Shown here in pieces: positions 1 through 64,000 of a stretch of DNA of 64,000 nucleotides. The stretch spans positions 62,001-126,000 of the forward strand of contig CP070829.1 of NCBI GenBank assembly GCA_020344755.1, read 5' to 3'. Origin of the DNA: Gemmatimonadales bacterium (GTDB lineage: Bacteria > Gemmatimonadota > Gemmatimonadetes > Longimicrobiales > Gaopeijiaceae). Below the pieces are notes generated by a model. It was not told the DNA's origin, made no database searches, and was given only the letters and a program-made list of their open reading frames with translations. The translations under genes and the position numbers were made by a program. Position 1 is the first letter of the stretch. The number at the start of each line of letters is the position of its first letter.

Positions 1-1125
1 CGGGCCCGCGCAGTGGGTGCGCGCGGAGCCACGGATCTGGCGACTCACGCGGAGGAGGAGCGGCTCCTCCGGGAAGCGCTGGTCCTGGATCCGGAGTACG
101 CCCTGGCCCGAGCCATGCTTTCCCTGAACTTCGCCAATCGATCATGGAACCTGGGAATGGGCATGGAGTGGGCCGATTCCGCGCGGATCGAGGCCCGGCG
201 TGCCATCGAGCTACAGCCGGATCTGGCGACGGCCCACTACGCCCTGGGGGTCGCCTATCACGAGCAGGGGTTTCTGGACGGGGCGGAGGCGTCGTACCAC
301 ACCGCCATTGAAATGGACCCCAACATGGTAGAGGCCCACCGGGCGCTGGGGCGGATCGCCGCCGTCCGGGGCCGCTTCGGCCAGGCCATCGCCCACCTCC
401 GCGACGCGCTGGTACGGGAGCCCCGGGGCTTCGATATCCGGACCCAACTGGGTCATGCATACGCGGCACTGGGAGACCTGGATTCTGCAGAGCAGTGGTT
501 TGAAGCCGAACTGGAGCTTCGCCGTCGGATCGGGTCGGCTGCGACCGAGGTCGAGGCGTGGGCACACTGGTGGGCGGGAAGGCTCGAGGACGCGACGGTC
601 GCGGCAGCTGGCGATGTTCGACTCCGTTCCGGGAGTCCAGTGGCCGCGGTGGGACTGGCCGAACTCGAACTCATGGCCGGGGACCCGGGTGAGGCGCTCC
701 GGTTCGCGTCGGAGGCCCTTGAGCTTGCCGGGGATGAGGAGGACCTCGCCTACCTCTTCTTCGCCACCACGACGCTGGGAGCCGCCCTCCGGCAGCTGGG
801 GGACACGGCCGCCGCCCGGCTCCGGTTCGAAGCCAGCCGCGCCTCACTCCTGAAAGAGGTAGAGCAACAGGACCAGTATCCCCTCACCTACCTTGAGCTG
901 GCGGCGGTGGAGGAGGCTCTGGGTAGGCGACCTGACGCACTCCGATGGGCCCGGCGAGCCTTCGACCTGGGCAGCCGCCACGTCCACCTGATCGAGTCCT
1001 ATCCGGCCTTCGCTGAGCTGCGGCGCGCCCCGGAGTTGCGGGCGATCCTCGAGGCGATGCGCGAGGACGTTGCCCGGCAAAGGGAGAGAGTGCTCCAGAG
1101 CGAGCGGGCCGCTGGCCTTCGCTGA
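1..1125 (+). CDS. TPR-repeat protein, C-terminal part (5' end outside window)
   Basis: The reading frame is open from base 1, so this is the 3' part of a longer gene; the GTG at 13 is probably internal. The visible ~370 residues are helical TPR units: pairs of Ala/Leu-rich helices with the usual G-Y-A/L-P pattern, such as the segment reading ATAHYALGVAYHEQG. There is no membrane segment. TPR tails of this size commonly follow a Ser/Thr kinase or an adenylate-cyclase/CadC-type regulator module in this kind of genome. That N-terminal module is not visible, so a signalling role is inference. The gene at the other end of the window is of the same general type. Confidence 0.75.
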   Translation, partial: RARAVGARGATDLATHAEEERLLREALVLDPEYALARAMLSLNFANRSWNLGMGMEWADSARIEARRAIELQPDLATAHYALGVAYHEQGFLDGAEASYHTAIEMDPNMVEAHRALGRIAAVRGRFGQAIAHLRDALVREPRGFDIRTQLGHAYAALGDLDSAEQWFEAELELRRRIGSAATEVEAWAHWWAGRLEDATVAAAGDVRLRSGSPVAAVGLAELELMAGDPGEALRFASEALELAGDEEDLAYLFFATTTLGAALRQLGDTAAARLRFEASRASLLKEVEQQDQYPLTYLELAAVEEALGRRPDALRWARRAFDLGSRHVHLIESYPAFAELRRAPELRAILEAMREDVARQRERVLQSERAAGLR

Positions 1126-1271
1126 GGCGCATTCCAGATCCTACTCTTGAGGGGTGACGGGCTCCGCACTGGATCCCCGCCAAGAACGCGATCCTTGCCG
1201 CGGGTAGGCCTTCCGGTCTACGGTGAGGGAGACTCCGAACCGGCCGTGCCTCCCTCCCCAAGGTCGCTTCC

Positions 1272-2702
1272 ATGGTGATTCGTGTTGCCCTGGCACTCGC
1301 GCTCTTCGCGCTCGTTCCGGTGCCGGAGGCACCCTCGGCGTGGCCCGCATCGGCCCCTCCGGCCTCCGCGGCCGACTCCCTGGTCGCTCCACCGATTCTC
1401 CCGAATCGGTCCCGAGAGCCTCGCACGGTGGAGGTCACGCTCACCGCCACGGCCTCCACGGTCGAGCTGGTTCCAGGGGTCCGGTCCGATGCCTTCGTCT
1501 ACAACGGACGGGTGCCCGGGCCGACGCTGGAGGTCCGGGAGGGCGACCGCCTCATCATCCACGTCCGGAACGAGCTTCCGGAAGAGACCACGGTCCACTG
1601 GCACGGTCTGCACCTTCCCTGGCAGGCCGACGGGAGCCCCTTCTACCCCATTGCTCCGGGAGAGCAGGCGGACTTCGACTTCGTCCTGCCCGAGGGGAGC
1701 GCGGGCACCTACTGGTACCACCCGCACCCGCACCACCGCACGGCGTTCCAGGTGGCCAAGGGCCTCTATGGCGCCCTCATCGTGCGAGCGGCCCACGATC
1801 CCCTCCCTGCCATGACCGAGAAGCTCCTGATCCTCTCGGACAACCGGTTCCTCCCCGACGGCTCGATCCAGATCCCCGATGCCGGATCGCTGGAGGCCCG
1901 GATCGACTTCGAGAATGGTCGCGAGGGCGACGTGCTCTTCGTGAACGGGCAGGTGATGCCCACCGTCCACATCCGGAGCGGGGAGGTTCAGCGGTGGCGG
2001 ATCGTCAACGCCTCTGCGGCCCGGGTCTATCGGCTGGCCATTCCGGGGCACGAGCTGCTGCACGTGGGAAGCGACGGGGGGCTGTTCGGCCAGGCCCTTC
2101 CCGTGGACGAGATCGTGGTCTCGGCCTCCGAGCGGGTAGAGGTCCTGGTGCGGGGGACCGGGGATCCCGGGACCCGTGTCGCCCTCCAGACTCTGCCGTA
2201 CGACCGCTACATCCCCCAGACCCGGCCTCCGGATTGGGACGAGCCCCGGGACCTGGTGACTCTGGAGTACACCGGAGACCCGGCCGTGCGGCCTGTTGAG
2301 ATCCCGAAGGTGATCCGCCCCATCGAGCCGCTGGACTCCGACGAGGTCACGGTGACCCGGGTGATGTCCCTGACCCAGGGGTTCATCAACGGCCGGACCA
2401 TGGACATGGGTCGGGTCGACGAGGTGGCGACCCTGGGCACGACGGAGATCTGGCAGATCGAGAACCTGGTGGGGATGGACCACCCCTTCCACCTGCACGG
2501 GTTCAGCTTCCAGGTCATCGACCGGAACGGCGTCCCCGAGCCGTTCCCGAAGTGGGAGGACACCGTGAACGTGCCCAAGCACGAGACGGTGCGGTTCATC
2601 GTGAAGTTCGAGGACTACCCCGGGAAGTGGATGTATCACTGCCACATCCTCGACCACGAGAACTTCGGAATGATGGGCGTCCTTGAAGTCCGCAAGCCAT
2701 GA
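1272..2702 (+). CDS. secreted multicopper oxidase
   Basis: This is a 476-residue multicopper oxidase of the CueO/CotA/laccase superfamily, which couples one-electron oxidation of a substrate or metal to reduction of O2 to water. The N-terminus (about 1-33) is a signal peptide, so it acts outside the cytoplasmic membrane. All copper motifs are present: HWHGLH at 109-114, YWYHPHPHH at 137-145, HPFHLHG at 404-410 and HCHILDHE at 456-463, followed by GMM carrying the likely axial Met of the type 1 copper. The stop codon overlaps the ribosome binding region of the downstream cytochrome c gene, so the two are probably co-expressed and may exchange electrons (inference). The natural substrate cannot be read from the sequence. 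Confidence 0.93.
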   Translation: MVIRVALALALFALVPVPEAPSAWPASAPPASAADSLVAPPILPNRSREPRTVEVTLTATASTVELVPGVRSDAFVYNGRVPGPTLEVREGDRLIIHVRNELPEETTVHWHGLHLPWQADGSPFYPIAPGEQADFDFVLPEGSAGTYWYHPHPHHRTAFQVAKGLYGALIVRAAHDPLPAMTEKLLILSDNRFLPDGSIQIPDAGSLEARIDFENGREGDVLFVNGQVMPTVHIRSGEVQRWRIVNASAARVYRLAIPGHELLHVGSDGGLFGQALPVDEIVVSASERVEVLVRGTGDPGTRVALQTLPYDRYIPQTRPPDWDEPRDLVTLEYTGDPAVRPVEIPKVIRPIEPLDSDEVTVTRVMSLTQGFINGRTMDMGRVDEVATLGTTEIWQIENLVGMDHPFHLHGFSFQVIDRNGVPEPFPKWEDTVNVPKHETVRFIVKFEDYPGKWMYHCHILDHENFGMMGVLEVRKP

Positions 2703-2706
2703 GGAG
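2701..2706 (+). promoter_or_regulatory. ribosome binding site deciding the cytochrome start
   Basis: GAGGAG lies 7 nt before the ATG at 2714 and overlaps the TGA of the oxidase gene (2700-2702). It favours 2714 over the in-frame ATG at 2699, which overlaps the stop as ATGA but has no Shine-Dalgarno sequence. Confidence 0.6.
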
Positions 2707-2713
2707 CGAGAAC

Positions 2714-3967
2714 ATGAGAGGCTCGAAGGGTTCAGCTGTTGCAGCGCCGTTGTGGGCCATCGCCGCCATGGCGGCGGTGGTGGGCACCGTCACGGCTTTC
2801 GGCGTGGGACCGGACCCGAGGGCTCCCGGCAGCGAGGCGACACCCGAGGCCGCACGCCAGGAGCAGATCCTCCGGGGAAGACAGCTGGTGCTGGAGCACG
2901 GCTGCGGAGGATGTCACGGTGGATGGGACAATCCCGGTGCGGAGGGATTCCTGGCGGGGGTGACCAGTCCCGCCCAGGAGTTCCTGATCGGCCCGTGCGC
3001 GTGGGAACCCGGGGCCGAGCCGTGCTTCCGGACCCGGCCCCGAAACCTCACGCCCCACCCCACCACTGGAATGGGCCGGTTCAGCGAGCGGCAGATCTTC
3101 AATTCCCTCCGCTACGGTCTCCGTCCTGGCGAGACCGCGGACGTGGAGATCACCTCGTCGACGCCCGGTGAGGGCAACTTCCCCATGTTCCCCAAGTATC
3201 TGGCCCCGCCCATGCCATGGGCGGCCTGGCGGCACATGCCCGACGAGGACCTGTGGGCGATTGCCGCCTACCTCAAGGACGGGCTGAAGCCGGTGGACAA
3301 CCTGGTGGAGGACAGCGAAGGACCCCCGGACTTCTGGGTCAGCAACTACACCGAGGAGGCCTACGGCACCTATCCGCTGCCTCCCTTCCCCACCGCCAAC
3401 GAGCAGGAGCCGCCAGCGTCGGCGAACCGGGAACAGGTCCTCCGGGGTCGGCACCTGGTTGTGCAGCACGGGTGCGGAGACTGCCACGGAGGGCTGACGA
3501 ATCCAGCCGCTCCGGCATTCCTGGCGGGCGTGACGGCACCGGTCCAGGTCTTCCCGGTGGGACCGTGCCTCGTCGATCCGGAGGCCCCGTGCTTCATGAT
3601 GCGCCCCCGGAACCTCACGCCTCACTCGACGACCGGAATCGGTCGCTGGACGGACCGGCAGCTCTTCAACGCCCTCCGGCACGGCCTTCGGCCCGCGGGA
3701 TACCCGGACCGTGTCATCACCGCGGACAACCACCCGGACAACCCGGATCTCCTCGCACCGGGAATGGTCTGGGTGGAGAAACGTCACATGAGCGATGACG
3801 ACCTCTGGGCCATCATCGCCTACCTGCGACACGGCCTGAAGCCGGTGGAGAACGAGGTGGAGGAGAGCGACCGCCCGGCGGAGGGGTGGGGGGGGACCTA
3901 CGTGGACCTGGGAGTGGGGACGTATCCCGCGGTCCCGTTCCCCACCGCCAACGAGGTGGGTGGTTAG
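2714..3967 (+). CDS. di-haem cytochrome c with internal tandem duplication
   Basis: This is a 417-residue secreted electron carrier with an N-terminal hydrophobic signal or anchor (about 10-30). It has two c-type haem sites, CGGCH at 64-68 and CGDCH at 254-258. The protein is two copies of one ~190-residue unit. Each copy runs LRGR.LV, the haem site, FLAGVT, GPC, RPRNLTPH.TTG.GR, a Met-containing H-M-[PS]-D-[ED]-DLWAI stretch, an A-Y-L helix and a PFPTANE tail. The conserved Met near DLWAI is a candidate sixth haem ligand. The gene follows the multicopper oxidase without a gap, suggesting it feeds or drains electrons from that enzyme (inference). An alternative start at 2699 would add five residues. 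Confidence 0.88.
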   Translation: MRGSKGSAVAAPLWAIAAMAAVVGTVTAFGVGPDPRAPGSEATPEAARQEQILRGRQLVLEHGCGGCHGGWDNPGAEGFLAGVTSPAQEFLIGPCAWEPGAEPCFRTRPRNLTPHPTTGMGRFSERQIFNSLRYGLRPGETADVEITSSTPGEGNFPMFPKYLAPPMPWAAWRHMPDEDLWAIAAYLKDGLKPVDNLVEDSEGPPDFWVSNYTEEAYGTYPLPPFPTANEQEPPASANREQVLRGRHLVVQHGCGDCHGGLTNPAAPAFLAGVTAPVQVFPVGPCLVDPEAPCFMMRPRNLTPHSTTGIGRWTDRQLFNALRHGLRPAGYPDRVITADNHPDNPDLLAPGMVWVEKRHMSDDDLWAIIAYLRHGLKPVENEVEESDRPAEGWGGTYVDLGVGTYPAVPFPTANEVGG

Positions 3968-4520
3968 GCCGTTGGTGGGATCGTCCCTGACCCGACCGTC
4001 GCTTGCTGGCGTGTCCGGCCCGAGGCTCGGACGGCCGGCGGGTCCGAGGTCCCGACGGCCCGGTCCCAGGTTCGGACGGCTCGGCGCACTCCACCGGATC
4101 CCGCGACGGTTCTGGCTTCTGCTCGGCGCTCTCCTGGTCGCGGCACCCCGTGGCGCGGCGGGGCAGGGGGACCCACGGGCGGAGGTGGAGGCCCGGGAGA
4201 TCGGCTTCGCCCAGACCATGGCGGACCGGGACTTCCAGGCCTTCCTGAGCTTCATCTCTCCCGAGGCCGTGTTCTTCTCGTCTGACGGCCCCCTGAGGGG
4301 GCGTGAGGCCATCGCCGCAGGGTGGGCCCCCTACTTCGAAGGAGACGTGGCCCCCTTCTCCTGGGGTCCGGACACCGTGGAGGTTCTGGACTCCGGGACC
4401 CTGGCCCTGACCTCTGGCCCCGTCCTCTCCGCCGACGGCCAGGAGGTTGGGCGGTTCAACAGCATCTGGCGCAAGGACCCGGACGGCGTCTGGCGGGTGG
4501 TCTTCGACCGAGGCTCGTAG
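3960..4520 (+). CDS. secreted DUF4440/SnoaL-like (NTF2-fold) small protein
   Basis: The C-terminal ~115 residues look like an NTF2-fold DUF4440/SnoaL-like domain: a DFQAFLSF helix, PEAVFFSS, an FNSIWRK strand and W-R-V-V-F-DRG at the end. A hydrophobic stretch, FWLLLGALLVAA, followed by GAAGQ looks like a signal peptide. The start is uncertain. The GTG at 3960 overlaps the cytochrome stop; a GTG at 4011 is also possible. The first ~45 residues are Arg/Pro/Gly-rich and are encoded by imperfect 22-24 bp repeats. NTF2-fold proteins may be enzymes or binding proteins, so no specific function is claimed. It is the third gene of the oxidase/cytochrome run. Confidence 0.68.
   Translation: MVRPLVGSSLTRPSLAGVSGPRLGRPAGPRSRRPGPRFGRLGALHRIPRRFWLLLGALLVAAPRGAAGQGDPRAEVEAREIGFAQTMADRDFQAFLSFISPEAVFFSSDGPLRGREAIAAGWAPYFEGDVAPFSWGPDTVEVLDSGTLALTSGPVLSADGQEVGRFNSIWRKDPDGVWRVVFDRGS
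4021..4088 (+). repeat. three imperfect 22-24 bp tandem repeats
   Basis: Three related units begin near 4021, 4045 and 4067. Each carries a GAGGTYCGGACGGC-like core. They encode the Arg/Pro/Gly-rich leader of the DUF4440-like protein and make its true start hard to place. Confidence 0.5.
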
Positions 4521-4540
4521 CGAGGAGCGACCTCGGCCCG

Positions 4541-6295
4541 TCACGCCTTCCGTAGCCACCTGCGGACGTCGCTCAGCGTTCGGGTGTTCAGGATGTCCCC
4601 CTTCTCCAGCCACCCCCGGCGGGCCTGGTCCACGCCGTACCGCATGAAGCGGAGGTGGTCCGGACGGTGGGCGTCGGTGCTGACGACCACGGGAACCCCC
4701 AGTTCGCGGGCACGGATGACGTGGAGGTCGCTCAGATCCAGGCGCTGGGGATTCGCGTTCAGCTCCACGGCCACGCCGTGTTCCTTCGCCGCCTTCAGCA
4801 CCTCCTCCAGGTCCAGGTCACACGGCTCCCGCGTGTTGATCAGCCGCCCGGTGGGGTGGGCCAGGATGTGGACCGCCGGGTGGCTCACGGCCTTTACGAT
4901 CCGGTCCGTCTGCGTCGCCCGGGGCAGGTCCATGTGGGAGTGGACCGAGACCAGGACCACGTCCAGCCGCGCCAGGTGTTCGTCGTCCAGGTCCAGCGAC
5001 CCGTCCTTCAGGATGTCCACCTCCATGCCCGCAAACATGTGGATCCCCGTCACCTGCTTCCGGGCCTTGTCCAACTCTGCCCACTGCTTCTCCAGGCGCT
5101 TCTCGTCCATGCCCCCGGCCACGGTGACCCGCTTGGAGTGGTCCGTGACGGCCATGTAGGAGTAGCCCAGCTCCCGGCACGCCTCCGCCATCTCCCGGAT
5201 GGACGCGGTACCGTCGCTCCAGGTGGTGTGCATCTGCAGGTCGCCCCGGACGTCGTCGAGCTCGACGAGGCGGGGTAGGGCACCTGCCTCGGCGGCCTCG
5301 ATCTCACCCCGGTTCTCCCGGAGCTCCGGGGGGGTCCACACCAGCCCCACGGCTTCGTACACCTCCGCTTCGGTGGCACCAGCCACCCGATCTGAAGGTC
5401 CGGAGGTCCGCTTGGCGGGGCCTCCTCGCTTGCGGGCCTTGAAGACGCCGTACTCGTTGATCTTCAGGCCGCGTTCCACGCCGCGCCGACGAATGGCGAC
5501 ATTGTGGTCCTTGGATCCCGTGAAGTAGTGGAGAGCCGCGCCATAGGACTCCCGGGGGACGACCCGGAGATCGACGTGCAGGCCGGTGCGAAGCACGATG
5601 GTTCCCCGGGTCTCTCCGGCGCTCTCCACCCGCCTCGCGTCCGGGTAACGGGTGAAATGGTCCATGACAGGCCTGGATTCGTCGCAGACCGCCAGGAGAT
5701 CCAGGTCTCCCACGGTCTCCTTCCGCCGGCGGTAGCTCCCGGCCACCTCCAACACCTCGATGCCAGGTGCGTCCGCCATGTGGGCCAGGAGCGGTCGCAC
5801 GAGCTCGTCCGCCTCGGAGATCAGTGCGCGACCCGCATGGCGGCGGAAGTCGTCGATGGATCGCCTCATCCGTTGCGCGGTCTTCTCGCCGAAGCCCCTG
5901 AGGGCCTGGACCCGACCTTCGTCCAGGGCCTCCTCCAGGTCGTCCAGTGACTCGACCCCCAGTTCGTGCCAGAGCCGCTCCGCCCGCTTGGGACCCACGC
6001 CGTCCAACCGGAGCAGGTCTGCCAGCGTCCCGGGGACCTCCTTCTCCAGCGACCGAAGAAGGCGAAGCTCACCCGTGTGGACGAGCTCGGCGATGTAGCC
6101 GGCGATGTCCTTGCCGATCCCGGGGAGTTCGGTGAGGTCTTCGCCTTCGCCTACCATCTCGGCCAGGGGACGGGTCAGCCCGTCGATGGTCTGGACCGCG
6201 TTCCGGTAGGCCCGGACGCGAAACGGGTTGGCGCCCTGGATCTCGAGAAGGTCCGCGACCTCGGAGAGGACGTGGGTGATCTCCACATTCTCCAT
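4541..6295 (-). CDS. polX: family X DNA polymerase with PHP domain (PolX)
   Basis: This 584-residue enzyme has the full bacterial PolX layout. A helix-hairpin-helix N-terminus carries PGIGKDIAGYI and DGVGPKRAERL. A nucleotidyltransferase palm carries GDLDLL and LHVDLRV acidic residues. The C-terminal PHP domain shows DLQMHTTWSDG, AVTDHSKR, GMEVDIL, SVHSHM, ILAHPTGR, ELNANP and VSTDAHR, so the metal-binding set for 3'-5' exonuclease and AP-site processing looks complete. Its family role is gap filling and base-excision repair. The ATG lies 6 nt after the rtcB stop, so it is the last gene of an archease-rtcB-polX unit that mixes RNA and DNA end repair. Confidence 0.95.
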   Translation of the reverse strand: MENVEITHVLSEVADLLEIQGANPFRVRAYRNAVQTIDGLTRPLAEMVGEGEDLTELPGIGKDIAGYIAELVHTGELRLLRSLEKEVPGTLADLLRLDGVGPKRAERLWHELGVESLDDLEEALDEGRVQALRGFGEKTAQRMRRSIDDFRRHAGRALISEADELVRPLLAHMADAPGIEVLEVAGSYRRRKETVGDLDLLAVCDESRPVMDHFTRYPDARRVESAGETRGTIVLRTGLHVDLRVVPRESYGAALHYFTGSKDHNVAIRRRGVERGLKINEYGVFKARKRGGPAKRTSGPSDRVAGATEAEVYEAVGLVWTPPELRENRGEIEAAEAGALPRLVELDDVRGDLQMHTTWSDGTASIREMAEACRELGYSYMAVTDHSKRVTVAGGMDEKRLEKQWAELDKARKQVTGIHMFAGMEVDILKDGSLDLDDEHLARLDVVLVSVHSHMDLPRATQTDRIVKAVSHPAVHILAHPTGRLINTREPCDLDLEEVLKAAKEHGVAVELNANPQRLDLSDLHVIRARELGVPVVVSTDAHRPDHLRFMRYGVDQARRGWLEKGDILNTRTLSDVRRWLRKA

Positions 6296-6301
6296 GGCGG
6301 C

Positions 6302-7750
6302 TCATCCCTTCACGACCCCGAGCGGGGCCATGCGCGCGACCTTCCGTGCCAGGCCCGCGCGGTGCACCACGTCGACCACCCGATCCACGTCCTTGTACGC
6401 GTAGGGAGCCTCCTCCGCCAGCTCCTTCATGGAGGGGCAGCGGACCACCACCCCTCTTTCCTGGAGCTCCCGACGCACCTGTGCTCCCGGCCGGGTGCGG
6501 CGGGCCTCACCTCGGCTCATTCGCCGCCCTGCCCCGTGGCAGGCACTCCCGAACGATCGCTCCAGCGCCTCGTCTCGACCGACGAGGACGTGGGAGCCCG
6601 TGCCCATGCTTCCCGGGATGAAGACCGGCTGGCCCACGCCCCGATAGGCCTGGGGGGTCTCCGGATGGGAAGGGCCGAAGGCCCGAGTGGCGCCCTTCCG
6701 GTGCACGCAGACCCTGATCCCTCCGTGCTCCTCTACCTTCGCGACGTTGTGCGCCACGTCGTACACCAGGCGCACGGCGACATCCGGGGCCAGCACCCGG
6801 GCACACACCTCCCGCACGCGATGGGTGATCACCTGCCGATTGCACCACGCGAAGTTGGCGGCGGCGCACATGGCCCCGAAGTAGTCCCGGCCCGCGTCGG
6901 AATCGAAGGGGGCACAGGCCAGCTGTCGGTCCGGCAGCGTGATCCCGTTGTCGGCCATGGCCCGGTCCATCTCGGCGACGTAGTCGGTGCAGACCTGGTG
7001 CCCGAGTCCCCGGGAGCCCGTGTGGATCAGAACTGCGACCTGGTCCGGTTCCAGTCCGAGAGCTGTGGCGGCCTCGGACTCGAAGATCTCGGCGACCCGC
7101 TCCACTTCGACGAAGTGGTTCCCGGCCCCCATGCTTCCCAGCTGGCTCCGCCCCCGATCCCGCGCTCGCCGAGATACCTTGCCCGGGTCCGCTCCGGGCA
7201 GGCACCCGCCGGACTCCGTGTGGGGCGGGTCCTCCGGCGTCGCCAGGCCGCGCTCCACGAGGTAGGGACATCCCTCGGTGAACACCCGGTCGAGCTCCCG
7301 GTCGGTCAGCACCAGCTTCCCCCCACGGCCCGTCCCCGATGGAATGCTCCGGCTCAGCTCGTGGACCAGGGGCTCCAGTCGTCGGCCGAGGTCCTGCGCG
7401 GACAGTCCAGTGGCCAGCAACCGGACTCCACAGTTGATGTCGTACCCCACGCCCCCGGGAGAGATGACACCGTCGGTGATCCGGAAGGCCGCCACGCCGC
7501 CTACGGGAAAGCCATACCCCTCGTGCACGTCGGGCATCGCGTAGACCGCCCCGGTTACTCCCGGAAGTGTGGCCACGTTCAGGAGTTGCTCCAGGGAGCG
7601 GTCGCCGGAGATCTGCTCCCAGAGCCAGGGGTCCGCGTAGATCCGGGCGGGCACTCGCATGTCCGCGCGGGCCTCCGAGGGAATCTCATAAAGCGTGTCG
7701 CCCGCTCTCTGCGCCAGATGTGCAGGCGGGATCTCGGTAGTCTGCATCAT
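6302..7750 (-). CDS. rtcB: RNA-splicing ligase RtcB
   Basis: This 482-residue GTP- and Mn-dependent RNA ligase joins 2',3'-cyclic-phosphate (or 3'-phosphate) and 5'-OH RNA ends. Diagnostic motifs are PDVHEGYGFPVG at 73-84, GGVGYDINCGVRLL with the metal-binding Cys107, the paired-His region GSMGAGNHFVEV, and CHGAGRRMSR, which holds the His that becomes guanylylated. The ATG overlaps the TGA of the upstream archease gene (ATGA), a tight coupling to its activating partner. In bacteria the role is usually tRNA or rRNA repair after endonuclease damage. No RtcR regulator is visible nearby. Confidence 0.97.
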   Translation of the reverse strand: MMQTTEIPPAHLAQRAGDTLYEIPSEARADMRVPARIYADPWLWEQISGDRSLEQLLNVATLPGVTGAVYAMPDVHEGYGFPVGGVAAFRITDGVISPGGVGYDINCGVRLLATGLSAQDLGRRLEPLVHELSRSIPSGTGRGGKLVLTDRELDRVFTEGCPYLVERGLATPEDPPHTESGGCLPGADPGKVSRRARDRGRSQLGSMGAGNHFVEVERVAEIFESEAATALGLEPDQVAVLIHTGSRGLGHQVCTDYVAEMDRAMADNGITLPDRQLACAPFDSDAGRDYFGAMCAAANFAWCNRQVITHRVREVCARVLAPDVAVRLVYDVAHNVAKVEEHGGIRVCVHRKGATRAFGPSHPETPQAYRGVGQPVFIPGSMGTGSHVLVGRDEALERSFGSACHGAGRRMSRGEARRTRPGAQVRRELQERGVVVRCPSMKELAEEAPYAYKDVDRVVDVVHRAGLARKVARMAPLGVVKG

Positions 7751-8139
7751 ATGTCCAGCGTCACCTCGGCCGTGAGGCCTTCAGAGTCCTCCGAGACCCG
7801 CGCCCCGTGCAGCGTCGCCGCCTTCACCAGGACGAAGGGGCGCGTGAGCGACACGCCGGAGGCCCGGAGCCAGAGCGTCTCCCCCCGCTCGCGGACTTCT
7901 TCCACCACGGCGGGAAGCCACTGCTCCACCTCGCACAGGTAGACCATCTCGTTCAACCACTGGACGAGGAGGGAGGCGCGATCGATCCCCCCGACCTCGA
8001 AGTCCTGGCGTTCCCGGAGCCTCCGGCCCCGCATGGTCGGAGGCACCAGCTCCCCGAACGCCCGGGTCGCTTCGGACAGAAGTTCGGGGAAGCTCGGGGC
8101 GCGGATCCTGAGGGTGAGCTCGGAGACATGGTCCACCAT
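7747..8139 (-). CDS. archease, RtcB activator
   Basis: This is a small protein of the archease family, which promotes RtcB guanylylation and multiple turnover. The N-terminal VDHVSELTLRI corresponds to the family's HTAD-type start, with the metal-binding Asp retained. The C-terminus VKAATLHG followed by TAEVTLDI matches the conserved end (VKAVTYHG...VVFDI in typical members). The ATG at 8139 (130 residues) places the domain at the N-terminus as usual. A GTG at 8226 or internal GTGs would add a 10-29 residue leader. The stop overlaps the rtcB start by 4 bases, and this pairing makes the assignment firm despite a divergent sequence. Confidence 0.85.
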   Translation of the reverse strand: MVDHVSELTLRIRAPSFPELLSEATRAFGELVPPTMRGRRLRERQDFEVGGIDRASLLVQWLNEMVYLCEVEQWLPAVVEEVRERGETLWLRASGVSLTRPFVLVKAATLHGARVSEDSEGLTAEVTLDI

Positions 8140-8518
8140 CTCGTGACGGGCCCGGGACACCCCCCGGACGCCGCTGCTGGCCGTCTTCACGGCGACACCT
8201 CCCTGCCGTAGCGGTCCTGCACTCACCCCGCCCTCGCTCCTCCGGTCACCTGCAAGGCCCGAGCCGGTCGCGGCTCGGCTTCCCGGTCTCTCCAGGAGCC
8301 CGGCCGGCCCTCCACCGCCGCGGAACAGCCCGGGCCCGGGGTTCGGTCAGGAAGGCGGGGAATGTGCCAATTCGTCGCGATCTGGGACGATCTTTCCCCG
8401 GCGGGGAGGGGAACCGGGCCGCGACGCCCCGGTTCGATGGAACACGGCTTGCACGGTACGCTCCTCCGGGATCCGCGCCCCGATTGCGGCATCCGACGCA
8501 AGACCTGGAGGAGTGCGC
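8140..8518. other. divergent intergenic region with one hairpin
   Basis: This stretch lies between the archease and DUF4174 genes, which are transcribed away from each other. It should hold both promoters, but I see no convincing -35/-10 pair. It contains a perfect 8-bp stem with a GTCG loop (8259-8278) without a T tract. Longer frames here on the minus strand look like compositional shadows. Confidence 0.4.
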
Positions 8519-8884
8519 ATGTCCGTAGGCCTCGATCTGGATCAGTACCAGCTGAAGAAGCGGGTCCTGCTCGTCTTCGCCCCGAATCCGAGTGATGCCC
8601 GCTACCGGGAGCAGCGGGCCTACCTGGAAGAGGACGCGATGTTGGCGGACGAATGGAGGATCGCCGAATTCGGGATCTTCGAGGACGGGCCGTCGTTCGC
8701 GGAGGAGAGGGCACTTGCCCGTGAGGAATCGAGTCGGGCACGGGCCGACTTCGGCGTCGAGGCGGGAGCGTTCGGACTCCGCCTCCTGGACCTGGACGGT
8801 ACGGAGATCCTCCGCTCCTCCGAGCCCGTTCCCCTCGGGGATTTCGTGGAGCTGATGGCCGCGAAGGCGCCCTGGCTCCTCTAG
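8519..8884 (+). CDS. DUF4174 domain protein
   Basis: This 121-residue protein has a thioredoxin-like beginning (KKRVLLVFAPNPSDARY) and the DUF4174 pattern of YREQRAYLEED and FGVEAGAFGLRLLDLDGTE. There is no cysteine pair, so thiol redox chemistry is not expected. There is no signal peptide. The ATG at 8519 is chosen because GGAGGAG sits a few bases upstream; a GTG two codons earlier is possible. The stop codon abuts the stop of the enoyl-CoA hydratase on the other strand. The family's function is unknown to me. Confidence 0.8.
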   Translation: MSVGLDLDQYQLKKRVLLVFAPNPSDARYREQRAYLEEDAMLADEWRIAEFGIFEDGPSFAEERALAREESSRARADFGVEAGAFGLRLLDLDGTEILRSSEPVPLGDFVELMAAKAPWLL

Positions 8885-9663
8885 CGGCCCTTGAAGTCCG
8901 GCTTCCGCTTCTCGGTGAAGGCCTTCACCCCCTCCTGACCGTCTTCGCTGCCGAAGGCCGCCAGGAAGAGTTCCTTCTCCAACTCCAGGCCGGCGGACAG
9001 GGGGGTCTCCATGGCGGCCTGCACGGACTGCTTGATGAGGCGGAGGGAGACCGGGGACCAGCGGGCCATGCGCGCCGCCACCTCCAGAGCCTTGTCCAGG
9101 TGCTGGCCTTCCTCCACCAGGAACTCCACCAGGCCGATGCGCCACGCTTCCTCGGCGTCGATCATCTCGCCGGTGAGAGCGATGCGCAGGGCCTGCCCCG
9201 GGCCCACCAGACGGGCGAGGCGTTGGGTGCCGCCGGCCCCGGGGATGAGGCCGATGCGGATCTCCGCCTGGGAGAACCGGGCCGTGGCGTCCGCCACACG
9301 TACGTCGCAGGCCAGGGCAAGCTCGGAGCCGCCGCCAAGACAGTAGCCGTGTACGGCGGCGATGATGGGCTTCGGGAAGGCCGCCAGGGCGTCGTAGACC
9401 CGGCGTCGGAGGTAGACCTGCCGCTGCTCATTGGCGGTACGGGCGGCGAACTCCGAGATGTCTGCACCGGCCACGAAGGCCTTGTCGCCTGCGCCATGGA
9501 GGACGGCCACCCTCACACGGTCGTCCTCGGACAGGGCGTCCACCGCATCCATGAGGCGCTGGCGCACCTCCTCATTCAGGGCGTTGAGCTTGTCCTGCCG
9601 GTCCAGGGTGATGACGGCGATCCCGTCGTCCCGAATTTCGACCCGCACGGGGGCGTCGCTCAT
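8881..9663 (-). CDS. enoyl-CoA hydratase/isomerase family protein
   Basis: This 260-residue crotonase-fold enzyme hydrates trans-2-enoyl-CoA in beta-oxidation-type pathways. It shows the oxyanion-hole segments FVAGADISEFA and HGYCLGGGSELALACDVRVA. The catalytic Glu region follows, with ARFSQAEIRIGLIPGAGGT. The ATG overlaps the stop of the 3-hydroxyacyl-CoA dehydrogenase gene, so it is the last gene of the ALDH-thiolase-dehydrogenase-hydratase operon. The chain-length or aromatic preference cannot be told from the sequence. Confidence 0.93.
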   Translation of the reverse strand: MSDAPVRVEIRDDGIAVITLDRQDKLNALNEEVRQRLMDAVDALSEDDRVRVAVLHGAGDKAFVAGADISEFAARTANEQRQVYLRRRVYDALAAFPKPIIAAVHGYCLGGGSELALACDVRVADATARFSQAEIRIGLIPGAGGTQRLARLVGPGQALRIALTGEMIDAEEAWRIGLVEFLVEEGQHLDKALEVAARMARWSPVSLRLIKQSVQAAMETPLSAGLELEKELFLAAFGSEDGQEGVKAFTEKRKPDFKGR

Positions 9664-10523
9664 CCTTCGCTCCAGTCGTAGAATCCCCGTCCGCTCTTCT
9701 TGCCGAGCTTCCCTTCCTCCACCATCCGGCGAAGGAGGTCCGGCGGACGGAATGCCTCGCTTCCCAGCGTCTCGTGTAGGTATTGGGCGATCCCCAGGCG
9801 TACGTCCAGCCCCACCAGGTCGGTGAGCCGAAGGGGGCCCATGGGATGCCGGTAGCCCAGCTCCATCGCCCGGTCGATGTCCTCCGGGGCGGCGACCCCC
9901 TCCTCCACCATGCGGATGGCCTCCATCCCCAACACGATCCCGAGGCGGGAGGAGGCGAAGCCGGGAGAGTCCTTCACCACCACGGGCTCCTTTCCAAGGC
10001 GACGGACGAAGTCCGTGGCGGCGTCCCGCACTGCGTCCGAGGTGCGGGGGCCCCAGACCACCTCCACCAGTTTCATGAGGTGGACGGGGTTGAAGAAGTG
10101 CAGCCCCACCACACGGCTTGGATCCGCTACCGCCTCGGAGATCCCGGCGATGGAGAGGGAGGAGGTGTTCGTGGCCAGGATGGCGTGAGGCGGCGCGGCG
10201 GCGTCCACTTCCCGAAAGATCCGCTGCTTGAGCTCCAGCACCTCGGGCACGGCTTCCACCACCAGGTCGGCCCGCTCCACGGCGAAGGCGAGATCGTGGG
10301 CGCCCTGAAGCCGGTTGAGGCTGTCGTGGTGCTCCTGGGAGGAGAGCTTTCCGAGCTCGAGGCCCTTGTCCAGGTTTCTCCGGATCCGGTCGAAGCCCTG
10401 TTCCAGGGCGTCGTCATCCACGTCGAAGAGGGTGGCCCGGCAGCCGGCCGACGCACACACCTGTGCGATTCCGGCGCCCATGGTGCCGGCGCCCAGTACG
10501 GTCACGTACTTGATCTCGGTCAT
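9660..10523 (-). CDS. 3-hydroxyacyl-CoA (3-hydroxybutyryl-CoA) dehydrogenase
   Basis: This 287-residue NAD-dependent enzyme oxidises 3-hydroxyacyl-CoA to 3-ketoacyl-CoA. The Rossmann fingerprint [12 protein letters not shown] is close to the N-terminus and [15 protein letters not shown] holds the catalytic His. [24 protein letters not shown] and the C-terminal GLDVRLGI region complete the family's usual length. The ATG at 10523 puts the NAD fingerprint where expected; a longer in-frame leader upstream is Gly/Ser-rich and unlikely. It overlaps the downstream hydratase by 4 bases and starts 25 nt after the thiolase stop. Confidence 0.93.
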
Positions 10524-10548
10524 CGGTCGTTCATCCCGACGAAATCGT

Positions 10549-11787
10549 TCAGACGCTTTCCACGAGGACGGCGATCCCCTGGCCGACCCCGATGCACATG
10601 GTGGCCAGCCCTCGACGAGCTTCCCGCCGGCGCATCTCGTGGACCAGGGTGGTGAGGATGCGGGCGCCGGAGCACCCCACCGGATGTCCCAGGGCAATGG
10701 CCCCTCCGTTGACGTTCACCCGGTCCGGGTCCAGCCCCAGCTCCCGCATGCAGGGAATGGACTGGGCCGCGAACGCCTCGTTCAGCTCCACCAGGTCCAG
10801 ATCCTCCACCGACCAGCCGGCCCGCTCCAGGGCCATGCGGGTCGCCGGCACCGGTCCGATCCCCATCCGGTGGGGCTCCACTCCCGCCACGGCCGTGGCC
10901 ACCACCTTCACCATGGGGGTCAGGCCGGCAGCCTGGGCTCGGGCCCCGCTGACCACCAGGAGTGCCGCGGCCCCGTCGTTGATCCCGCTGGCGTTTCCCG
11001 CCGTGACCGTACCCCCCTCCTTCCGAAAGACGGTGCGCAGCCGGGCCAGCGCCTCAAGGTCGGTGCCCGGGCGGGGGTGCTCGTCCGTGGACACCACCAC
11101 CGGGTCGCCCTTCCGCTGCGGAAGGGTCACCGGGAGGATCTCGTCCGCGAAACGCCCTGCCTCCATGGCTGCAGCGGCACGGCGCTGGCTTTCCACCGCG
11201 AAGGCGTCCTGCTCGTCCCGGCCCACGGCGAACTCCTCCGCCACCACCTCGGCGGTCTGCCCCAGGCCGATGGTCCACTCCTCCGGAAAGGCCGGATTCA
11301 CGAAGCGCCACCCCAGGACCGTGTCGGCAGTCTCCGGGACCCCCCACGGGTATCCGGTCTGGGGCTTGAGGATCACCCATGGAGCCCGGCTCATGCTCTC
11401 CACCCCACCGGTCACGAAGGCGTCCCCTTCACCGCACCGGATGGCGTGGAAGGCGCTGGCGACGGCCTGGAGGCCCGAGCCGCACAGACGGTTCACCGTC
11501 TGGCCCGGTACGGTCACCGGCACACCGGCCCTCAGGAGGGCCATGCGGGCCACATTCCGATTGTCCTCTCCCGCCTGGTTGGTGCACCCGAAGATGACGT
11601 CGTCCAGGGAGGCGGCGTCGAATCCGGTGCGCTCCAGCAGCCCCTGGAGGACGTGGGCGGCCAGGTCGTCGGGCCGCACCGACGCGAGGGATCCGCCGTG
11701 GCGTCCGATGGGGGTCCGGACGGCGTCCACGATGACCGCATCCCGCTCGTGGAAACCGGTGCCCTGGTGCCGCTCTCGTTCGCTCAT
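10549..11787 (-). CDS. acetyl-CoA C-acyltransferase (thiolase)
   Basis: This 412-residue thiolase cleaves 3-ketoacyl-CoA with CoA. It shows the nucleophile region [13 protein letters not shown], the [14 protein letters not shown] segment, and the His and second Cys of [17 protein letters not shown]. The start at 11787 overlaps the aldehyde dehydrogenase stop (ATGA) and places [13 protein letters not shown] at the normal distance from the N-terminus. It is the second gene of the operon. The set of enzymes resembles short-chain acyl-CoA or phenylacetate lower-pathway modules, but no ring-oxygenation genes are in the window. Confidence 0.94.
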
Positions 11788-13241
11788 CGGTCCACCGCCA
11801 CCCAGATGCTCTTCGTCTCGGTGTACTTCTCCACCGCGGTCCGGTACCCCAGGTCGCGCCCGTGCCCGCTCTCCTTCACGCCTCCGAAGGGGGAGCCGGG
11901 GTCGTACTGGTTGTACGTGTTGACCCAGACGATCCCGGCCTGGAGATCGCGGGCCACACGGTGTGCCTTGCCAATGTCCCGGGTCCACACGCCGGAGGCG
12001 AGGCCGAAGGCGGTATCGTTCGCCTTGTTGACGGCGTCATCCACGTCGGAGAACCGGATGACGGCGGCCACGGGCCCGAAGATCTCCTCCCGGGCGATCC
12101 GCATCTCCGGGGTCACGTCGGCAAACACGGTGGCGGTGACGAAGTTGCCGCGCCCGTCCACCCGGACCCGCTCGCCGCCGGTCACGAGCCTCGCTCCCTC
12201 GGCGCTTCCCGACTCCACGTAACCCAGGACCCGTTCCAGCTGGGTCTCGCTGACGATGGCCCCCAGCCGGGTCCCCCGGTCCATGGGGTCCCCGACGGTC
12301 TGCCTGCGGGCGTTCTCCGCCAGAGCTTCCACGAAGTCCTCGTAGACGCTCTCCTGGACGAAGATTCGGGAACCCGCGGCGCAGACCTCGCCCTTCCCGT
12401 AGAAGATCCCCGTGGTGGCGCCCCGCACCGCGGCCTTCAGATCGGCGTCGTCGAAGACGATGTTGGGGGACTTCCCGCCCAGTTCCAGCGAGACTTTCTT
12501 GAGGCTCGCGGCCGACTCCCGGGCGATGATCCGGCCCACCTCGGTGGAACCGGTGAAGGAGATGGCGTCCACCCCCGGGTGCTTCACCAGGGCGGCGCCG
12601 GCGTCCTCGCCGAAGCCCGGCACCACGTTGAACACCCCGGCGGGGAAACCCGCCTCCGCCGCCAACTCCGCAAGGAAGAGCGCGGTGAGCGGCGTCTCCT
12701 CGGCGGGCTTCAGAACCACCGTATTCCCGCATGCCAGGGCCGGAGCCACCTTCCAGGAGGCGATGTTGAGGGGGAAGTTCCAGGGGGTGATGCACCCCAC
12801 GACCCCCACCGGCTGCCGGAGCGTGTAGTTCAGGAAGGGGCCGGAAACCGGGATGGTCTCACCGAAGATCTTGTCGGCCATCCCGGCGAAGTAGCGGAAG
12901 ACCCCCACCGTGGAAGGGACGTCGATCTTCCGGGATTCGAAATACGTCTTGCCGTTGTCCCGGGTCTCCAGGGACGCCATCTCGTCGCCGTTGGCCTCCA
13001 CGAGGTCGGCGAGCCTCCAGAGGAGGGCCCCGCGCTTGTGGGGGTCCATGCTCCTCCATTCCGGAGAGACCAGGGCTCGCCGGGCCGCGGCCACCGCCCG
13101 GTCCACGTCGGGAGCATCGGCCCGGGCCACCTGGGCGGTGACTTCTCCCGTGGCCGGATTCACGGTGGGGAAGGTGTCGCCGGAGGCGGCGTCCTCCCAT
13201 TCGTTGTCGATCCAGAGTCGGTTGCGGATGGCTTCGCTCAT
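11784..13241 (-). CDS. NAD(P)-dependent aldehyde dehydrogenase
   Basis: This 485-residue enzyme is of the betaine-aldehyde/general ALDH type. Key regions are [22 protein letters not shown] (cofactor side), FTGSTEVGR, the general base in LELGGKSPN, and the catalytic Cys in [14 protein letters not shown]. It oxidises an aldehyde to an acid, which could then be activated to the CoA thioester handled by the following genes. The start at 13241 gives the usual N-terminus, with [22 protein letters not shown] beginning about 10 residues in. It is the first gene of a four-gene operon and follows the terminator at 13270-13305. Confidence 0.93.
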
Positions 13242-13269
13242 GGAATTCCGGTGCGGGCGGGGAAGACAC

Positions 13270-13305
13270 AAAACGCGGGGCCCGGGACGGATCCCGGACC
13301 CCGCG
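13270..13305 (-). terminator. Rho-independent terminator between hydratase and ALDH genes
   Basis: The arms CGCGGGG and CCGGGA at 13274-13287 pair with TCCCGG and CCCCGCG at 13292-13305, with one mismatch. On the minus strand the hairpin is followed by TTTT. It should end the transcript of the hydratase at 13321-14121 and isolate the ALDH operon. Confidence 0.75.
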
Positions 13306-13320
13306 GCAAGGGGCGCCGGA

Positions 13321-14121
13321 TCAGCTGCCCTTGAACTCCGGCTTGCGCTTCTGGACGTAGGCGGCGAGGCCCTCCTTCGCGTCCATGCTGGCGAAGAGCT
13401 TCGCCTGTAGCTCCCGCTCCAGGGCCAGGGCGTACTCGAAGGGGATCTCCCCGCCGGACTGGACAGACCGCTTGATGTGGCCCGCCGCCATGGTTGCGCA
13501 GTTGGGGGTGGTGAACCGGCGCGCGTACTCCATGATCTTCGCCAGGAAGTCCGCCCGGTCCTCCGCCTCCCAGATCTGGTTGATGATGCCGAGCTCGTGC
13601 CCCTTCTCGAAGGAGAACACCTCGCCGGTGACCATGAGCTCGATGGCCTTCGCCTTTCCGACCATACGGGTCAGGCGCGCGGTGCCACCGGTACCCGGCA
13701 GCACGCCCAGGTTGATCTCCGGTAGCCCCACCTTCCCGGCGTCCTTCCGGGCGATACGCATGTCCGCCGCCATGGCGACCTCGAGCCCACCGCCCACGGT
13801 GTGACCGTTCAGAGCGGCGATGGTGAGCTTCGGCGTCTGCTCGAGCCGGCTCAGCGTCTCGTTGGCGTGGAGGCAGAAGTAGTACTTCCAGACCGGATCC
13901 GCCTGGTCGAGCATGTTGATGTCGGCGCCGGCGCAGAAGAACTTCTCCCCCCAGCCTGTGATGACGATGACTTCCACGTCGGTGTCGAAACGCGCCCGGA
14001 CGATGGCTTCATCCAGCTGCCGCATCATCTCGTGCGTGTACGTGTTGACCGGTGGGTCGTCCAGGGAGATGACGGCGATCTTGTCCTCGACCTCGTAGCG
14101 GACCAGAACCTTATCGGACAT
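13321..14121 (-). CDS. enoyl-CoA hydratase/isomerase family protein (second copy)
   Basis: This is a 266-residue crotonase-fold protein, clearly distinct from the one at 8881-9663. Motifs: SLDDPPVNTYTHEMM at the N-terminus, the oxyanion-hole segments FFCAGADINML and GHTVGGGLEVAMAADMRIA, then GLPEINLGVLPGTGGTARL. The C-terminus, FKGS after KRKPE, resembles that of the other copy. It starts its own transcription unit, which ends at the terminator at 13270-13305. Context suggests acyl-CoA degradation; the exact substrate is not readable. Confidence 0.9.
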   Translation of the reverse strand: MSDKVLVRYEVEDKIAVISLDDPPVNTYTHEMMRQLDEAIVRARFDTDVEVIVITGWGEKFFCAGADINMLDQADPVWKYYFCLHANETLSRLEQTPKLTIAALNGHTVGGGLEVAMAADMRIARKDAGKVGLPEINLGVLPGTGGTARLTRMVGKAKAIELMVTGEVFSFEKGHELGIINQIWEAEDRADFLAKIMEYARRFTTPNCATMAAGHIKRSVQSGGEIPFEYALALERELQAKLFASMDAKEGLAAYVQKRKPEFKGS

Positions 14122-14286
14122 GGGCTTCCTTCGACTCTCTGATCGGGGGGATTCGGGGGCCTCCGAGCGGCCCGGAGGCGCGGCGGAAGCTACCCGGTTG
14201 TCGCGGCGGCGGTCAAGCGAGCCCCGGTCCGCGGGCGGGGCGGATCGGGCGGGGGCATGAGCCTTGGCCGGGGCCGGACTCCTACG

Positions 14287-14298
14287 CTACCATGGTAG
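14287..14298. promoter_or_regulatory. 12-bp perfect palindrome, possible operator
   Basis: CTACCATGGTAG reads the same on both strands and ends 2 nt before the ATG at 14300. TAC and GTA elements extend it imperfectly. Its position over the translation start suits a repressor site, but it could be chance. Confidence 0.3.
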
Positions 14299-14299
14299 T

Positions 14300-15115
14300 A
14301 TGGTTGGACGGCTACCCGGCGAGAATCGACAGCTCAGGCGCCGGCCCTGGTGGGTGTATTCGATCCCGGGGCTGGTGACCCTCTGTGCGGTGGCGTGTCA
14401 CGACTCTCCCTCGGACCCGCTGGCCTCCATCACCACCGTGGAGACCGTGCCCTCACTGGCGATCTCCTCGTACCTCCCTGCCGTCGGCGAGCTGGCGGCA
14501 CGCCTCCCGGAGCACGAGGTCCTCCAGGAGGCCCTGGTGGAGTGGGAAGCGTCCTGGGACCGGGAGGATGGCGAGCTGATCCGGTCGGAACTCCGCCAGG
14601 AGGTCGCGCCGGTCCTCTACGAGGTCCTGGGCGCCTCCTCAGCCCGTTCCGCCGTCCAAGCCCTGGGCTGGCTCCGGGAGACGCCGGACCTGGCCGAGGG
14701 GCTCCCCCCTGAACTGGGGCGCGCCGTGGCCCGGGCGCTAGATCTCCTGGGTCAGGCGGACGAGGCGCTGGAGGCCGGTCACGGTGACGTGGCACTCGGC
14801 CTGGCTCTGGCCGCCTCCGACGCGGTGCGCTCCGTCACCCCGGAGGCGGTCGCTCGCCGGCTCATCGGCCGTGGCCGGACGCTCATGGACTCCGGCGCCA
14901 TGGCGCTGGGGGACGAGCAACGGGCCCGGCACCTCCTGAACGGCGCCCAGAGGGCGCTGGACCGGGAAGACTACACCCGGGCCATCCAGCGGGCCTTCTA
15001 CGCCTGCCAGGTCATGGAGGGGGTCCGGGAGAAGCCGGAGCCGCCCTACCTGGACGGCTCGGCAGAAGCGGACTCCGCGGGGCCCGCCGCCAGCGGAGGC
15101 GAGCCGATCCCCTAG
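14300..15115 (+). CDS. uncharacterised helical (lipo)protein
   Basis: I do not recognise the family of this 271-residue protein. A basic start (GRLPGENRQLRRRPWW) precedes a hydrophobic stretch ending VTLCAVACHDSPSD. The Cys in AVAC is a possible though non-ideal lipobox, so an anchored exported protein is likely. The rest is predominantly helical, with two repeat-like segments near the C-terminus, LMDSGAMALGDEQRARHLL and YTRAIQRAFYACQVME, that recall TPR-like pairs. The ATG at 14300 directly follows a perfect palindrome. Its stop lies 9 bp from the aconitase stop on the opposite strand. Confidence 0.6.
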   Translation: MVGRLPGENRQLRRRPWWVYSIPGLVTLCAVACHDSPSDPLASITTVETVPSLAISSYLPAVGELAARLPEHEVLQEALVEWEASWDREDGELIRSELRQEVAPVLYEVLGASSARSAVQALGWLRETPDLAEGLPPELGRAVARALDLLGQADEALEAGHGDVALGLALAASDAVRSVTPEAVARRLIGRGRTLMDSGAMALGDEQRARHLLNGAQRALDREDYTRAIQRAFYACQVMEGVREKPEPPYLDGSAEADSAGPAASGGEPIP

Positions 15116-15124
15116 GGGGTCGGA

Positions 15125-17950
15125 CTACATCTCTCCCCGAGCCATCTTCCGAAGCACGGTGTGCAGGATTCCACCGTTCCGGTAGTACTCCACGTCCACC
15201 TCGGAGTCCAGTCGCACCCGGGCGCCGAATCGCACTTCGGAGCCGTCGTCCCTCGTGGCCACCACCTGGAGCGTGGCTCCCGGCTCGAGGCCGTCCTCCA
15301 CTCCGGTGATGTCGAAGGTCTCCCGGCCGGTCAGCCCGAGGCTCTCCACCGAGGCTCCGTCGGCGAACTCCAGCGGCAGCACGCCCATCCCCACCAGGTT
15401 GCTCCGGTGGATGCGCTCGTAGCTCTGGGCGATGACCGCCTTCACCCCCAGCAGCGCCGTCCCCTTGGCGGCCCAATCCCGCGACGATCCCGTGCCGTAC
15501 TCCTTCCCCGCCAGGACCACCAGCGGCGTGCCCTCGGCCACGTACTCCATGGCGGCGTCGTAGATGGAGGACTCCTCGCCGGAGGGGAAGTGGACCGTGA
15601 ATCCTCCCTCCTTTCCGTCCAGGAGCAGATTCCGGATGCGGACGTTCGCGAAGGTGCCCCGCATCATCACCTCGTGGTTCCCCCGACGGGATCCGTAGGT
15701 GTTGAACTGAACGGGTCCCACGCCGTGCTCGATGAGGTACTTCCCCGCAGGCCCGGTCTTCGCGATGGCCCCGGCCGGGGAGATGTGGTCGGTGGTGACC
15801 GTGTCCCCCAGGAGCGCCATCACCCGCGCGCCGTGAATGTCACTGAAGGGCGCCTCGTCCGGGGACATCCCCTGGAAGAACGGGGGATTCCGGATGTACG
15901 TGGACGCCGGATCCCAGTCATAGAGGGCGCTCTCCCGGGGCACCGGCAGTTCCCTCCAGAGGTCATCGCCATCGAAGACCTCGCCATAGCGATCCTGGTA
16001 CATCTCCGGCTTGAGCGACGCGGTCACGGTCCGCCTCACCTCGTCCTGTGTAGGCCAGATGTCCGCCAGGAAGACCGGCTTGCCGTCCTTTCCGTGTCCC
16101 AGGGGCTCGTTGTAGAGGTCGATATCGATGCGGCCCGCCAGCGCGAAGGCCACCACGAGCATGGGCGAGGCCAGGTAGTTGGCCCGGACCAGGGGGTGGA
16201 TGCGGGCCTCGAAGTTCCGGTTCCCCGAGAGGACCGACGCCACGACCAGCCCGTCGTCCCGGACCACCGTCTCGATCGCTTCCGGGAGGGGCCCCGAGTT
16301 CCCGATGCACGTGGTGCAACCGTAGCCCACCACATCGAAGCCCAGCGCCTCCAGCGATGGAAGCAGCCCCGAGTTGGCCAGGTAGTCGGTCACCACCTTC
16401 GAGCCCGGGGCCATGGACGTCTTCACCCACGGCTTCACCTGCAGGCCGGCTTCCACCGCCCTCTTCGCCACGAGCCCCGCACCGATCATCACGGAGGGGT
16501 TCGAGGTGTTGGTGCAGCTGGTGATCGCGGCGATCACGATGGACCCGTCTCCGATCTCCAACTCCCGCCCTTCGTGGGAGAACGAGCGATACCGGTTCCG
16601 GTCTCCGGTGCGTCGGGCGCTCCGGAGCGCGGTCGCGCCCGCGTGGACGTCGCCGCCCTCCCCCACCCAACTCTCGGAGGCACGAGCCTCGGAAGCGTCC
16701 GGGTCCACCTCCGGCAGGGAGAATCCAGCCGGGACCAGGGTGGGCAGGTGCTCTCCGAAGGCTTCCCGGATCCGGGCCAGTGCGATGCGGTCCTGGGGAC
16801 GCTTCGGCCCGGCCAGCGACGGCTCCACTGTGGACAGGTCGAGCTCCAGGGAGGAGGTGAACTCCGGGTCCGGTGTGTCATCGGTTCGGAAGAGTCCCAT
16901 GGCCTGCGAGACCGTCCGCACCCGCTCCACGAGCTCGGGGGGGCGGCCGGTTCCCGCCAGGTAGCGGAGCGCCTCGTCGTCCACCGGGAAGAACCCGATG
17001 GTGGCGCCGTACTCCGGTGCCATGTTGGCCAGGGTGGCCTTGTCCGGAAGGGAGAGGTTCGACAGCCCGGGCCCGTAGAACTCCACGAAGCGGCCCACCA
17101 CGCCGTGGGCCCGTAGCATCTCCGTCACCCTCAGGACCAGGTCGGTGGCGGTGGCTCCCTCCGGAAGGGTCCCCACCATCTTCATTCCCACCACCTCGGG
17201 GAGAAGCATGTAGTAGGGCTGCCCCAGGAGCACGGCCTCGGCCTCGATCCCGCCGACCCCCCAGCCCACGACCCCGAGTCCGTTGATCATGGTGGTGTGG
17301 GAATCGGTCCCCACCAGGGTGTCTGGGAAGGCCACGAAGGAGCCGTCCTCCTGGCGGCGGTGCATCACCGAGGCGAGATACTCCAGGTTCACCTGGTGGA
17401 CGATGCCGGTGCCGGGGGGGACGACGCGGAAGTTCTCGAAGGCCTGCTGAGCCCAGCGCAGGAGCGTGTAGCGCTCCCGGTTTCGCCGGTACTCCATCTC
17501 CACGTTCCGGCGGTACGCCTCCTGGTTCCCGAAGAAGTCCACCTGCACGGAGTGGTCGATGACCAGGTCCGCCGGGACCACGGGGTTGATGCGCTGGGGA
17601 TCCCCGCCCAGGGCCTCGATCCCGTTTCGCATGGCCGCCAGGTCCACCACTGCCGGAACACCGGTGAAGTCCTGCAGCACCACCCGCGAGGGCATGAAGG
17701 GAATGTCGGCTCCAGCGTTGTTCGGACTCCACGCCGCCACCGCCCTCACGTGATCCTCGCTCACGTAGCCCTTGCCGGCGTGCCGCAGCACGTTCTCCAG
17801 CAGGACACGGATGGAGAAGGGAAGGGCCGACAGCGTCACCAGCCCCGCCTCCTCGAGCACGGAGAGGTCGTAGTACGAGGTGGGACCTTCCGGAAGGTCC
17901 ACCGTCTTCAGGGCGCCGAAGGGGTCGATCAGGGAGTCAGCCAAGGTCAT
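15125..17950 (-). CDS. acnA: aconitate hydratase A
   Basis: This 941-residue AcnA/IRP1-type aconitase interconverts citrate and isocitrate in the TCA cycle. It shows [15 protein letters not shown] at the N-terminus and the 4Fe-4S cysteine regions [14 protein letters not shown] and [14 protein letters not shown]. The swivelling C-terminal domain carries [20 protein letters not shown] and [14 protein letters not shown]. The ATG at 17950 fits the family start; a GTG at 18004 would add 18 residues. Upstream on this strand an A+T-rich stretch near 18005-18020 could hold a -10 element. Citrate synthases are encoded elsewhere in the window, not in an operon with it. Confidence 0.96.
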
Positions 17951-18119
17951 CCTCTCGGAGGCGTTGGAGGTGCATTCCGCCGGACCAAACCGAGGCTCCG
18001 GCACAGCACAATAGAATAGAACGACCTCCGAGCGAATTACAGGTGAGCCAGCCGTGTGAGCCGGCGGGCCGGAGCCGGAAGCAGACCCTGCCCCCCGATC
18101 GAGGGAACCGTCCGCCGTT

Positions 18120-19097
18120 TCAGCCGCCCACCACCGCCTCGGCCCGGATCTCCACCGGCGCGAGGAGGGTGTCGTCGGGGCCGAACTCCCAGACCAGGAC
18201 CCCCTCTTCCTCCCGCTCGGCGTTGTGATCCGTAACCTCTCCGGGGAGGCGGAGCCGGAAGACGATGGCGGTGTTGAACCCCAGGTCCACCCCGGGAATC
18301 TTTCGCTCGACGTCCATGAAGATCTCGTCTCCCTCCACCACGTCCAGGATCAGCGTCTCCAGCTCGCCCACGGAGGTATCGGGGTACCGAGGCCGGACCA
18401 CCCTCGCCGCCTGCTCCGCCGTGGTCCGGGCCATCTCACCGGTCAGGGCCTCCTCGTCGGCCCCCTCGTCCAGGATGCCGGCGTCCACCATCATCCAGAA
18501 GCGGGTACGGAAGGTCCCCGCAATCTGCCCGCGCTCCGCCGGCGCCAGCCGGGGAAAGCGCCGGTCCAGCTGATCGTCGAGGGATTGGACCAGGGCCTCC
18601 ACCAGGATGTCCAGGGCCTGTTCCCAGGTGAAGGTCTCCTCGTACCGGAGGGTTGTGGTGCCGTCGCTGGTGCGGCCCCGGGCGACCCGAACCGTGTTGT
18701 GAAAGCGGACGTCGCCCAGGCGGACGTACCCGACCCGGTCGTCGGCGTGGGCCGGTATCGTTCCATCGATGGCGACAGTCCCCGAGATCTGTGCCCAGGC
18801 GGCCAGATTCGGCACCTCGGTCGTCCTGTAGAAGGTGAAGACGGTGTCTCCGTCGCTCTCCACATGGAATCCGGGGATCCAGCCGTCGGCCTCGGTCAGG
18901 TGGGTGACCGCCAGGAAATCCTGGCGCGCTTCCTGGGAGTCCGGGGCGTCGGTGACCTCCACCCGGACCTCGCGGACGCCGCTGCCGTCCGCGCGCAGGG
19001 TGGTCTCTACGGTGTAGTCGGCGCACGCCGCCAGAGCGGCACAGGCCCCCGCCACCGCCAGGTGCCGGGTCGACGTCGTCAGAATGCGGTTGATCAT
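18120..19097 (-). CDS. lipoprotein of an ECF sigma operon, function unknown
   Basis: This is a 325-residue protein with a lipoprotein signal: a hydrophobic start ending in LAAC, with Cys at about 25. The mature part starts [19 protein letters not shown], a beta-rich pattern, followed by a charged helical middle and further strands. I do not recognise a named family. GGAGG lies 7 nt before the ATG. It starts 13 nt after the anti-sigma factor stop, so it is probably the third gene of the sigma / anti-sigma / lipoprotein operon and may be an envelope-stress output or sensor (inference). Confidence 0.72.
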
Positions 19098-19110
19098 CGT
19101 TCGCCTCCGT

Positions 19111-19902
19111 TCAACTCAGGAGATCCACCAACTCGGCGGTGGGTAGGGTGAGGTCGCGGCGGACCGAAGCCTCGTCGATGGCCTGGAGCAGGTCCGTGGC
19201 CCGGAGGGCCTCCCCGGCGGGGACCCGGTCCAGGAGGCCGTCGACCATGCGACTCATGCGGGACGAGGGCCGGCTCTTGAGGAGCCGGAACCGGGCCTCC
19301 GACACGATCACGCGGTCCGAGGGCACCCGGTCCAGGAGCTCCACCAGCTCCGCCACGGTGATGGTCTCCTGTTGGGAGAGGAGCCGGAGCCAGGACGGTG
19401 CGGAGGAGGCCCCCCGGCTTCCTCCTGCCAGGGTCCGCAGTCCGGCCACCCGTGCCCGCTGCGCCTCGAGGTCCAGCTCGAGCCGGGCCTCCCGCAACCG
19501 GGCCTCCCGGAGCTGGAGTCCGAGGGCGCCGGTGGCGACCAGGAGAATCAGGCTGGCGGCCGCCAGGAGGGGGACCCGGAGGGAGGACCAACCCCGGAGC
19601 CCTGCGGGGCGCCCGGGACGGACCGATTGCGGCTGCGCCTCCCGCGCCGAGGCGGAGGCGTCGGCACCAAGGGCGTCCCGCACCCTGCCGTACATCCCGT
19701 CCACCACGTGGAGCGGTACCCGGGCCTCCAACTCGGCCAGTGAGGGCCCGGCCAGGTGACGCTTCAACTCGAGTTGCCGGCCACACGTCGTGCACGCCTC
19801 GCCGTGTGCCTCCAGGAGGTCCCGGGCAACGTCGGCAAGGGTTCCGTCCACGAGCCGCTCCAACTGGTCTTCGAAGACCCGGCAATCCACCGAATCCATC
19901 AT
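19111..19902 (-). CDS. zinc-finger transmembrane anti-sigma factor
   Basis: This 263-residue membrane protein has a cytoplasmic ZAS-type motif, His33-x3-Cys37-x2-Cys40 (HGEACTTC), followed by helices typical of sigma-binding domains. One transmembrane segment lies at about 109-130 (LLAAASLILLVATGALGLQL). A coiled segment rich in Arg/Glu/Leu comes next (LREARLREARLELDLEAQRA), then an outer domain with two repeats containing LLDRVPS/LLDRVPA. It should hold the adjacent ECF sigma factor inactive until an envelope signal. The start ATGATG overlaps the sigma stop, and GGAGGGGAGGAC precedes it. Confidence 0.82.
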   Translation of the reverse strand: MMDSVDCRVFEDQLERLVDGTLADVARDLLEAHGEACTTCGRQLELKRHLAGPSLAELEARVPLHVVDGMYGRVRDALGADASASAREAQPQSVRPGRPAGLRGWSSLRVPLLAAASLILLVATGALGLQLREARLREARLELDLEAQRARVAGLRTLAGGSRGASSAPSWLRLLSQQETITVAELVELLDRVPSDRVIVSEARFRLLKSRPSSRMSRMVDGLLDRVPAGEALRATDLLQAIDEASVRRDLTLPTAELVDLLS

Positions 19903-20462
19903 GTCCTCCCCTCCAGGGGTCTGAGCCACTCCGCCAGGCGGCGCCGGGCGGTGTGCAGGGTCACACGCAGCGTTCCGTACCGGATCCCCAGCTCCCGGGC
20001 CACCGTCCGCTGATCCTCCTCCTCCACGTCCACCCGAAGGAAGACCTCCTGCTGGGAGGGGCTCAGACCGCGGGCCGCCTCCATCACCCGCTCCCGGAAC
20101 TCCCGGGCCTCCAGGAGGGCGTCGGGGGCATGGGATCCGGGCGCCTCGAGCCGCTGGATCCGCTCCACGGGTCGGGATTCCTGCCGTCTCTCCCACGGGC
20201 GGCGTACGTGGTCCCGGCAGACGTTCCGGTGGATGGTGTGGAGCCACCCCGTGAACGGTCGCTTCGGGTCCCATCGCCCCAGGCTCCGGTAGACTCGAAT
20301 CCACGTTTCCTGGGCCAGGTCCCCGGCGGCGTCCCAGTCGGAGGTGTAGCGAAAGGCGAGGGCCACCAGGCTCCGGGTGAGGCGTCGGACCAGGGCCTCG
20401 AAGGCGCGCTCGTCGCCCTCCTGGGCCGCCAGGGCCAGCGTCCGGAGCTCAGCTTCGTCCAC
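19899..20462 (-). CDS. ECF-family RNA polymerase sigma factor
   Basis: This 187-residue sigma-70-family factor has region 2 (FEALVRRLTRSLVALAFRYT, DLAQETWIRVYRSLGRW, FTGWLHTIHRNVCRDHVRR) and region 4 (LSPSQQEVFLRVDVEEED, ARELGIRYGTLRVTLHTARR). The GTG at 20462 is chosen because an AGGAGG-like sequence lies about 9 nt upstream and region 2 then sits at the N-terminus; longer in-frame extensions are Pro/Gly-rich. It is followed by its anti-sigma factor with a 4-base overlap. A possible ECF-type promoter lies at 20532-20557, which would allow autoregulation. Confidence 0.92.
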   Translation of the reverse strand: MDEAELRTLALAAQEGDERAFEALVRRLTRSLVALAFRYTSDWDAAGDLAQETWIRVYRSLGRWDPKRPFTGWLHTIHRNVCRDHVRRPWERRQESRPVERIQRLEAPGSHAPDALLEAREFRERVMEAARGLSPSQQEVFLRVDVEEEDQRTVARELGIRYGTLRVTLHTARRRLAEWLRPLEGRT

Positions 20463-20531
20463 CGGGATGCCTCCTCCAGGGGGGCAGGGGGTCGGCGCGG
20501 CGCAGCCCGCCGCCGGGGGTCTCTGCGGGGA

Positions 20532-20557
20532 GTACGCGTCTCGGGCCCGAAATGTTA
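20532..20557 (-). promoter_or_regulatory. possible ECF-type promoter (TTAAC-N17-CGTA)
   Basis: On the minus strand TTAAC (20557-20553) is separated by 17 nt from CGTA (20535-20532). This resembles the AAC...CGTA layout of many ECF promoters and lies about 70 nt before the sigma gene. It suggests autoregulation; the match is short. Confidence 0.33.
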
Positions 20558-20644
20558 ATGCCCAGTGGGTGACCGCGCGTGGGGGGCGGCTCCCAGGCCT
20601 GGGCGGCAGCCCGATGGTAGGTCCCCAACGGCACACACGACGGC

Positions 20645-20678
20645 AAAACGCCCCCCACGGCCGGAGCCGCAGGGGGCG
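20645..20678 (-). terminator. Rho-independent terminator after the LVIVD gene
   Basis: CGCCCCC (20649-20655) pairs with GGGGGCG (20672-20678), with an inner CGGC/GCCG extension. On the minus strand TTTT (20648-20645) follows. It lies about 45 nt after the stop of the LVIVD-repeat gene. Confidence 0.75.
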
Positions 20679-20721
20679 CACCTCCACCGGGAACGCCGGC
20701 GGGGAGGCGGGGGCGGGACCG

Positions 20722-22548
20722 CTACATCCCGGCCATCCCCCGCAGCACTCCGGCGAGGGCCGAGAGTCGTGCGGCGTCTCCCCCCTGCAGTCCGGCCTCC
20801 ACCTGGGCGGCGTCGGCCTCCAGCGTGGCGGCCATTCCCTGCAGCTCCGCGGCGGAGGCGGTGTCCGTCTCCGCCCGTTCCAGGAGGGCGTCCAGCGCCT
20901 CGGCACGCTCCGCCAGGATCCTCTTGGCCCGGATCATCTGATCCAGGTACGCCCGGGCCACGGGAGCCGCGTCGGGCCACGACAGGTGGGGCTGCATCTG
21001 GGCGTTGAACTCGTCGAGCGTCACCAACTCGGCCGCGGCGATCTCCGCCTCGGAGAGGTGCTCGGAGGGGGTGAGGCGGAAGACGTCGATCCCCCGGGAG
21101 ATCTCGGCGCCGTAGATGTGGCCGTTGTACCAGTAGGTGGACCAGAATCCTCCGGTGTAGAGCTCCGTCTCGCTCAGCGGGCCTCGGTCGAAGTAGGCGA
21201 TCTCGAACGGGTTCGCGGGATCGGTGAAGTCCATGACGGACACGCCGCCCTGGTACCAGGCCTGGACCTTGATGTCCCGCCCCGGGACGGGGACGAGAGA
21301 GCCGTTGTGGGCCACACAGTTCTCCGTCTCGCTCTGGGCCACCGGGAGCTTGTAGTAGCCCGCCAGGGTCATCTCGTCGCCCTGTCGCCGGAAGATGGCG
21401 TTGGCGCCCCAGGTGGCCGGGTCGGTGCCCCGGCACCGCGGGGCGGAGCCGCCCCCCCACTCGTCGGTAAAGACCAGCTTGGAGCCGTCGTTGGAGAAGG
21501 TGGCGGAGTGCCAGTAGGCGAAGTTCGGATCGAAGACCTCGTCGATCCGGACGGGATTCGCGGGGTCGGAGATGTCCAGCAGGATCCCGTTTCCGGAACA
21601 CGCCCCCGCCGCCAGGCCCAGAGCCGGGTAGGCCGTGATGTCGTGGCACTGGTGGGTGCGCCGGGTGCGCTGGGCACCCTCGTATGCCGCGCCACCGGCG
21701 TGGAGGGCGTCGATCCGCCCGGTCTCCGGGTCCGCGAAGATCCGGGGCATGTTCACGATCTCAGCCGCCCCCGGGTTGGCCAGCGGCACCCGGACCACCT
21801 CGATGCGGAAGAGGGAGGTGTTGGGGTCCTCGTCGGGCTCCGCTCCGGAGCAGCCGGCCATTTCCTCCCCGGGGCGGGGGGAGTTGGTGCCCTGGATGTA
21901 GACGTAGACGTGCTCGTCGTCGTCCGGGTCCTCCACCAGGGTGTGGGTGTGGGAGCCGCGGCAGGACTGGATGGCCGCGACCTGCCTCGGACTGTCCAGG
22001 TCCGAGATGTCGAAGATGCGGATCCCCCGGAGGCGCTCACCGCTCACCGCCTCCTCCACGCCGCCCACGCCGCAGTCCAACCGGCCCCGGGTCTCCTGGG
22101 CCGACATCACCAGGAGGTTGCCGTAGACCGATACGTCCCCCTGGCCCCCGGGGCACACCACCGAGACCCGGAGTGTCGGGCTCGCGGGGTCCGAGATGTC
22201 GTAGACCTGGAACCCGTTGTAGTTACCCTGGAACATGTACGGCCCCTGGAACGCCAGATCGGTGTTGCTGAAGCGGCCGTCACCGGGGGTCTCGGGATTG
22301 AAGAAGCCCTCCGCCCGCTGCAGGGAGGCCAGGTGCTCCATTCCGGAGACGGCGGACTCCGCGTCGTGCCATCCGGCGGCGAGACCGATGCGTGGGTCGT
22401 TGGGATCCCAGTCCAGGCGGGGCGGCGTCGCGCGGGCCTCGGCCCCGGCGGCCTGGGCGCCCACGGCGGATCCGTCCTGGGCGAGTGCCACGGCGGGCGC
22501 GGTGAGGAGGAGGGCCGCGAGGGCGAGGGGGAGGGTCGGTCGGGTCAT
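20722..22548 (-). CDS. secreted LVIVD-repeat (beta-propeller-like) protein
   Basis: This is a 608-residue protein with a clear signal peptide (LPLALAALLLTAPAVALAQ). LVIVD-type repeats follow, with units of the form VYDISDPASP, IFDISDLDSPRQVA, LLDISDPANPVRIDEV and VMDFTDPANPFEIAYF. His- and Asp-rich segments (SHTHTLVEDPDDDEH) lie between repeats. The last ~130 residues are helical and Ala-rich. Such proteins form extracellular beta-propellers of unknown substrate. The start is ATG 22548, 17 nt after the DUF305 gene stop, so the two genes are co-transcribed. Confidence 0.85.
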   Translation of the reverse strand: MTRPTLPLALAALLLTAPAVALAQDGSAVGAQAAGAEARATPPRLDWDPNDPRIGLAAGWHDAESAVSGMEHLASLQRAEGFFNPETPGDGRFSNTDLAFQGPYMFQGNYNGFQVYDISDPASPTLRVSVVCPGGQGDVSVYGNLLVMSAQETRGRLDCGVGGVEEAVSGERLRGIRIFDISDLDSPRQVAAIQSCRGSHTHTLVEDPDDDEHVYVYIQGTNSPRPGEEMAGCSGAEPDEDPNTSLFRIEVVRVPLANPGAAEIVNMPRIFADPETGRIDALHAGGAAYEGAQRTRRTHQCHDITAYPALGLAAGACSGNGILLDISDPANPVRIDEVFDPNFAYWHSATFSNDGSKLVFTDEWGGGSAPRCRGTDPATWGANAIFRRQGDEMTLAGYYKLPVAQSETENCVAHNGSLVPVPGRDIKVQAWYQGGVSVMDFTDPANPFEIAYFDRGPLSETELYTGGFWSTYWYNGHIYGAEISRGIDVFRLTPSEHLSEAEIAAAELVTLDEFNAQMQPHLSWPDAAPVARAYLDQMIRAKRILAERAEALDALLERAETDTASAAELQGMAATLEADAAQVEAGLQGGDAARLSALAGVLRGMAGM

Positions 22549-22565
22549 GTTCTGCCTCGGTGGGG

Positions 22566-23267
22566 TTACGGTCGGAGAAAAGCCAGGAGGGAACGCATCC
22601 GCGCGATCTCCGCGCGCTGGTCGGCGTCCACGTGGGACGCGAACTGGAAGAGCTCGGATTCCTGCCCCGCGCCGTCGGTGGAGAAGAGGGCATCCACCAT
22701 CACGATGGCGCCTTCGTGGTGCTGGATCATGAACTCCAGGAAGAGCCGGTCGAACTCGGCGCCCCTGGCGGACTGCAGCTGCTCCATCTGCTCGGGAGTG
22801 AGCATTCCCGGCATCATGGGAAGATCCCCGGAGCCGGCGTGCTCCATCCCGTGATGGGCGGCGGCGGCCGGGACCTCCTGCCCCCGGTCCCGAAGCCACC
22901 GCTCCATCAGCGCGATCTCGTCCCGCTGGGAGATCTCCATGCGGAGGGCCATCTGGTGCACGCCCCGATGGGCCGCCCGGTCCGGGACCAGGGCGGTCAT
23001 CTGGAGGGCCTGGGCGTGGTGCGGGATCATGCCCTGCATGAAGGCCACGTCCGCCTCGGTGTGGGCCACGCCTCCCAGGGCCTCCAGGTCCGTTCCCGCC
23101 ACCACCCGGGTGGCCTCACCCGGCGCACCGGGCTGAACGATCCTGGCGCCGGCCGTGGAGCCGGTGTCGCCGCCAGGCGGGAAGGGGGCCGGCGAGGTGG
23201 CGCACCCGAGGACCGGAAGACAGACCAGGGCGGTGGCGAGGGGGGAGATCGAGGTGAGGAGCTTCAT
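22566..23267 (-). CDS. DUF305 lipoprotein
   Basis: This 233-residue lipoprotein (signal ending LPVLGC, Cys about 19) contains the DUF305 repeat: DVAFMQGMIPHHAQALQMTALV and later FDRLFLEFMIQHHEGAIVMVDALF. The paired HH motifs lie in helices, and Met/His-rich segments (HHGMEHAGSGDLPMMPGM) lie between them. The His/Met content suggests metal, perhaps copper, binding (inference). Start ATG 23267. It is the first gene of a two-gene unit with the LVIVD protein. Confidence 0.88.
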   Translation of the reverse strand: MKLLTSISPLATALVCLPVLGCATSPAPFPPGGDTGSTAGARIVQPGAPGEATRVVAGTDLEALGGVAHTEADVAFMQGMIPHHAQALQMTALVPDRAAHRGVHQMALRMEISQRDEIALMERWLRDRGQEVPAAAAHHGMEHAGSGDLPMMPGMLTPEQMEQLQSARGAEFDRLFLEFMIQHHEGAIVMVDALFSTDGAGQESELFQFASHVDADQRAEIARMRSLLAFLRP

Positions 23268-23335
23268 CGCAGCAGAGGGTCGAGTTCGCGAGCAGGTACC
23301 GTCGGCGTTCCCGGAGGGTTCCCGGCCTTCGTCCT

Positions 23336-23351
23336 CCCCCGGTACCGGGGG
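23336..23351. repeat. 16-bp perfect palindrome
   Basis: CCCCCGGTACCGGGGG lies in the divergent region between the DUF305 gene (minus) and tRNA-Leu (plus). It could be an operator or a chance G+C palindrome. Confidence 0.3.
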
Positions 23352-23392
23352 GGGACGGTTCACCGCGGCGCGAATCGCACGAAGCCGGAAGA

Positions 23393-23421
23393 TTGGATGG
23401 GCCAGCGGAAAGGCTTAGACT
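23393..23421 (+). promoter_or_regulatory. sigma-70-type promoter of tRNA-Leu
   Basis: TTGGAT (23393-23398), a 17-nt spacer and TAGACT (23416-23421) end 10 nt before the tRNA. Spacing and position are right for a housekeeping promoter. Confidence 0.65.
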
Positions 23422-23431
23422 AGACGTCCGC

Positions 23432-23515
23432 GCCGGGGTGGCGGAATTGGCAGACGCAGGCGACTCAAAATCGCCCGGGAGTGATCCCTTGAGGGTTCGA
23501 GTCCCTCCCTCGGCA
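23432..23515 (+). tRNA. tRNA-Leu (anticodon CAA)
   Basis: This is an 84-nt class II tRNA. The acceptor arm GCCGGGG pairs with CCTCGGC (one G-U), with discriminator A at 23515 and no encoded CCA. The anticodon arm GGCGA-CTCAAAA-TCGCC gives anticodon CAA, reading UUG. A long variable arm follows. The T arm is GAGGG-TTCGAGT-CCCTC. A remnant of a tyrosine integrase lies just downstream, so this gene has probably been an integration target. Confidence 0.96.
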
Positions 23516-23525
23516 TTCCTCTAAA

Positions 23526-23812
23526 TCATTGGCTGGCAAAGAAAAGCGGCCCTTCCAATCTTCGGGTGGGCCGCTTCTTTTTCGACACAGATCGACTCAC
23601 GGTGCCGCGATTGTGCCGCGCATCGGCTCAGGCTGGACCGGCCGCAGCGGATCGCGAACGGCGATGGAGGGCCGCCCACTGCACCACTCCTTCCGCCCGA
23701 GCGACTGCATCCCCGATGGCGTAGCGCCTCCACAAACCGCTCCAGATCTTCTGAATGGAAGAATCCCTTTCGAGTGTTCCGGACTTCGATGCGCGGCGGG
23801 GCCGTCTTGCCC
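23526..23812 (-). pseudogene. decayed tyrosine recombinase (integrase) remnant
   Basis: Read on the minus strand, 23812 downwards encodes PRIEVRNTRKGFFHSEDLE, which resembles the start of the catalytic domain of phage/island integrases (usually ...VRKGFFE..EF..L). The next frame then gives WRRYAIGDAV, resembling the C-terminal YRRYAI-type end with the helix after it. This is followed by an in-frame TGA (23628-23630) and ARHNRGTVSRSVSKKKRPTRR, a typical integrase tail, ending at the TGA at 23526. The central catalytic region with Arg...HxxR...Tyr is missing, and the two parts meet with a frame change. It points to an old integration at tRNA-Leu. The resemblance is from memory of the family and needs an alignment. 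Confidence 0.55.
23544..23582. terminator. bidirectional Rho-independent terminator
   Basis: AAGCGGCCC (23544-23552) pairs perfectly with GGGCCGCTT (23568-23576). It is followed on the plus strand by CTTTTT and on the minus strand by CTTTTCTTT. It should end the tRNA-Leu transcript and would also have terminated the integrase. Confidence 0.85.
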
Positions 23813-26061
23813 CCGCCGGTACCCAGCCAGCACTCTGCCGACCGGCTCGGTCCCATAACCCCATCAGAGCGATTCCATTGAGCGCCTCTTCCTGCCGGTG
23901 CGGTCCCTTCATTCTGCTCGCCTGCGCCATGGGTCTGTTCGCCGCCGGCGGGGTGACGGCGCAGGAGCGCGCGTCGGCCGCCAGCGGAGCGGCCGTGGGC
24001 GATATCCGGATCGACGGCCGGCTGGACGAGGCCGACTGGGCCGCGGCCACACCCCTGGGTAGCCTGACGATGGTCGAGCCGGTGGAGGGGGAGGCAGTCC
24101 GTTTCCCGACCGAGGTGCGCGTGCTCGCGGACGCCGGGAACCTGTACGTGGGCGTGCGGGCCCATGATCCGGATCCGTCCGGGATCGTGAGCTTTTCGAA
24201 GGCGCGGGACAGCCAGCTCCGCTCCGAGGATCACGTCAAGATCCTCATCGACCCCTTCATGGACGGGCAGTCGGGGTACGTCTTCGCGGTCAACCCGGGG
24301 GGAGCGCGCTACGACGCCCTGGTGGCGGATCAGGGGCTGGGCGAGAACCAGAGCTGGGACGCGGCCTGGGAGGCGTCGACCACGCGCGACGCGGAGGGGT
24401 GGACGGTCGAGATCCGCATCCCGGTGCAGAGTATCAGCTTCGAAGCGGGCCGCGACCGGTGGGGGTTCAACGTCGAGCGCCGTGTACAGCGTGTCCTGGA
24501 GGTGAGCCGCTGGGCCAGTCCGGAGCGTGCAGCGCCCCTGACGCAGAGCGACCGCGCCGGGGTGCTGACCGGGATCCCCGCCTTCCAGACCGGGATGGGG
24601 CTGACCGTCCGTCCGTCGATTTCCGGTGGCGCGCAGAAGGACGGCCCGGACGTGGGCTGGGACAACCGGTTCGAGCCGAGCCTGGACGTCTTTCAGCGGA
24701 TCGGCTCGAACGTCACGGCCGTGGCGACGCTCAATACCGACTTTGCGGAGACGGAGGTCGACACCCGCCGCACGAACTTGACGCGCTTTCCCCTCTTCTT
24801 CGAGGAGAAGCGGTCGTTCTTCCTCGACGGAGCCGACATCTTCGACTTCGGCGCGGGGATGACCACCTTCCACAGCCGGGACCTGGTCCCCTTCTTCACC
24901 CGTCGGATCGGCCTCGTCGAGGGGCAGCAGGTGCCGATCCGGGCGGGCGGGAAGGTGAGCGGCCGGGCCGGGCGGACCAGCTTCGGTGGGCTCGTGACCG
25001 GGACCGGCTCCGTGGACGGGCTGGTGGACGACACCGAGATGGGCGCGTTTCGCCTGAAGCAGAACGTGCTGGAACGGTCCAGCATCGGGCTCCTCGGCAC
25101 CTTCGGGGATCCCCTCGGCCGAGCGGACAGCTGGATGATCGGTGGCGACGCCATCTACAACACGTCGGGCTTCCTCGGAGACCGGAATCTGATCGTCGGC
25201 GTCTGGGGCCTGGCCGCCGGCAGGGAGGGGCTGGAGGGGGACCGCTCCGCCGTCGGCGGCATCATCGACTATCCCAACGACGTCTGGGACCTCTGGCTCT
25301 CGTGGAAGCGCCTCGGCGAATCCTTCGATCCGTCGCTCGGATTCGTTCCGCGCCGGGGGGTCCACCTGGCGAACCTCGGGGTCAACTACCGCTGGTGGTC
25401 ACCCACCTCGAGCGTGCGGAACCTCTACTTCGAACTGGTGCCGATCCTCGCCTGGGATCTGGACGGGAACCTGGAGAGCTACCGGATCTTCACGGCGCCG
25501 ATCAACGTCCGCTTCGAGAGCGGGGACCGGTTCGAGTTCAACGTCCAGCCGCAGGGAGAGCGCCTTCCCGAAGCCTTCGAGATCGCGGACGGGGTGGTGA
25601 TTCCCATGGGGACGTACGATTGGGTGCGGTATCGCGCCGAAATGGACTTCGCCGCCAAGCGCACGGTCAGCGGCAGGGTCTCCTGGTGGTTCGGCCCCTT
25701 CTACGACGGCGACGTCAGCGAACTCTCCGTCCGGCTGGCGGTCAATCCGTCGGACCTGATCACCTTCGAGCTGACGGGCACCCGCAACGAGGGGCGCGTT
25801 TCGGCCGGCAGGATCCTGCAGGAGGTGCTGGGCTCACGCGTCCGTGTGAACTTCTCGCCCGACCTGCAGGTCAGCACCTTCGCTCAGTACGAGCGCGAGT
25901 CGGACGAGTTCGGTATCAACGCCCGATTGCGCTGGACCTTCGATCCGCTCGGAGACCTCTTCGTCATCTACAACCACAACACCATGGACGACGAGCTCCT
26001 GGGATGGCGGACGCAGGCCGCCCGCCTCTCCCTCAAGGTGCAGTACGCATTCCGCTATTGA
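23755..26061 (+). CDS. DUF5916 outer-membrane protein with CBM9-like domain
   Basis: This protein has up to 768 residues. After a hydrophobic export signal (FILLACAMGLFAAGGVTAQ) comes a CBM9-like domain (IRIDGRLDEADWAAATPL, NLYVGVRAHDPDP, VKILIDPFMDGQSGYVFAVNPGG). A DUF5916 part follows (WDAAWEASTTRD, GWTVEIRIPVQS, FPLFFEEKRSFFLDGADIFDFG). A long C-terminal beta-barrel ends in VQYAFRY, with the terminal aromatic usual for outer-membrane proteins. The start is unclear: the frame opens at 23755, but the natural start is probably an ATG at 23929 or a TTG near 23878. No Shine-Dalgarno is seen, and the upstream end overlaps the integrase remnant. Function is unknown; glycan or peptide binding at the cell surface is possible. 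Confidence 0.82.
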   Translation: MEESLSSVPDFDARRGRLAPAGTQPALCRPARSHNPIRAIPLSASSCRCGPFILLACAMGLFAAGGVTAQERASAASGAAVGDIRIDGRLDEADWAAATPLGSLTMVEPVEGEAVRFPTEVRVLADAGNLYVGVRAHDPDPSGIVSFSKARDSQLRSEDHVKILIDPFMDGQSGYVFAVNPGGARYDALVADQGLGENQSWDAAWEASTTRDAEGWTVEIRIPVQSISFEAGRDRWGFNVERRVQRVLEVSRWASPERAAPLTQSDRAGVLTGIPAFQTGMGLTVRPSISGGAQKDGPDVGWDNRFEPSLDVFQRIGSNVTAVATLNTDFAETEVDTRRTNLTRFPLFFEEKRSFFLDGADIFDFGAGMTTFHSRDLVPFFTRRIGLVEGQQVPIRAGGKVSGRAGRTSFGGLVTGTGSVDGLVDDTEMGAFRLKQNVLERSSIGLLGTFGDPLGRADSWMIGGDAIYNTSGFLGDRNLIVGVWGLAAGREGLEGDRSAVGGIIDYPNDVWDLWLSWKRLGESFDPSLGFVPRRGVHLANLGVNYRWWSPTSSVRNLYFELVPILAWDLDGNLESYRIFTAPINVRFESGDRFEFNVQPQGERLPEAFEIADGVVIPMGTYDWVRYRAEMDFAAKRTVSGRVSWWFGPFYDGDVSELSVRLAVNPSDLITFELTGTRNEGRVSAGRILQEVLGSRVRVNFSPDLQVSTFAQYERESDEFGINARLRWTFDPLGDLFVIYNHNTMDDELLGWRTQAARLSLKVQYAFRY

Positions 26062-26130
26062 GTGACTTGCCGCGGAGCTCGGCCTGCCGTATCGAAGTCG
26101 CACGACCGACGCACCCTTCCGGAGGTTCCC

Positions 26131-26664
26131 ATGTCCATCGCCCACTCGCGCTTCATCCTCACCATTACGGCCCTCGCCCTCACGGCTCCTCTCTCGGCCC
26201 AGTCGGCGACGCCCGATTTCCGGGAAGAGTGGCGCGGCCAGTTCGAGTCCTCGGCCCGGAAAATCGTCATGCTGGCCGAGGCGATGCCTGAGGACGCTTA
26301 CGGCTGGCGGCCCATGGAGGGCGTGGCGTCGGTGGTCGAGGTGTACATGCACATCGCCCGCTACAACTACATGTATCCGGACCAGAACATGGGGGTGGCG
26401 GCCCCGCGTCCCTACGCCACCCTGGAGGAGGATTCCGTCACCAAGGAGGAGGCGGTGGAGATCCTCTCCACGTCACTCGATCACGTGCGCGCGGTCGTCG
26501 ACGGGATGTCGGACGAGGAGCTGCAGGGGCGGACGCGACTCTACGGGCGTGACGTGGCCAACTGGGCGGTGCTCTTCCAGCTCGTCACGCACATGAACGA
26601 GCATCTGGGCCAGTCGATCGCCTACGCGCGCACGAACGGCGTGGTCCCGCCCTGGAGCCGGTAG
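26131..26664 (+). CDS. DinB-like (DfsB/YfiT) four-helix protein, secreted
   Basis: This 177-residue protein has a signal peptide (FILTITALALTAPLSAQ) and a DinB-type four-helix bundle. Its features are EDAYGWRPMEGVASVVEVYMHIARYNY with a His, the second helix region VEILSTSLDHVRAVV, and VTHMNEHLGQSIAYARTNG carrying the C-terminal His pair usual for metal-binding DinB proteins. GGAGG at 26121-26125 fixes the ATG at 26131. It follows the DUF5916 gene by 69 nt on the same strand. Members are often metal-dependent thiol or small-molecule transferases; no substrate can be assigned. Confidence 0.82.
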   Translation: MSIAHSRFILTITALALTAPLSAQSATPDFREEWRGQFESSARKIVMLAEAMPEDAYGWRPMEGVASVVEVYMHIARYNYMYPDQNMGVAAPRPYATLEEDSVTKEEAVEILSTSLDHVRAVVDGMSDEELQGRTRLYGRDVANWAVLFQLVTHMNEHLGQSIAYARTNGVVPPWSR

Positions 26665-26690
26665 GCACCCGTGGCCGGGGCTCCGGCACC

Positions 26691-28190
26691 CTAGCGCGCA
26701 GGGGAACAGACCCGCTCGCTCGTCTCAAGGACGACGACCCGGTCCACCAGGTCGGTTGCACCTTCCGGCAGGCGGAGCGTGACCCCGTGGTCGTCCTGCC
26801 CGAATCCCAGTGTCTCGCCCGTGGCGAGCATCTGCGCAGTAGTGATGCAGCGCTCCAGAGGCGGCAGGCTCAGGATTGCATCGGGCCAGTCCAGGACGTG
26901 GACGTACACGCGGTTCCCCCGCTGCGTGGTGACCCCCCAGGAGCGGGGCGCGAAGGGCCCGCCGCGGGTCCCGTAAATGGACTCGCCGTGGTCCGCCAGC
27001 CACTCCCCCATGGCCTCGAGGCGCTCCACGGCCTCGGGCTGGAGGGTCCCGTCGGGGCGCGGCCCCACATTCAGGAGCAGGTTGGCATCCGCCCCCGCGG
27101 CGCGCACCAGGTACCGGATCAGCTCCGGGACCGACTTCCACCGGCGGTCCGTGACGTTGAATCCCCAGGAGCCGTTCATGGTGAGCGAGGTTTCCAGCGG
27201 GAGATCGCTGATCTCCGCGGTGTTCCACCCCGCCGAGTTGTGTCCGGGCAGGTCCTGCTCGAAGGTCTGGCCGTCCTCCCCCGGCAGGGGGTCCTGGTGG
27301 TGGTTCGGGATGATGAGGGCCTGGGGTTGAAGCTCGTGGATCAGGCGATACGTCCGGTCGAGCCGCCAGTCGGCCTCCGGCTTGTCCCACATGCCGTCGA
27401 ACCAGATGCCGCCGAGAGGCCCGTAGCGGGTCAGCAGCTCGGTGAGCTGCGCGTCCATGAAGTCCAGGTAGGCGCTCCACTCCCCAGAGGCCGGGCGGTC
27501 CGAGGCGTGCCCGGTTCTTCCTCGCGGAAAGTAGTCCGGATGGCGCCAGTCCAACTGGGAGTAGTAGAAGAAGAGCTGCAGCCCCGCGGCGCGGCAGGCC
27601 TCGGCAAGCTCCGCCAGTGGGTCTCGTCCGTACCGGGCCCAGTCCACGATGTCGTAGTCCGTGGCGTCCGTGTCGAACATGGAGAAGCCGTCGTGGTGCC
27701 GGGCTGTGATGGTGATGTATTTCATGCCGGCGCGCTTGGCGACGTCGACCCAGGCTCGGGCATCGAAGTTCACGGGGTCGAAGTCCGAGGCCAGCCACTC
27801 GTACTCGGCCACGTTCATGGGGCGGGTCTCCATGACCCACTCGCCGGAGCCCAGTTGGCTGTAGACGCCCCAATGGATGAACATCCCGAAGCGGTCACTC
27901 CGGTAGCGTTCCCGGGCGTCCAGGCGGACCTGCGGTACCGTGTCGGAGGACTGGGCGGGAAGGCGCGCGGGGTCGGCACCCGCCGCCAGGATTAGAGCCA
28001 CCGCCATCCCGATTCTGCCCCAGGGAGGGCGACGGCCCTCCGCCTGGGATCCGTCGGGGCGATCGGTCCCCCCGTGGGAGCCGCGCCCCCAATGGGAGCC
28101 GCGCCCCAGAACGTCGGCACGGATGAGTCCAGACCCGGGCCCGCCTCCAGACCCGCGCCCGAGCCCGGGTCCGCGCCCGTGAGCGGTCAC
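26691..28190 (-). CDS. GH29 alpha-L-fucosidase, exported
   Basis: This glycoside hydrolase family 29 enzyme removes alpha-L-fucose from glycans by a retaining mechanism. Motifs: SDRFGMFIHWGVYSQLG, AKRAGMKYITITARHHDGFSMFD, FFYYSQLDWRHPDY, and GGIWFDGMW with the nucleophile Asp; the C-terminal domain is beta-rich. The signal peptide core is MAVALILAAGADP. The frame opens at a GTG (28190) that overlaps the DUF502 stop as GTGA, giving 499 residues with an odd ~60-residue Gly/Arg/Pro-rich leader. The ATG at 28007 (438 residues) gives a normal signal peptide and may be the real start. Confidence 0.9.
   Translation of the reverse strand: MTAHGRGPGLGRGSGGGPGSGLIRADVLGRGSHWGRGSHGGTDRPDGSQAEGRRPPWGRIGMAVALILAAGADPARLPAQSSDTVPQVRLDARERYRSDRFGMFIHWGVYSQLGSGEWVMETRPMNVAEYEWLASDFDPVNFDARAWVDVAKRAGMKYITITARHHDGFSMFDTDATDYDIVDWARYGRDPLAELAEACRAAGLQLFFYYSQLDWRHPDYFPRGRTGHASDRPASGEWSAYLDFMDAQLTELLTRYGPLGGIWFDGMWDKPEADWRLDRTYRLIHELQPQALIIPNHHQDPLPGEDGQTFEQDLPGHNSAGWNTAEISDLPLETSLTMNGSWGFNVTDRRWKSVPELIRYLVRAAGADANLLLNVGPRPDGTLQPEAVERLEAMGEWLADHGESIYGTRGGPFAPRSWGVTTQRGNRVYVHVLDWPDAILSLPPLERCITTAQMLATGETLGFGQDDHGVTLRLPEGATDLVDRVVVLETSERVCSPAR
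28075..28107. repeat. two identical 15-bp units, 18-bp period
   Basis: TGGGAGCCGCGCCCC occurs at 28075-28089 and 28093-28107 within the low-complexity leader of the fucosidase frame. It continues a G+C-rich tract up to 28180. Confidence 0.6.
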
Positions 28191-28858
28191 GATGCACTAC
28201 CGTCGTGAGGCCCGACCTCCGGTCGATCGGCCGGTGGCGTGGCTTCCGCCGAGAGGAGCCCGGCGTCGTGGATCTCTTCACCCAACGGCACCGCCCCCAT
28301 GGAGAGGACGAAGGTGAAGGCCTCCTCGGGCGGCACGGGGAGCTCGTACACCTTTTCCTTCGGCACCACCAGGAGGAAGCCGGACATGGGATTCGGCGCC
28401 GTGGGAAGGAAGACGGTCACCGCGTCCGAGCCGACCAGGTCGTGGGCGTCCGCCGGAGCAGGGCCGGTAAGGAAGGCCACGGCCCACGTGCCGGGGGTGG
28501 GATACTCGCAGAGCACCGCCTTCTTGAAGGCCTCCGCGTCCTGTCCCACCAGCGACTCCACGATGCGCCGGCTCCCACGGTAGACCGGTCGGGCCACCGG
28601 GACGTGGTCCACGATCCACTCCCAGATCCGGGTCATGCGTCGGCCCAGGGCCCGTTCGGTCAGGAAGCCGGTAACCAGGAGCAGCAGGAGGAGGGCCACC
28701 AATCCCAGCCCGGGGAAGGGGCGCCCCAGGAGCGACTCGAAATACCCCCCCAGGATGCGGTCCAGCCTCGTGAAGAGCCACCAGAGGGCCCACATGGTGG
28801 CACTCACCGGGACGACGAGTGCGATGCCTTCCAGGAGAAACCGTCGGAGTCGTTTCAT
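28187..28858 (-). CDS. DUF502 membrane protein
   Basis: This 223-residue protein is of the DUF502 family. Two hydrophobic segments lie near the N-terminus (FLLEGIALVVPVSATMWALWW and GLGLVALLLLLLVTGFLTE), followed by the family pattern of I..VP..RPVYRGSRRIVESL, FKKAVLCEYPTPGTWAVAFLT and the cytosolic part TVFLPTAPNPMSGFLLVVP. The ATG at 28858 gives the usual KRLRRFLLEGIALVVP start. The function is unknown. Its stop overlaps the GTG of the fucosidase frame. Confidence 0.88.
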   Translation of the reverse strand: MKRLRRFLLEGIALVVPVSATMWALWWLFTRLDRILGGYFESLLGRPFPGLGLVALLLLLLVTGFLTERALGRRMTRIWEWIVDHVPVARPVYRGSRRIVESLVGQDAEAFKKAVLCEYPTPGTWAVAFLTGPAPADAHDLVGSDAVTVFLPTAPNPMSGFLLVVPKEKVYELPVPPEEAFTFVLSMGAVPLGEEIHDAGLLSAEATPPADRPEVGPHDGSAS

Positions 28859-29002
28859 GGGGAGCCGGGACGAGGGGATCAGTGCGGGGCCCGCCCTAGG
28901 GAATAGGGAGTCCAAAGTGGATGCGGCAAGCCCCGCCGTGGCCACCCGTGACGCACTCCCCCCGCGGAGGCCGTGGCGGACCGGTTCGGGGGTTCCCCCG
29001 AC

Positions 29003-29031
29003 TTGGGGGAAAGCCTTGTGTTCTCTATACT
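29003..29031 (+). promoter_or_regulatory. sigma-70-like promoter of citrate synthase gene
   Basis: TTGGGG (29003-29008), a 17-nt spacer and TATACT (29026-29031) lie about 70 nt before the ATG at 29104. The -10 is good; the -35 is weak. Confidence 0.5.
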
Positions 29032-29103
29032 ATCGGGGTTGAGCAGACCGACTCGAACGAGACCGTGATCGCCGTGGTACGGCGTCCATCTTCAGGAGGG
29101 GAA

Positions 29104-30405
29104 ATGGCGGAGAACGCCTCGAACACCCTGACCATCAGGGACAACCGCACCGGGAAGGAGTACGAGGTCGACGTCCTGGAAGGGGATACCATCCGGGCCA
29201 TGGATCTGAGGCAGATCAAGGTCCGGGACGAGGACTTCGGGATGATGTCCTTCGATCCCGCCTACACGAACACGGCCTCCACGAGCAGCACCGTCACCTT
29301 CATCGACGGTGGAAAGGGGATCCTCAGGTATCGCGGTTACCCCATCGAACAGCTGGCCGAGCGCTCCAACTTCCTGGAGGTCGCCTATCTGATCCTCAAG
29401 GGAGAGCTCCCCACCGGTGACGAGTTGGACGAGTTCGTCCACCACGTGACGTATCACACCTACGTCCACGAGAACGTCGTCCACCTGTTCGACTCGTTCC
29501 GGTACGACGCCCACGCCATGGGGATGATGATCTCGGCGGTGTCGGCCCTCTCGACCTTCTATCCGGAGGCGAAGGACGTGCGGGACCCCTCCAACCGCTG
29601 GATCCAGATGGTGCGGCTGGTGGCGAAGATGCCGACGCTGGCGGCCTTCGCCTATCGGCACCACCGGGGGCTCCCGAAGGTGTATCCGGAGAACGAGTTG
29701 TCGTACACGGCCAACTTCCTGAACATGCTCTTCCGGATCGGGGTGAAGGAGTACAGGCCCAACCCGGTCCTGGAGCGGGCGTTGGACGTGCTCTTCATCC
29801 TGCACGCGGACCACGAGCAAAACTGCTCGGCCACCACCATGCGGGTGATCGGCTCCGCCGAGGCGGATCCATACTGCTCCCTCGCCGGCGCCATGGGTGC
29901 CTTGTACGGGCCGCTCCACGGCGGGGCCAACGAGGCCGTGCTGCGCATGCTGCACCGTATCGGGGACGTGAAGAACGTTCCGGCCTTCATCGAGGGAGTG
30001 AAGAACCGGGAGGAGCGTTTGATGGGGTTCGGCCACCGGGTCTACAAGGCGTACGATCCGCGGGCGAGCATCATCAAGCGGACGGCGGACGAGGTCTTCG
30101 AGGTCACGGGTCGCAACCCGCTCCTGGATATCGCCCTGGAACTGGAGAAGATCGCCCTCAACGAGGACTTCTTCGTCTCCAGGAACCTCTACCCCAACGT
30201 CGACTTCTACTCGGGCCTGATCTACCAGGCTCTGGGTTTCCCCGTGGAGATGTTCCCGGTGCTGTTCGCCATTCCCAGGACGGTGGGGTGGCTGGCCCAG
30301 TGGGAGGAGATGCTCGAGGACAAGGAGCAGAAGATCGCCCGGCCGAGGCAGGTCTATGTCGGCGAGGACGCCCGCGACTTCGTCTCCGTGGAGGACCGGG
30401 GCTGA
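29104..30405 (+). CDS. gltA: citrate synthase (bacterial type II)
   Basis: This 433-residue enzyme condenses acetyl-CoA and oxaloacetate. The N-terminal beta domain (LTIRDNRTGKEYEVDVLEGDTI) is typical of hexameric, often NADH-regulated GltA-type enzymes. Catalytic residues are present: His in YGPLHGGANEAVL, His in MGFGHRVYKAYDPR and Asp in NVDFYSGLIY. CAGGAGG just upstream supports the ATG at 29104. A second, different citrate synthase lies at 37896-39185. The transcript probably ends at the hairpin at 30439-30465. Confidence 0.95.
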   Translation: MAENASNTLTIRDNRTGKEYEVDVLEGDTIRAMDLRQIKVRDEDFGMMSFDPAYTNTASTSSTVTFIDGGKGILRYRGYPIEQLAERSNFLEVAYLILKGELPTGDELDEFVHHVTYHTYVHENVVHLFDSFRYDAHAMGMMISAVSALSTFYPEAKDVRDPSNRWIQMVRLVAKMPTLAAFAYRHHRGLPKVYPENELSYTANFLNMLFRIGVKEYRPNPVLERALDVLFILHADHEQNCSATTMRVIGSAEADPYCSLAGAMGALYGPLHGGANEAVLRMLHRIGDVKNVPAFIEGVKNREERLMGFGHRVYKAYDPRASIIKRTADEVFEVTGRNPLLDIALELEKIALNEDFFVSRNLYPNVDFYSGLIYQALGFPVEMFPVLFAIPRTVGWLAQWEEMLEDKEQKIARPRQVYVGEDARDFVSVEDRG

Positions 30406-30438
30406 ATCCGGGCGGAGCCGGCCGAGGCGAAGACGGGC

Positions 30439-30465
30439 GGGGACCCTCCGACCTGGGGGGTCCCC
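30439..30465 (+). terminator. probable terminator after citrate synthase
   Basis: GGGGACCC (30439-30446) pairs with GGGTCCCC (30458-30465), followed by a weak T-rich run (GTTCTGATT). Confidence 0.55.
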
Positions 30466-30532
30466 GTTCTGATTCGAGGCGTCCAGGCCCCTTCTCCTGC
30501 CCTCCCGAGCCCCCCGCACCCTTGAGGGACCT

Positions 30533-31435
30533 TTGACACAGATTCTCTGTCTCGACACCCACCACGACGGGGTCCCCGGAGCCATCGCCGTCTACGTAGT
30601 GCTGGGGCCCGAGCCGACCCTGGTGGACCCCGGGCCCGCCACGGTGCGCCCCCGGGTGCTGGAAAGCCTCCGGGCGCAAGGGATTCCCCCCGGCGACATC
30701 CGGCATATCTGTGTCACGCATGTCCACCTGGATCATGCGGGCTCCGCCGGTGCGTGGGTCGCGGAGTACCCGGATATTGCGGTGCACGTCCACGAGGAGG
30801 CCGCCCTCCACCTGGTGGACCCACGCCGGCTGGTTGTCTCCACCCGTCGCACCTTCGGGGATGCCCACGACCGCCTCTGGGGCAGGGTGGTGCCCGTCCC
30901 GGCCCATGCCATTCGTGCCGTGAGGCCGGGGGAAGTGGGCCCGTTCCGCTGGCTCCGGGCCCTACACACGCCGGGACACATCGAGCAGCACCTGGCCTAC
31001 CTCCACGAAGTCTCCGGGACGCTGTTCTCCGGCGACAGCATGGGGATCCTCCTGGGTCGGGAGGCGCCGGTACATCCGCCCACCCCGCCTCCCACCCTGG
31101 ACCTGGCGGCCTGGCTCGGGACCCTTCGGGAGATCGAAGCGGTAGCTCCGGAACAGGTCGGTGCGACGCACTTCGGGCTGCACAGGGAGGTGAAGGCCCG
31201 GGCCGCCGAACTGCGGACAGCCCTCCTGGACCTGGCATCTCGCGCGGAGGGCGCAATGGAGCGGGGGAGGGAGGAGGAGGATGCCGAGGCCTTCCAGGAG
31301 GAGACGATCGAGCGCCTCCGGAGGCACCGGCCGAACGACGAGGTCGAGCGGTACTTCACCGCCTTCTCCGCCGCCAACGACTACCGGGGAATGGTGAGAT
31401 ATCTCCGGAGGAATCCGGATTGGAGCGGAGCGTGA
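30533..31435 (+). CDS. MBL-fold metallo-hydrolase
   Basis: This is a 300-residue metallo-beta-lactamase-fold protein. Its dinuclear metal site is shown by THVHLDHAGS (HxHxDH), a further His in LHTPGHIEQHLAYL, and LFSGDSMGIL. The C-terminal ~80 residues are helical. It is cytoplasmic (no signal). The likely start is TTG at 30533, as no ATG or GTG suits. It overlaps the M1 peptidase start by one base (TGATG). Proteins of this length are often glyoxalase II-like or acyl/thioester hydrolases; the substrate is unknown. Confidence 0.88.
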   Translation: MTQILCLDTHHDGVPGAIAVYVVLGPEPTLVDPGPATVRPRVLESLRAQGIPPGDIRHICVTHVHLDHAGSAGAWVAEYPDIAVHVHEEAALHLVDPRRLVVSTRRTFGDAHDRLWGRVVPVPAHAIRAVRPGEVGPFRWLRALHTPGHIEQHLAYLHEVSGTLFSGDSMGILLGREAPVHPPTPPPTLDLAAWLGTLREIEAVAPEQVGATHFGLHREVKARAAELRTALLDLASRAEGAMERGREEEDAEAFQEETIERLRRHRPNDEVERYFTAFSAANDYRGMVRYLRRNPDWSGA

Positions 31436-33423
31436 TGCAGTCAGCGCAGACCCCGGCCTCCCGGAGAGGCGTACCCGGCCCGACCGCCGCACGGATCGCA
31501 CTGGGGACGCTCCTTGCGGCGACGCCCCTCGCAGGGCAGGCGGGGCGACCCCTGCCTGGTCCGGTTGTGCCGCCCCCGGCGTTCCGGGCAGCGCTGGAGG
31601 AGGGGACCCGTTCCGAAGACGGTCGTCCTGGTCCGAACTACTGGCAGAACCACGCCCAGTACCGCATCGAGGCCTCCCTGGACCCGCTGGAGGCCCGGGT
31701 CGAAGGGTCGGTTTCGATCCGCTACGAGAACCGGAGCCCCGACGCCCTGGACCGGCTGCTCCTGCACCTCCATCAGAACCTCCATGCCACCGGGGTGGCT
31801 CGCCACGTAGCCCAGGAGGTGACCGGGGGCGTGGAGTTGCGGGCCGTGCGCCTGGGCGGAGAGGAGGTCCGGCCCCTGGCCGGCGACGGCCCCCCGAGCC
31901 CCGGGTACCGTGTCGAGGGCACCCTCATGACCCTCTCCCTCGACGAGCCGATCCCTCCCGGAGGGTCGGTGGAGGTGGAGGTGGAATGGAGCGGGGTCCT
32001 TCCGCAGAATGGCGCCGGACGCATGGGCCACTCGGAGCGGGAGATGTTCTTCGTGGCCTACTGGTATCCCCGCGTCGCGGTCTACGACGACCTGCGGGGG
32101 TGGGATGCCCAGCCCTACCTGGGTGGGGCCGAGTTCTACGACGGCTTCGGGGACTACGAGGTCGCCCTCACGGTGCCTTCGGGGTGGACCGTCATGGCCA
32201 CCGGGGAACTCCTCAACCCCCAGGAGGTCTTCGCAGCGCGAACGCTCGAGCGGCTTGCGGCCGCTGCGGAGGCCGACACGGTCATCACGGTGGCCACCGT
32301 GGATGAGCTGCAGGCCGGCGGCGTGACGGTAGTGGGGACAGCGTCGACCCTGACGTACCGCTTCCAGGGAGAGGGGGTGAGGGACTTCACCTGGACTGCC
32401 TCCGAGGCCCAGCAGTGGGACGCCACCAGCGCCCGGGTTCCGGACCGGGACGGGGACGGCGTGGCGGACCGGGTGGCCATCCACGCTTTCTGGCGCCCCC
32501 AACGGGCCCCTCTCTGGAGGGACCAGGCCCGGTACGCCAAACACGCCATCGAGCATCACTCCCGCTTCACCGGCTTCCCCTACCCCTGGCCGCACATGAC
32601 CTCGGTGGAGGGCGCCGACATCATTGGCGGGGGAATGGAATTCCCCATGCTCACCCTCATCGGTCCGTACCTGGGCCGCTCTTCCCAGGACCTCTACAAC
32701 GTCACCTCCCACGAGCTGGGGCACATGTGGATCCCCATGGTGGTGGGGACGAACGAGAAGCGGTATGCCTGGATGGATGAGGGGCCCACCACCTTCCTGG
32801 AGAACCAGAGCCGGTACGACTACTGGCCGGGAACGGATGCCCACGCGTCGGAGCGGGAGACCTATCTGGACGCGGCGCGGCGCGAGGTGGAAGAGCCCCT
32901 CATGCGCCACGGCGACTACTACCAGGCGGGGGGGTACGGAGTGGCGTCGTATGCCAAGCCGAGCACGCTCCTGGTGACCCTCCGCACCCTACTCGGTCCG
33001 GAGGCCTTCCGGAGGACCTACCGCGACTTCGTCCAGGACTGGGCTTTCAAGCACCCCACACCCTGGGACCTGTTCAACGCCTTCGAGCGCGAGGCGGGCC
33101 TGGATCTCGACTGGTTCTGGCAATCCTTCTTCTACGAAACCTGGACCGTGGATCTGGCTGTGGCGGAGGTGGCGGCTGGTGCCGACGACACCGTGATCCG
33201 GATCAGGGACCTTGGCTCGGCACCGGTGCCTGTTCAGGTGCGGGTCGAGACGGATTCCGGGACGGTCGTGGACCGGGAGATTGCCGTGGTGAGCTGGCTC
33301 TCCGGGGAGCGGGATGTGGAGATCCGGATCCCGCTGGCGTCCGGGGAGGTGATCCGGGTGGTGTTGGACCCCGGGGAGGTGCTTCCCGACGTGGATCGGT
33401 CGAACAACACCTGGGAGCGATAG
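31435..33423 (+). CDS. secreted M1-family metallopeptidase
   Basis: This 662-residue gluzincin aminopeptidase-type protein has a signal peptide (IALGTLLAATPLAGQ) and an N-terminal beta domain (NYWQNHAQYRIEASLD). The catalytic domain carries HELGHMW, with the third zinc ligand Glu of WMDEGPTTFLE 18-19 residues later. A GGGMEFPMLT segment corresponds to the family's GAMEN-like loop. A C-terminal beta-sandwich closes the protein. The ATG at 31435 overlaps the MBL gene stop, so the two are co-translated. It probably acts on peptides outside the cytoplasm; specificity cannot be deduced. Confidence 0.9.
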   Translation: MQSAQTPASRRGVPGPTAARIALGTLLAATPLAGQAGRPLPGPVVPPPAFRAALEEGTRSEDGRPGPNYWQNHAQYRIEASLDPLEARVEGSVSIRYENRSPDALDRLLLHLHQNLHATGVARHVAQEVTGGVELRAVRLGGEEVRPLAGDGPPSPGYRVEGTLMTLSLDEPIPPGGSVEVEVEWSGVLPQNGAGRMGHSEREMFFVAYWYPRVAVYDDLRGWDAQPYLGGAEFYDGFGDYEVALTVPSGWTVMATGELLNPQEVFAARTLERLAAAAEADTVITVATVDELQAGGVTVVGTASTLTYRFQGEGVRDFTWTASEAQQWDATSARVPDRDGDGVADRVAIHAFWRPQRAPLWRDQARYAKHAIEHHSRFTGFPYPWPHMTSVEGADIIGGGMEFPMLTLIGPYLGRSSQDLYNVTSHELGHMWIPMVVGTNEKRYAWMDEGPTTFLENQSRYDYWPGTDAHASERETYLDAARREVEEPLMRHGDYYQAGGYGVASYAKPSTLLVTLRTLLGPEAFRRTYRDFVQDWAFKHPTPWDLFNAFEREAGLDLDWFWQSFFYETWTVDLAVAEVAAGADDTVIRIRDLGSAPVPVQVRVETDSGTVVDREIAVVSWLSGERDVEIRIPLASGEVIRVVLDPGEVLPDVDRSNNTWER

Positions 33424-33528
33424 CCTCGTTTCGGGTGCCGTTTCGGGGCCTTCAGCGGGCGCCTGTAACCGGTGCGTAACGGCTTGCTCAGGCCTATCTT
33501 GAAAATGGCACGGGTGGTCACGCCTCGT

Positions 33529-33551
33529 CCGGAGCGCACGTAACGCTCCGG
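33529..33551. other. perfect 8-bp hairpin in ppsA upstream region
   Basis: CCGGAGCG and CGCTCCGG flank a 7-nt loop, about 135 nt before the ppsA start. There is no T tract. It may be a leader structure or the terminator of the M1 gene. Confidence 0.35.
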
Positions 33552-33685
33552 CCTCTCCCCGAGGCACCCGCCGAGGTTCGCGCCCGGCGTGCGGGGGCGG
33601 GCCCGCACTCGGTCACCGGCGCCACGCGCACTCACGATCACCGATCGGGTGCCGGAGATGTCCGGCCTGGATCGCTAGGAGGACG

Positions 33686-36340
33686 ATGGCTTCAGCGCCG
33701 CTGCTTCGCTGGTTCCGGGAGACCGGGTCCGTTGACGTTGGAGAGGTAGGGGGCAAGGGCGCCTCGCTGGGTGAGATGTTCAACCAGCTCGCCGAGCGGG
33801 GCGTCAGCGTTCCAGACGGATTCACCACCACGATCGAGGCCTATCGCCTCTTCCTGGAGGGGCCTCCGGGCTCGGCGCGAGGGGACGATTACGACGAGCT
33901 GGCAGAGGAGGCCCGCGGCGGGCTGGAATCCGCCGGGAGCCTGAAGGAGGGCCTGGCCGCGCTGTTCGATGCCGCCACCCTGGCCGGGGAAAGCGACCTC
34001 CACGCCCGGTCCGTCATCGCCCGTGCCATGATTCTCTCCACCCCCATCCCGGAGGTGGTGAACCAGGCGATTCGAGACGGATATGAGCAGCTCTGCCAGA
34101 TCTATGGCCGGGAGGTGGACGCCGCCGTCCGGTCCTCGGCCACGCGCGAGGATTCCGATGTGGCCTCATTCGCCGGCCAGTACGAGTCCTACCTGAACGT
34201 CCGGGGGCCCGAGGAGGTCCTGGACTCCTGGCGGAAGTGCGTCGCCTCGGGGTTTTCGGAGCGGGCGGTGGGATACCAGTTGAGCCACGACATGAATCCC
34301 CTCCAGGGGGGCGTGGCGGTGGTGGTGATGAAGATGGTCCGCTCGGACCTGGCAACCTCCGGGGTGCTGTTCACCCTCGATCCGGACTCCGGGAACCGAA
34401 ACGTCGTCGTCATCACGTCCGCCTACGGGCTGGGTGAGATGGTGGTCCAGGGCAATGTCTCTCCGGATACCTTCGTGGTCTGGAAGGACGGGCTCCGAAA
34501 GGGGACCCGCGCCCTGGTCCACAGGCGGATGGGGGCAAAGGACCGGAAGCTCGTCTACACGGTGCAGGGCGGGACCGCCACGGAGAGCGTGGACGTGGAG
34601 TCGGCCCTTCGCCGGCGATGGTCCCTCACCGAGGCGGAAGTGATGGAACTCGCCCGGATGGCGTTGGAGGTGGAAGAGCACTACGAACGTCCCATGGACG
34701 TGGAGTGGGCGAAGGACGGCCAGACCGGCCGGCTCTTCCTGGTGCAGGCTCGGCCCGAGACGGTCCACGCCCAGGACGCCAACCAGATGTCCGTGGAGAC
34801 CTACCGCTTCACCCAGCACACGCTGGAGGGATTGGAGGCCTCCGGTCGGCTCCTCCTCAAGGGGATTGCCGTCGGGACCCGGATTGGCTCCGGCCCGGTT
34901 CGGCGCTATCGCACCTACGACGAGGTGATCGAGCGGAAACGCAGGCTCCGTACGCTCCACAAGGAGGGTGTGGTACTGGAGAAGGACGTGCCGGCCGAGG
35001 AGCACATCTTCGACCCGGGGGATGTCCTGGTGACGGAGATCACCACCCCCGACTGGGAGCCGCTCATGAAGAAGGCCTCCCTCATCATCACCGAGCGGGG
35101 TGGGCGGACGTCCCACGCCGCAATCGTGGCGCGGGAGTTCGGGATCCCCGCCATCGTCGGATGTGCGGGAGCCATGGACGCCCTCGCGCCCATGCAGGAG
35201 GTCACGGGTACCTGTGCCCAGGGGGACACCGGGCTCGTCTTCAACGGCAAGGTGCCCTTCGAGGTGGAAAAGGTGGCGCTGGAGGAGATTCCCGAGACCG
35301 AGACGCTGATCAAGCTGAACGTGGGCTTCCCGGACAAGGCCCTCACGGATGCCCGGCTCCCGGTGGACGGAGTGGGCCTGGCCCGCCTGGAGTTCATTCT
35401 AACCGCCCAGGTGGGAATCCACCCCCTGGCCCTCGCCTTCTACGACGAGCTCGACGCTTTTTGCCACCACGGGTTCGTGGCCCCAAGCCTCAAGCCCTAC
35501 GAGGAGCGGCTCCGGGCCGAGGACCCCCATGAGCTCTCCACTCTCGTGGGGGCCGTGGAGCGCCGAACGCCGGGTTACACGGACCAGCGGGCCTTCTTCG
35601 TGGACCAGGTGAAATACGGCGTCGGCCTCATCTGTGCCGCGTTCTACCCGCGGCCGGTCCTGGTGCGGCTCTCGGACCTGAAGTCCAATGAGTACCGCGA
35701 TCTCCTCGGTGGACGGCTCTTCGAGCCGGACGAGGAGAACCCCATGATCGCGTGGCGGGGCGCGAGCCGGTACACCGACCCGGGGTTCCAGGACGCGTTC
35801 TCGATGGAGTGCGAGGCGCTCCGGTTCGTCCAGGAGGAGATGGGGCTCGACAACCTCCAGCTGATGGTGCCGTTCTGCCGCACGCCGGAGGAGGGAAAGG
35901 CGGTGGTGGAGATCCTGAGCCGAGAAGGCCTCGGGCCGGGTCAGGGGATTCCCCTCTTCCTGATGGTTGAGCTCCCGTCGAACGTCCTGGAGGCCCCGGC
36001 CTTCATCGAGGCCATGGAGCTCACGGGGGGGTCGGTCGGCTCCAACGACCTGGTCCAGACCGTCTACGCGGTCTCCCGGGACGACCTGGAGCATTATGCC
36101 CACCCCGTGGATGCGCGTTCACCGGCGGTTCAGACGATGATTCGACAGGCCATCCGCACCTTCCGGGACTCCGGGCTGGAGATCGGGATCTGCGGCCAGG
36201 CGCCGTCGGACTATCCGGAGGAGATTCCGCCATTCCTCGTGGAGGTCGGGATTTCGTCCATCTCGGTGACCCCGGACACCGCCATCCGGGTGAAGCTGGC
36301 GGTGGCCGCCGCGGAGCAGGAGCAGAAGCGCGGCTCCTGA
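33686..36340 (+). CDS. ppsA: phosphoenolpyruvate synthase (PpsA-type)
   Basis: This 884-residue enzyme makes PEP from pyruvate and ATP, the first step of gluconeogenesis from C3 acids. Its domains are the ATP-grasp N-terminus (EVGGKGASLGEMFNQL, ADLDPDSG-type region at FTLDPDSGNR), the phospho-His swivel domain (TERGGRTSHAAIVAREFGIPA) and the PEP-binding TIM barrel (VRLSDLKSNEYRDLLGG, NPMIAWRGASRYT, ELPSNVLEA, and GICGQAPSDYPEE with the catalytic Cys). It is longer than most PpsA (about 790). Its GSNDLVQTVYAVSRDD differs from the usual GSNDLTQLTLGVDRD, so activity should be tested before assuming canonical kinetics. Confidence 0.9.
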   Translation: MASAPLLRWFRETGSVDVGEVGGKGASLGEMFNQLAERGVSVPDGFTTTIEAYRLFLEGPPGSARGDDYDELAEEARGGLESAGSLKEGLAALFDAATLAGESDLHARSVIARAMILSTPIPEVVNQAIRDGYEQLCQIYGREVDAAVRSSATREDSDVASFAGQYESYLNVRGPEEVLDSWRKCVASGFSERAVGYQLSHDMNPLQGGVAVVVMKMVRSDLATSGVLFTLDPDSGNRNVVVITSAYGLGEMVVQGNVSPDTFVVWKDGLRKGTRALVHRRMGAKDRKLVYTVQGGTATESVDVESALRRRWSLTEAEVMELARMALEVEEHYERPMDVEWAKDGQTGRLFLVQARPETVHAQDANQMSVETYRFTQHTLEGLEASGRLLLKGIAVGTRIGSGPVRRYRTYDEVIERKRRLRTLHKEGVVLEKDVPAEEHIFDPGDVLVTEITTPDWEPLMKKASLIITERGGRTSHAAIVAREFGIPAIVGCAGAMDALAPMQEVTGTCAQGDTGLVFNGKVPFEVEKVALEEIPETETLIKLNVGFPDKALTDARLPVDGVGLARLEFILTAQVGIHPLALAFYDELDAFCHHGFVAPSLKPYEERLRAEDPHELSTLVGAVERRTPGYTDQRAFFVDQVKYGVGLICAAFYPRPVLVRLSDLKSNEYRDLLGGRLFEPDEENPMIAWRGASRYTDPGFQDAFSMECEALRFVQEEMGLDNLQLMVPFCRTPEEGKAVVEILSREGLGPGQGIPLFLMVELPSNVLEAPAFIEAMELTGGSVGSNDLVQTVYAVSRDDLEHYAHPVDARSPAVQTMIRQAIRTFRDSGLEIGICGQAPSDYPEEIPPFLVEVGISSISVTPDTAIRVKLAVAAAEQEQKRGS

Positions 36341-36360
36341 GCCACGGAGGGGTGTGGCCA

Positions 36361-36384
36361 CCGAGCCTCCTCGCGGAGGCTCGG
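36361..36384. terminator. bidirectional hairpin between convergent genes
   Basis: CCGAGCCTCC and GGAGGCTCGG form a perfect 10-bp stem with a TCGC loop between the ppsA stop and the stop of the opposite gene. There is no T tract, so the terminator role is inferred from position. Confidence 0.5.
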
Positions 36385-36397
36385 CCCGACGATGGCG

Positions 36398-37072
36398 TCA
36401 GCCGCCCGTGGCGAACAGCGACCTGACGAGGCCGTCCCTGAACTCGGAGTCCGGGGCCAGGTAGCTTCCAAGCAGCGCTCCGCGTCGCACTTCGCCCTCT
36501 GCCCGGTTCTCGAACAGGATCCCCCCTGCCGGGTCCTGGACCACGATGTGGAGGCGGTCGCCCAGGATCCGGTAGGTGATGGACTCGTCGGTCCGGAAGC
36601 CCCGTTCCCGAAACAGCTGGAACTGTCGCGTGTTCTCCGTCACGATGACGTCCAGCTCGTCACGGGTCAGGAAGCCACCCTTCCGGGCCCCTTCCAGGTT
36701 GTCCCGCATCCCGTCGAGGAACTGGTCCAGGCTCACCTTCCGGTGGAACCGGCTCCGGATCAGGACCGCCTGGGAGCCCATGACCCGCTCCACCAGGGAG
36801 TCGGCCACGGACGGCGCGTAGGGCGTCCCGTCGACGAGGGATCGAAGCGCGGCCTCGGTGGCCGGGTCGACCTCGATGCTGACGGTGAGGACGTCGATGT
36901 TGAAGATGGTGCGCTCGTAGAGCATCTCCATCACCGGCTCGAGACCCCACGCCGTCGCCCGGACGTCTCCGGTGGCGGGAGTGGGCCGGCTCCCCTCCTG
37001 GGCAGCACCCTGGGAGAACGGCACAAACGCCGCGATGGCCGCGATAAGGAGAGGGAGAAACGGGTGACGCAT
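36398..37072 (-). CDS. exported chalcone-isomerase-like domain protein
   Basis: This 224-residue protein has a signal peptide (FLPLLIAAIAAFVPFSQGAAQ). The pattern LLYERTIFNIDVLTVSIEV, RSRFHRKVSLDQFLDGMRDN, a long helix ending ENTRQFQLF, ITYRILGDRLHIVVQDPAG and the end YLAPDSEFRDGLVRSL resembles the bacterial chalcone-isomerase-like domain, in which a non-catalytic fold may bind fatty acids. This is a pattern judgement. No Shine-Dalgarno is evident at the ATG (37072). It lies in the same direction as the VOC protein upstream. Confidence 0.6.
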   Translation of the reverse strand: MRHPFLPLLIAAIAAFVPFSQGAAQEGSRPTPATGDVRATAWGLEPVMEMLYERTIFNIDVLTVSIEVDPATEAALRSLVDGTPYAPSVADSLVERVMGSQAVLIRSRFHRKVSLDQFLDGMRDNLEGARKGGFLTRDELDVIVTENTRQFQLFRERGFRTDESITYRILGDRLHIVVQDPAGGILFENRAEGEVRRGALLGSYLAPDSEFRDGLVRSLFATGG

Positions 37073-37176
37073 GGGAGGGTCTTGGGGCTCTGAGCAGGTG
37101 GGCGAATGTCCTCCTACGCCTCAGTAGGCCCGTGGGTCCCCGTTCCGACGAATCCCGCCCCGGACCGGCCCTCCCG

Positions 37177-37605
37177 TCAGGCGGACTCCACCGGAGCCGC
37201 CAGGCCCAGGAGGGCACCCCCGGGCGCCACGATGAAGATCTCGTCCATCCCGTAGAAGGTGGTGCGCCGCGGCACGACGATCTCGGGGTCGGGGATGCGG
37301 CTCAGGACCTCGTCCACCGAGTCCACCTGAAGGAAGAGGAGGGAGGTGCTCTCCGCCAGCCGGTCCGCCAGCCCGGTCCGCCCAGCCTTCGTGGCGGCGG
37401 CGCCCACGTCCGCCTCGACGCTGGCCCGGCTCTGGAGCATGAGTTCCGCGTCGCCCAGCGAGAGCATGACGAACCCCAGGGGACCACCCTCGGCGTCCGG
37501 CGGGTGGGGGACCTGGGCCGTCACCGCAAAGCCCACGGCGTCGGTCCAGAAGGGAAGGAGAGGCTCGATGGCCTCGACGGTCAGGATCGGGGTGAGTCTG
37601 GCCAT
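37177..37605 (-). CDS. VOC (glyoxalase/bleomycin-resistance fold) protein
   Basis: This 142-residue protein has paired beta-alpha-beta-beta-beta units: LTPILTVEAIEPLLPFWTDAVGF, FVMLSLGDAELMLQSR, LLFLQVDSVDEVLSRI, TTFYGMDEIFIVAPGGALLGLA. The ATG at 37605 gives a standard start for the fold. Metal-ligand positions are not obvious enough to claim an enzyme. It could be a dioxygenase, a lyase or an antibiotic-binding protein. Confidence 0.8.
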   Translation of the reverse strand: MARLTPILTVEAIEPLLPFWTDAVGFAVTAQVPHPPDAEGGPLGFVMLSLGDAELMLQSRASVEADVGAAATKAGRTGLADRLAESTSLLFLQVDSVDEVLSRIPDPEIVVPRRTTFYGMDEIFIVAPGGALLGLAAPVESA

Positions 37606-37895
37606 GTTCCGAGACACTCCGGGTCGGGGGATGGAAACAGGGAATTCGGGTCGGCGTGCCCTGGGGGCCTCCCGACCCATGGTAACCTGGAAGGGGTGGG
37701 GAGGTGCAGGCGCGGGTCGGTCGCGGGGAACTCCCCACGCGTCTGTACACCTTCTCCCGGTGCCCTCATGGGGAGTTGGCTGTCACGCTTCATGTGATGC
37801 CCTCCCAGTGGGGCGCGCCTCTGAGCGGCGCGTCCGAGACCGTCACCGGGAGTCGGCATACGAGAGGTCCGGCTCCCCAGCCGAGGGAGTCGCCT

Positions 37896-39185
37896 ATGTC
37901 GACGATCAAACAGGCCCTCGCCAACCGAATTCCCGAGCGCAGGCGCGAGATCGCGGACCTGGTGAAGAATTTCGGAGATCACGTCATCTCCCAGGTCAAC
38001 GTCAAGCAGGCCTATGGTGGCATGCGCGGAGTGAAGGGCCTGGTCTGTGACACGTCCCTGGTGGACCCCTACAAGGGGCTCATCATCCGCGGAATCCCCA
38101 TCGACGAACTGGCCGACAAGTCCGCCGAAGAGATCTTCTTCCTCCTCGTGGTGGGAGAGCTGCCCGACGAGGAGGAGCTGAGCACTCTCAAGCAGAACCT
38201 GTTCGCCCGTTCGGAGGTCCCGGAATACGTCTGGCGGGTCATGAGGGACCTTCCGGAGACCGCGCATCCGATGGACATGCTGGTGACCGCCATCGCGATC
38301 CTGGAGGCCCAGTCGGTCTTCCGGAAGCGCTATGACCAGGGGATGAAGAAGGAGGAGTACTGGGAGCCGGCCCTGGAAGACAGCCTCAACCTTCTGGCCA
38401 AGCTCCCGTCCCTGGCGGCCGGGATCTATCGGATCCGCTACAACAAGGGAGACCTGATCCTCCCCGATCCGAAGCTGGACTGGTCGGAGAACTACGGGCA
38501 CATGCTCGGGATCGACACCCCGGACTTCCTCGACCTCATGCGTCTCTACATGGTCCTGCACTCGGACCACGAGGGCGGAAATGTGAGCGCCTTCACCGCG
38601 CACGTGGTGGCATCGGCGCTCTCCGATCCCTACTACGCGGTGTCGGCGGGGCTGTCCGGGCTGGCGGGCCCGCTGCACGGACTGGCGAACCAGGAGTGCC
38701 TGAAGTTCGTCCTGGGTGTCATGGACCGCTTCGACGGGGCTCCCACGTCCGACGAGATGAGAGACTACACCTGGCAGGTCCTGAACAGCGGCCGGGTGAT
38801 CCCGGGCTACGGCCATGCCGTGTTGAGGGCCACGGATCCGCGCTTCAAGGCGTTCCACGCCTTCGGGAAAAAGCATTTCCCCGAGGATCCGGTCTTCAAG
38901 ACCGTGGACGTCGGCTTCCAGGTCATTCCCGAAGTCCTGCAGGAGCACGGAAAGGCCGCCAACCCGTGGCCCAACGTGGACGCCGGCTCCGGCGCCCTTC
39001 TGTATCACTACGGGATCGAGGAGATGAGCTACTACACGGTCCTCTTCAGCGTGAGCCGCGCCATGGGGATCTGTGCCCAGCTCGTCACCAGCCGGGCCAT
39101 GATGGAGCCCATCACCCGGCCCAAGTCCGTCTCCACGGCGTGGATGAAGGCGGAGGTGGGGATGACGGAGGCGGCCGCGACCTGA
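37896..39185 (+). CDS. citrate synthase (type I, mitochondrial-like)
   Basis: This 429-residue enzyme resembles eukaryotic-type Si-citrate synthases more than GltA. It shows VKQAYGGMRGVKGLVCD and GLIIRGIPIDEL, then LHSDHEGGNVSAFTAHVVAS. Catalytic residues are His in GPLHGLANQE, His in IPGYGHAVLRATDPR and Asp in NPWPNVDAGSGALLYHYGI. GGGAG upstream supports the ATG at 37896. Together with the type II enzyme at 29104-30405 this gives two non-homologous-subtype citrate synthases within 9 kb. They may serve different carbon or redox states (inference). Confidence 0.93.
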   Translation: MSTIKQALANRIPERRREIADLVKNFGDHVISQVNVKQAYGGMRGVKGLVCDTSLVDPYKGLIIRGIPIDELADKSAEEIFFLLVVGELPDEEELSTLKQNLFARSEVPEYVWRVMRDLPETAHPMDMLVTAIAILEAQSVFRKRYDQGMKKEEYWEPALEDSLNLLAKLPSLAAGIYRIRYNKGDLILPDPKLDWSENYGHMLGIDTPDFLDLMRLYMVLHSDHEGGNVSAFTAHVVASALSDPYYAVSAGLSGLAGPLHGLANQECLKFVLGVMDRFDGAPTSDEMRDYTWQVLNSGRVIPGYGHAVLRATDPRFKAFHAFGKKHFPEDPVFKTVDVGFQVIPEVLQEHGKAANPWPNVDAGSGALLYHYGIEEMSYYTVLFSVSRAMGICAQLVTSRAMMEPITRPKSVSTAWMKAEVGMTEAAAT

Positions 39186-39202
39186 CGGCAAGCCGCCGAC
39201 GG

Positions 39203-39256
39203 GGGGCCGCGCCACACGCGGCCCCGGCACGGGGCGGGGGGGATTCCCTCCGCCCC
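39203..39256 (+). terminator. two adjacent hairpins between convergent genes
   Basis: GGGGCCGCG/CGCGGCCCC (39203-39225) is followed by GGGGCGG/CCGCCCC (39231-39256) and GTTTCCTT. They lie between the citrate synthase stop and the dnaE2 stop. Confidence 0.55.
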
Positions 39257-39301
39257 GTTTCCTTCCCCCTCCGGAGAAGGAGCATCGAGAGGTCGAGGGC
39301 C

Positions 39302-42300
39302 TCATCCCCAACTCTTGGCTCCGGGGGAGTTCTGGCGGAGCGCGGTGAGGTAGCGGAAGGGATCTGGAGGAGAGCCGGTGTCGCTCCCCGGCCGCTCCCT
39401 GGAGGAAGATCCGGAATTGTCGTTCTGCTTTCCGGTACGTGGGTCGCCGCCCCAGTAGTCCAGGACCTGGGGGAGGGAAGCGTTGAGTTCCTGGGGCCCC
39501 GCCCGGGAGCGCTCGTCACCCCGGATGGCTTCCACCGTCCGAGCCACCACATTGAGGCTGGCGCCGTCCTTCCGGAGCTCACCCTGCACCAGGAGGAAGG
39601 GCTCCATTCGGATGACCGAACGGTATCGCTCATAGGTTTTCGGCTTCACAATTACGTTTACAGGACCAAACTCATCTTCCATCAATACAAAGACATAGCC
39701 TTTTGCAGTCGAGGGGCGTTGTCGGGCCGTCACCATCCCCGCCACCCGGACCCGGGAGCGCTGGGGAAGGTGGGGCAGGCGTTCGGAGGAGACGGTGTCC
39801 CTTGGAAGCTGGTCCTTCAGGAGGGAGAGGGGATGGAGGCGGGTGGAGAACCGGAGCATGCGGTACTCCGCCACCATGCGGTCCGCGTCGTCCAGGTCGT
39901 GGAAGGCCAGGTCGGCATACGGGGCCTCCAGGGGAAGCTCCCGTTGGGGGTGATCGTCCCGGCCCCCGGTGCGGCGGGCATCGGATTCCGGGCCCAGCCA
40001 GAGTCCCGCTTGCCAGAGGAGTTCCCGGCGGGTGAGGCCCAGCCCCTCGAAGGCGCCCACCCAGATGAGATTCTCCACCGCGGGACGCTTCAGTGTGGCG
40101 GGGGTCCGGCGGAGGAAGTCCACCAGCGAACCGTACGGGCCCCGGTATTCCCGCTCCTCCACGATCCCCAGCGCCATCTCCTCGCCCAGGCCACGGACGA
40201 AACCGAGGCCCACCCGGAGGTGCTCGCCTTCGGCAGTGCACGGGACCTGGCTCCGGTTCACGTCCGGGAGGAGGATGTGGATCCCGTTCCGCCGGGCGTC
40301 CCGCCCCAGGGCGTCCAGGGAATAGAAACCCATGGGCTGGTTGTTGAAGAGGGCCACGTAGTACTCCACCGGGTAGTAGTGGCGTAGCCAGGCGGATTGG
40401 TAGGCCAGGAGCCCGAAGGCGGCGGCGTGGGACTTGGGGAAGCCGAACTCGCTGAAGGCGGAGACCTGGTCGAAGACCTTCCGGGCCGTGACCTCGTCCA
40501 CCCCCCGTTCCGCGGCCCCTTTGAGGAAGGCCTCCAGATGGGCCCGCATGGCATCGTGGGAGCGCTTCCGGCTCATGGCCCTCCGGAGGCTCTCGGCCTG
40601 CCCGTCGGTGAACCCGGCCAGCGCCTGGCAGACGGTGAGGACCTGGTCCTGGTAGATGATGACCCCCAGCGTCTCGTTCAGCGGCCCCTCCAGGAGCGGG
40701 TGGTCGTATTCCAGCCGGTAGTTCGGGCTCTCGCGCAGGAGCTCCCGGCGCCGGACGTAGGGATTCACGGCGCCGCCCACGATGGGTCCGGGGCGGACGA
40801 TGGCCACCTGGACCGCCAGATCCTCCAGGTTCCGGGGCCGGACCCGGCGGATCATCTGGATCTGGGCCCGGCTCTCCACCTGGAAGAGGCCGACGGTGTC
40901 TCCCTCGCAGATGCGGTCGAAGACGGCTTCGTCCTCGTAGTCGATGCGGGCCAGGTCCGGAGGGGCGCCGTGACGCTCGGCGATGAGGTCCACGGCGTCC
41001 TCCACCAGGGAGAGCATTCCCAGCGCCAGGAAGTCGATCTTGATGAAGCCGGCGTCGTCGCAGGAATCCTTGTCCCACTGGCAGAGGACCCGCCCCTCCA
41101 TGGCCGCCGGCTCCAGGGGGACCAGCTCCACCAGGGGACGGGAGGAGATGATCATCCCCCCCACGTGCTGGGAGACGTGCCGGGGGAGGCCGGCGATCTC
41201 CTCCGCCAGGGCACCCAGCGCCTGCCAGAGGGGAGCCCGGGCCTTCTCCTTGAACTCCGGGATCCGCTCCAGCTCGTCCTTGAGCCCCCGGGCCGAGCCC
41301 CGCTCCGCCAGCTTGGAGAGCTTCTCCAGGTCCCCCTGGGGGAGGTCCAGGACCTTGCCGATCTCGCGCACGGTGGAGCGGACACGGAAGGTGGGGAAGG
41401 TGCACACCAGCCCGGCGTGCTCCCGGCCGTAGACCTCGTAGATGCGCAGGATGAGCTCTTCCCGGATCTCCCGGGGGAAGTCCAGGTCGATGTCCGGGAC
41501 GCTCTTGAGCGCCTCGTTCAGAAAGCGTCCCAGGAAGAGGTCCGCTTTCACCGGGTCGATGTGGGAAAGCCCGATGAGGTAGCAGATGATGGAGGAGACC
41601 GAAGAGCCCCGGCCCCGTCCCGGCGGGAGGGAGGAGTGGGCCCGGGGAGAGTCCCCCCGGACTTCCCGGCCCACCTCCCGGGCCAGGTTCATGATGTCCC
41701 GGTAGACCAGGAAGAAGCCCGCCAGGTCGTGGAGGTCCACCAGTTTGAGCTCCTGGTGGAGCCGCTCCTCCGCTTCCCGCTCCTCCCTCGAGCCCGGCTC
41801 GTAGCGCCGCTCGATCTCCGCCAGGCAGACGGCGGCCAGCATCTCCAGGGCGCCACCCCGGTCGCTTCCCACGAAGTCCGGGAACTCGTACCCCAGGTCC
41901 GTGGTCAGGTCGAAGGCCGCACACCGCTCGGCAATGCGGAGCGTGTGCGCCAGGGCATCCTCACGGCCCCGGAAGCGGTGGGCCATCTCCTCACGGGAGG
42001 CCAGGTGGTAGCAGGCGTTGGGACGTCGCACTCCGTGGGAGCCGTCCAGTGTGCTCCGGTGCCGCATGGCCACCAGGACGTCCTGGAGCCGGTGCCGCTC
42101 CCTCCGGTGGTAGTGGACGTTCCCGGTGGCTACCACCGGGAGCCCCATGCGATCGGCCAGTCGTCCCAGGAGCCGGCCCCGGTCCCCGTCTCCCCGGGTC
42201 TCGTTGTCCTGGAGCTCCACGAAGAGGTTCCGGGGGCCGAAGGCTCGCACCAGCCGCTTCGCCATCTCCTCCCCCTCGGCCTGACTCCCCTCCAGCGCAG

Positions 42301-42781
42301 CCAGGAGGGGGCTCCGGCGACACCCGGTGAGGCAGACGATCCCCTCCACCGCTGGCGGGTCCAGGAGGACGTCCAGGGGGAGGGAGGGGGCGTCCCGGGG
42401 ACTCTCCATGCGCGTGCGCGTCACGAGCCTCGAGAGATTGGCGTAGCCCCTCGGGGTTTCGGCAAGGAGGGTGACGTGGTAGGACGCCCCGCTGTCGCTG
42501 TGGGATCCACCCGTGCCCCCGACACCGGCGTCCGTTGGAAAGCACTCCCGCAGTGTCAACTCCACTCCAGTGATGGCCTGGATCCCGTGGGCCCGTGCCA
42601 TCTGTGCAAACTCCATGGAGCCGTAGAGGCCATCGTGGTCGGTGAGGGCCAGGGCGGGATACTCCAGCTCCAGCGCCTTCAGGAGGAGCTCCTCGGGGTG
42701 GGAAGCACCGTCCAGGAAGGAGAATCCCGAGTGGCAGTGGAGCTCGACGTAGGGCGGGGTGTCCGAGGATGGGGGCGGCAT
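39302..42781 (-). CDS. dnaE2: error-prone DNA polymerase III alpha subunit DnaE2/ImuC
   Basis: This 1159-residue C-family polymerase is used in mutagenic translesion synthesis with ImuB. It has an N-terminal PHP domain (YVELHCHSGFSFLDGASHP, ALALTDHDGLYG), palm acidic residues PDIDLDFP, and finger and tail helix-hairpin-helix parts (SRVPCT-type region). A C-terminal OB domain is followed by a tail after VEAIRGDERSRAG. The start MPPPSS is directly behind the ACCGAA operator cluster. An 80-bp A+T-rich patch (39631-39710) lies in the OB-fold part. imuB is 13 kb away, not adjacent as in the classical imuA-imuB-dnaE2 cassette. Confidence 0.94.
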   Translation of the reverse strand: MPPPSSDTPPYVELHCHSGFSFLDGASHPEELLLKALELEYPALALTDHDGLYGSMEFAQMARAHGIQAITGVELTLRECFPTDAGVGGTGGSHSDSGASYHVTLLAETPRGYANLSRLVTRTRMESPRDAPSLPLDVLLDPPAVEGIVCLTGCRRSPLLAALEGSQAEGEEMAKRLVRAFGPRNLFVELQDNETRGDGDRGRLLGRLADRMGLPVVATGNVHYHRRERHRLQDVLVAMRHRSTLDGSHGVRRPNACYHLASREEMAHRFRGREDALAHTLRIAERCAAFDLTTDLGYEFPDFVGSDRGGALEMLAAVCLAEIERRYEPGSREEREAEERLHQELKLVDLHDLAGFFLVYRDIMNLAREVGREVRGDSPRAHSSLPPGRGRGSSVSSIICYLIGLSHIDPVKADLFLGRFLNEALKSVPDIDLDFPREIREELILRIYEVYGREHAGLVCTFPTFRVRSTVREIGKVLDLPQGDLEKLSKLAERGSARGLKDELERIPEFKEKARAPLWQALGALAEEIAGLPRHVSQHVGGMIISSRPLVELVPLEPAAMEGRVLCQWDKDSCDDAGFIKIDFLALGMLSLVEDAVDLIAERHGAPPDLARIDYEDEAVFDRICEGDTVGLFQVESRAQIQMIRRVRPRNLEDLAVQVAIVRPGPIVGGAVNPYVRRRELLRESPNYRLEYDHPLLEGPLNETLGVIIYQDQVLTVCQALAGFTDGQAESLRRAMSRKRSHDAMRAHLEAFLKGAAERGVDEVTARKVFDQVSAFSEFGFPKSHAAAFGLLAYQSAWLRHYYPVEYYVALFNNQPMGFYSLDALGRDARRNGIHILLPDVNRSQVPCTAEGEHLRVGLGFVRGLGEEMALGIVEEREYRGPYGSLVDFLRRTPATLKRPAVENLIWVGAFEGLGLTRRELLWQAGLWLGPESDARRTGGRDDHPQRELPLEAPYADLAFHDLDDADRMVAEYRMLRFSTRLHPLSLLKDQLPRDTVSSERLPHLPQRSRVRVAGMVTARQRPSTAKGYVFVLMEDEFGPVNVIVKPKTYERYRSVIRMEPFLLVQGELRKDGASLNVVARTVEAIRGDERSRAGPQELNASLPQVLDYWGGDPRTGKQNDNSGSSSRERPGSDTGSPPDPFRYLTALRQNSPGAKSWG

Positions 42782-42793
42782 GAGAGAAATGTT

Positions 42794-42838
42794 TTCGGTT
42801 TTTGTTCGGTATTAACCGAATATATACCGAAAACCGAG
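42794..42838. promoter_or_regulatory. SOS-type operator cluster upstream of dnaE2
   Basis: The half-sites are TTCGGT at 42794 and 42805 and ACCGAA at 42815 and 42826, with ACCGAG at 42833. Members of each pair are 11 bp apart; TTCGGT-N4-ACCGAA also forms an inverted repeat. The A+T-rich spacers stand out from the surrounding G+C-rich DNA. The same arrangement lies upstream of imuB. Confidence 0.75.
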
Positions 42839-42923
42839 GGGCGCCAGAGTGCTTGGGAACGCCGGCGACCAGGCCGGGTTCTGTAGCCGTCCGATCTCCA
42901 CATCCACCCCGACTTCAGATCTC

Positions 42924-43379
42924 ATGCGTGCTTCCCTCCCGATCTTCGCCGTTCTCGCCCTGGCCGCCTGCGCACCCGAATCCGGAGACCCGCCTGCCGG
43001 GGGGACCCGGGACGGTTCCGAGGCAGCGGCGCCGTCCGGCTTCCAGGTCGAGATCGTCTCTCCCGCCGACGGTGACACGGTGGACGGTCCCACCCTCACC
43101 GTGACGCTGAACGTCACCGGCGGGCGGATCGTTCCGGCGGGCGACACCACGTCCGGTACCGGGCACCATCACCTGTACCTGGACGCGGATCTCACCCCCG
43201 CCTCCCAGCCCGTGCCCAGCATCCCCGGGAGCGTGGTCCACATGGGAGACGGCTCCTCCACCTACAGCTTCACCGAGGTGGAGCCCGGGGAGCATCGGGT
43301 CATCGCGGTCGTGGCGGACGGCGTCCACGTGCCCCTGCAGCCCTGGGTGGTGGATACGGTGCACGTGGTGGTTCGCTGA
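42924..43379 (+). CDS. DUF4399 lipoprotein
   Basis: This 151-residue lipoprotein (signal LPIFAVLALAAC, Cys about 15) has a DUF4399 domain: FQVEIVSPADGDTVDGP, the His cluster GTGHHHLYLD, and EPGEHRVIAVVADGVHVP. It is beta-sandwich-like and probably periplasmic. The His cluster invites metal binding (inference). It is transcribed divergently from dnaE2. The ATG at 42924 gives a normal lipoprotein signal. Confidence 0.86.
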   Translation: MRASLPIFAVLALAACAPESGDPPAGGTRDGSEAAAPSGFQVEIVSPADGDTVDGPTLTVTLNVTGGRIVPAGDTTSGTGHHHLYLDADLTPASQPVPSIPGSVVHMGDGSSTYSFTEVEPGEHRVIAVVADGVHVPLQPWVVDTVHVVVR

Positions 43380-43516
43380 TTCGCACGGCGTAGCTGCCGA
43401 CGGGGATGGCGGGGCTCACGCCCACCCCGGGAGATCTCGGACACGTTCCCGTACGGAGTTATCTTTGGATGCGTGCCGCTCCCCGCCGGGGTGGCGCGCA
43501 CTTCCCTTTTCGGGCC

Positions 43517-44710
43517 ATGTACTCGACGCTTCGCTCCACTCCCGATCTCCAATCGACCACGATCCGCGCGGCCACCGTCGCGGATCTGGACGTCCTCGTA
43601 CGGTTGGAGGAGCGCTGTTTCACCTCGGACCAGGCGAACCGTAGGCAGCTCCGTCACCTGTTGACCCGGGCCAACGCCGCGACTCTCGTGGCCGAAGACG
43701 TGGTCAGCGGGACGGTCCTGGGGGACGTCATCGTCCTCTTCTCCCGGGGTACCGCCACCGCCCGCCTCTATTCCGTCGCCGTGGATCCGGACGCCCGGGG
43801 TCGGAAGGTCGGTCAGGTGCTGCTTGAGGCCGCCGAGGCCGAGGCGTGGCGTCGGGAGCGAGCCTGGATGCGGGCGGAGATCCGCAAGGACAACCGGGCC
43901 TCCATTGGACTCTTCGAGTCCGCCGGCTACCGGCGCTTCGGGGAGTACGCGGATTACTACGCCGACCACATGGATGCGTGGCGGTACGAGAAGCCCCTGG
44001 ACGAGCGGCTCAAGCCCTCCCTGGCCCGCGTCCCCTGGTACCGCCAGACACTGGAGTTCACCTGCGGGCCCGCGGCCCTCATCATGGGCATGAAGGCGCT
44101 GGATCCCAGGCTGGAGCCGGATCGGACCCTCGAACTGCGCCTGTGGCGCGAGGCCACCACCATCTTCATGACCTCGGGGTACGGCGGATGTGGTCCGTAC
44201 GGCCTCGCGCTGGCGGCGTATCGAAGGGGGTTCAAGCCCGAGGTCGTGGTCAGTGACCCGGGTGTGCACATGGTGGAATCGGTCCGGGACCCGGACAAGA
44301 AGGAGGTCATGGGTCTGGTCCAGCAGGACATGGAAGGGGAGATGGCAGAGGCGGGGATCCCCATTCGGATGGACCGAGTCACGCTCGAGGAGTTGGAGTT
44401 CCGGTTCCAGGGCGGGGAGATCCCTCTGGTGCTCATCAGCTCCTGGCAGATCTACGAGGAGCGCTCACCCCATTGGGTGGTGGTAACCGGGTTCGATGAG
44501 CACTTCGTCTACGTGCACGACCCGTACGTGGACGACAAGGAGGGCGAGCTCCCGTCGGATTCCATGAACATGCCCATCGGCCGGGAGCAGTTCCGGCGAA
44601 TGACCCGGTACGGGCGGCGAGGGTTGCAGGCCGCCGTGTTCCTCTCCGGCCGGCGGGGCTCAAGGCGGTCCCGGGGCCGGCGGACGGACCTGGGGAGTGG
44701 AGCGACGTGA
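43517..44710 (+). CDS. GNAT acetyltransferase - C39-type peptidase fusion
   Basis: This is a 397-residue two-domain protein. The N-terminal GNAT domain (about 15-155) has RLYSVAVDPDARGRKVGQVLLEAAEA, with the acetyl-CoA loop, and ASIGLFESAGYRRFGEYADYY. The C-terminal papain-like C39 domain (about 170-380) has the catalytic Gln-Cys pair in QTLEFTCGPAAL (Cys183), His in PHWVVVTGFDEHF, and the following Asp in YVHDPYVDD. The family literature links this fusion to RimK-type ATP-grasp ligases. Here the ligase start overlaps its stop. It may acylate or cleave a peptide made or modified by the ligase (inference). Confidence 0.87.
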   Translation: MYSTLRSTPDLQSTTIRAATVADLDVLVRLEERCFTSDQANRRQLRHLLTRANAATLVAEDVVSGTVLGDVIVLFSRGTATARLYSVAVDPDARGRKVGQVLLEAAEAEAWRRERAWMRAEIRKDNRASIGLFESAGYRRFGEYADYYADHMDAWRYEKPLDERLKPSLARVPWYRQTLEFTCGPAALIMGMKALDPRLEPDRTLELRLWREATTIFMTSGYGGCGPYGLALAAYRRGFKPEVVVSDPGVHMVESVRDPDKKEVMGLVQQDMEGEMAEAGIPIRMDRVTLEELEFRFQGGEIPLVLISSWQIYEERSPHWVVVTGFDEHFVYVHDPYVDDKEGELPSDSMNMPIGREQFRRMTRYGRRGLQAAVFLSGRRGSRRSRGRRTDLGSGAT

Positions 44711-46185
44711 GCCCGGGACACGTGCTGCTGGTGGACGATGCAACCCAGTGGAAGCCCGACTACCCGGTCCACCGTGTCGTGCCCGTGCGGGAGTACCTCA
44801 CCGGGCCCGAGTGGTCGGGGGTCCGGGACCTGCGAGTGGTGAATCTCTGCCGGGACACCCAGTATCACAGCCCCGGCTATTACGCCTCCCTCCTGGCCGA
44901 AGCCCGAGGCCATCGGGTGGTGCCGTCGGTGCGGACGCTCCAGGACCTGAGCCGGAAGACGCTCTACGGGGAGACCCTGGAGGCCCTGGAGAAGGACCTG
45001 GACCGTGCCCTCAGCCGCGCGACCCGGCCTCCCGAGGAGGATCGGCTCGAGCTCCACGTGTACTTCGGATGGACCGCGTCACCGGAGCTCGGGCGGTTGG
45101 CCCGCTCGCTCTTCGAGGCCTTTCCCGCGCCTGTGCTCCGGGTGGAGCTCCGGCGCAAGGGGATGTGGCATATCACCGCCCTGCGGGCGCAGGGGCTCCG
45201 GGCCGTGCCGCCGGGCGAGGAGGAGGCCTTCTTCCATGCGCTGGAGGGACATCTCGGGAGACGCTGGCGGCGTCCCCGCGACCGCCGCACCGCACGCTAC
45301 GATCTGGCCGTTCTGTACGACCCCGACGAGGTGCTGGCGCCTTCGAACCGGGGGGCGCTCGCCCAGTTCATCCGTGCCGCACGGAAACTGGGGATGGATG
45401 CCGAGCTCGTGACGCGACGGGATCTGGGGCGCCTGGGAGAGTACGACGCCCTGTTCATCCGGGAGACGACCGCGGTGGACCATCACACCTACCGCTTCGC
45501 TCGCAAGGCGGCGTCGGAAGGGCTGGTGGTCATGGACGATCCGGACTCCATCCTCCGGTGCACCAACAAGATCTATCTGGCGGAACTCCTGGCCCGGGCC
45601 CGCATCCCCACCCCGCGGAGTGTCATTGTGTCCCGGGAGGATCTGGACCGGGCGGAGTCGGAGCTGGGATATCCCATGGTCTTGAAGATCCCCGACGGGT
45701 CGTTCTCCCGGGGTGTCTTCAAGGTCCGGAGCCGGACCGAACTGCAGGAGCGGGCCGGTGAACTGTTCCGTGCTTCGGAACTCCTGCTGGCCCAGGAATA
45801 CACCTTCACGCCGTTCGACTGGAGGGTCGGCGTCCTGGCCGGGGAACCACTCTTCGTATGCCGCTACCACATGTCCCGGGGGCACTGGCAGATTCTGGAT
45901 CACTCGGCCAAGGGTGGCGCAAGGGAAGGGGATGTGGACACCGTAGCCGTGACGGACGCGCCCGAGAAAGTGGTGCGGACGGCGGTTCGAGCAGCCCGTC
46001 AGATCGGGGATGGGCTGTACGGAGTCGATCTCAAGGAGACAGGGGACGGTGTGGTGGTCATCGAGGTGAACGACAATCCGAACATCGACGCAGGCGTCGA
46101 GGACGCGGTCCTGGGGCGAGAGCTCTATCTGCGAGTCATGCGTGAGTTCCTGCGCCGCCTCGAAGCCCGGACGCGTCGCCCGTGA
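44707..46185 (+). CDS. RimK-family ATP-grasp ligase with N-terminal RLAN domain
   Basis: This 492-residue protein has an N-terminal ~200 residues of the RLAN type found ahead of RimK-like ligases (VVNLCRDTQYHSPGYYASLLAE, RKTLYGETLEALEK). An ATP-grasp domain follows: VVMDDPDSILRCTNKIYLAELL, SELGYPMVLKIPDGSFSRGV, LLAQEYTFTPFDWRVGVLAGEPLF, and GDGVVVIEVNDNPNIDAGVED with the metal-binding Glu/Asn. It should ligate an amine to a carboxylate using ATP. The start GTG overlaps the previous stop (GTGA), and its stop overlaps the start of the antiporter. The substrate is unknown. Confidence 0.9.
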   Translation: MSPGHVLLVDDATQWKPDYPVHRVVPVREYLTGPEWSGVRDLRVVNLCRDTQYHSPGYYASLLAEARGHRVVPSVRTLQDLSRKTLYGETLEALEKDLDRALSRATRPPEEDRLELHVYFGWTASPELGRLARSLFEAFPAPVLRVELRRKGMWHITALRAQGLRAVPPGEEEAFFHALEGHLGRRWRRPRDRRTARYDLAVLYDPDEVLAPSNRGALAQFIRAARKLGMDAELVTRRDLGRLGEYDALFIRETTAVDHHTYRFARKAASEGLVVMDDPDSILRCTNKIYLAELLARARIPTPRSVIVSREDLDRAESELGYPMVLKIPDGSFSRGVFKVRSRTELQERAGELFRASELLLAQEYTFTPFDWRVGVLAGEPLFVCRYHMSRGHWQILDHSAKGGAREGDVDTVAVTDAPEKVVRTAVRAARQIGDGLYGVDLKETGDGVVVIEVNDNPNIDAGVEDAVLGRELYLRVMREFLRRLEARTRRP

Positions 46186-47288
46186 TGGCCCACCTCTCTG
46201 GCGTCATCCTCGGTCTGGTCCTCCTGATCCTGGGGGCGGAGCTCCTGGTACGGGGCGCCGTGTCGTTGGCGAGGCGCGCGGACCTTCCCCCTCTCCTGAT
46301 CGGTCTGACGGTGGTGGCCTTCGGTACCTCCACGCCGGAAGTGGCGGTGAGCCTGGGGGCCACGTCCGGAGGCGAGCCCGCCGTAAGCCTCGGCAACGTC
46401 CTGGGCAGCAACGTCTTCAATATCCTGGTGATCCTGGGGCTCTCGGCGGTCGTGGCCCCGCTGGTGGTGAAGAGCCGGATCGTCCGGATCGATGTCCCTC
46501 TGATGCTGGCAGCCGCCGTCCTTCCGCTGGTGCTGGCCGTCGACGGCAGCCTGGGCCGCTTCGACGGGATCGTGCTCCTCGCCGGACTCGCTGCTTATCT
46601 GGTGGTCCTGGGTCTCCTGGCGCGCCAGGAACGGCGGGACGACGGGTTGCGGCAGTCCCGTGCCCTCAGCGTGCCCGTGTCGCTCCTCTTCGTCACCGGC
46701 GGCTTGGTCCTTCTGGGGTTTGGAGCCGGAGTGCTGGTGAAAGGGGCCAGCGGGTTGGCCCGTGTACTGGGGGTCGGAGAAGTCATCATCGGCCTCACAG
46801 TGGTGGCCGTGGGTACCTCCCTCCCGGAGTTGGCCACCTCCGTGATCGCCGCCGTCCGCGATCAGCGGGACCTGGCGGTGGGTAACGTCTTGGGCAGCAA
46901 CGTCTTCAATGCCCTGGGCGTACTGGGAGCCGGCGCATTGGCATCCGGACGCACCGACGTCCCCATTGGCGTTCTCATGCTGGACTTCCCCGTGATGATC
47001 GCCGTTTCTCTAGCCTGTCTGCCGGTCTTCCTCACCGGCGCCACCATCAGTCGGACGGAAGGGAGCATCTTCCTGTTCTACTACGCGGTCTACATGACCT
47101 ACCTGGGACTCCACGCCGCGGACCACACGCTGCACGAGGAGTTCGGCATCGCCGTCGTGGGCGCCGTCCTTCCGCTGACGCTTGCCGTGGCGGGCGCTCT
47201 CTGGGTGCGTGGTGTGCGGGATCAGGCCTCGGAAGAATGGCGGGGGGGTGAGGGGAGCGGGCTCGCGGAGGTCCGGGAGCGGGACTGA
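46182..47288 (+). CDS. CaCA-family calcium/sodium antiporter (YrbG-like)
   Basis: This 368-residue integral membrane exchanger has two alpha repeats, VVAFGTSTPEVAVSLGA and VVAVGTSLPELATSVIAA, each followed by GNVLGSNVFN. Multiple (about ten) membrane helices surround them. It exchanges Na+ (or H+) against Ca2+ or another cation. The start is GTG at 46182 (overlapping the ligase stop) or ATG at 46185. Translational coupling to the ligase gene is unusual and may mean that its cargo or ion is linked to the pathway, or may be only operon packing. Confidence 0.93.
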   Translation: MMAHLSGVILGLVLLILGAELLVRGAVSLARRADLPPLLIGLTVVAFGTSTPEVAVSLGATSGGEPAVSLGNVLGSNVFNILVILGLSAVVAPLVVKSRIVRIDVPLMLAAAVLPLVLAVDGSLGRFDGIVLLAGLAAYLVVLGLLARQERRDDGLRQSRALSVPVSLLFVTGGLVLLGFGAGVLVKGASGLARVLGVGEVIIGLTVVAVGTSLPELATSVIAAVRDQRDLAVGNVLGSNVFNALGVLGAGALASGRTDVPIGVLMLDFPVMIAVSLACLPVFLTGATISRTEGSIFLFYYAVYMTYLGLHAADHTLHEEFGIAVVGAVLPLTLAVAGALWVRGVRDQASEEWRGGEGSGLAEVRERD

Positions 47289-47472
47289 GGAGGACGGTCC
47301 GCCCTCGGAAGGGACACCGTCCGGGTCGCCGACCGCGGCGCGAGCCGTGGCAGGACGGTGGGAGGCTCCCCGGATTCTTGCCCTGGCTGCCCTCCCCGGT
47401 CAGCTTGGCCCCGTCCGGGACCTTCCCGGCAGGCGCGCCCGTCCCCCGGTCCAGACCACGGAGTGATCCGCC

Positions 47473-48753
47473 ATGTACCGACGTCTCCCCATCCTCTCTC
47501 GTCCTCCGGGACCCGTGGTGGCCTTCCTGCTGGGAGCCGTCTGCCTGGTGACCTCTCCCGTCCCGGCGGCCGGACAGGACCTGGTCCTGCTGAACGCCAA
47601 CGTCGTGGACGTGAACGACGGCACCGTGCTCGAGGGCGTGCACGTCCTGGTCGAAGGGGAACAGATCCAGGACCTGCGCGAGGGCGAGTATACCCCCCCG
47701 TCCGACGCACGGGTGGTGGACCTCCAGGGTCGGTTCCTGGCTCCGGGACTCATGGACGCCCATGTCCACGTGGGCTCCTCGGACCAGGCGTGGCGCGCCC
47801 TGCTCTCGGGGGTGACCACCATGCGGTCCATGGGCACCTCCCACTTCGTGGACGTGGGGATCCGGGATCTGCAGCGGTCCGGGCACCTGCAGGCCCCGGA
47901 GTACCTCGCCGCCGGGTATCACGTCCGTCCCCCCGCGGCGGAGGACTTCTTCTTCGACCACCCGGAGCTGGGTCACCTCATGGAGGACGAGATCCGAGGT
48001 GAGGAAGCGGTACGCGCAATGACCCGGGCGATGGTCTCCCATGGGGTCGACTTCGTGAAGACCAACGCCACGGAGCGGGCCGGACTTCCGAACACCGATC
48101 CCCGCAAGCGCTTTTACTCGTACGCGGAGCTGAGCGCCATCGTGCAAGAGGCCGGGGCCGCGGAGGTACCGGTGGCGGCTCACGCCCACGGCGACGCCGG
48201 GGCACGGGATGCGGTGGCGGCCGGCGTCCGGAGCATCGAACACGGGACCTATCTCTCCCGGGAGACGCTGGCGCTGATGCGGGAGCGGGGCACCTTCCTG
48301 GTCCCGACCATCGCCATCGTCCGGGACCTCACCATTCCCGGGGGCGACTACGACAACGCCGTGCTCAACATCCGGGGTCGCCACATGCTTCCCCGGGTCC
48401 AGGAGATGGCCCGGATGGCCCACGGGATGGGCGTGAAGATCGCCGCCGCCACCGACACGGGGTACGGTCCCGAGAGTACCACCACCCTCGCCCACGAGCT
48501 GCTGGAGCTGGTGGAGATCGGGATGACTCCCCTGGAGGCGCTGCGGGCGGCCACGCTGGTGAACGCCGAGCTGTTCGGCGTGGCCGGCCGCACCGGGTGG
48601 ATCGGCCCCGGCCTGGAGGCGGACCTGATCGTGCTGGAGCGGAATCCCCTGGAGGACATCGGCGTGGTCCAGGATGTCCTCATGGTGGTGAGCGACGGAG
48701 AAGTGATCGTCCAGCGGGGGGATTGGCCCGCTCAGCGCCCGGTGTCCCAGTGA
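47473..48753 (+). CDS. secreted imidazolonepropionase-like amidohydrolase
   Basis: This 426-residue metal-dependent amidohydrolase has a signal peptide (VAFLLGAVCLVTSPVPAAGQ). Its metal site is shown by APGLMDAHVHVGSS (HxH), VDFVKTNA with the Lys, PVAAHAHGDAG and SIEHGT with His, and AAATDTGY with Asp. The C-terminal VLERNPLEDI and VVSDGEVI are usual for the family. It hydrolyses cyclic amides, imides or peptides; the substrate is open. It is the first gene of a five-gene run. Confidence 0.9.
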   Translation: MYRRLPILSRPPGPVVAFLLGAVCLVTSPVPAAGQDLVLLNANVVDVNDGTVLEGVHVLVEGEQIQDLREGEYTPPSDARVVDLQGRFLAPGLMDAHVHVGSSDQAWRALLSGVTTMRSMGTSHFVDVGIRDLQRSGHLQAPEYLAAGYHVRPPAAEDFFFDHPELGHLMEDEIRGEEAVRAMTRAMVSHGVDFVKTNATERAGLPNTDPRKRFYSYAELSAIVQEAGAAEVPVAAHAHGDAGARDAVAAGVRSIEHGTYLSRETLALMRERGTFLVPTIAIVRDLTIPGGDYDNAVLNIRGRHMLPRVQEMARMAHGMGVKIAAATDTGYGPESTTTLAHELLELVEIGMTPLEALRAATLVNAELFGVAGRTGWIGPGLEADLIVLERNPLEDIGVVQDVLMVVSDGEVIVQRGDWPAQRPVSQ

Positions 48754-48803
48754 CCCCGGAGCGTGACCTCGCCCGTAGCAGTCTGACTTCATCGGAGGGA
48801 TCC

Positions 48804-49817
48804 ATGCATCGTCGCGCCTACCTGCTGCTCGCCACCCTCGTCCTGGGGTCCTGCGCCCCGCCCCCCGCCGGGGAGGCTCCGGCGGACTCGGGCAGCGAGA
48901 CGCCCGAGCCCGAGTTCACCCTCGGTGCCGAGGACACCCATGCGCGCTTCAGTGCCACCATTCCACCGGTGCTGACCGTGCCGTCGGGGGCGGTGGTGGA
49001 GGTCTTCACCGAAGAGGCGTCCGACGGCCAACTGGAGGTGGGGTCCACCGCCGCCGACGTACCGGGGGTGGACTTCGATCCCATCCACCCCCTCACCGGT
49101 CCGGTGTACGTCGAGGGGGCGGAGCCCGGGGACGTCCTGGCGGTGACGCTGCACGAGATCGAGATCCTGGGTTGGGGCTGGACCGGGGTCTTCCCCGGCT
49201 TCGGGTTCCTCGCAGACGAGTTCACCGAGCCGTACCTGAAGACCTTCGAGATCTCCCCGGGTGCCACCGAAGTGGCCTTCAACGACCGGATCCGGATCCC
49301 GCTGAAGCCCTTCCCGGGGGTGATGGGGGTGGCCCCGGCGACGGACGAGTTGCTCAGCACCATTCCGCCCCGGGCCAACGGCGGAAACATGGACAACCGC
49401 CACCTGACGGCGGGGACCACCGTCTACTTCCCGGTCTTCGTGGAGGGGGCCCTCTTCTCCATCGGGGACACCCATGCCGCGCAGGGGGACGGCGAGGTCT
49501 CCGGGACCGCCATCGAGGCGCCCATGCGGATCGTCTACCAGGTGGAGGTGCTCAAGGGGGTGCGTCCGATCCCCGAGCCCCAGTACGAGACCGACCAGGT
49601 CTACGGGGTGACCGCCTTCGCCACCACGCTGGACGAGGCGGCCCGAAAGGCCACGCGCTACATGATCGACTACCTGGCGGAGGAGCACGGCCTGAGCCGC
49701 ACCGACGCGTACGCCCTGGCCTCGCTGGTGGCGGACCTGAAGATCTCGGAGACGGTGGACGTGCCCCACATGCTCGTGAGCATGCACATCCCCAAGTCGG
49801 TGCTGGGAGCCCAATGA
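48804..49817 (+). CDS. lipoprotein acetamidase/formamidase (FmdA-type)
   Basis: This is a 337-residue FmdA/AmdA-family amidase. Signature regions are GGNMDNRHLTAGTTVYFPVF and GALFSIGDTHAAQGDGEVSG, with EVGSTAADVPGVDFDPIHPL earlier. A lipoprotein signal (LLATLVLGSC, Cys about 17) makes it exported, which is unusual because most formamidases are cytoplasmic. CGGAGG before the ATG at 48804 fixes the start. The stop overlaps the next ATG. Confidence 0.9.
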   Translation: MHRRAYLLLATLVLGSCAPPPAGEAPADSGSETPEPEFTLGAEDTHARFSATIPPVLTVPSGAVVEVFTEEASDGQLEVGSTAADVPGVDFDPIHPLTGPVYVEGAEPGDVLAVTLHEIEILGWGWTGVFPGFGFLADEFTEPYLKTFEISPGATEVAFNDRIRIPLKPFPGVMGVAPATDELLSTIPPRANGGNMDNRHLTAGTTVYFPVFVEGALFSIGDTHAAQGDGEVSGTAIEAPMRIVYQVEVLKGVRPIPEPQYETDQVYGVTAFATTLDEAARKATRYMIDYLAEEHGLSRTDAYALASLVADLKISETVDVPHMLVSMHIPKSVLGAQ

Positions 49818-51196
49818 GACGAATCGGAGCGAGTCGGCGGGCGACCCGCCTCCACCGTGGGGGCGGACTCGGGCGGGGTCGGACTTTGGCGGCGGTGGGG
49901 GCGCTGGCCGCCGTCCTGGCCGTGGGGCTCCTCCCGACGGAGGCCGCGTCCCAGGAGGCGCGGCGGCGCTGGGAGCGCCAGTGCCAGATCCGGGCGGAGA
50001 AGTTCGACCTGGTCCTTCCCGGAGCCATGCGGGCCAACGGCATCGACATGTGGATCACCGTCATGCGAGAGGGGCTGCACGATCCTCTCTACGAAGCGCT
50101 GGGAAGGGGCTACGTGGGGGGCTGGGCGTACTACGTCTTCACGGACCGGGGAGGAGCCCGCATCGAGCGGGCGGCGCTGGGGGCCAGCGGCTACATGCTG
50201 GAGGAGTGCGGGGTCTACGACCTCTTCGCCGGAGCCGATGCGCTGGCGGACTTCGTCCGGGAGCGCGATCCGGCGCACATCGGGGTGAACATGGCGGCCT
50301 CCATCGGGGGCGCCGACGGGCTCTCCCACAGCTCGTACCTCCACCTTCGAGAGACACTGGGGGCGCCGTGGGCCGACCGCCTGGTCTCGGCGGAGAAGCT
50401 GGTCTCGGACTTCCGGTCCACGCGCACCGCCTCGGAGATCGCCGCATTCGCCGAGGCGGGGGAGATCTCCCGGGAGATCGCCGAACGGGCCTTCTCCAAC
50501 GAGGTCGTCACCCCCGGCGTCACGGCCCTGGAGGACGTGGCCTGGTGGATGTGGGACCAGCTCCTGGCCCGGGGGCTGGATTCGTCCTTCGACATGCCCT
50601 CGGTCTACATCACGGGACCGGAAGGGATCGTGGCCACCTCCTCGGATCGCATCATCCAACGGGGCGACCTGCTCATGATCGACTGGGGCGTGGGCTACCT
50701 GGACTTCTACACGGACATGAAACGGATCGCGTACGTGCTTCGAGAAGGAGAGACGGAGGCGCCGGCGGGGCTCCAGCATGCCTTCGACCAGGCCGTGCGG
50801 GTCCGGGACGTGATGAAGGCGTCCATCCGGCCCGCCCCCACCGCGCAAGAGGCCCTGAACGCAACGTGGGACGCCATCGAGGCGGCGGGCTTCAACCGCA
50901 TCGAGTTCAACCAACCTACCGATGATCCCGCGGTGACGGACGTGGTCATCGGGCCCCACTCCGTGGGGAATCTGGGCCATGGAATCGGACCGTCCCTGGC
51001 CTTCTTCAATCCCACGCGGCTCACCTACGAGCTCCGCCCGGGAACACTCATCTCCGTCGAACTCTTCGCCTACACCGCCAATCCCGACTGGGGGAATGCC
51101 AAGGTCCGCATCCCCCTGGAAGACGACGCCGTGGTGACGAATCGAGGTGTGGAATGGCTCTATCCCGTGAATTCCCGCATCCTGCTGATCCGATGA
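49814..51196 (+). CDS. exported M24 metallopeptidase (aminopeptidase P-like fold)
   Basis: This 460-residue pita-bread enzyme has a signal peptide (LAAVGALAAVLAVGLLP). The five metal ligands are kept: Asp in MIDWGVGYLDFYTDMKRIAY (two Asp), His in GHGIGPSLAF, Glu in ISVELFAYT and Glu in IPLEDDAVVTNRG. This points to a metal-dependent X-Pro-type peptidase rather than metal-free creatinase, although it sits beside a creatininase. The ATG overlaps the FmdA stop (ATGA). Confidence 0.88.
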   Translation: MRRIGASRRATRLHRGGGLGRGRTLAAVGALAAVLAVGLLPTEAASQEARRRWERQCQIRAEKFDLVLPGAMRANGIDMWITVMREGLHDPLYEALGRGYVGGWAYYVFTDRGGARIERAALGASGYMLEECGVYDLFAGADALADFVRERDPAHIGVNMAASIGGADGLSHSSYLHLRETLGAPWADRLVSAEKLVSDFRSTRTASEIAAFAEAGEISREIAERAFSNEVVTPGVTALEDVAWWMWDQLLARGLDSSFDMPSVYITGPEGIVATSSDRIIQRGDLLMIDWGVGYLDFYTDMKRIAYVLREGETEAPAGLQHAFDQAVRVRDVMKASIRPAPTAQEALNATWDAIEAAGFNRIEFNQPTDDPAVTDVVIGPHSVGNLGHGIGPSLAFFNPTRLTYELRPGTLISVELFAYTANPDWGNAKVRIPLEDDAVVTNRGVEWLYPVNSRILLIR

Positions 51197-51969
51197 AGCA
51201 ACGCGTCTGGGACGGCTACGAGCTTCACTTCGAGCGGCTCACCTCGCCGGAGGTCGGGGACGCCCTCTCCCGCGGGTGGACCTCCGTGGTCTTCGCGTGC
51301 GGCGCCGTGGAGCAGCACGGCCCCCACATCGCCATGTCCATGGACGCGTCCCACGGCACGGCCCTGGCCGAGGCGGTGGCGCGGAAGCTGGGCCGCACCC
51401 TGGTGGCTCCCACCATCCGCGTCGGGTGCTCGGAGCACCACATGTCGTTCCCCGGCACCCTCAGCCTCCGCAAGACCACCTTCCAGGCCACGGTGGCGGA
51501 TTACGTCTGGTCCCTGGCCCGCCACGGATTCGAGCGGATTCTGATTCTTCCCACCCACGGCGGGAACTTCGGCCCGTTGAAGGAGCTTCTTCCCCGGCTG
51601 CGGGACGTGGCCGGCCGGAACGTGGAGGTCCGGGGCGCCGTGGATCTCCACGGGCTCATGGAGGTCTGGACGCGGGTGGCGGAGGAGGAATTCGGGCTGG
51701 GCGCCAGGGTCGGAGGGCACGCCGACGTGGCCGAGGGCTCCATCATGATGGCCCTCTACCCGGACCGGGTCCGGCCGGACCGCATGGTGGCGGGCAGGGT
51801 CGGACCGCTGGAGCCGGAGGTGGTGGAGCGGCTCATGCGGGAGGGGATGGCGGCCGTGTCGGCCAACGGCATCCTGGGGGATCCCCACGGGATGAACCCG
51901 GCCCTTGGGCGACTGCTCGTGGACGCCCTGGCGGAGCAGCTGGCGGAGCAGTTCGGGCGGGGAGGATGA
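51193..51969 (+). CDS. creatininase-family amidohydrolase
   Basis: This 258-residue enzyme of the creatininase/mycofactocin-MftE family has a binuclear metal site. It shows VFACGAVEQHGPHIAMSMDAS, LPTHGGNFG and GGHADVAEGSIMM, so the usual Glu/His/Asp/His/Glu ligands are present. Such enzymes open cyclic amides (creatinine) or hydrolyse other small amides. It lacks a signal peptide, unlike its neighbours, so it is the only clearly cytoplasmic member of this cluster. It overlaps both neighbours by ATGA. Confidence 0.9.
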   Translation: MKQRVWDGYELHFERLTSPEVGDALSRGWTSVVFACGAVEQHGPHIAMSMDASHGTALAEAVARKLGRTLVAPTIRVGCSEHHMSFPGTLSLRKTTFQATVADYVWSLARHGFERILILPTHGGNFGPLKELLPRLRDVAGRNVEVRGAVDLHGLMEVWTRVAEEEFGLGARVGGHADVAEGSIMMALYPDRVRPDRMVAGRVGPLEPEVVERLMREGMAAVSANGILGDPHGMNPALGRLLVDALAEQLAEQFGRGG

Positions 51970-53267
51970 CGCCGGAGCGCAGGAAGGGGGTGAGGTCCCG
52001 GAGGGCAGGGCGGACAGCCTGGTTCGGGCGTGCACCCGGGGTGGGCCTGGGAGTCCTCGTGGCGCTGGGGATGGCGATTCTCGCCACGGCGTGCGGGGGG
52101 GAGGGGAGGGCCGACGCCCCCTACACGGTGCGCGACAGTGCCGGCATCCCCGTGGTGGAGAACCGGGCGCCGACCTGGGCTCCGGGGGAAGCCTGGCTCG
52201 TGGACGCGGAGCCGGTCCTGACGCTGGGCTCCCTGGACGGGCCGGAGGAGACCCAGTTCTTCGACGTCGCCACCGTTCGTCTCCGCGACGACGGCGCCCT
52301 GCTGGTGGCGGACGCCGGAAACCACCGGATCTCGGCCTTCGATTCCGACGGGATCTACCTGTGGTCCCAGGGCCGGGAAGGGGAGGGGCCGGAGGAGTAC
52401 CAGGGAATCTCCACGCTCCTCGTGTTGCCCGGTGATTCGGCGCTGGTCTACGACGGCCGGGCCCGGCGGGTCACGGTGCTGGCGCCGGACGGTACCCCGG
52501 CCCGGAGCTACACGCCGGTGCCACCGGAGGGCTCGTCCAGGAACGCGCCCATGACGCTGGCGGCCGAGGGACTCACCGTGAGCTCCGCCGGGGTGGTGTT
52601 CACTTCCGAGGACGGGGGGACGGCGGGACGACTGGAGCGCCGTCCCGAGCGCTTCCTCCTCACCGACACCGAGGGGACGGTGGCGGACACCCTTGGCTCG
52701 CTTCCAGGCCGGGAGATGTGGTTGGTGGCCAACGAGCAGATGATCGCGGTCCGGAGCGTCCCCTTCGCCAAGGAGGCGGTGGTGGACGGCGCCGGGGGTC
52801 GGGTCGTCATGGCGGTCACGGAGTACCCGGAATGGCGGATGCTGGACACGGGCGGAGTGCCGACCCGCATCGTGCGCATGGACGCCGCACCCCCGGAGGT
52901 GACGCAGCAGGACTGGGAGCGGGCCCGGGATGCCAGCATCCCCGCGGACGCCGAGCCCGAGACGAGGACCCGGATCCGACTGGACTTCGAGGAGATCTCC
53001 CGCCCGGACCGGTGGCCCGCATTCGCCGACGTGCTGCTGGACGACCAGAGGCACCTGTGGGTGCAGCGTTTCGTGCCGCCATGGGAGGAGGCGGCCCCCC
53101 GGCCCTGGTGGGTCTTCGATCCGGAGGGGATCCTCCTCGGGGAGGTGACCTTTCCCGCGGGGCTGGAGGTGGACCAGATCCGCGGTGCGCACCTCGTGGG
53201 CCGCTGGGAGGACGAGCTGGGGGTCCAACAGGTCCGGGTCTACCGGATCGTGGGCCGGGAAGGGTAG
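51966..53267 (+). CDS. 6-bladed beta-propeller lipoprotein
   Basis: This 433-residue protein has a hydrophobic signal ending ILATACGG (lipobox Cys). The mature part has repeated propeller strands of the NHL/6-blade type: LLVADAGNHRISAFDSDGIYLWSQ, VYDGRARRVTVLAPDGTPAR, and FDPEGILLGEVTF at the end. It is a probable surface-binding protein for the pathway substrate (inference). It is the last gene of the amide-hydrolase cluster; its ATG overlaps the creatininase stop. Confidence 0.82.
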   Translation: MTPERRKGVRSRRAGRTAWFGRAPGVGLGVLVALGMAILATACGGEGRADAPYTVRDSAGIPVVENRAPTWAPGEAWLVDAEPVLTLGSLDGPEETQFFDVATVRLRDDGALLVADAGNHRISAFDSDGIYLWSQGREGEGPEEYQGISTLLVLPGDSALVYDGRARRVTVLAPDGTPARSYTPVPPEGSSRNAPMTLAAEGLTVSSAGVVFTSEDGGTAGRLERRPERFLLTDTEGTVADTLGSLPGREMWLVANEQMIAVRSVPFAKEAVVDGAGGRVVMAVTEYPEWRMLDTGGVPTRIVRMDAAPPEVTQQDWERARDASIPADAEPETRTRIRLDFEEISRPDRWPAFADVLLDDQRHLWVQRFVPPWEEAAPRPWWVFDPEGILLGEVTFPAGLEVDQIRGAHLVGRWEDELGVQQVRVYRIVGREG

Positions 53268-53371
53268 AAAGGGCTCCCGGATCCAGGGGTGGCACCCGGC
53301 TTCTCCCGCCGGGGGTGAGGCCCTCCCGGGGGTGCGACCCTCCCGCGGGGCTGTCCTCCTGCGGTCTCCCC

Positions 53372-54091
53372 TCAGGCCTCACCGGAGCCGTCGCCGGCCC
53401 GGAGCTCCTCCAGCACCTGGAAGGCCATCCCTCCGGCGATCCCCCGACGGGCCATGAAGCCCTGAAAGCGTCGCCGGGCCTTCTCCCCTTCCGGCGTCCT
53501 GCCGGCTGTGAGAAGGCCGGCGGACAACGCCGGAGGTTGTCTCCGGAGCCACCTCCGGGCCAGCTCCCGGGCGATCTCGAGCTCGGAGGCCCCCTCCTCC
53601 CGGAAGGCGTGGTCCAGGGCCGCCTCGACGAGGGCGCCGTCCACCCCCTTCTTCCGTAGCTCGGCGGACAGGGCCCGGCGCCCCTTCGGCCGGAGGCGGA
53701 GACGGTCCGCCACCCACGCCCGGGCGAAGGCGTCGTCGTCGATCCAGCCGCGCTCCTCGAGCTCGTCCGCCACCTCCCGGATCAGCTTCGGCGGGACGTC
53801 CTTCTTCCGGAGCCGGTCTTCGATCTCCCGCCGGGAGCGGGCCCGGTGCGAGAGGAGCCGGAGCGCCGCCTCCCGGGCGTCCCAACGGAGGCCCGCCTCC
53901 ACCAGGCTGGCCCGAAGGTGGGGGTCGACCGGGTCCCCTTCCCGGAGCCCTTCCCGGAGCAGCGTGCCGGCGTCCAGGCGGATCTCGGTGCCGTCCTCCA
54001 GGACCACCACGGCCTTCTCCCCGCGAGGGCCCGAGACCCGCAGGGAGGTCACCCGCGTGGCGGGGGAAGGGGGTGGGGACGGTTCGCTCAC
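53372..54091 (-). CDS. recX: RecX family regulatory protein
   Basis: This 239-residue protein inhibits or modulates RecA filaments. It has three-helix RecX units: ALRLLSHRARSRREIEDRLRKK, EVADELEERGWIDDDAFARAWVADRL, ALSAELRKKGVDGALVEAALD. The start is GTG at 54091. It lies 45 nt after the DUF6504 gene on the same strand, so it is probably the third gene of the imuB operon, which fits its role in damage response. recA itself is not in the window. A short inverted repeat (TTGAC/GTCAA around 54101-54115) lies upstream. Confidence 0.92.
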   Translation of the reverse strand: MSEPSPPPSPATRVTSLRVSGPRGEKAVVVLEDGTEIRLDAGTLLREGLREGDPVDPHLRASLVEAGLRWDAREAALRLLSHRARSRREIEDRLRKKDVPPKLIREVADELEERGWIDDDAFARAWVADRLRLRPKGRRALSAELRKKGVDGALVEAALDHAFREEGASELEIARELARRWLRRQPPALSAGLLTAGRTPEGEKARRRFQGFMARRGIAGGMAFQVLEELRAGDGSGEA

Positions 54092-54136
54092 AGCGGGACC
54101 TTGATTGACGATGTCAACAATATGAAAGAGCCCAAT

Positions 54137-54625
54137 TTACGGGGGGATTCGGTGACCCCCGGATTCCGGCCGTCCGGGAAGATCCGGACGGGTACGAGGA
54201 GGGGAGAGGCCCCGCTCCCGGGGGCGGCCGGTCTCCCCGGACCCCTTCATAGCGCCCCCGCGCCGGAACGTTCCTCGGCGGGCGGCCGGAGCGGCCACGG
54301 CTCCCCTTCCGTGAAGGTACCAGCCGCCGTCCACCAGGTCCCGGTAGAGGGTGGAGACGCGTCCGTCCTCCAGGACCACCTGGTGGTAGATCCGGTGGAT
54401 GGGGGTCCGCCACCACTCGTCGTCGATGCGCCAGCGCTCCCGAATGGAGAGGACCCGGAGGGGGCCGTGACCCAGGCGAACCTCCGCCGGAGTACCGTCC
54501 CCCCCGGTGCGGACCTGGACGGGGCAGGGCGCGTCCAGGGGGCGGAGGCGGGCACCGCCTCCGGTGTCGCCGCGGACCCCGCCGTGCGCACCGCCACGGG
54601 CCTCCCCGCGAGCACCGCCCCTCAC
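54137..54625 (-). CDS. DUF6504 protein of the imuB/dnaE2 neighbourhood
   Basis: This small protein carries a DUF6504-like core: GTPAEVRLGHGPLRVLSIRERW, WWRTPIHRIYHQVVLEDG, STLYRDLVDGGWYLHGRG. Proteins of this sort are commonly encoded beside imuB and dnaE2. The frame begins at a GTG (54625) within a tandem repeat. The N-terminal ~30 residues are Gly/Arg-rich, so a later start is possible. The C-terminal ~50 residues are charged and low in complexity. The gene lies directly after imuB and before recX. Confidence 0.75.
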   Translation of the reverse strand: MRGGARGEARGGAHGGVRGDTGGGARLRPLDAPCPVQVRTGGDGTPAEVRLGHGPLRVLSIRERWRIDDEWWRTPIHRIYHQVVLEDGRVSTLYRDLVDGGWYLHGRGAVAAPAARRGTFRRGGAMKGSGETGRPRERGLSPPRTRPDLPGRPESGGHRIPP

Positions 54626-54671
54626 GGCTCGAACTTCCTCATGGCTCGAGCCCCCTCACGGCTCGAACCGC
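54621..54671. repeat. three tandem 17-bp units at the imuB/DUF6504 junction
   Basis: Units start at 54621, 54638 and 54655. On the minus strand each reads like TTCGAGCCRTGAGG. The copies contain the imuB stop, an ATG-initiated micro-ORF (MRKFEP) and the GTG of the DUF6504 gene. It looks like a recent duplication of the stop/start overlap. Confidence 0.75.
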
Positions 54672-55906
54672 AACAGGGCGTGGCGGCGCTCCGGGATCCG
54701 GGACCAGGGGTCCATCTCCACCACCCGGTACAGGGGGGAGTCGCCCAGGCGCAGCGTAAGCTCCCGCACCGCCTTCCGCAGGGAAGGGGGGACGGATCCC
54801 TCCGAGAGGGTGCGCCCCTCCACCGGGCGGCCGGCGTCGTCGGTACGCTGGAAGAGCTCTTCCTGACTGGTGGGAGCGCCGAACTGCACGAACTCCAGGG
54901 CCAGCCCCTCCACGGACCGGGGCGGAGGGATGAGTTCCATGCGGGAGCGCAGGAGGAAGGCGAGCTGCCGGACGGACCCGGTAGGCTCCTTGAGGACCGC
55001 TCCCACCACCCAGGAGCCGCCCCCCTCCAGGCGTCCCGTGAGGCGTACCTCCTGGATGCTCCGCCCCCGGCGGACGGGACGGGCCAGTCCCCGCTCCAGG
55101 AGCCGGTCCAGGGCACTGTGGATGAACTCCACCTGGCCCACCGGGGAGGGGAAGTCCAGGGTCACCCGGATGGGGCGGGGGCGGTGCCAGGGGCGGACCC
55201 GGTCGATGCGGCGTCCCGTGGCCCAGGCCAGGGCATCCCGCCCGTCCTGGCCGAACTGGGCCACCAGCGCCGGCTCGGCAAAGCGGGTGAGGGCGCCCAG
55301 CGTCTCCACACCCAGTCGCTCCAGCCGAGTGATCATCTCCTCCTCCACCGGGAGAGCCGCCACCGGACAGCGGGCCAGGAAGTCCGGGAGCTCCACCTCG
55401 GAGACGATCACCGGTTTGCCGGGGCGGGAGCGGGCCGCCGCCACCCAGGCGCCGAAGGTTCCCGGAGCCCACCCCGCCCGGGTGGCCGCCACCAGGGGGC
55501 GGGGAAGGACGTCGAAGAGGGCCCGGAGAATGGTGCGCACCTGGTTCGGGGGAGAGCCGTAGAGGCGGCCCAGCCCGTCCATCCCCAGGAACACCTTTCC
55601 CCGCTCCGGCCCGGGCTCCACCACCGGGGTCCGCTCCACCAGCGCCTCCAGGAGGTCGGCCATGGCCGTGTCGTAGTGGGCCGGATCCGGCTCCAGCAGG
55701 GTCAGGGCGGGGCAGAGGGAGACGGCCTGGGAGACCAGCTGTCCCGGGCGCACCCCCGCCTCGAAGGCCCGCTCCGAGACCTGCCAGACGGTGCGCCGCA
55801 CGCCCTCGTCGGAGGAGAGGAGGGCCACCGAAGTCCGGTCCAGCTCCGGCGAGCGCACCAGCTCCAGGCGTAGCTCGAAGGTGGGGAGCCAGAGGCAGAG
55901 GACCAT
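54656..55906 (-). CDS. imuB: ImuB, Y-family polymerase-like translesion protein
   Basis: This 416-residue DinB-like protein is the hub of the ImuB-DnaE2 mutasome. It shows CLWLPTFELRLELV at the start, VWQVSERAFEAGVRPGQLVSQ, GKVFLGMDGLGRLYG in place of the active catalytic triad of true Y-family polymerases, and RCPVAALPVEEEMITRLERLG (HhH). A long C-terminal segment follows. The ATG at 55906 is preferred because GGAGGGGGAG lies just upstream; an ATG at 55996 would add 30 low-complexity residues. No imuA is visible next to it. The operator at 56069-56102 precedes it. Confidence 0.92.
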   Translation of the reverse strand: MVLCLWLPTFELRLELVRSPELDRTSVALLSSDEGVRRTVWQVSERAFEAGVRPGQLVSQAVSLCPALTLLEPDPAHYDTAMADLLEALVERTPVVEPGPERGKVFLGMDGLGRLYGSPPNQVRTILRALFDVLPRPLVAATRAGWAPGTFGAWVAAARSRPGKPVIVSEVELPDFLARCPVAALPVEEEMITRLERLGVETLGALTRFAEPALVAQFGQDGRDALAWATGRRIDRVRPWHRPRPIRVTLDFPSPVGQVEFIHSALDRLLERGLARPVRRGRSIQEVRLTGRLEGGGSWVVGAVLKEPTGSVRQLAFLLRSRMELIPPPRSVEGLALEFVQFGAPTSQEELFQRTDDAGRPVEGRTLSEGSVPPSLRKAVRELTLRLGDSPLYRVVEMDPWSRIPERRHALLRFEP

Positions 55907-56068
55907 CCGGCTCCCCCTCCGGGCGGTGGCGGAGGAGGCGGACGACGTGGGACCGGCGTGGTGGGCACGCGAGGCGTGGGCCATGAGGTCGGACATGGGG
56001 ACTCGGAATCGGAGGTGGAACGCGCCGCCGAGGGGTCTGCGGTGGCGGACTCCCCAGGCGGCGCGAAT

Positions 56069-56102
56069 GCCGAATAAATACCGAAACCGAATATAAACCG
56101 AA
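56069..56102. promoter_or_regulatory. SOS-type operator upstream of imuB
   Basis: The half-sites are GCCGAA (56069) and ACCGAA (56080, 56086, 56097), with starts spaced 11, 6 and 11 bp. This is two ACCGAA-N5-ACCGAA direct repeats with spacers TAAAT and ATATA-like sequences. It matches the pairs upstream of dnaE2. Confidence 0.75.
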
Positions 56103-56226
56103 AATCAGTGTACCGCCAGCGGAAGCTCCGCCGCTTCCCTCTGGATGGGAGGGAGAGCTACGGGTAGAATCCATGTGAGGCCCGAATTCGGGTTTCCGAC
56201 ATCATCGAATCGAAGCGGAGAGACCC

Positions 56227-56490
56227 ATGCCCGAACCGACGGAGAAGCTGAAGACCCTGCTGGAACGGCTGGAGAAGGAGCGGGACGAGCTCAAGCTCCA
56301 GCTCGGTCTGGCCAAGCTCGAGGCCCGGGAGGACTGGCAGGAGTTGGAGGGCAAGCTCGACGCGCTGCGGGGACGCATGAAGGTCCTGGGCGCAGAGGCC
56401 GCCAACGCCTCCAGTGACGTGGCCGCCGCGGCCAGCACGCTCGCAGAGGAGCTCAAGGACGGCTTCGCTCGGCTCCGGCGCCTGATGTAG
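56227..56490 (+). CDS. small coiled-coil protein
   Basis: This 87-residue protein is highly charged. The first half is a long alpha-helical coiled coil (LKTLLERLEKERDELKLQLG), the second half is Ala-rich, and it ends in GFARLRRLM. There is no signal or membrane segment. The ATG is preceded by GGAGAG. I do not recognise a family. It could be a structural or scaffold protein. It lies divergent to the imuB operon. Confidence 0.65.
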   Translation: MPEPTEKLKTLLERLEKERDELKLQLGLAKLEAREDWQELEGKLDALRGRMKVLGAEAANASSDVAAAASTLAEELKDGFARLRRLM

Positions 56491-56495
56491 GAGCC

Positions 56496-56530
56496 GGCGG
56501 CCGGGCGCGGTACCGGAGCAGCCGCTCGGG
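56496..56530. repeat. 35-nt imperfect repeat, copy A
   Basis: The G+C-rich stretch has GTACCGGAGC at its core. It matches 60166-60200 at 30 of 35 positions by my manual alignment. It lies upstream of the BNR-repeat gene. Confidence 0.5.
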
Positions 56531-56750
56531 CCCGGCCCAGTGGTACGCGGCGATGCGTACCGACCTGTCGAGACTGAACCCTCGGTACCGCGCCACGTGA
56601 GCATGTCCTCCGCGTCCGTTTCGGAGAGGAGTCTGCGTCGGATGTAGCGGCTCAGGACCCGCCGCCGAGCCGGTGCGCCACCTTTCCGCACTCCGGGGGC
56701 AGGCCTAGCTTCGCCGCGTTCCACGCCACTCCCCGAACCCCGAGTTCGAG

Positions 56751-59700
56751 ATGTCGCAGCACCGGCTTCCGAACACGCTCACCGGACCGTGTATCCCCAT
56801 CATCCTGGTGCTCCTCCTTCCCATCGTGGCGGTCGCGCAGACGATCCCGGACGAGGTCGGTAGCACCCTCAGCTTCCGGCATGTCGGGCCGGTCGGGAAT
56901 CGCGTGAGCACCGTCACGGGGATACCGGGCGATCCCAACGTCTACTACTTCGGCGCGGCGTCCGGCGGGGTCTGGCGCAGCACCGACGCCGGCCATTCAT
57001 GGGAGCCGCTCTTCGACGACCAGGATGTACAATCGATCGGCGCGATCGCCCTCGCGCCTTCGGACCCCGAAATCGTCTGGGTCGGCACCGGGGAATCGAA
57101 GGTCCGCTCCAACATCTCCCACGGGGCCGGGGTGTACCGCTCCGAAGACGGTGGTGACACGTGGCGCCTCATGGGACTCGCGGGCTCCGGGAGAATCTCT
57201 CGCATCCGCATCCACCCCACGGATCCGAACACCGTGTACGTGGCCGCGCTCGGGCACCTCTACGGCCCTCAGGAGGAGAAGGGGGTGTACCGCACCCGGG
57301 ACGGGGGCGAGACCTGGGAACGCGTCCTCTTTACCGACCCGATGACGGGCCCCTCGGACCTCTGGATGAACCCCGCCGACCCGGATCACCTCGTGGCAGG
57401 GATGTGGACCATGCACATCCGCACCTGGGGACGATGGAGCGGTGGGCCCAATGACGGGCTCTACATGACCCGCGACGGGGGCGAGAGCTGGGAACGCCTC
57501 ACCGGCGACGGCCTCCCCGAAGGAACGATGGGCCGCATCGGACTGACGGGATCACCCGACGATCCGGACCGGATCTATGCCCTCATCGAGACGAACGTCT
57601 ACGACGCCTTCGAACCCATCGAGGAGCACGACGGCACGCTCTGGCGCTCGGACGACGGCGGGGAGACCTGGGCGATGGTCAACGCCGACCACTCGCTGGT
57701 GCAGCGTCCCCACTACTACTCCCGGGCGCTCGCGGCGCCTGACGACGCGGACGAGATCCACTTCCTCGCCACCTCACACCGAGTCTCCCGGGACGGGGGT
57801 GAGACCACCTCGTCCGAGGGAGGTGGGTCGGGCGGAGACCACCACGCCATGTGGATCGATCCCCAAAGTCCCGACCGCATGATCGTCGGTCATGACCAGG
57901 GCGTTTCGATCTCGACCAATCGGGGGCAGGACTGGTACCGACCCCTCCTCCCGATCGCGCAGATGTACCACGTCACCGTGGACAACGCGATCCCCTACAA
58001 CCTCTACGGCAACCGTCAGGACGGCCCCTCGATCAGAGGTCCGTCGATGGTCCGGTACGGCAGCACGATCCCGATTGGCGAGTGGCGGCCGGTGGGGGGA
58101 TGCGAGAGCGGCTGGGCGGTTCCCGACACCGTGAACCAGGTTGTCTATTCAGGATGTTACGAGGGAATCCTGGACCGTCATGATCTGGCGACGCGCACCT
58201 CGCGCACCATCTCCGTCTGGCCTGACAACCCGGAGGGGTGGGCCGCCGAGGGCCTTCGGTACCGCTTCCAGTGGACCTTCCCGATCACCCTCTCTCCCCA
58301 CGATGCCAATACCGTCTACGTCGGCTCGCAGCACCTGCACCGATCCCGGAACGGTGGACAGAGCTGGGACGTGATCTCGCCGGACCTGAGCACGGGGCTC
58401 GACTCACTCATGAAGAAGACGGGAGGGCTGACGCCCGATGACGCGTCGCCGACCTACGCGGCGGTCCTCTTCGCCATTGCCGAATCGCCGCTCGAGCCCG
58501 GCGTGATCTGGGCGGGGACCAACGACGGGAAGCTCCATCGCAGCGGTGACGGGGGAGGAGCCTGGATCGATGTCAGTGATCGGCTACCCGGGCTGCCGCC
58601 ATTGAGCACCATTTCCTCCATCGAGCCTTCCGGGCATCACCCGGGAACCGTGTACGTCGCGGTGGACGCGCACCAGCTGGGGGACTTCGACCCCTATCTG
58701 TTTGTGAGCGAGGACCACGGCAAGACCTGGCGACGGATCGACACCGGGATTCCGAGGGGCCCACTCTCGTATACCCACGTCCTCCGTGAGGACCCGCATC
58801 GCCCGGGTCTCCTCTACGTCGGGACCGAGAACGGCCTCTACGCCTCGCTCGACCGCGGGGAAAGCTGGAGTTCGATCCAGGGGAATCTGCCCCGCGCTCC
58901 CGTGCATTGGCTGACCGTCGAGCCCCGTTTCAACGACCTCGTCGTGGCGACGTACGGACGGGGGTTCTGGATCGCCGACGACATCTCGGCGCTCCAGCGC
59001 TGGCAAGGCGAGCCCGACGAGCCGCATCTCTTCCCGCCGCGCCCCGCCTACCGATGGCTTTCCACGAGCAGCCCGAACAGCCAGCCCGGCGACCCCGCGG
59101 CGGGTCGGAATGCCCCTCGAGGTGCCTTGATCTCCTACTGGCTGCCACCCGATGTCGACTCGGTCTCCGTGGAGATCCTCGACGCGGAGGGTACTCTCGT
59201 TCGCACGCTCGGAAGCCTCGGCCGAGACGCCGGTCTGAACCGCACCTCGTGGGATCTCGCGCACACGGCCTCCGAACGCCCGAGGATCTACACCTCTCCG
59301 CTCCAGCACGCGCACGTCCAGGTCGGTGCCCCGGGGTGGCGCTCGCCCCCCGACGGTGGACGTGTGACTCCGGAGGCGGTCCCGGGACGTTACAGCGTGC
59401 GAATGACGGTCGACGGCATCACGAGGACCGCGCCGCTGACGGTCCTGCCGGACCCCGAGTCCTCGGGCACCGGGGAAGGGATGGCGGCCCAGCTCGCCAT
59501 GGCGCTCGAGCTCCGAGCGGAGGCCGAGCAGGTCGCCGAGCTGATCGAGGAGATCGAGATCCTGCGGGTGGGCCTGACCGCGACGAGGGAGGCCGTCGGC
59601 GCGTCCGCTCCTGGGGAGATGACCGAGAGGATCGACACCGCCGAGGATGCCCTCGAGTCGCTCGAGATGGAACTCTACGACCTCCGGATGAGCGGCGGAG

Positions 59701-59978
59701 TCGCGCGACAGGATGCACTCCGCTGGCCAAGGAGACTCTATGCCAAGATCACGAGCCTGGCCGGGTACATCAGCGGCACCGACGACCCGCCCACCGACCA
59801 GGCGCGGGAGGTTCACGAGCTCTACAAGAGGGCGCTCGTCGACGCTCTTGCGACGATGCGGCTGATCCGTGAGCGCGACGTGGCGCCGGTCGACGCGTGG
59901 CTGACCGGGAACGGATTCCCCACGCTCGAGGCCGCAGGTCGAGCGGCGATCGAGCCCGAGGACGAGGAGGGCGGATGA
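56751..59978 (+). CDS. large secreted BNR/sortilin-type beta-propeller protein
   Basis: This 1075-residue protein has a signal peptide (CIPIILVLLLPIVAVAQ). Many Asp-box/BNR units follow: GVWRSTDAGHSWEPL, GVYRSEDGGDTWRLM, GVYRTRDGGETWERV, GLYMTRDGGESWERL, TLWRSDDGGETWAMV and others up to about residue 740. A beta-sandwich domain comes next (about 780-900). The C-terminal part is helical and charged (about 910-1075). It forms one or two propellers probably exposed at the cell surface. The substrate is unknown. It may be a peptidase- or glycan-binding partner, but no catalytic residues are evident. Confidence 0.88.
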   Translation: MSQHRLPNTLTGPCIPIILVLLLPIVAVAQTIPDEVGSTLSFRHVGPVGNRVSTVTGIPGDPNVYYFGAASGGVWRSTDAGHSWEPLFDDQDVQSIGAIALAPSDPEIVWVGTGESKVRSNISHGAGVYRSEDGGDTWRLMGLAGSGRISRIRIHPTDPNTVYVAALGHLYGPQEEKGVYRTRDGGETWERVLFTDPMTGPSDLWMNPADPDHLVAGMWTMHIRTWGRWSGGPNDGLYMTRDGGESWERLTGDGLPEGTMGRIGLTGSPDDPDRIYALIETNVYDAFEPIEEHDGTLWRSDDGGETWAMVNADHSLVQRPHYYSRALAAPDDADEIHFLATSHRVSRDGGETTSSEGGGSGGDHHAMWIDPQSPDRMIVGHDQGVSISTNRGQDWYRPLLPIAQMYHVTVDNAIPYNLYGNRQDGPSIRGPSMVRYGSTIPIGEWRPVGGCESGWAVPDTVNQVVYSGCYEGILDRHDLATRTSRTISVWPDNPEGWAAEGLRYRFQWTFPITLSPHDANTVYVGSQHLHRSRNGGQSWDVISPDLSTGLDSLMKKTGGLTPDDASPTYAAVLFAIAESPLEPGVIWAGTNDGKLHRSGDGGGAWIDVSDRLPGLPPLSTISSIEPSGHHPGTVYVAVDAHQLGDFDPYLFVSEDHGKTWRRIDTGIPRGPLSYTHVLREDPHRPGLLYVGTENGLYASLDRGESWSSIQGNLPRAPVHWLTVEPRFNDLVVATYGRGFWIADDISALQRWQGEPDEPHLFPPRPAYRWLSTSSPNSQPGDPAAGRNAPRGALISYWLPPDVDSVSVEILDAEGTLVRTLGSLGRDAGLNRTSWDLAHTASERPRIYTSPLQHAHVQVGAPGWRSPPDGGRVTPEAVPGRYSVRMTVDGITRTAPLTVLPDPESSGTGEGMAAQLAMALELRAEAEQVAELIEEIEILRVGLTATREAVGASAPGEMTERIDTAEDALESLEMELYDLRMSGGVARQDALRWPRRLYAKITSLAGYISGTDDPPTDQAREVHELYKRALVDALATMRLIRERDVAPVDAWLTGNGFPTLEAAGRAAIEPEDEEGG

Positions 59979-60319
59979 GGAACGGACGATGAGGCTCTCG
60001 GACGGCCGTGCGTCTCGCCCGAGCCGGTGGAGAAGCTCGAGGGGCTGAGCCCAATCGCGGTGCGACCGTCCCACGCCACCCGACGGAGCTCGTCAGACGA
60101 GCCGTGCGCCAGCTGAGCTCGGCGAGACACCAGAGGATGCGGGCCTGAGACGATGCGGCGCGAAGGGCGGCCAGGCGCAGTACCGGAGCTGCCGCACGAG
60201 CCGAGCGTCGAGGCCGAGAGCAGGATGAGGCTCAGCGGGGAGGCATGTGCCGCTTGAAAGAGTCGGTGCGGGAGCCCACTGTGGCAGCACTTCACCGAAG
60301 CCATCCAGCCCCGCGCCCC
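59979..60319. other. intergenic stretch of 341 bp
   Basis: No convincing gene, tRNA or promoter is seen. It contains the second copy of the 35-nt imperfect repeat (60166-60200). On the minus strand a Ser/Gly/Leu-rich stretch could pose as a signal peptide but has no following gene. The region is G+C-rich. Confidence 0.4.
60166..60200. repeat. 35-nt imperfect repeat, copy B
   Basis: This copy matches 56496-56530 at 30 of 35 positions. The pair brackets the BNR-repeat gene at a distance of 3.6 kb. Confidence 0.5.
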
Positions 60320-61426
60320 ATGCACATCACCCGCATCTCCGCCTACCAGGTCGACCTGCCCCTGCACGAGGGGAGCTACAACTGGTCCGGCGGGAAGTCC
60401 GTCTCGGTCTTCGACTCCACCCTCGTCCGGATCGACACCGACGAGGGGGTGACGGGGTGGGGCGAAGTGTGCCCCCTCGGACCCTTCTACCTGCCGGCCT
60501 ACGGGCAGGGCGTGCGCGCGGGGATCCAGGAGCTCGGGCCCCACCTCCTGGGCCTCGACCCGACGCGGCTGGGGCCGCTGAACCACCGGATGGACGCGGC
60601 TCTGAAGGGCCACCCGTACGTGAAGTCGCCCATCGACATGGCGTGCTGGGACCTGCTGGGGAAGGTCACGGGGCAGCCGGTGGTGGAGCTGCTCGGCGGG
60701 CGCTTCGGGGACGACGTGCACCTCTACCGGGCCATCTCGCAGGAGTCCCCGGAGGCCATGGCGGGGAAGGTGGCGGGGTACCGCGCCGAGGGGTACCGGC
60801 GCTTCCAGCTGAAGGTCGGCGGGACGGTGGAGGAGGACATCCGGCGGATCCACGCCGTGGCCGCGGAGCTGGAGGAGAGCGACATCCTCATCGCGGATGC
60901 GAACACGGGGTGGCTTCGGCATGAGGCGGCCCGGGTCGTCCGCGCCGTCGCGGACGTCGACGTGTACATCGAACAGCCGTGTGAGGGCTACGAGGCCTGC
61001 CTCTCCGTACGACGCCACCACACCGATCACCCCTTCGTCCTGGACGAGAGCGTCGACGGCCTCGACATGCTGCTGCGCGCGCACGCCGACCACGCCATGG
61101 ACGTCGTGAACATCAAGATCTCGAAGTTCGGAGGCCTCACGAAGGCCCTTCAGGCGCGGGACCTGTGCGCCTCGCTGGGCACGGCCATGACGCTCGAGGA
61201 TTCGTGGGGCGGGGACGTGACCACGGCCGCCATCGCTGCCCTGGCGCACTCGACGCCGCCCGAGCTCCTCTTCACGGCCACGGACTTCAACTCGTACGTG
61301 ACGGTCTCGACGGCGGAGGGGGCACCCCAGCGCGAGAACGGCCGGATGGCCGCCTCGACGGCGCCGGGGCTCGGGATCGAGCCTCGGATGGACGTGCTGG
61401 GCGACCCGGTCCTGGTGGTGGAGTAG
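60320..61426 (+). CDS. enolase-superfamily dehydratase, likely cis-3-hydroxy-L-proline dehydratase
   Basis: This 368-residue enzyme is of the mandelate racemase/muconate lactonizing group. Its N-terminal capping domain ([29 protein letters not shown]) is followed by the barrel. Metal and catalytic residues are Lys in RFQLKVGG, Asp in [10 protein letters not shown], Glu in [10 protein letters not shown], Asp in FVLDESVDG and Lys in [15 protein letters not shown]. The run [22 protein letters not shown] and the end [13 protein letters not shown] resemble the cis-3-hydroxyproline dehydratase subgroup. The specific activity is inferred. The ATG at 60320 is the usual start. The 61447 gene is convergent. 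Confidence 0.8.
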
Positions 61427-61446
61427 CGACCAGGGTCTGCCCGGCG

Positions 61447-62601
61447 TCAGCCCAGCCTGGCCAGCACCCCGTCGGCCACCGCACGTCCCACGGCCGAGCA
61501 CGAAGCCGCCCGCGCCTCGCCCACCATGTCGTAGGTGAGGGGCTCGCCAGCCTTCAGCAGATCCACCACGGCGGCCTCCACGGCCTCCGCGCCCTTCTGC
61601 AGTGCCGCGTCCCCCTTCTGTTCCGACAGCCACGAGAGGCCCTCGCGGGTGGCCAGGATCATGGCCAGAGGGTTCGCCTTGTCCTGCCCGGCGTGCTTGG
61701 GAGCGGACCCGTGAATGGGCTCGAACATCCCGTGGTGGTCGCCGACGTTGGCGCCCACAGCGAGGCCCATCCCGCCCTGGAGGACGCTGGCCAGGTCGGT
61801 GACGATGTCGCCGAACATGTTGGTGGTGACGCCCACGTCGTACCACTCGGGCTTCTGGATGAGCCACTGGGTGAAGGCGTCGACGATGGCCGTGTCCTTC
61901 TCGATCTCGGGATACTCCTCGCCGATCTCGTGGAAGATCTTCACGAACATGCGGCAGCCGTCCAGGACGTTGTCCTTGGCGATGCACGTCACGCGCTTCA
62001 CCCCGTCTCCCGGAGCCCCATTCCGCCGCCGGGCCAGCTCGAACGCCTTGCGGATGACCCGCTCCGATCCCTTCCGGGTCACGACCCGGACGTCTACGGC
62101 CACCTCACCCTCGCCGGCCCGGCTCAGTACGCCGCCGATGCCCGCGTAGAGGTCCTCGGTGTTCTCACGGACCAACACCATGTCCACCTTCTCCGGCTCC
62201 CACACCCGGGCGGGCTGGCCATGGACCTTGTGGTTGACCCCTTCGTAGAGCTTCACCGGGCGGACGTTGGCGTAGAGATCCAACGCGGCCCGGGTCCCGA
62301 TGACCGGGCTCCACCCGGCCATGTTGCCGTCCTTCATGGTCACGGGCCGGCCGTTCCCCTCCGGATCGGGCCACCCCACGGCGCCCAGGAGCACCAGGTC
62401 CGCCGCGGCCACCTCCTGCTCGGCGCCTTCGGGCCAGTCCCGTGAGCCGTGCTTCAGGTAGAACTCGCCGCCGCAGGGGATCTCCTCGATGTCGAATCCG
62501 ACCCCCAGCGCGGAACCCACGGCCTCGAGGACCCGCCGGCCCTCCCTGGCGACCTCCACGCCGATCCCATCGCCGGGAAGCAGCACGACCCGATACGACA
62601 T
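61447..62601 (-). CDS. isocitrate/isopropylmalate-family dehydrogenase
   Basis: This 384-residue NAD(P)-dependent decarboxylating dehydrogenase has an N-terminal [17 protein letters not shown], a substrate-binding [33 protein letters not shown], and the cofactor segment [19 protein letters not shown]. It may act on 3-isopropylmalate, isocitrate, tartrate or a related 2-hydroxy acid. The neighbours do not include leuB partners, so an ordinary leucine operon is not seen. The start ATG 62601 gives the normal family length; earlier in-frame sequence is Pro/Arg-rich. Confidence 0.9.
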
Positions 62602-62734
62602 CCGTCCTCCGATTCCAGTGGTTGATCCTGTCAGAGCGTTCTCTGCCGAGAAGGATAACCGATGCCCGGGGGAGCCTGAAACGAGGGGCGCGCCCCGGTT
62701 GGCGCTCCGGCGCGACTTGGCGGCGTCCGCCCCC

Positions 62735-64000
62735 TCACCCCAGCGCCCGCGCCACGGCCCGGGTCCGCGCCTCCGCCTCGGCGGCGTACGCCTCGAAACG
62801 GGGGTGGCCCCGCAGCGAGTCGAAGAAGGGGCAGAGCTCGCGGATGTAGAGGGCCGGGTGGAAGGAGGCCACCGAGTGTTCCAGGAGGTCCAGCGCCCGG
62901 TCGTGGGCGCCGGCCAGGGCGTAGACCTCCGCCAGGTGGAACTCGTGGTGGCTGTCCAGGGGCGGCGTGCCCTCCACGTGAGCCAGGGCATCCTCGGGGC
63001 GCCCTTCCAGCGCCGCCACCATCCCCGCCAGTTGCCCGGTGTAGATCATGGTGGGCGCCGTGTCCTGGAGAATCCGCACGTGCCGGGCGGCGGCCTCCGT
63101 CTGTCCCAGTAGCAGCTGGGTGTACGCGACGGTCCAGCGGGCCATGGTGTGGCCCGGGTCCAGCTCCATGGCCCGGTGACCGCTGGACAGGGCCTCGGCG
63201 TACTTCCCCACGAACCACCGCACCGCGGTGTTGGACATCCAGGTCATGGACGACAGCGGGTCGCACACCACCATGCGGGCCGCCGTCTCCAGCGACTTCT
63301 CGCTCTGCCCCGCCCCCGAGTAGTACACGGAGAGGAAGAAGAGACGATCCACGTCGTTCGGGTCCCGCTCCAGCGACGCCTCGAGGTGCTGGATGGCCTT
63401 CAGGATGTCCCCACGCTCATTACCCACGAACCCCAGGATCCCGTGCGCGGCGGCGTAGGCGCCCTCCGGGGCCTCCTCCAGGAGGGCGCGGGCCGTGGCC
63501 TCCGCCCGGTCCAGCCCCGAATGATCCGGGGCCAGGCCCGCGCGCACTCTCTCCACCTCCGCCACTGCCTCCAGCGCTCGAAGGGGGATGGTATCGCCCT
63601 CGATCTCCCGGGCCCGAGCCAACAGCGCCAGGCCACGTTCGATCCCGGGGCCGTAGCGGCGGAGCTCCTGCTTGGCCTGCAGGTACAGCTCATACGCTTT
63701 GACGTTCTCGATGGGGCGGGCGGCCAGCTGCCGGTCCTCGTCGGAGGTCAGGGTCACGTTCAGCGCCGCCACGATCTCCCGGGCGACCCGCTCCTGGACC
63801 TCGAAGACGTCCTCCATGGTCCCGTTGAAGCGCTCGCTCCAGACCGGCTCGTCTGCGGCGGCGTCCACCAGCTGGGCCGTGATGCGGAGCCGGTCTCCCG
63901 CCTTTCGCACTCCGCCCTCCACCACGTAGCGCACCCCCAGCTCCCGCCCGATGGTGCGGACGTCCTTGTCGGTGCCCTTCAGCCGCATGGCGGAGGTGCG
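62735..64000 (-). CDS. TPR protein with FlgO/TolB-N-like domain, C-terminal part
   Basis: The frame is open to the window edge (the last codons read RTSAMRLKGTDKDVRTIG), so the 5' part is missing and the Met at 63988 is internal. The visible part begins with the FlgO/TolB-N-like stretch VRTIGRELGVRYVVEGGVRK, ITAQLVDAAADEPVWSERF and VFEVQERVAREIVAAL. TPR units follow: YELYLQAKQELRRYGPG and later pairs up to FEAYAAEAEARTRAVA. The layout is typical of CadC-type, kinase-linked or cyclase-linked regulators whose DNA-binding or kinase domain would lie outside. A signalling role is inferred. Confidence 0.82.
   Translation of the reverse strand, partial: RTSAMRLKGTDKDVRTIGRELGVRYVVEGGVRKAGDRLRITAQLVDAAADEPVWSERFNGTMEDVFEVQERVAREIVAALNVTLTSDEDRQLAARPIENVKAYELYLQAKQELRRYGPGIERGLALLARAREIEGDTIPLRALEAVAEVERVRAGLAPDHSGLDRAEATARALLEEAPEGAYAAAHGILGFVGNERGDILKAIQHLEASLERDPNDVDRLFFLSVYYSGAGQSEKSLETAARMVVCDPLSSMTWMSNTAVRWFVGKYAEALSSGHRAMELDPGHTMARWTVAYTQLLLGQTEAAARHVRILQDTAPTMIYTGQLAGMVAALEGRPEDALAHVEGTPPLDSHHEFHLAEVYALAGAHDRALDLLEHSVASFHPALYIRELCPFFDSLRGHPRFEAYAAEAEARTRAVARALG

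Follow-up and report, generated by a model that had tools for sequence, protein, structure and literature searches.

A remnant tyrosine recombinase and a putative arm-type repeat mark the probable scar of a lost element at tRNA-Leu(CAA) in a Gemmatimonadales bacterium

Results

Organization of the locus downstream of tRNA-Leu(CAA)

The window analyzed here is a 64,000-nucleotide stretch (G000:C1:62001-126000) of a genome that consists of a single contig of 4.1 Mb. An intact tRNA-Leu(CAA) gene is followed by a terminator-like hairpin, a short tandem repeat, two pieces of an integrase gene, and genes for a DUF5916/CBM9-like protein and a DinB-family protein (Table 1). The initial annotation had assigned the whole span 23526-26664 to an integrase remnant and a possible old island. 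The remnant is real but narrower, occupying approximately 23602-23802; a start at 23526 was rejected because the hairpin lies at 23544-23583. The segment 23516-23600 folds at −27.7 kcal/mol (z = −3.2), and a simple terminator scan with a loop limit of 8 did not detect the hairpin. The DUF5916 gene most likely starts at the TTG codon at 23878, as judged against the N termini of relatives in two other genomes (G017 and G048); the predicted product would carry a signal peptide, recognized by eye, like that of the G017 relative.

Table 1. Features of the tRNA-Leu(CAA) locus (positions in the window)
Feature	Position	Strand	Basis and remarks
tRNA-Leu(CAA), intact	23432-23515	+	ARAGORN; sole tRNA called in the window
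Terminator-like hairpin, 9-bp G+C-rich stem followed by a T-run	23544-23583		Between tRNA-Leu(CAA) and the remnant
Tandem repeat CGGCACAATCGCGGCAC, CGGCAC at an 11-bp period	23602-23618	-	Between the integrase stop and the tRNA
Integrase C-terminal piece (RRYAIGDAVARAEGVVQWAALH), stop at 23628-23630	23628-23735	-	tblastn, 54-56% identity; blastn, 71% over 69 bp versus G036 integrase gene
Catalytic-domain-start piece ((A)PPRIEVRNTRKGFFHSEDLERFVEAL), other frame	23722-23802	-	tblastn, 60% over 25 aa versus G036 integrase; blastn, 75% over 59 bp
DUF5916/CBM9-like protein	23878-26061	+	Pfam PF19313, PF06452; neighbor, cargo status not supported
DinB-family protein	26131-26664	+	Pfam PF12867/PF05163; neighbor, cargo status not supported

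Two fused pieces of a tyrosine recombinase gene

We searched a 36-amino-acid piece of the minus strand against 146 genomes of the order and obtained matches in seven, one of which was the source genome itself. Three of the other six matches, in G036, G137, and G052, are integrases; the remaining three (L066, L069, and L070) were dropped because the translated frames do not look like integrases. Minus-strand positions 23722-23796 encode PRIEVRNTRKGFFHSEDLERFVEAL, which is 60% identical over 25 amino acids to the G036 integrase and 52% identical to both the G137 and the G052 protein. Positions 23655-23735 of the same strand match the integrase C terminus around the sequence RRYAI, with 54-56% identity over 24-27 amino acids to the C termini of the G052 protein and of a protein encoded near tRNA-Cys in G110. 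Both pieces also align with the G036 integrase gene at the DNA level, with E values of 4e-7 for the catalytic-domain start and 3e-6 for the C terminus (computed for a 12-kb subject with lenient scoring).

The two matched blocks lie 457 bp apart in the G036 gene and 10 bp apart in the window, which indicates that the loss of the core and the change of frame are real. The pieces, which differ in frame and share 14 bp at the junction, are fused by an internal deletion of approximately 450 bp. The remnant had been described as the beginning and end of a recombinase with its core lost, a frame change, and a stop codon (here at 23628-23630); this description holds, except that the supposed beginning is really the start of the catalytic domain, and no true N-terminal half of an integrase was found in the window. 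The set of catalytic boxes (R...H-x-x-R...H...Y) is incomplete: the stretch with TGWR, HDLRR, and GHKT is deleted, and only RYAI is left. The Arg, His-x-x-Arg, and His boxes are invariant in a four-protein alignment (A1), as is the RYAI tyrosine, which would be the nucleophile. The remnant is a pseudogene of the tyrosine recombinase family and not a working member.

A chance resemblance of an intergenic stretch to two pieces of integrase would fit the outcome of our profile searches and the shortness of the pieces. Pfam and PHROGs searches of the three minus-strand remnant frames (445 bp after the tRNA) gave no integrase match, and PHROGs returned only one family of unknown function (E = 0.22); the Pfam profile Phage_integrase (PF00589) does recognize the G137 and G052 homologues and each of the two frames of the G036 gene. 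The initial annotation had named an absence of profile similarity as evidence against a remnant, and this is what we found; however, the pairwise evidence outweighs it, since each piece spans only some 25 amino acids, a length that E-value limits penalize. Among dinucleotide shuffles of 23628-23830, none of 2,000 scored as high as the actual sequence against either of two integrases. The gap was large with G137 (30.8 versus 26.2 for the top shuffle) but small with G052 (31.2 versus 30.8), where one shuffle came within 0.4 bits, a point in favor of chance. Against it stand the DNA-level E values, the occurrence of both pieces in the right order, on the right strand, and at the right distance from the right tRNA, and the independent motif between the integrase pieces and the tRNA. 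We regard a chance resemblance as extremely improbable.

The source genome has three PF00589 matches, comprising two full-length proteins, which we take to be XerD and XerC, and a separate C-terminal fragment. These were rejected as a source of the remnant: their loci have no tRNA, and there is no convincing remnant match among the matches listed. A complete integrase used as query against the source genome returned nothing at an E value of 10, a weak test in that the remnant itself was also missed. When 23516-23935 was searched as DNA in 58 genomes, the best match beyond the window itself had an E value of 0.001 over 21 bp.

A tandem motif between the integrase stop and the tRNA

The 17-bp repeat at 23602-23618 is the single exact copy of the motif in the source genome; the second half of CGGCACAATCGCGGCAC is missing the AAT that relatives have. 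Allowing two free bases, the motif pattern occurs at 13 places in 10 of the 146 genomes of the order (reversed control, 0), and nine of these places adjoin a tRNA or a fragment resembling a tRNA 3' end. Six are found near the 3' end of a complete tRNA, no more than 100 bp away: the copy described here, tRNA-Lys in G137, tRNA-Ser and tRNA-Cys in G110, tRNA-Leu(TAA) in G086, and tRNA-Leu(CAA) in G036. Four of the five outside the window carry a homologous integrase. Three further places, at the distal end of the G036 element and in G128 and G131, are 161-229 bp from sequence resembling a tRNA 3' end. The remaining four include a pair from a single contig; the sequence pieces examined for them contained neither a tRNA nor a tRNA-like fragment. 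None of the other tRNA-Leu loci scanned over 250 bp downstream has the motif with fewer than two mismatches; a two-mismatch version lies downstream of tRNA-Leu(TAA) in G001.

Tandem repeats of this kind can be read as arm-type sites on the basis of lambda-type integrases. By this analogy, the motif at 23602-23618 is a putative arm-type site that the integrase would bind.

The integrase family is often found beside tRNA genes and near tandem repeats

A search with the integrase alignment identified 36 database loci, four of which are the query records themselves (L097, L098, L101, and L111). At 26 of the 36, the integrase match is followed by a tRNA at a distance of up to 302 bp, convergent in 23 cases; 10 are tRNA-Leu, four of them with the anticodon CAA. 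Without the query records, 24 of 32 loci have a tRNA and 21 of 32 a convergent one. The tRNAs of L104, L105, and L123 are on the integrase strand and were not counted as convergent, and that of L104 (tRNA-SeC) is doubtful. A tandem 7-mer with an 11- or 12-bp period occurs within 150 bp downstream of the integrase at 18 of 35 loci (16 of 32 once the query records are removed), versus 47 of 1,192 control pieces from the same loci; L098 was excluded from this count because it has less than 150 bp downstream. The letters of the repeat vary among loci (GGCACAAT, GGGACAAT, GTGACATT, and others).

Three of the query loci, all from Gemmatimonadetes, are among the closest known counterparts of the scar. 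The G137 integrase at tRNA-Lys (JACQVF010000078.1, L101) and the G110 integrases at tRNA-Ser (JAQBXY010000013.1, L111) and tRNA-Cys (JAQBXY010000018.1, L097) are homologous to the remnant and have the same CGGCACAAT-type tandem repeat beside the tRNA. They differ from the scar in their tRNA targets and in integrase frames that retain the catalytic boxes, and the integrase at tRNA-Cys of G110 does not face the tRNA convergently.

Tyrosine-recombinase islands and prophages in tRNA genes, of the kind mapped in Islander (PMC4383910), have a tRNA target, a convergent integrase, and a restored tRNA, as does the present locus; unlike in those elements, the integrase here is broken and a displaced tRNA fragment was not found. 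Another article (PMC11271474) mentions a prophage region and tRNA counts.

A counterpart element at the same tRNA in a related genome

In G036, a prophage-type integrase gene is convergent to tRNA-Leu(CAA), in the same orientation as in the window. The element (L077) is approximately 8 kb long; its far end is marked by an exact 57-bp repeat covering the tRNA's 3' part, and the tandem motif occurs near each end. Its 1,015-amino-acid open reading frame (ORF) matches the tape-measure family PF20155; a 516-amino-acid ORF has no Pfam match, and we presume from its appearance that it is terminase-like. The integrase gene contains a frame break, and each frame matches Phage_integrase. A hairpin seen in the sequence lies between the tandem motif and the tRNA.

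The two loci thus have in common the tRNA, the orientation, a homologous integrase, the tandem repeat, and the position of the hairpin, whereas the G036 element also keeps both att copies, long phage-like ORFs, and the stretches with the catalytic boxes. The hairpin at 23544-23583 probably arrived with the element. The alignment of the remnant with a tRNA-Leu integrase, which had been proposed as a check, comes out in its favor, and together with the pairwise matches, the motif, and the shuffles, this counterpart bears out the assignment of a remnant integrase adjoining tRNA-Leu.

In G003, a congener of the source genome, the 3' end of its tRNA-Leu(CAA) occurs a second time, displaced to a different contig and close to a direct repeat of the GTGCC type. 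This copy suggests that elements of the genus have attached at tRNA-Leu(CAA) on more than one occasion. The examined G003 pieces contained no related integrase at an E value of 0.01.

The distal attachment site

The locus has the layout of a tRNA-integrated element, with the tRNA on the plus strand and the stop of the integrase frame on the minus strand, and G036 is alike in this respect; the 3' part of tRNA-Leu(CAA) would be the restored attachment site. A direct repeat of the tRNA 3' end, which the initial annotation had suggested looking for downstream, was not found: over 23516-31500, the best local score was 13, compared with a control mean of 13.9, and 175 of 200 controls attained it. 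Scores of the tRNA core elsewhere in the window were 17 (31.5-64 kb) and 15 (1-23.4 kb), and 8-kb controls, which were not length matched to these regions, reached 19. In the own genome, a search for a displaced copy of the tRNA 3' end returned only the tRNA itself at an E value of 0.001 (14 of 21 first-look candidates scored). Because attR was not found, the extent of the element cannot be drawn.

The downstream genes are accessory

The genes for DUF5916, DinB, a fucosidase, and DUF502 (23.9-28.9 kb) could be the surviving cargo of an old island whose distal att site has decayed. We compared the window with congeners at a threshold of at least 75 bits. G001 and G002 share with the window the collinear order of aconitase, tRNA-Leu(CAA), citrate synthase, and a metallo-beta-lactamase-fold gene, and G032 shares the first three of these. 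The interval from tRNA-Leu to citrate synthase differs, however: it holds one phosphodiesterase-family gene in G001, other ORFs in G002, and a distant DUF5916 relative on the opposite strand in G032, as might be expected of an island. The best relatives of the DUF5916 protein in 37 other genomes are likewise outside the genus (56% identity in G048, of another family, and 55% in G017, of another genus), with congener matches of 30-38% among the matches listed; the family is multicopy, with 12 matches in the own genome. For the fucosidase, a search of 18 other genomes at an E value of 1e-60 gave no match. The distribution of DUF5916 and of the fucosidase is patchy.

Several observations run against this cargo island. 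Apart from the missing tRNA repeat, the window has no further arm motif at a level above chance, and Pfam places none of the four proteins in a mobile-element family. Third-position GC is ordinary, near 0.9, for DUF5916 (0.90), DinB (0.91), and DUF502 (0.86), and resembles that of citrate synthase (0.92) and the metallo-beta-lactamase-fold gene (0.83); the fucosidase was left out of this comparison, and the aconitase frame contained one stop. DinB relatives occur in congeners (72% identity in G004 and 67% in G001), and the flanking sequences examined there have no counterpart elsewhere in the window. Upstream of the tRNA there is variation as well: the interval from aconitase to the tRNA (18.0-23.4 kb) is absent from the compared congeners, so variation here is not only tRNA driven. 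DUF502, present in 6 of the 18 other genomes, two of them congeners, was rejected as a fixed neighbor of citrate synthase, since no citrate synthase lies in the 1.0 kb (G005) or 5.5 kb (G004) upstream of it.

We consider a cargo island unlikely, and the proposal that DUF5916 and DinB are cargo is not sustained. The interval of these four genes is accessory and strain variable, with at most a possible link to the element. Of the possible old island in the initial annotation, what stands is an element once present at tRNA-Leu(CAA), which is supported by the orientation, the arm-type repeat, and the use of the same tRNA in G036.

Discussion

We estimate a probability of about 0.9 that this locus holds a non-functional scar of approximately 200 bp, the attachment-side end of a lost prophage or island at tRNA-Leu; this assignment does not extend to the neighboring genes as cargo. 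Under this reading, a tyrosine recombinase would have inserted a prophage or small island between aconitase and citrate synthase, with the 3' part of tRNA-Leu(CAA) as the target. The inserted DNA would have restored the tRNA and left the integrase gene convergent to it, with the terminator hairpin and the tandem arm-type site coming to sit between the two. A later deletion would have removed the element, leaving some 200 bp with the arm-type site, the integrase C terminus with its catalytic tyrosine region, and a fragment of the start of the catalytic domain. The two integrase pieces are fused by the internal deletion of about 450 bp, and the upstream region of DUF5916 follows at approximately 23802. 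The path by which the element was lost is our reconstruction.

The scar is ordinary in kind and secure in identity, the latter because a relative carries its counterpart at the same tRNA and because the 17-bp motif accompanies it. It leaves the known working of such elements unchanged.

A broader proposal, which we find evenly balanced, is that tandem CGGCACAATnnCGGCAC is an arm-type signature of this integrase family, specific to the lineage and longer lived than the integrase gene itself. The repeat would then mark fossil scars at tRNA genes that gene and profile searches miss, as here and at tRNA-Leu(TAA) of G086, and the segment from aconitase through tRNA-Leu(CAA) to citrate synthase would have been remodeled by repeated insertion and loss at this tRNA.

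The present case settles a scar that would have been discarded had a family profile search been the sole criterion, and the 17-bp motif offers a cheap way to seek other lost tRNA islands in related genomes.

Flanks of tRNA-Leu(CAA) and recombinase fragments

The stretch 5′ of tRNA-Leu(CAA) in the window is a second accessory stretch. LVIVD and DUF305 genes lie there between aconitase and the tRNA gene, unlike in the congener G001, where aconitase directly adjoins tRNA-Leu. A separate tyrosine recombinase C-terminal fragment occurs elsewhere in the same genome, within a 235-amino-acid frame; it scores 20.8 bits against PF00589, under the cut-off of that family, and no tRNA was found within its locus. 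The prophage-like element of G036 at tRNA-Leu(CAA) retains both att copies despite a frame break that interrupts its integrase. In G003, another congener, the complete tRNA lies on a contig other than that of a displaced 3′-end copy; after it comes a frame that encodes HTH_21 (PF13276), a domain associated with IS3-type transposases.

Coordinates of the features compared
Feature	Location	Remark
Accessory stretch	window 18000-23400	5′ of tRNA-Leu(CAA)
Recombinase fragment	own genome L004, C1:1396662-1396742	C-terminal
Integrase frame break	G036 L077 (C10), about 12300
Displaced tRNA-Leu(CAA) 3′-end copy	G003 L135 (C199), near 9270	GTGCC-type repeat nearby
HTH_21 frame	G003 L052, 3622-4686
tRNA-Leu(TAA)	G001 L063 (C1:134100-144184), 4001-4084
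Exact tandem motifs	G017 L084 (C75), 710 and 2045	opposite orientations
tRNA-Leu(TAA), tandem repeat and integrase C-terminal match	G086 L136 (C62:92000-101000), 5159-5470

The tandem motif at other loci

The 11-bp-period motif recurs in G001, as a two-mismatch version 88 bp downstream of tRNA-Leu(TAA), and twice in G017, the copies 1.3 kb apart; in the piece of G017 examined, neither a tRNA nor a related integrase accompanies them. In G086, the tandem repeat seen in the window follows tRNA-Leu(TAA) by approximately 65 bp, and an 8-amino-acid peptide, IEKLARLH, matches the integrase C terminus at 7 of 8 residues. No integrase gene was found there, and the locus is possibly a second scar like that of the window.
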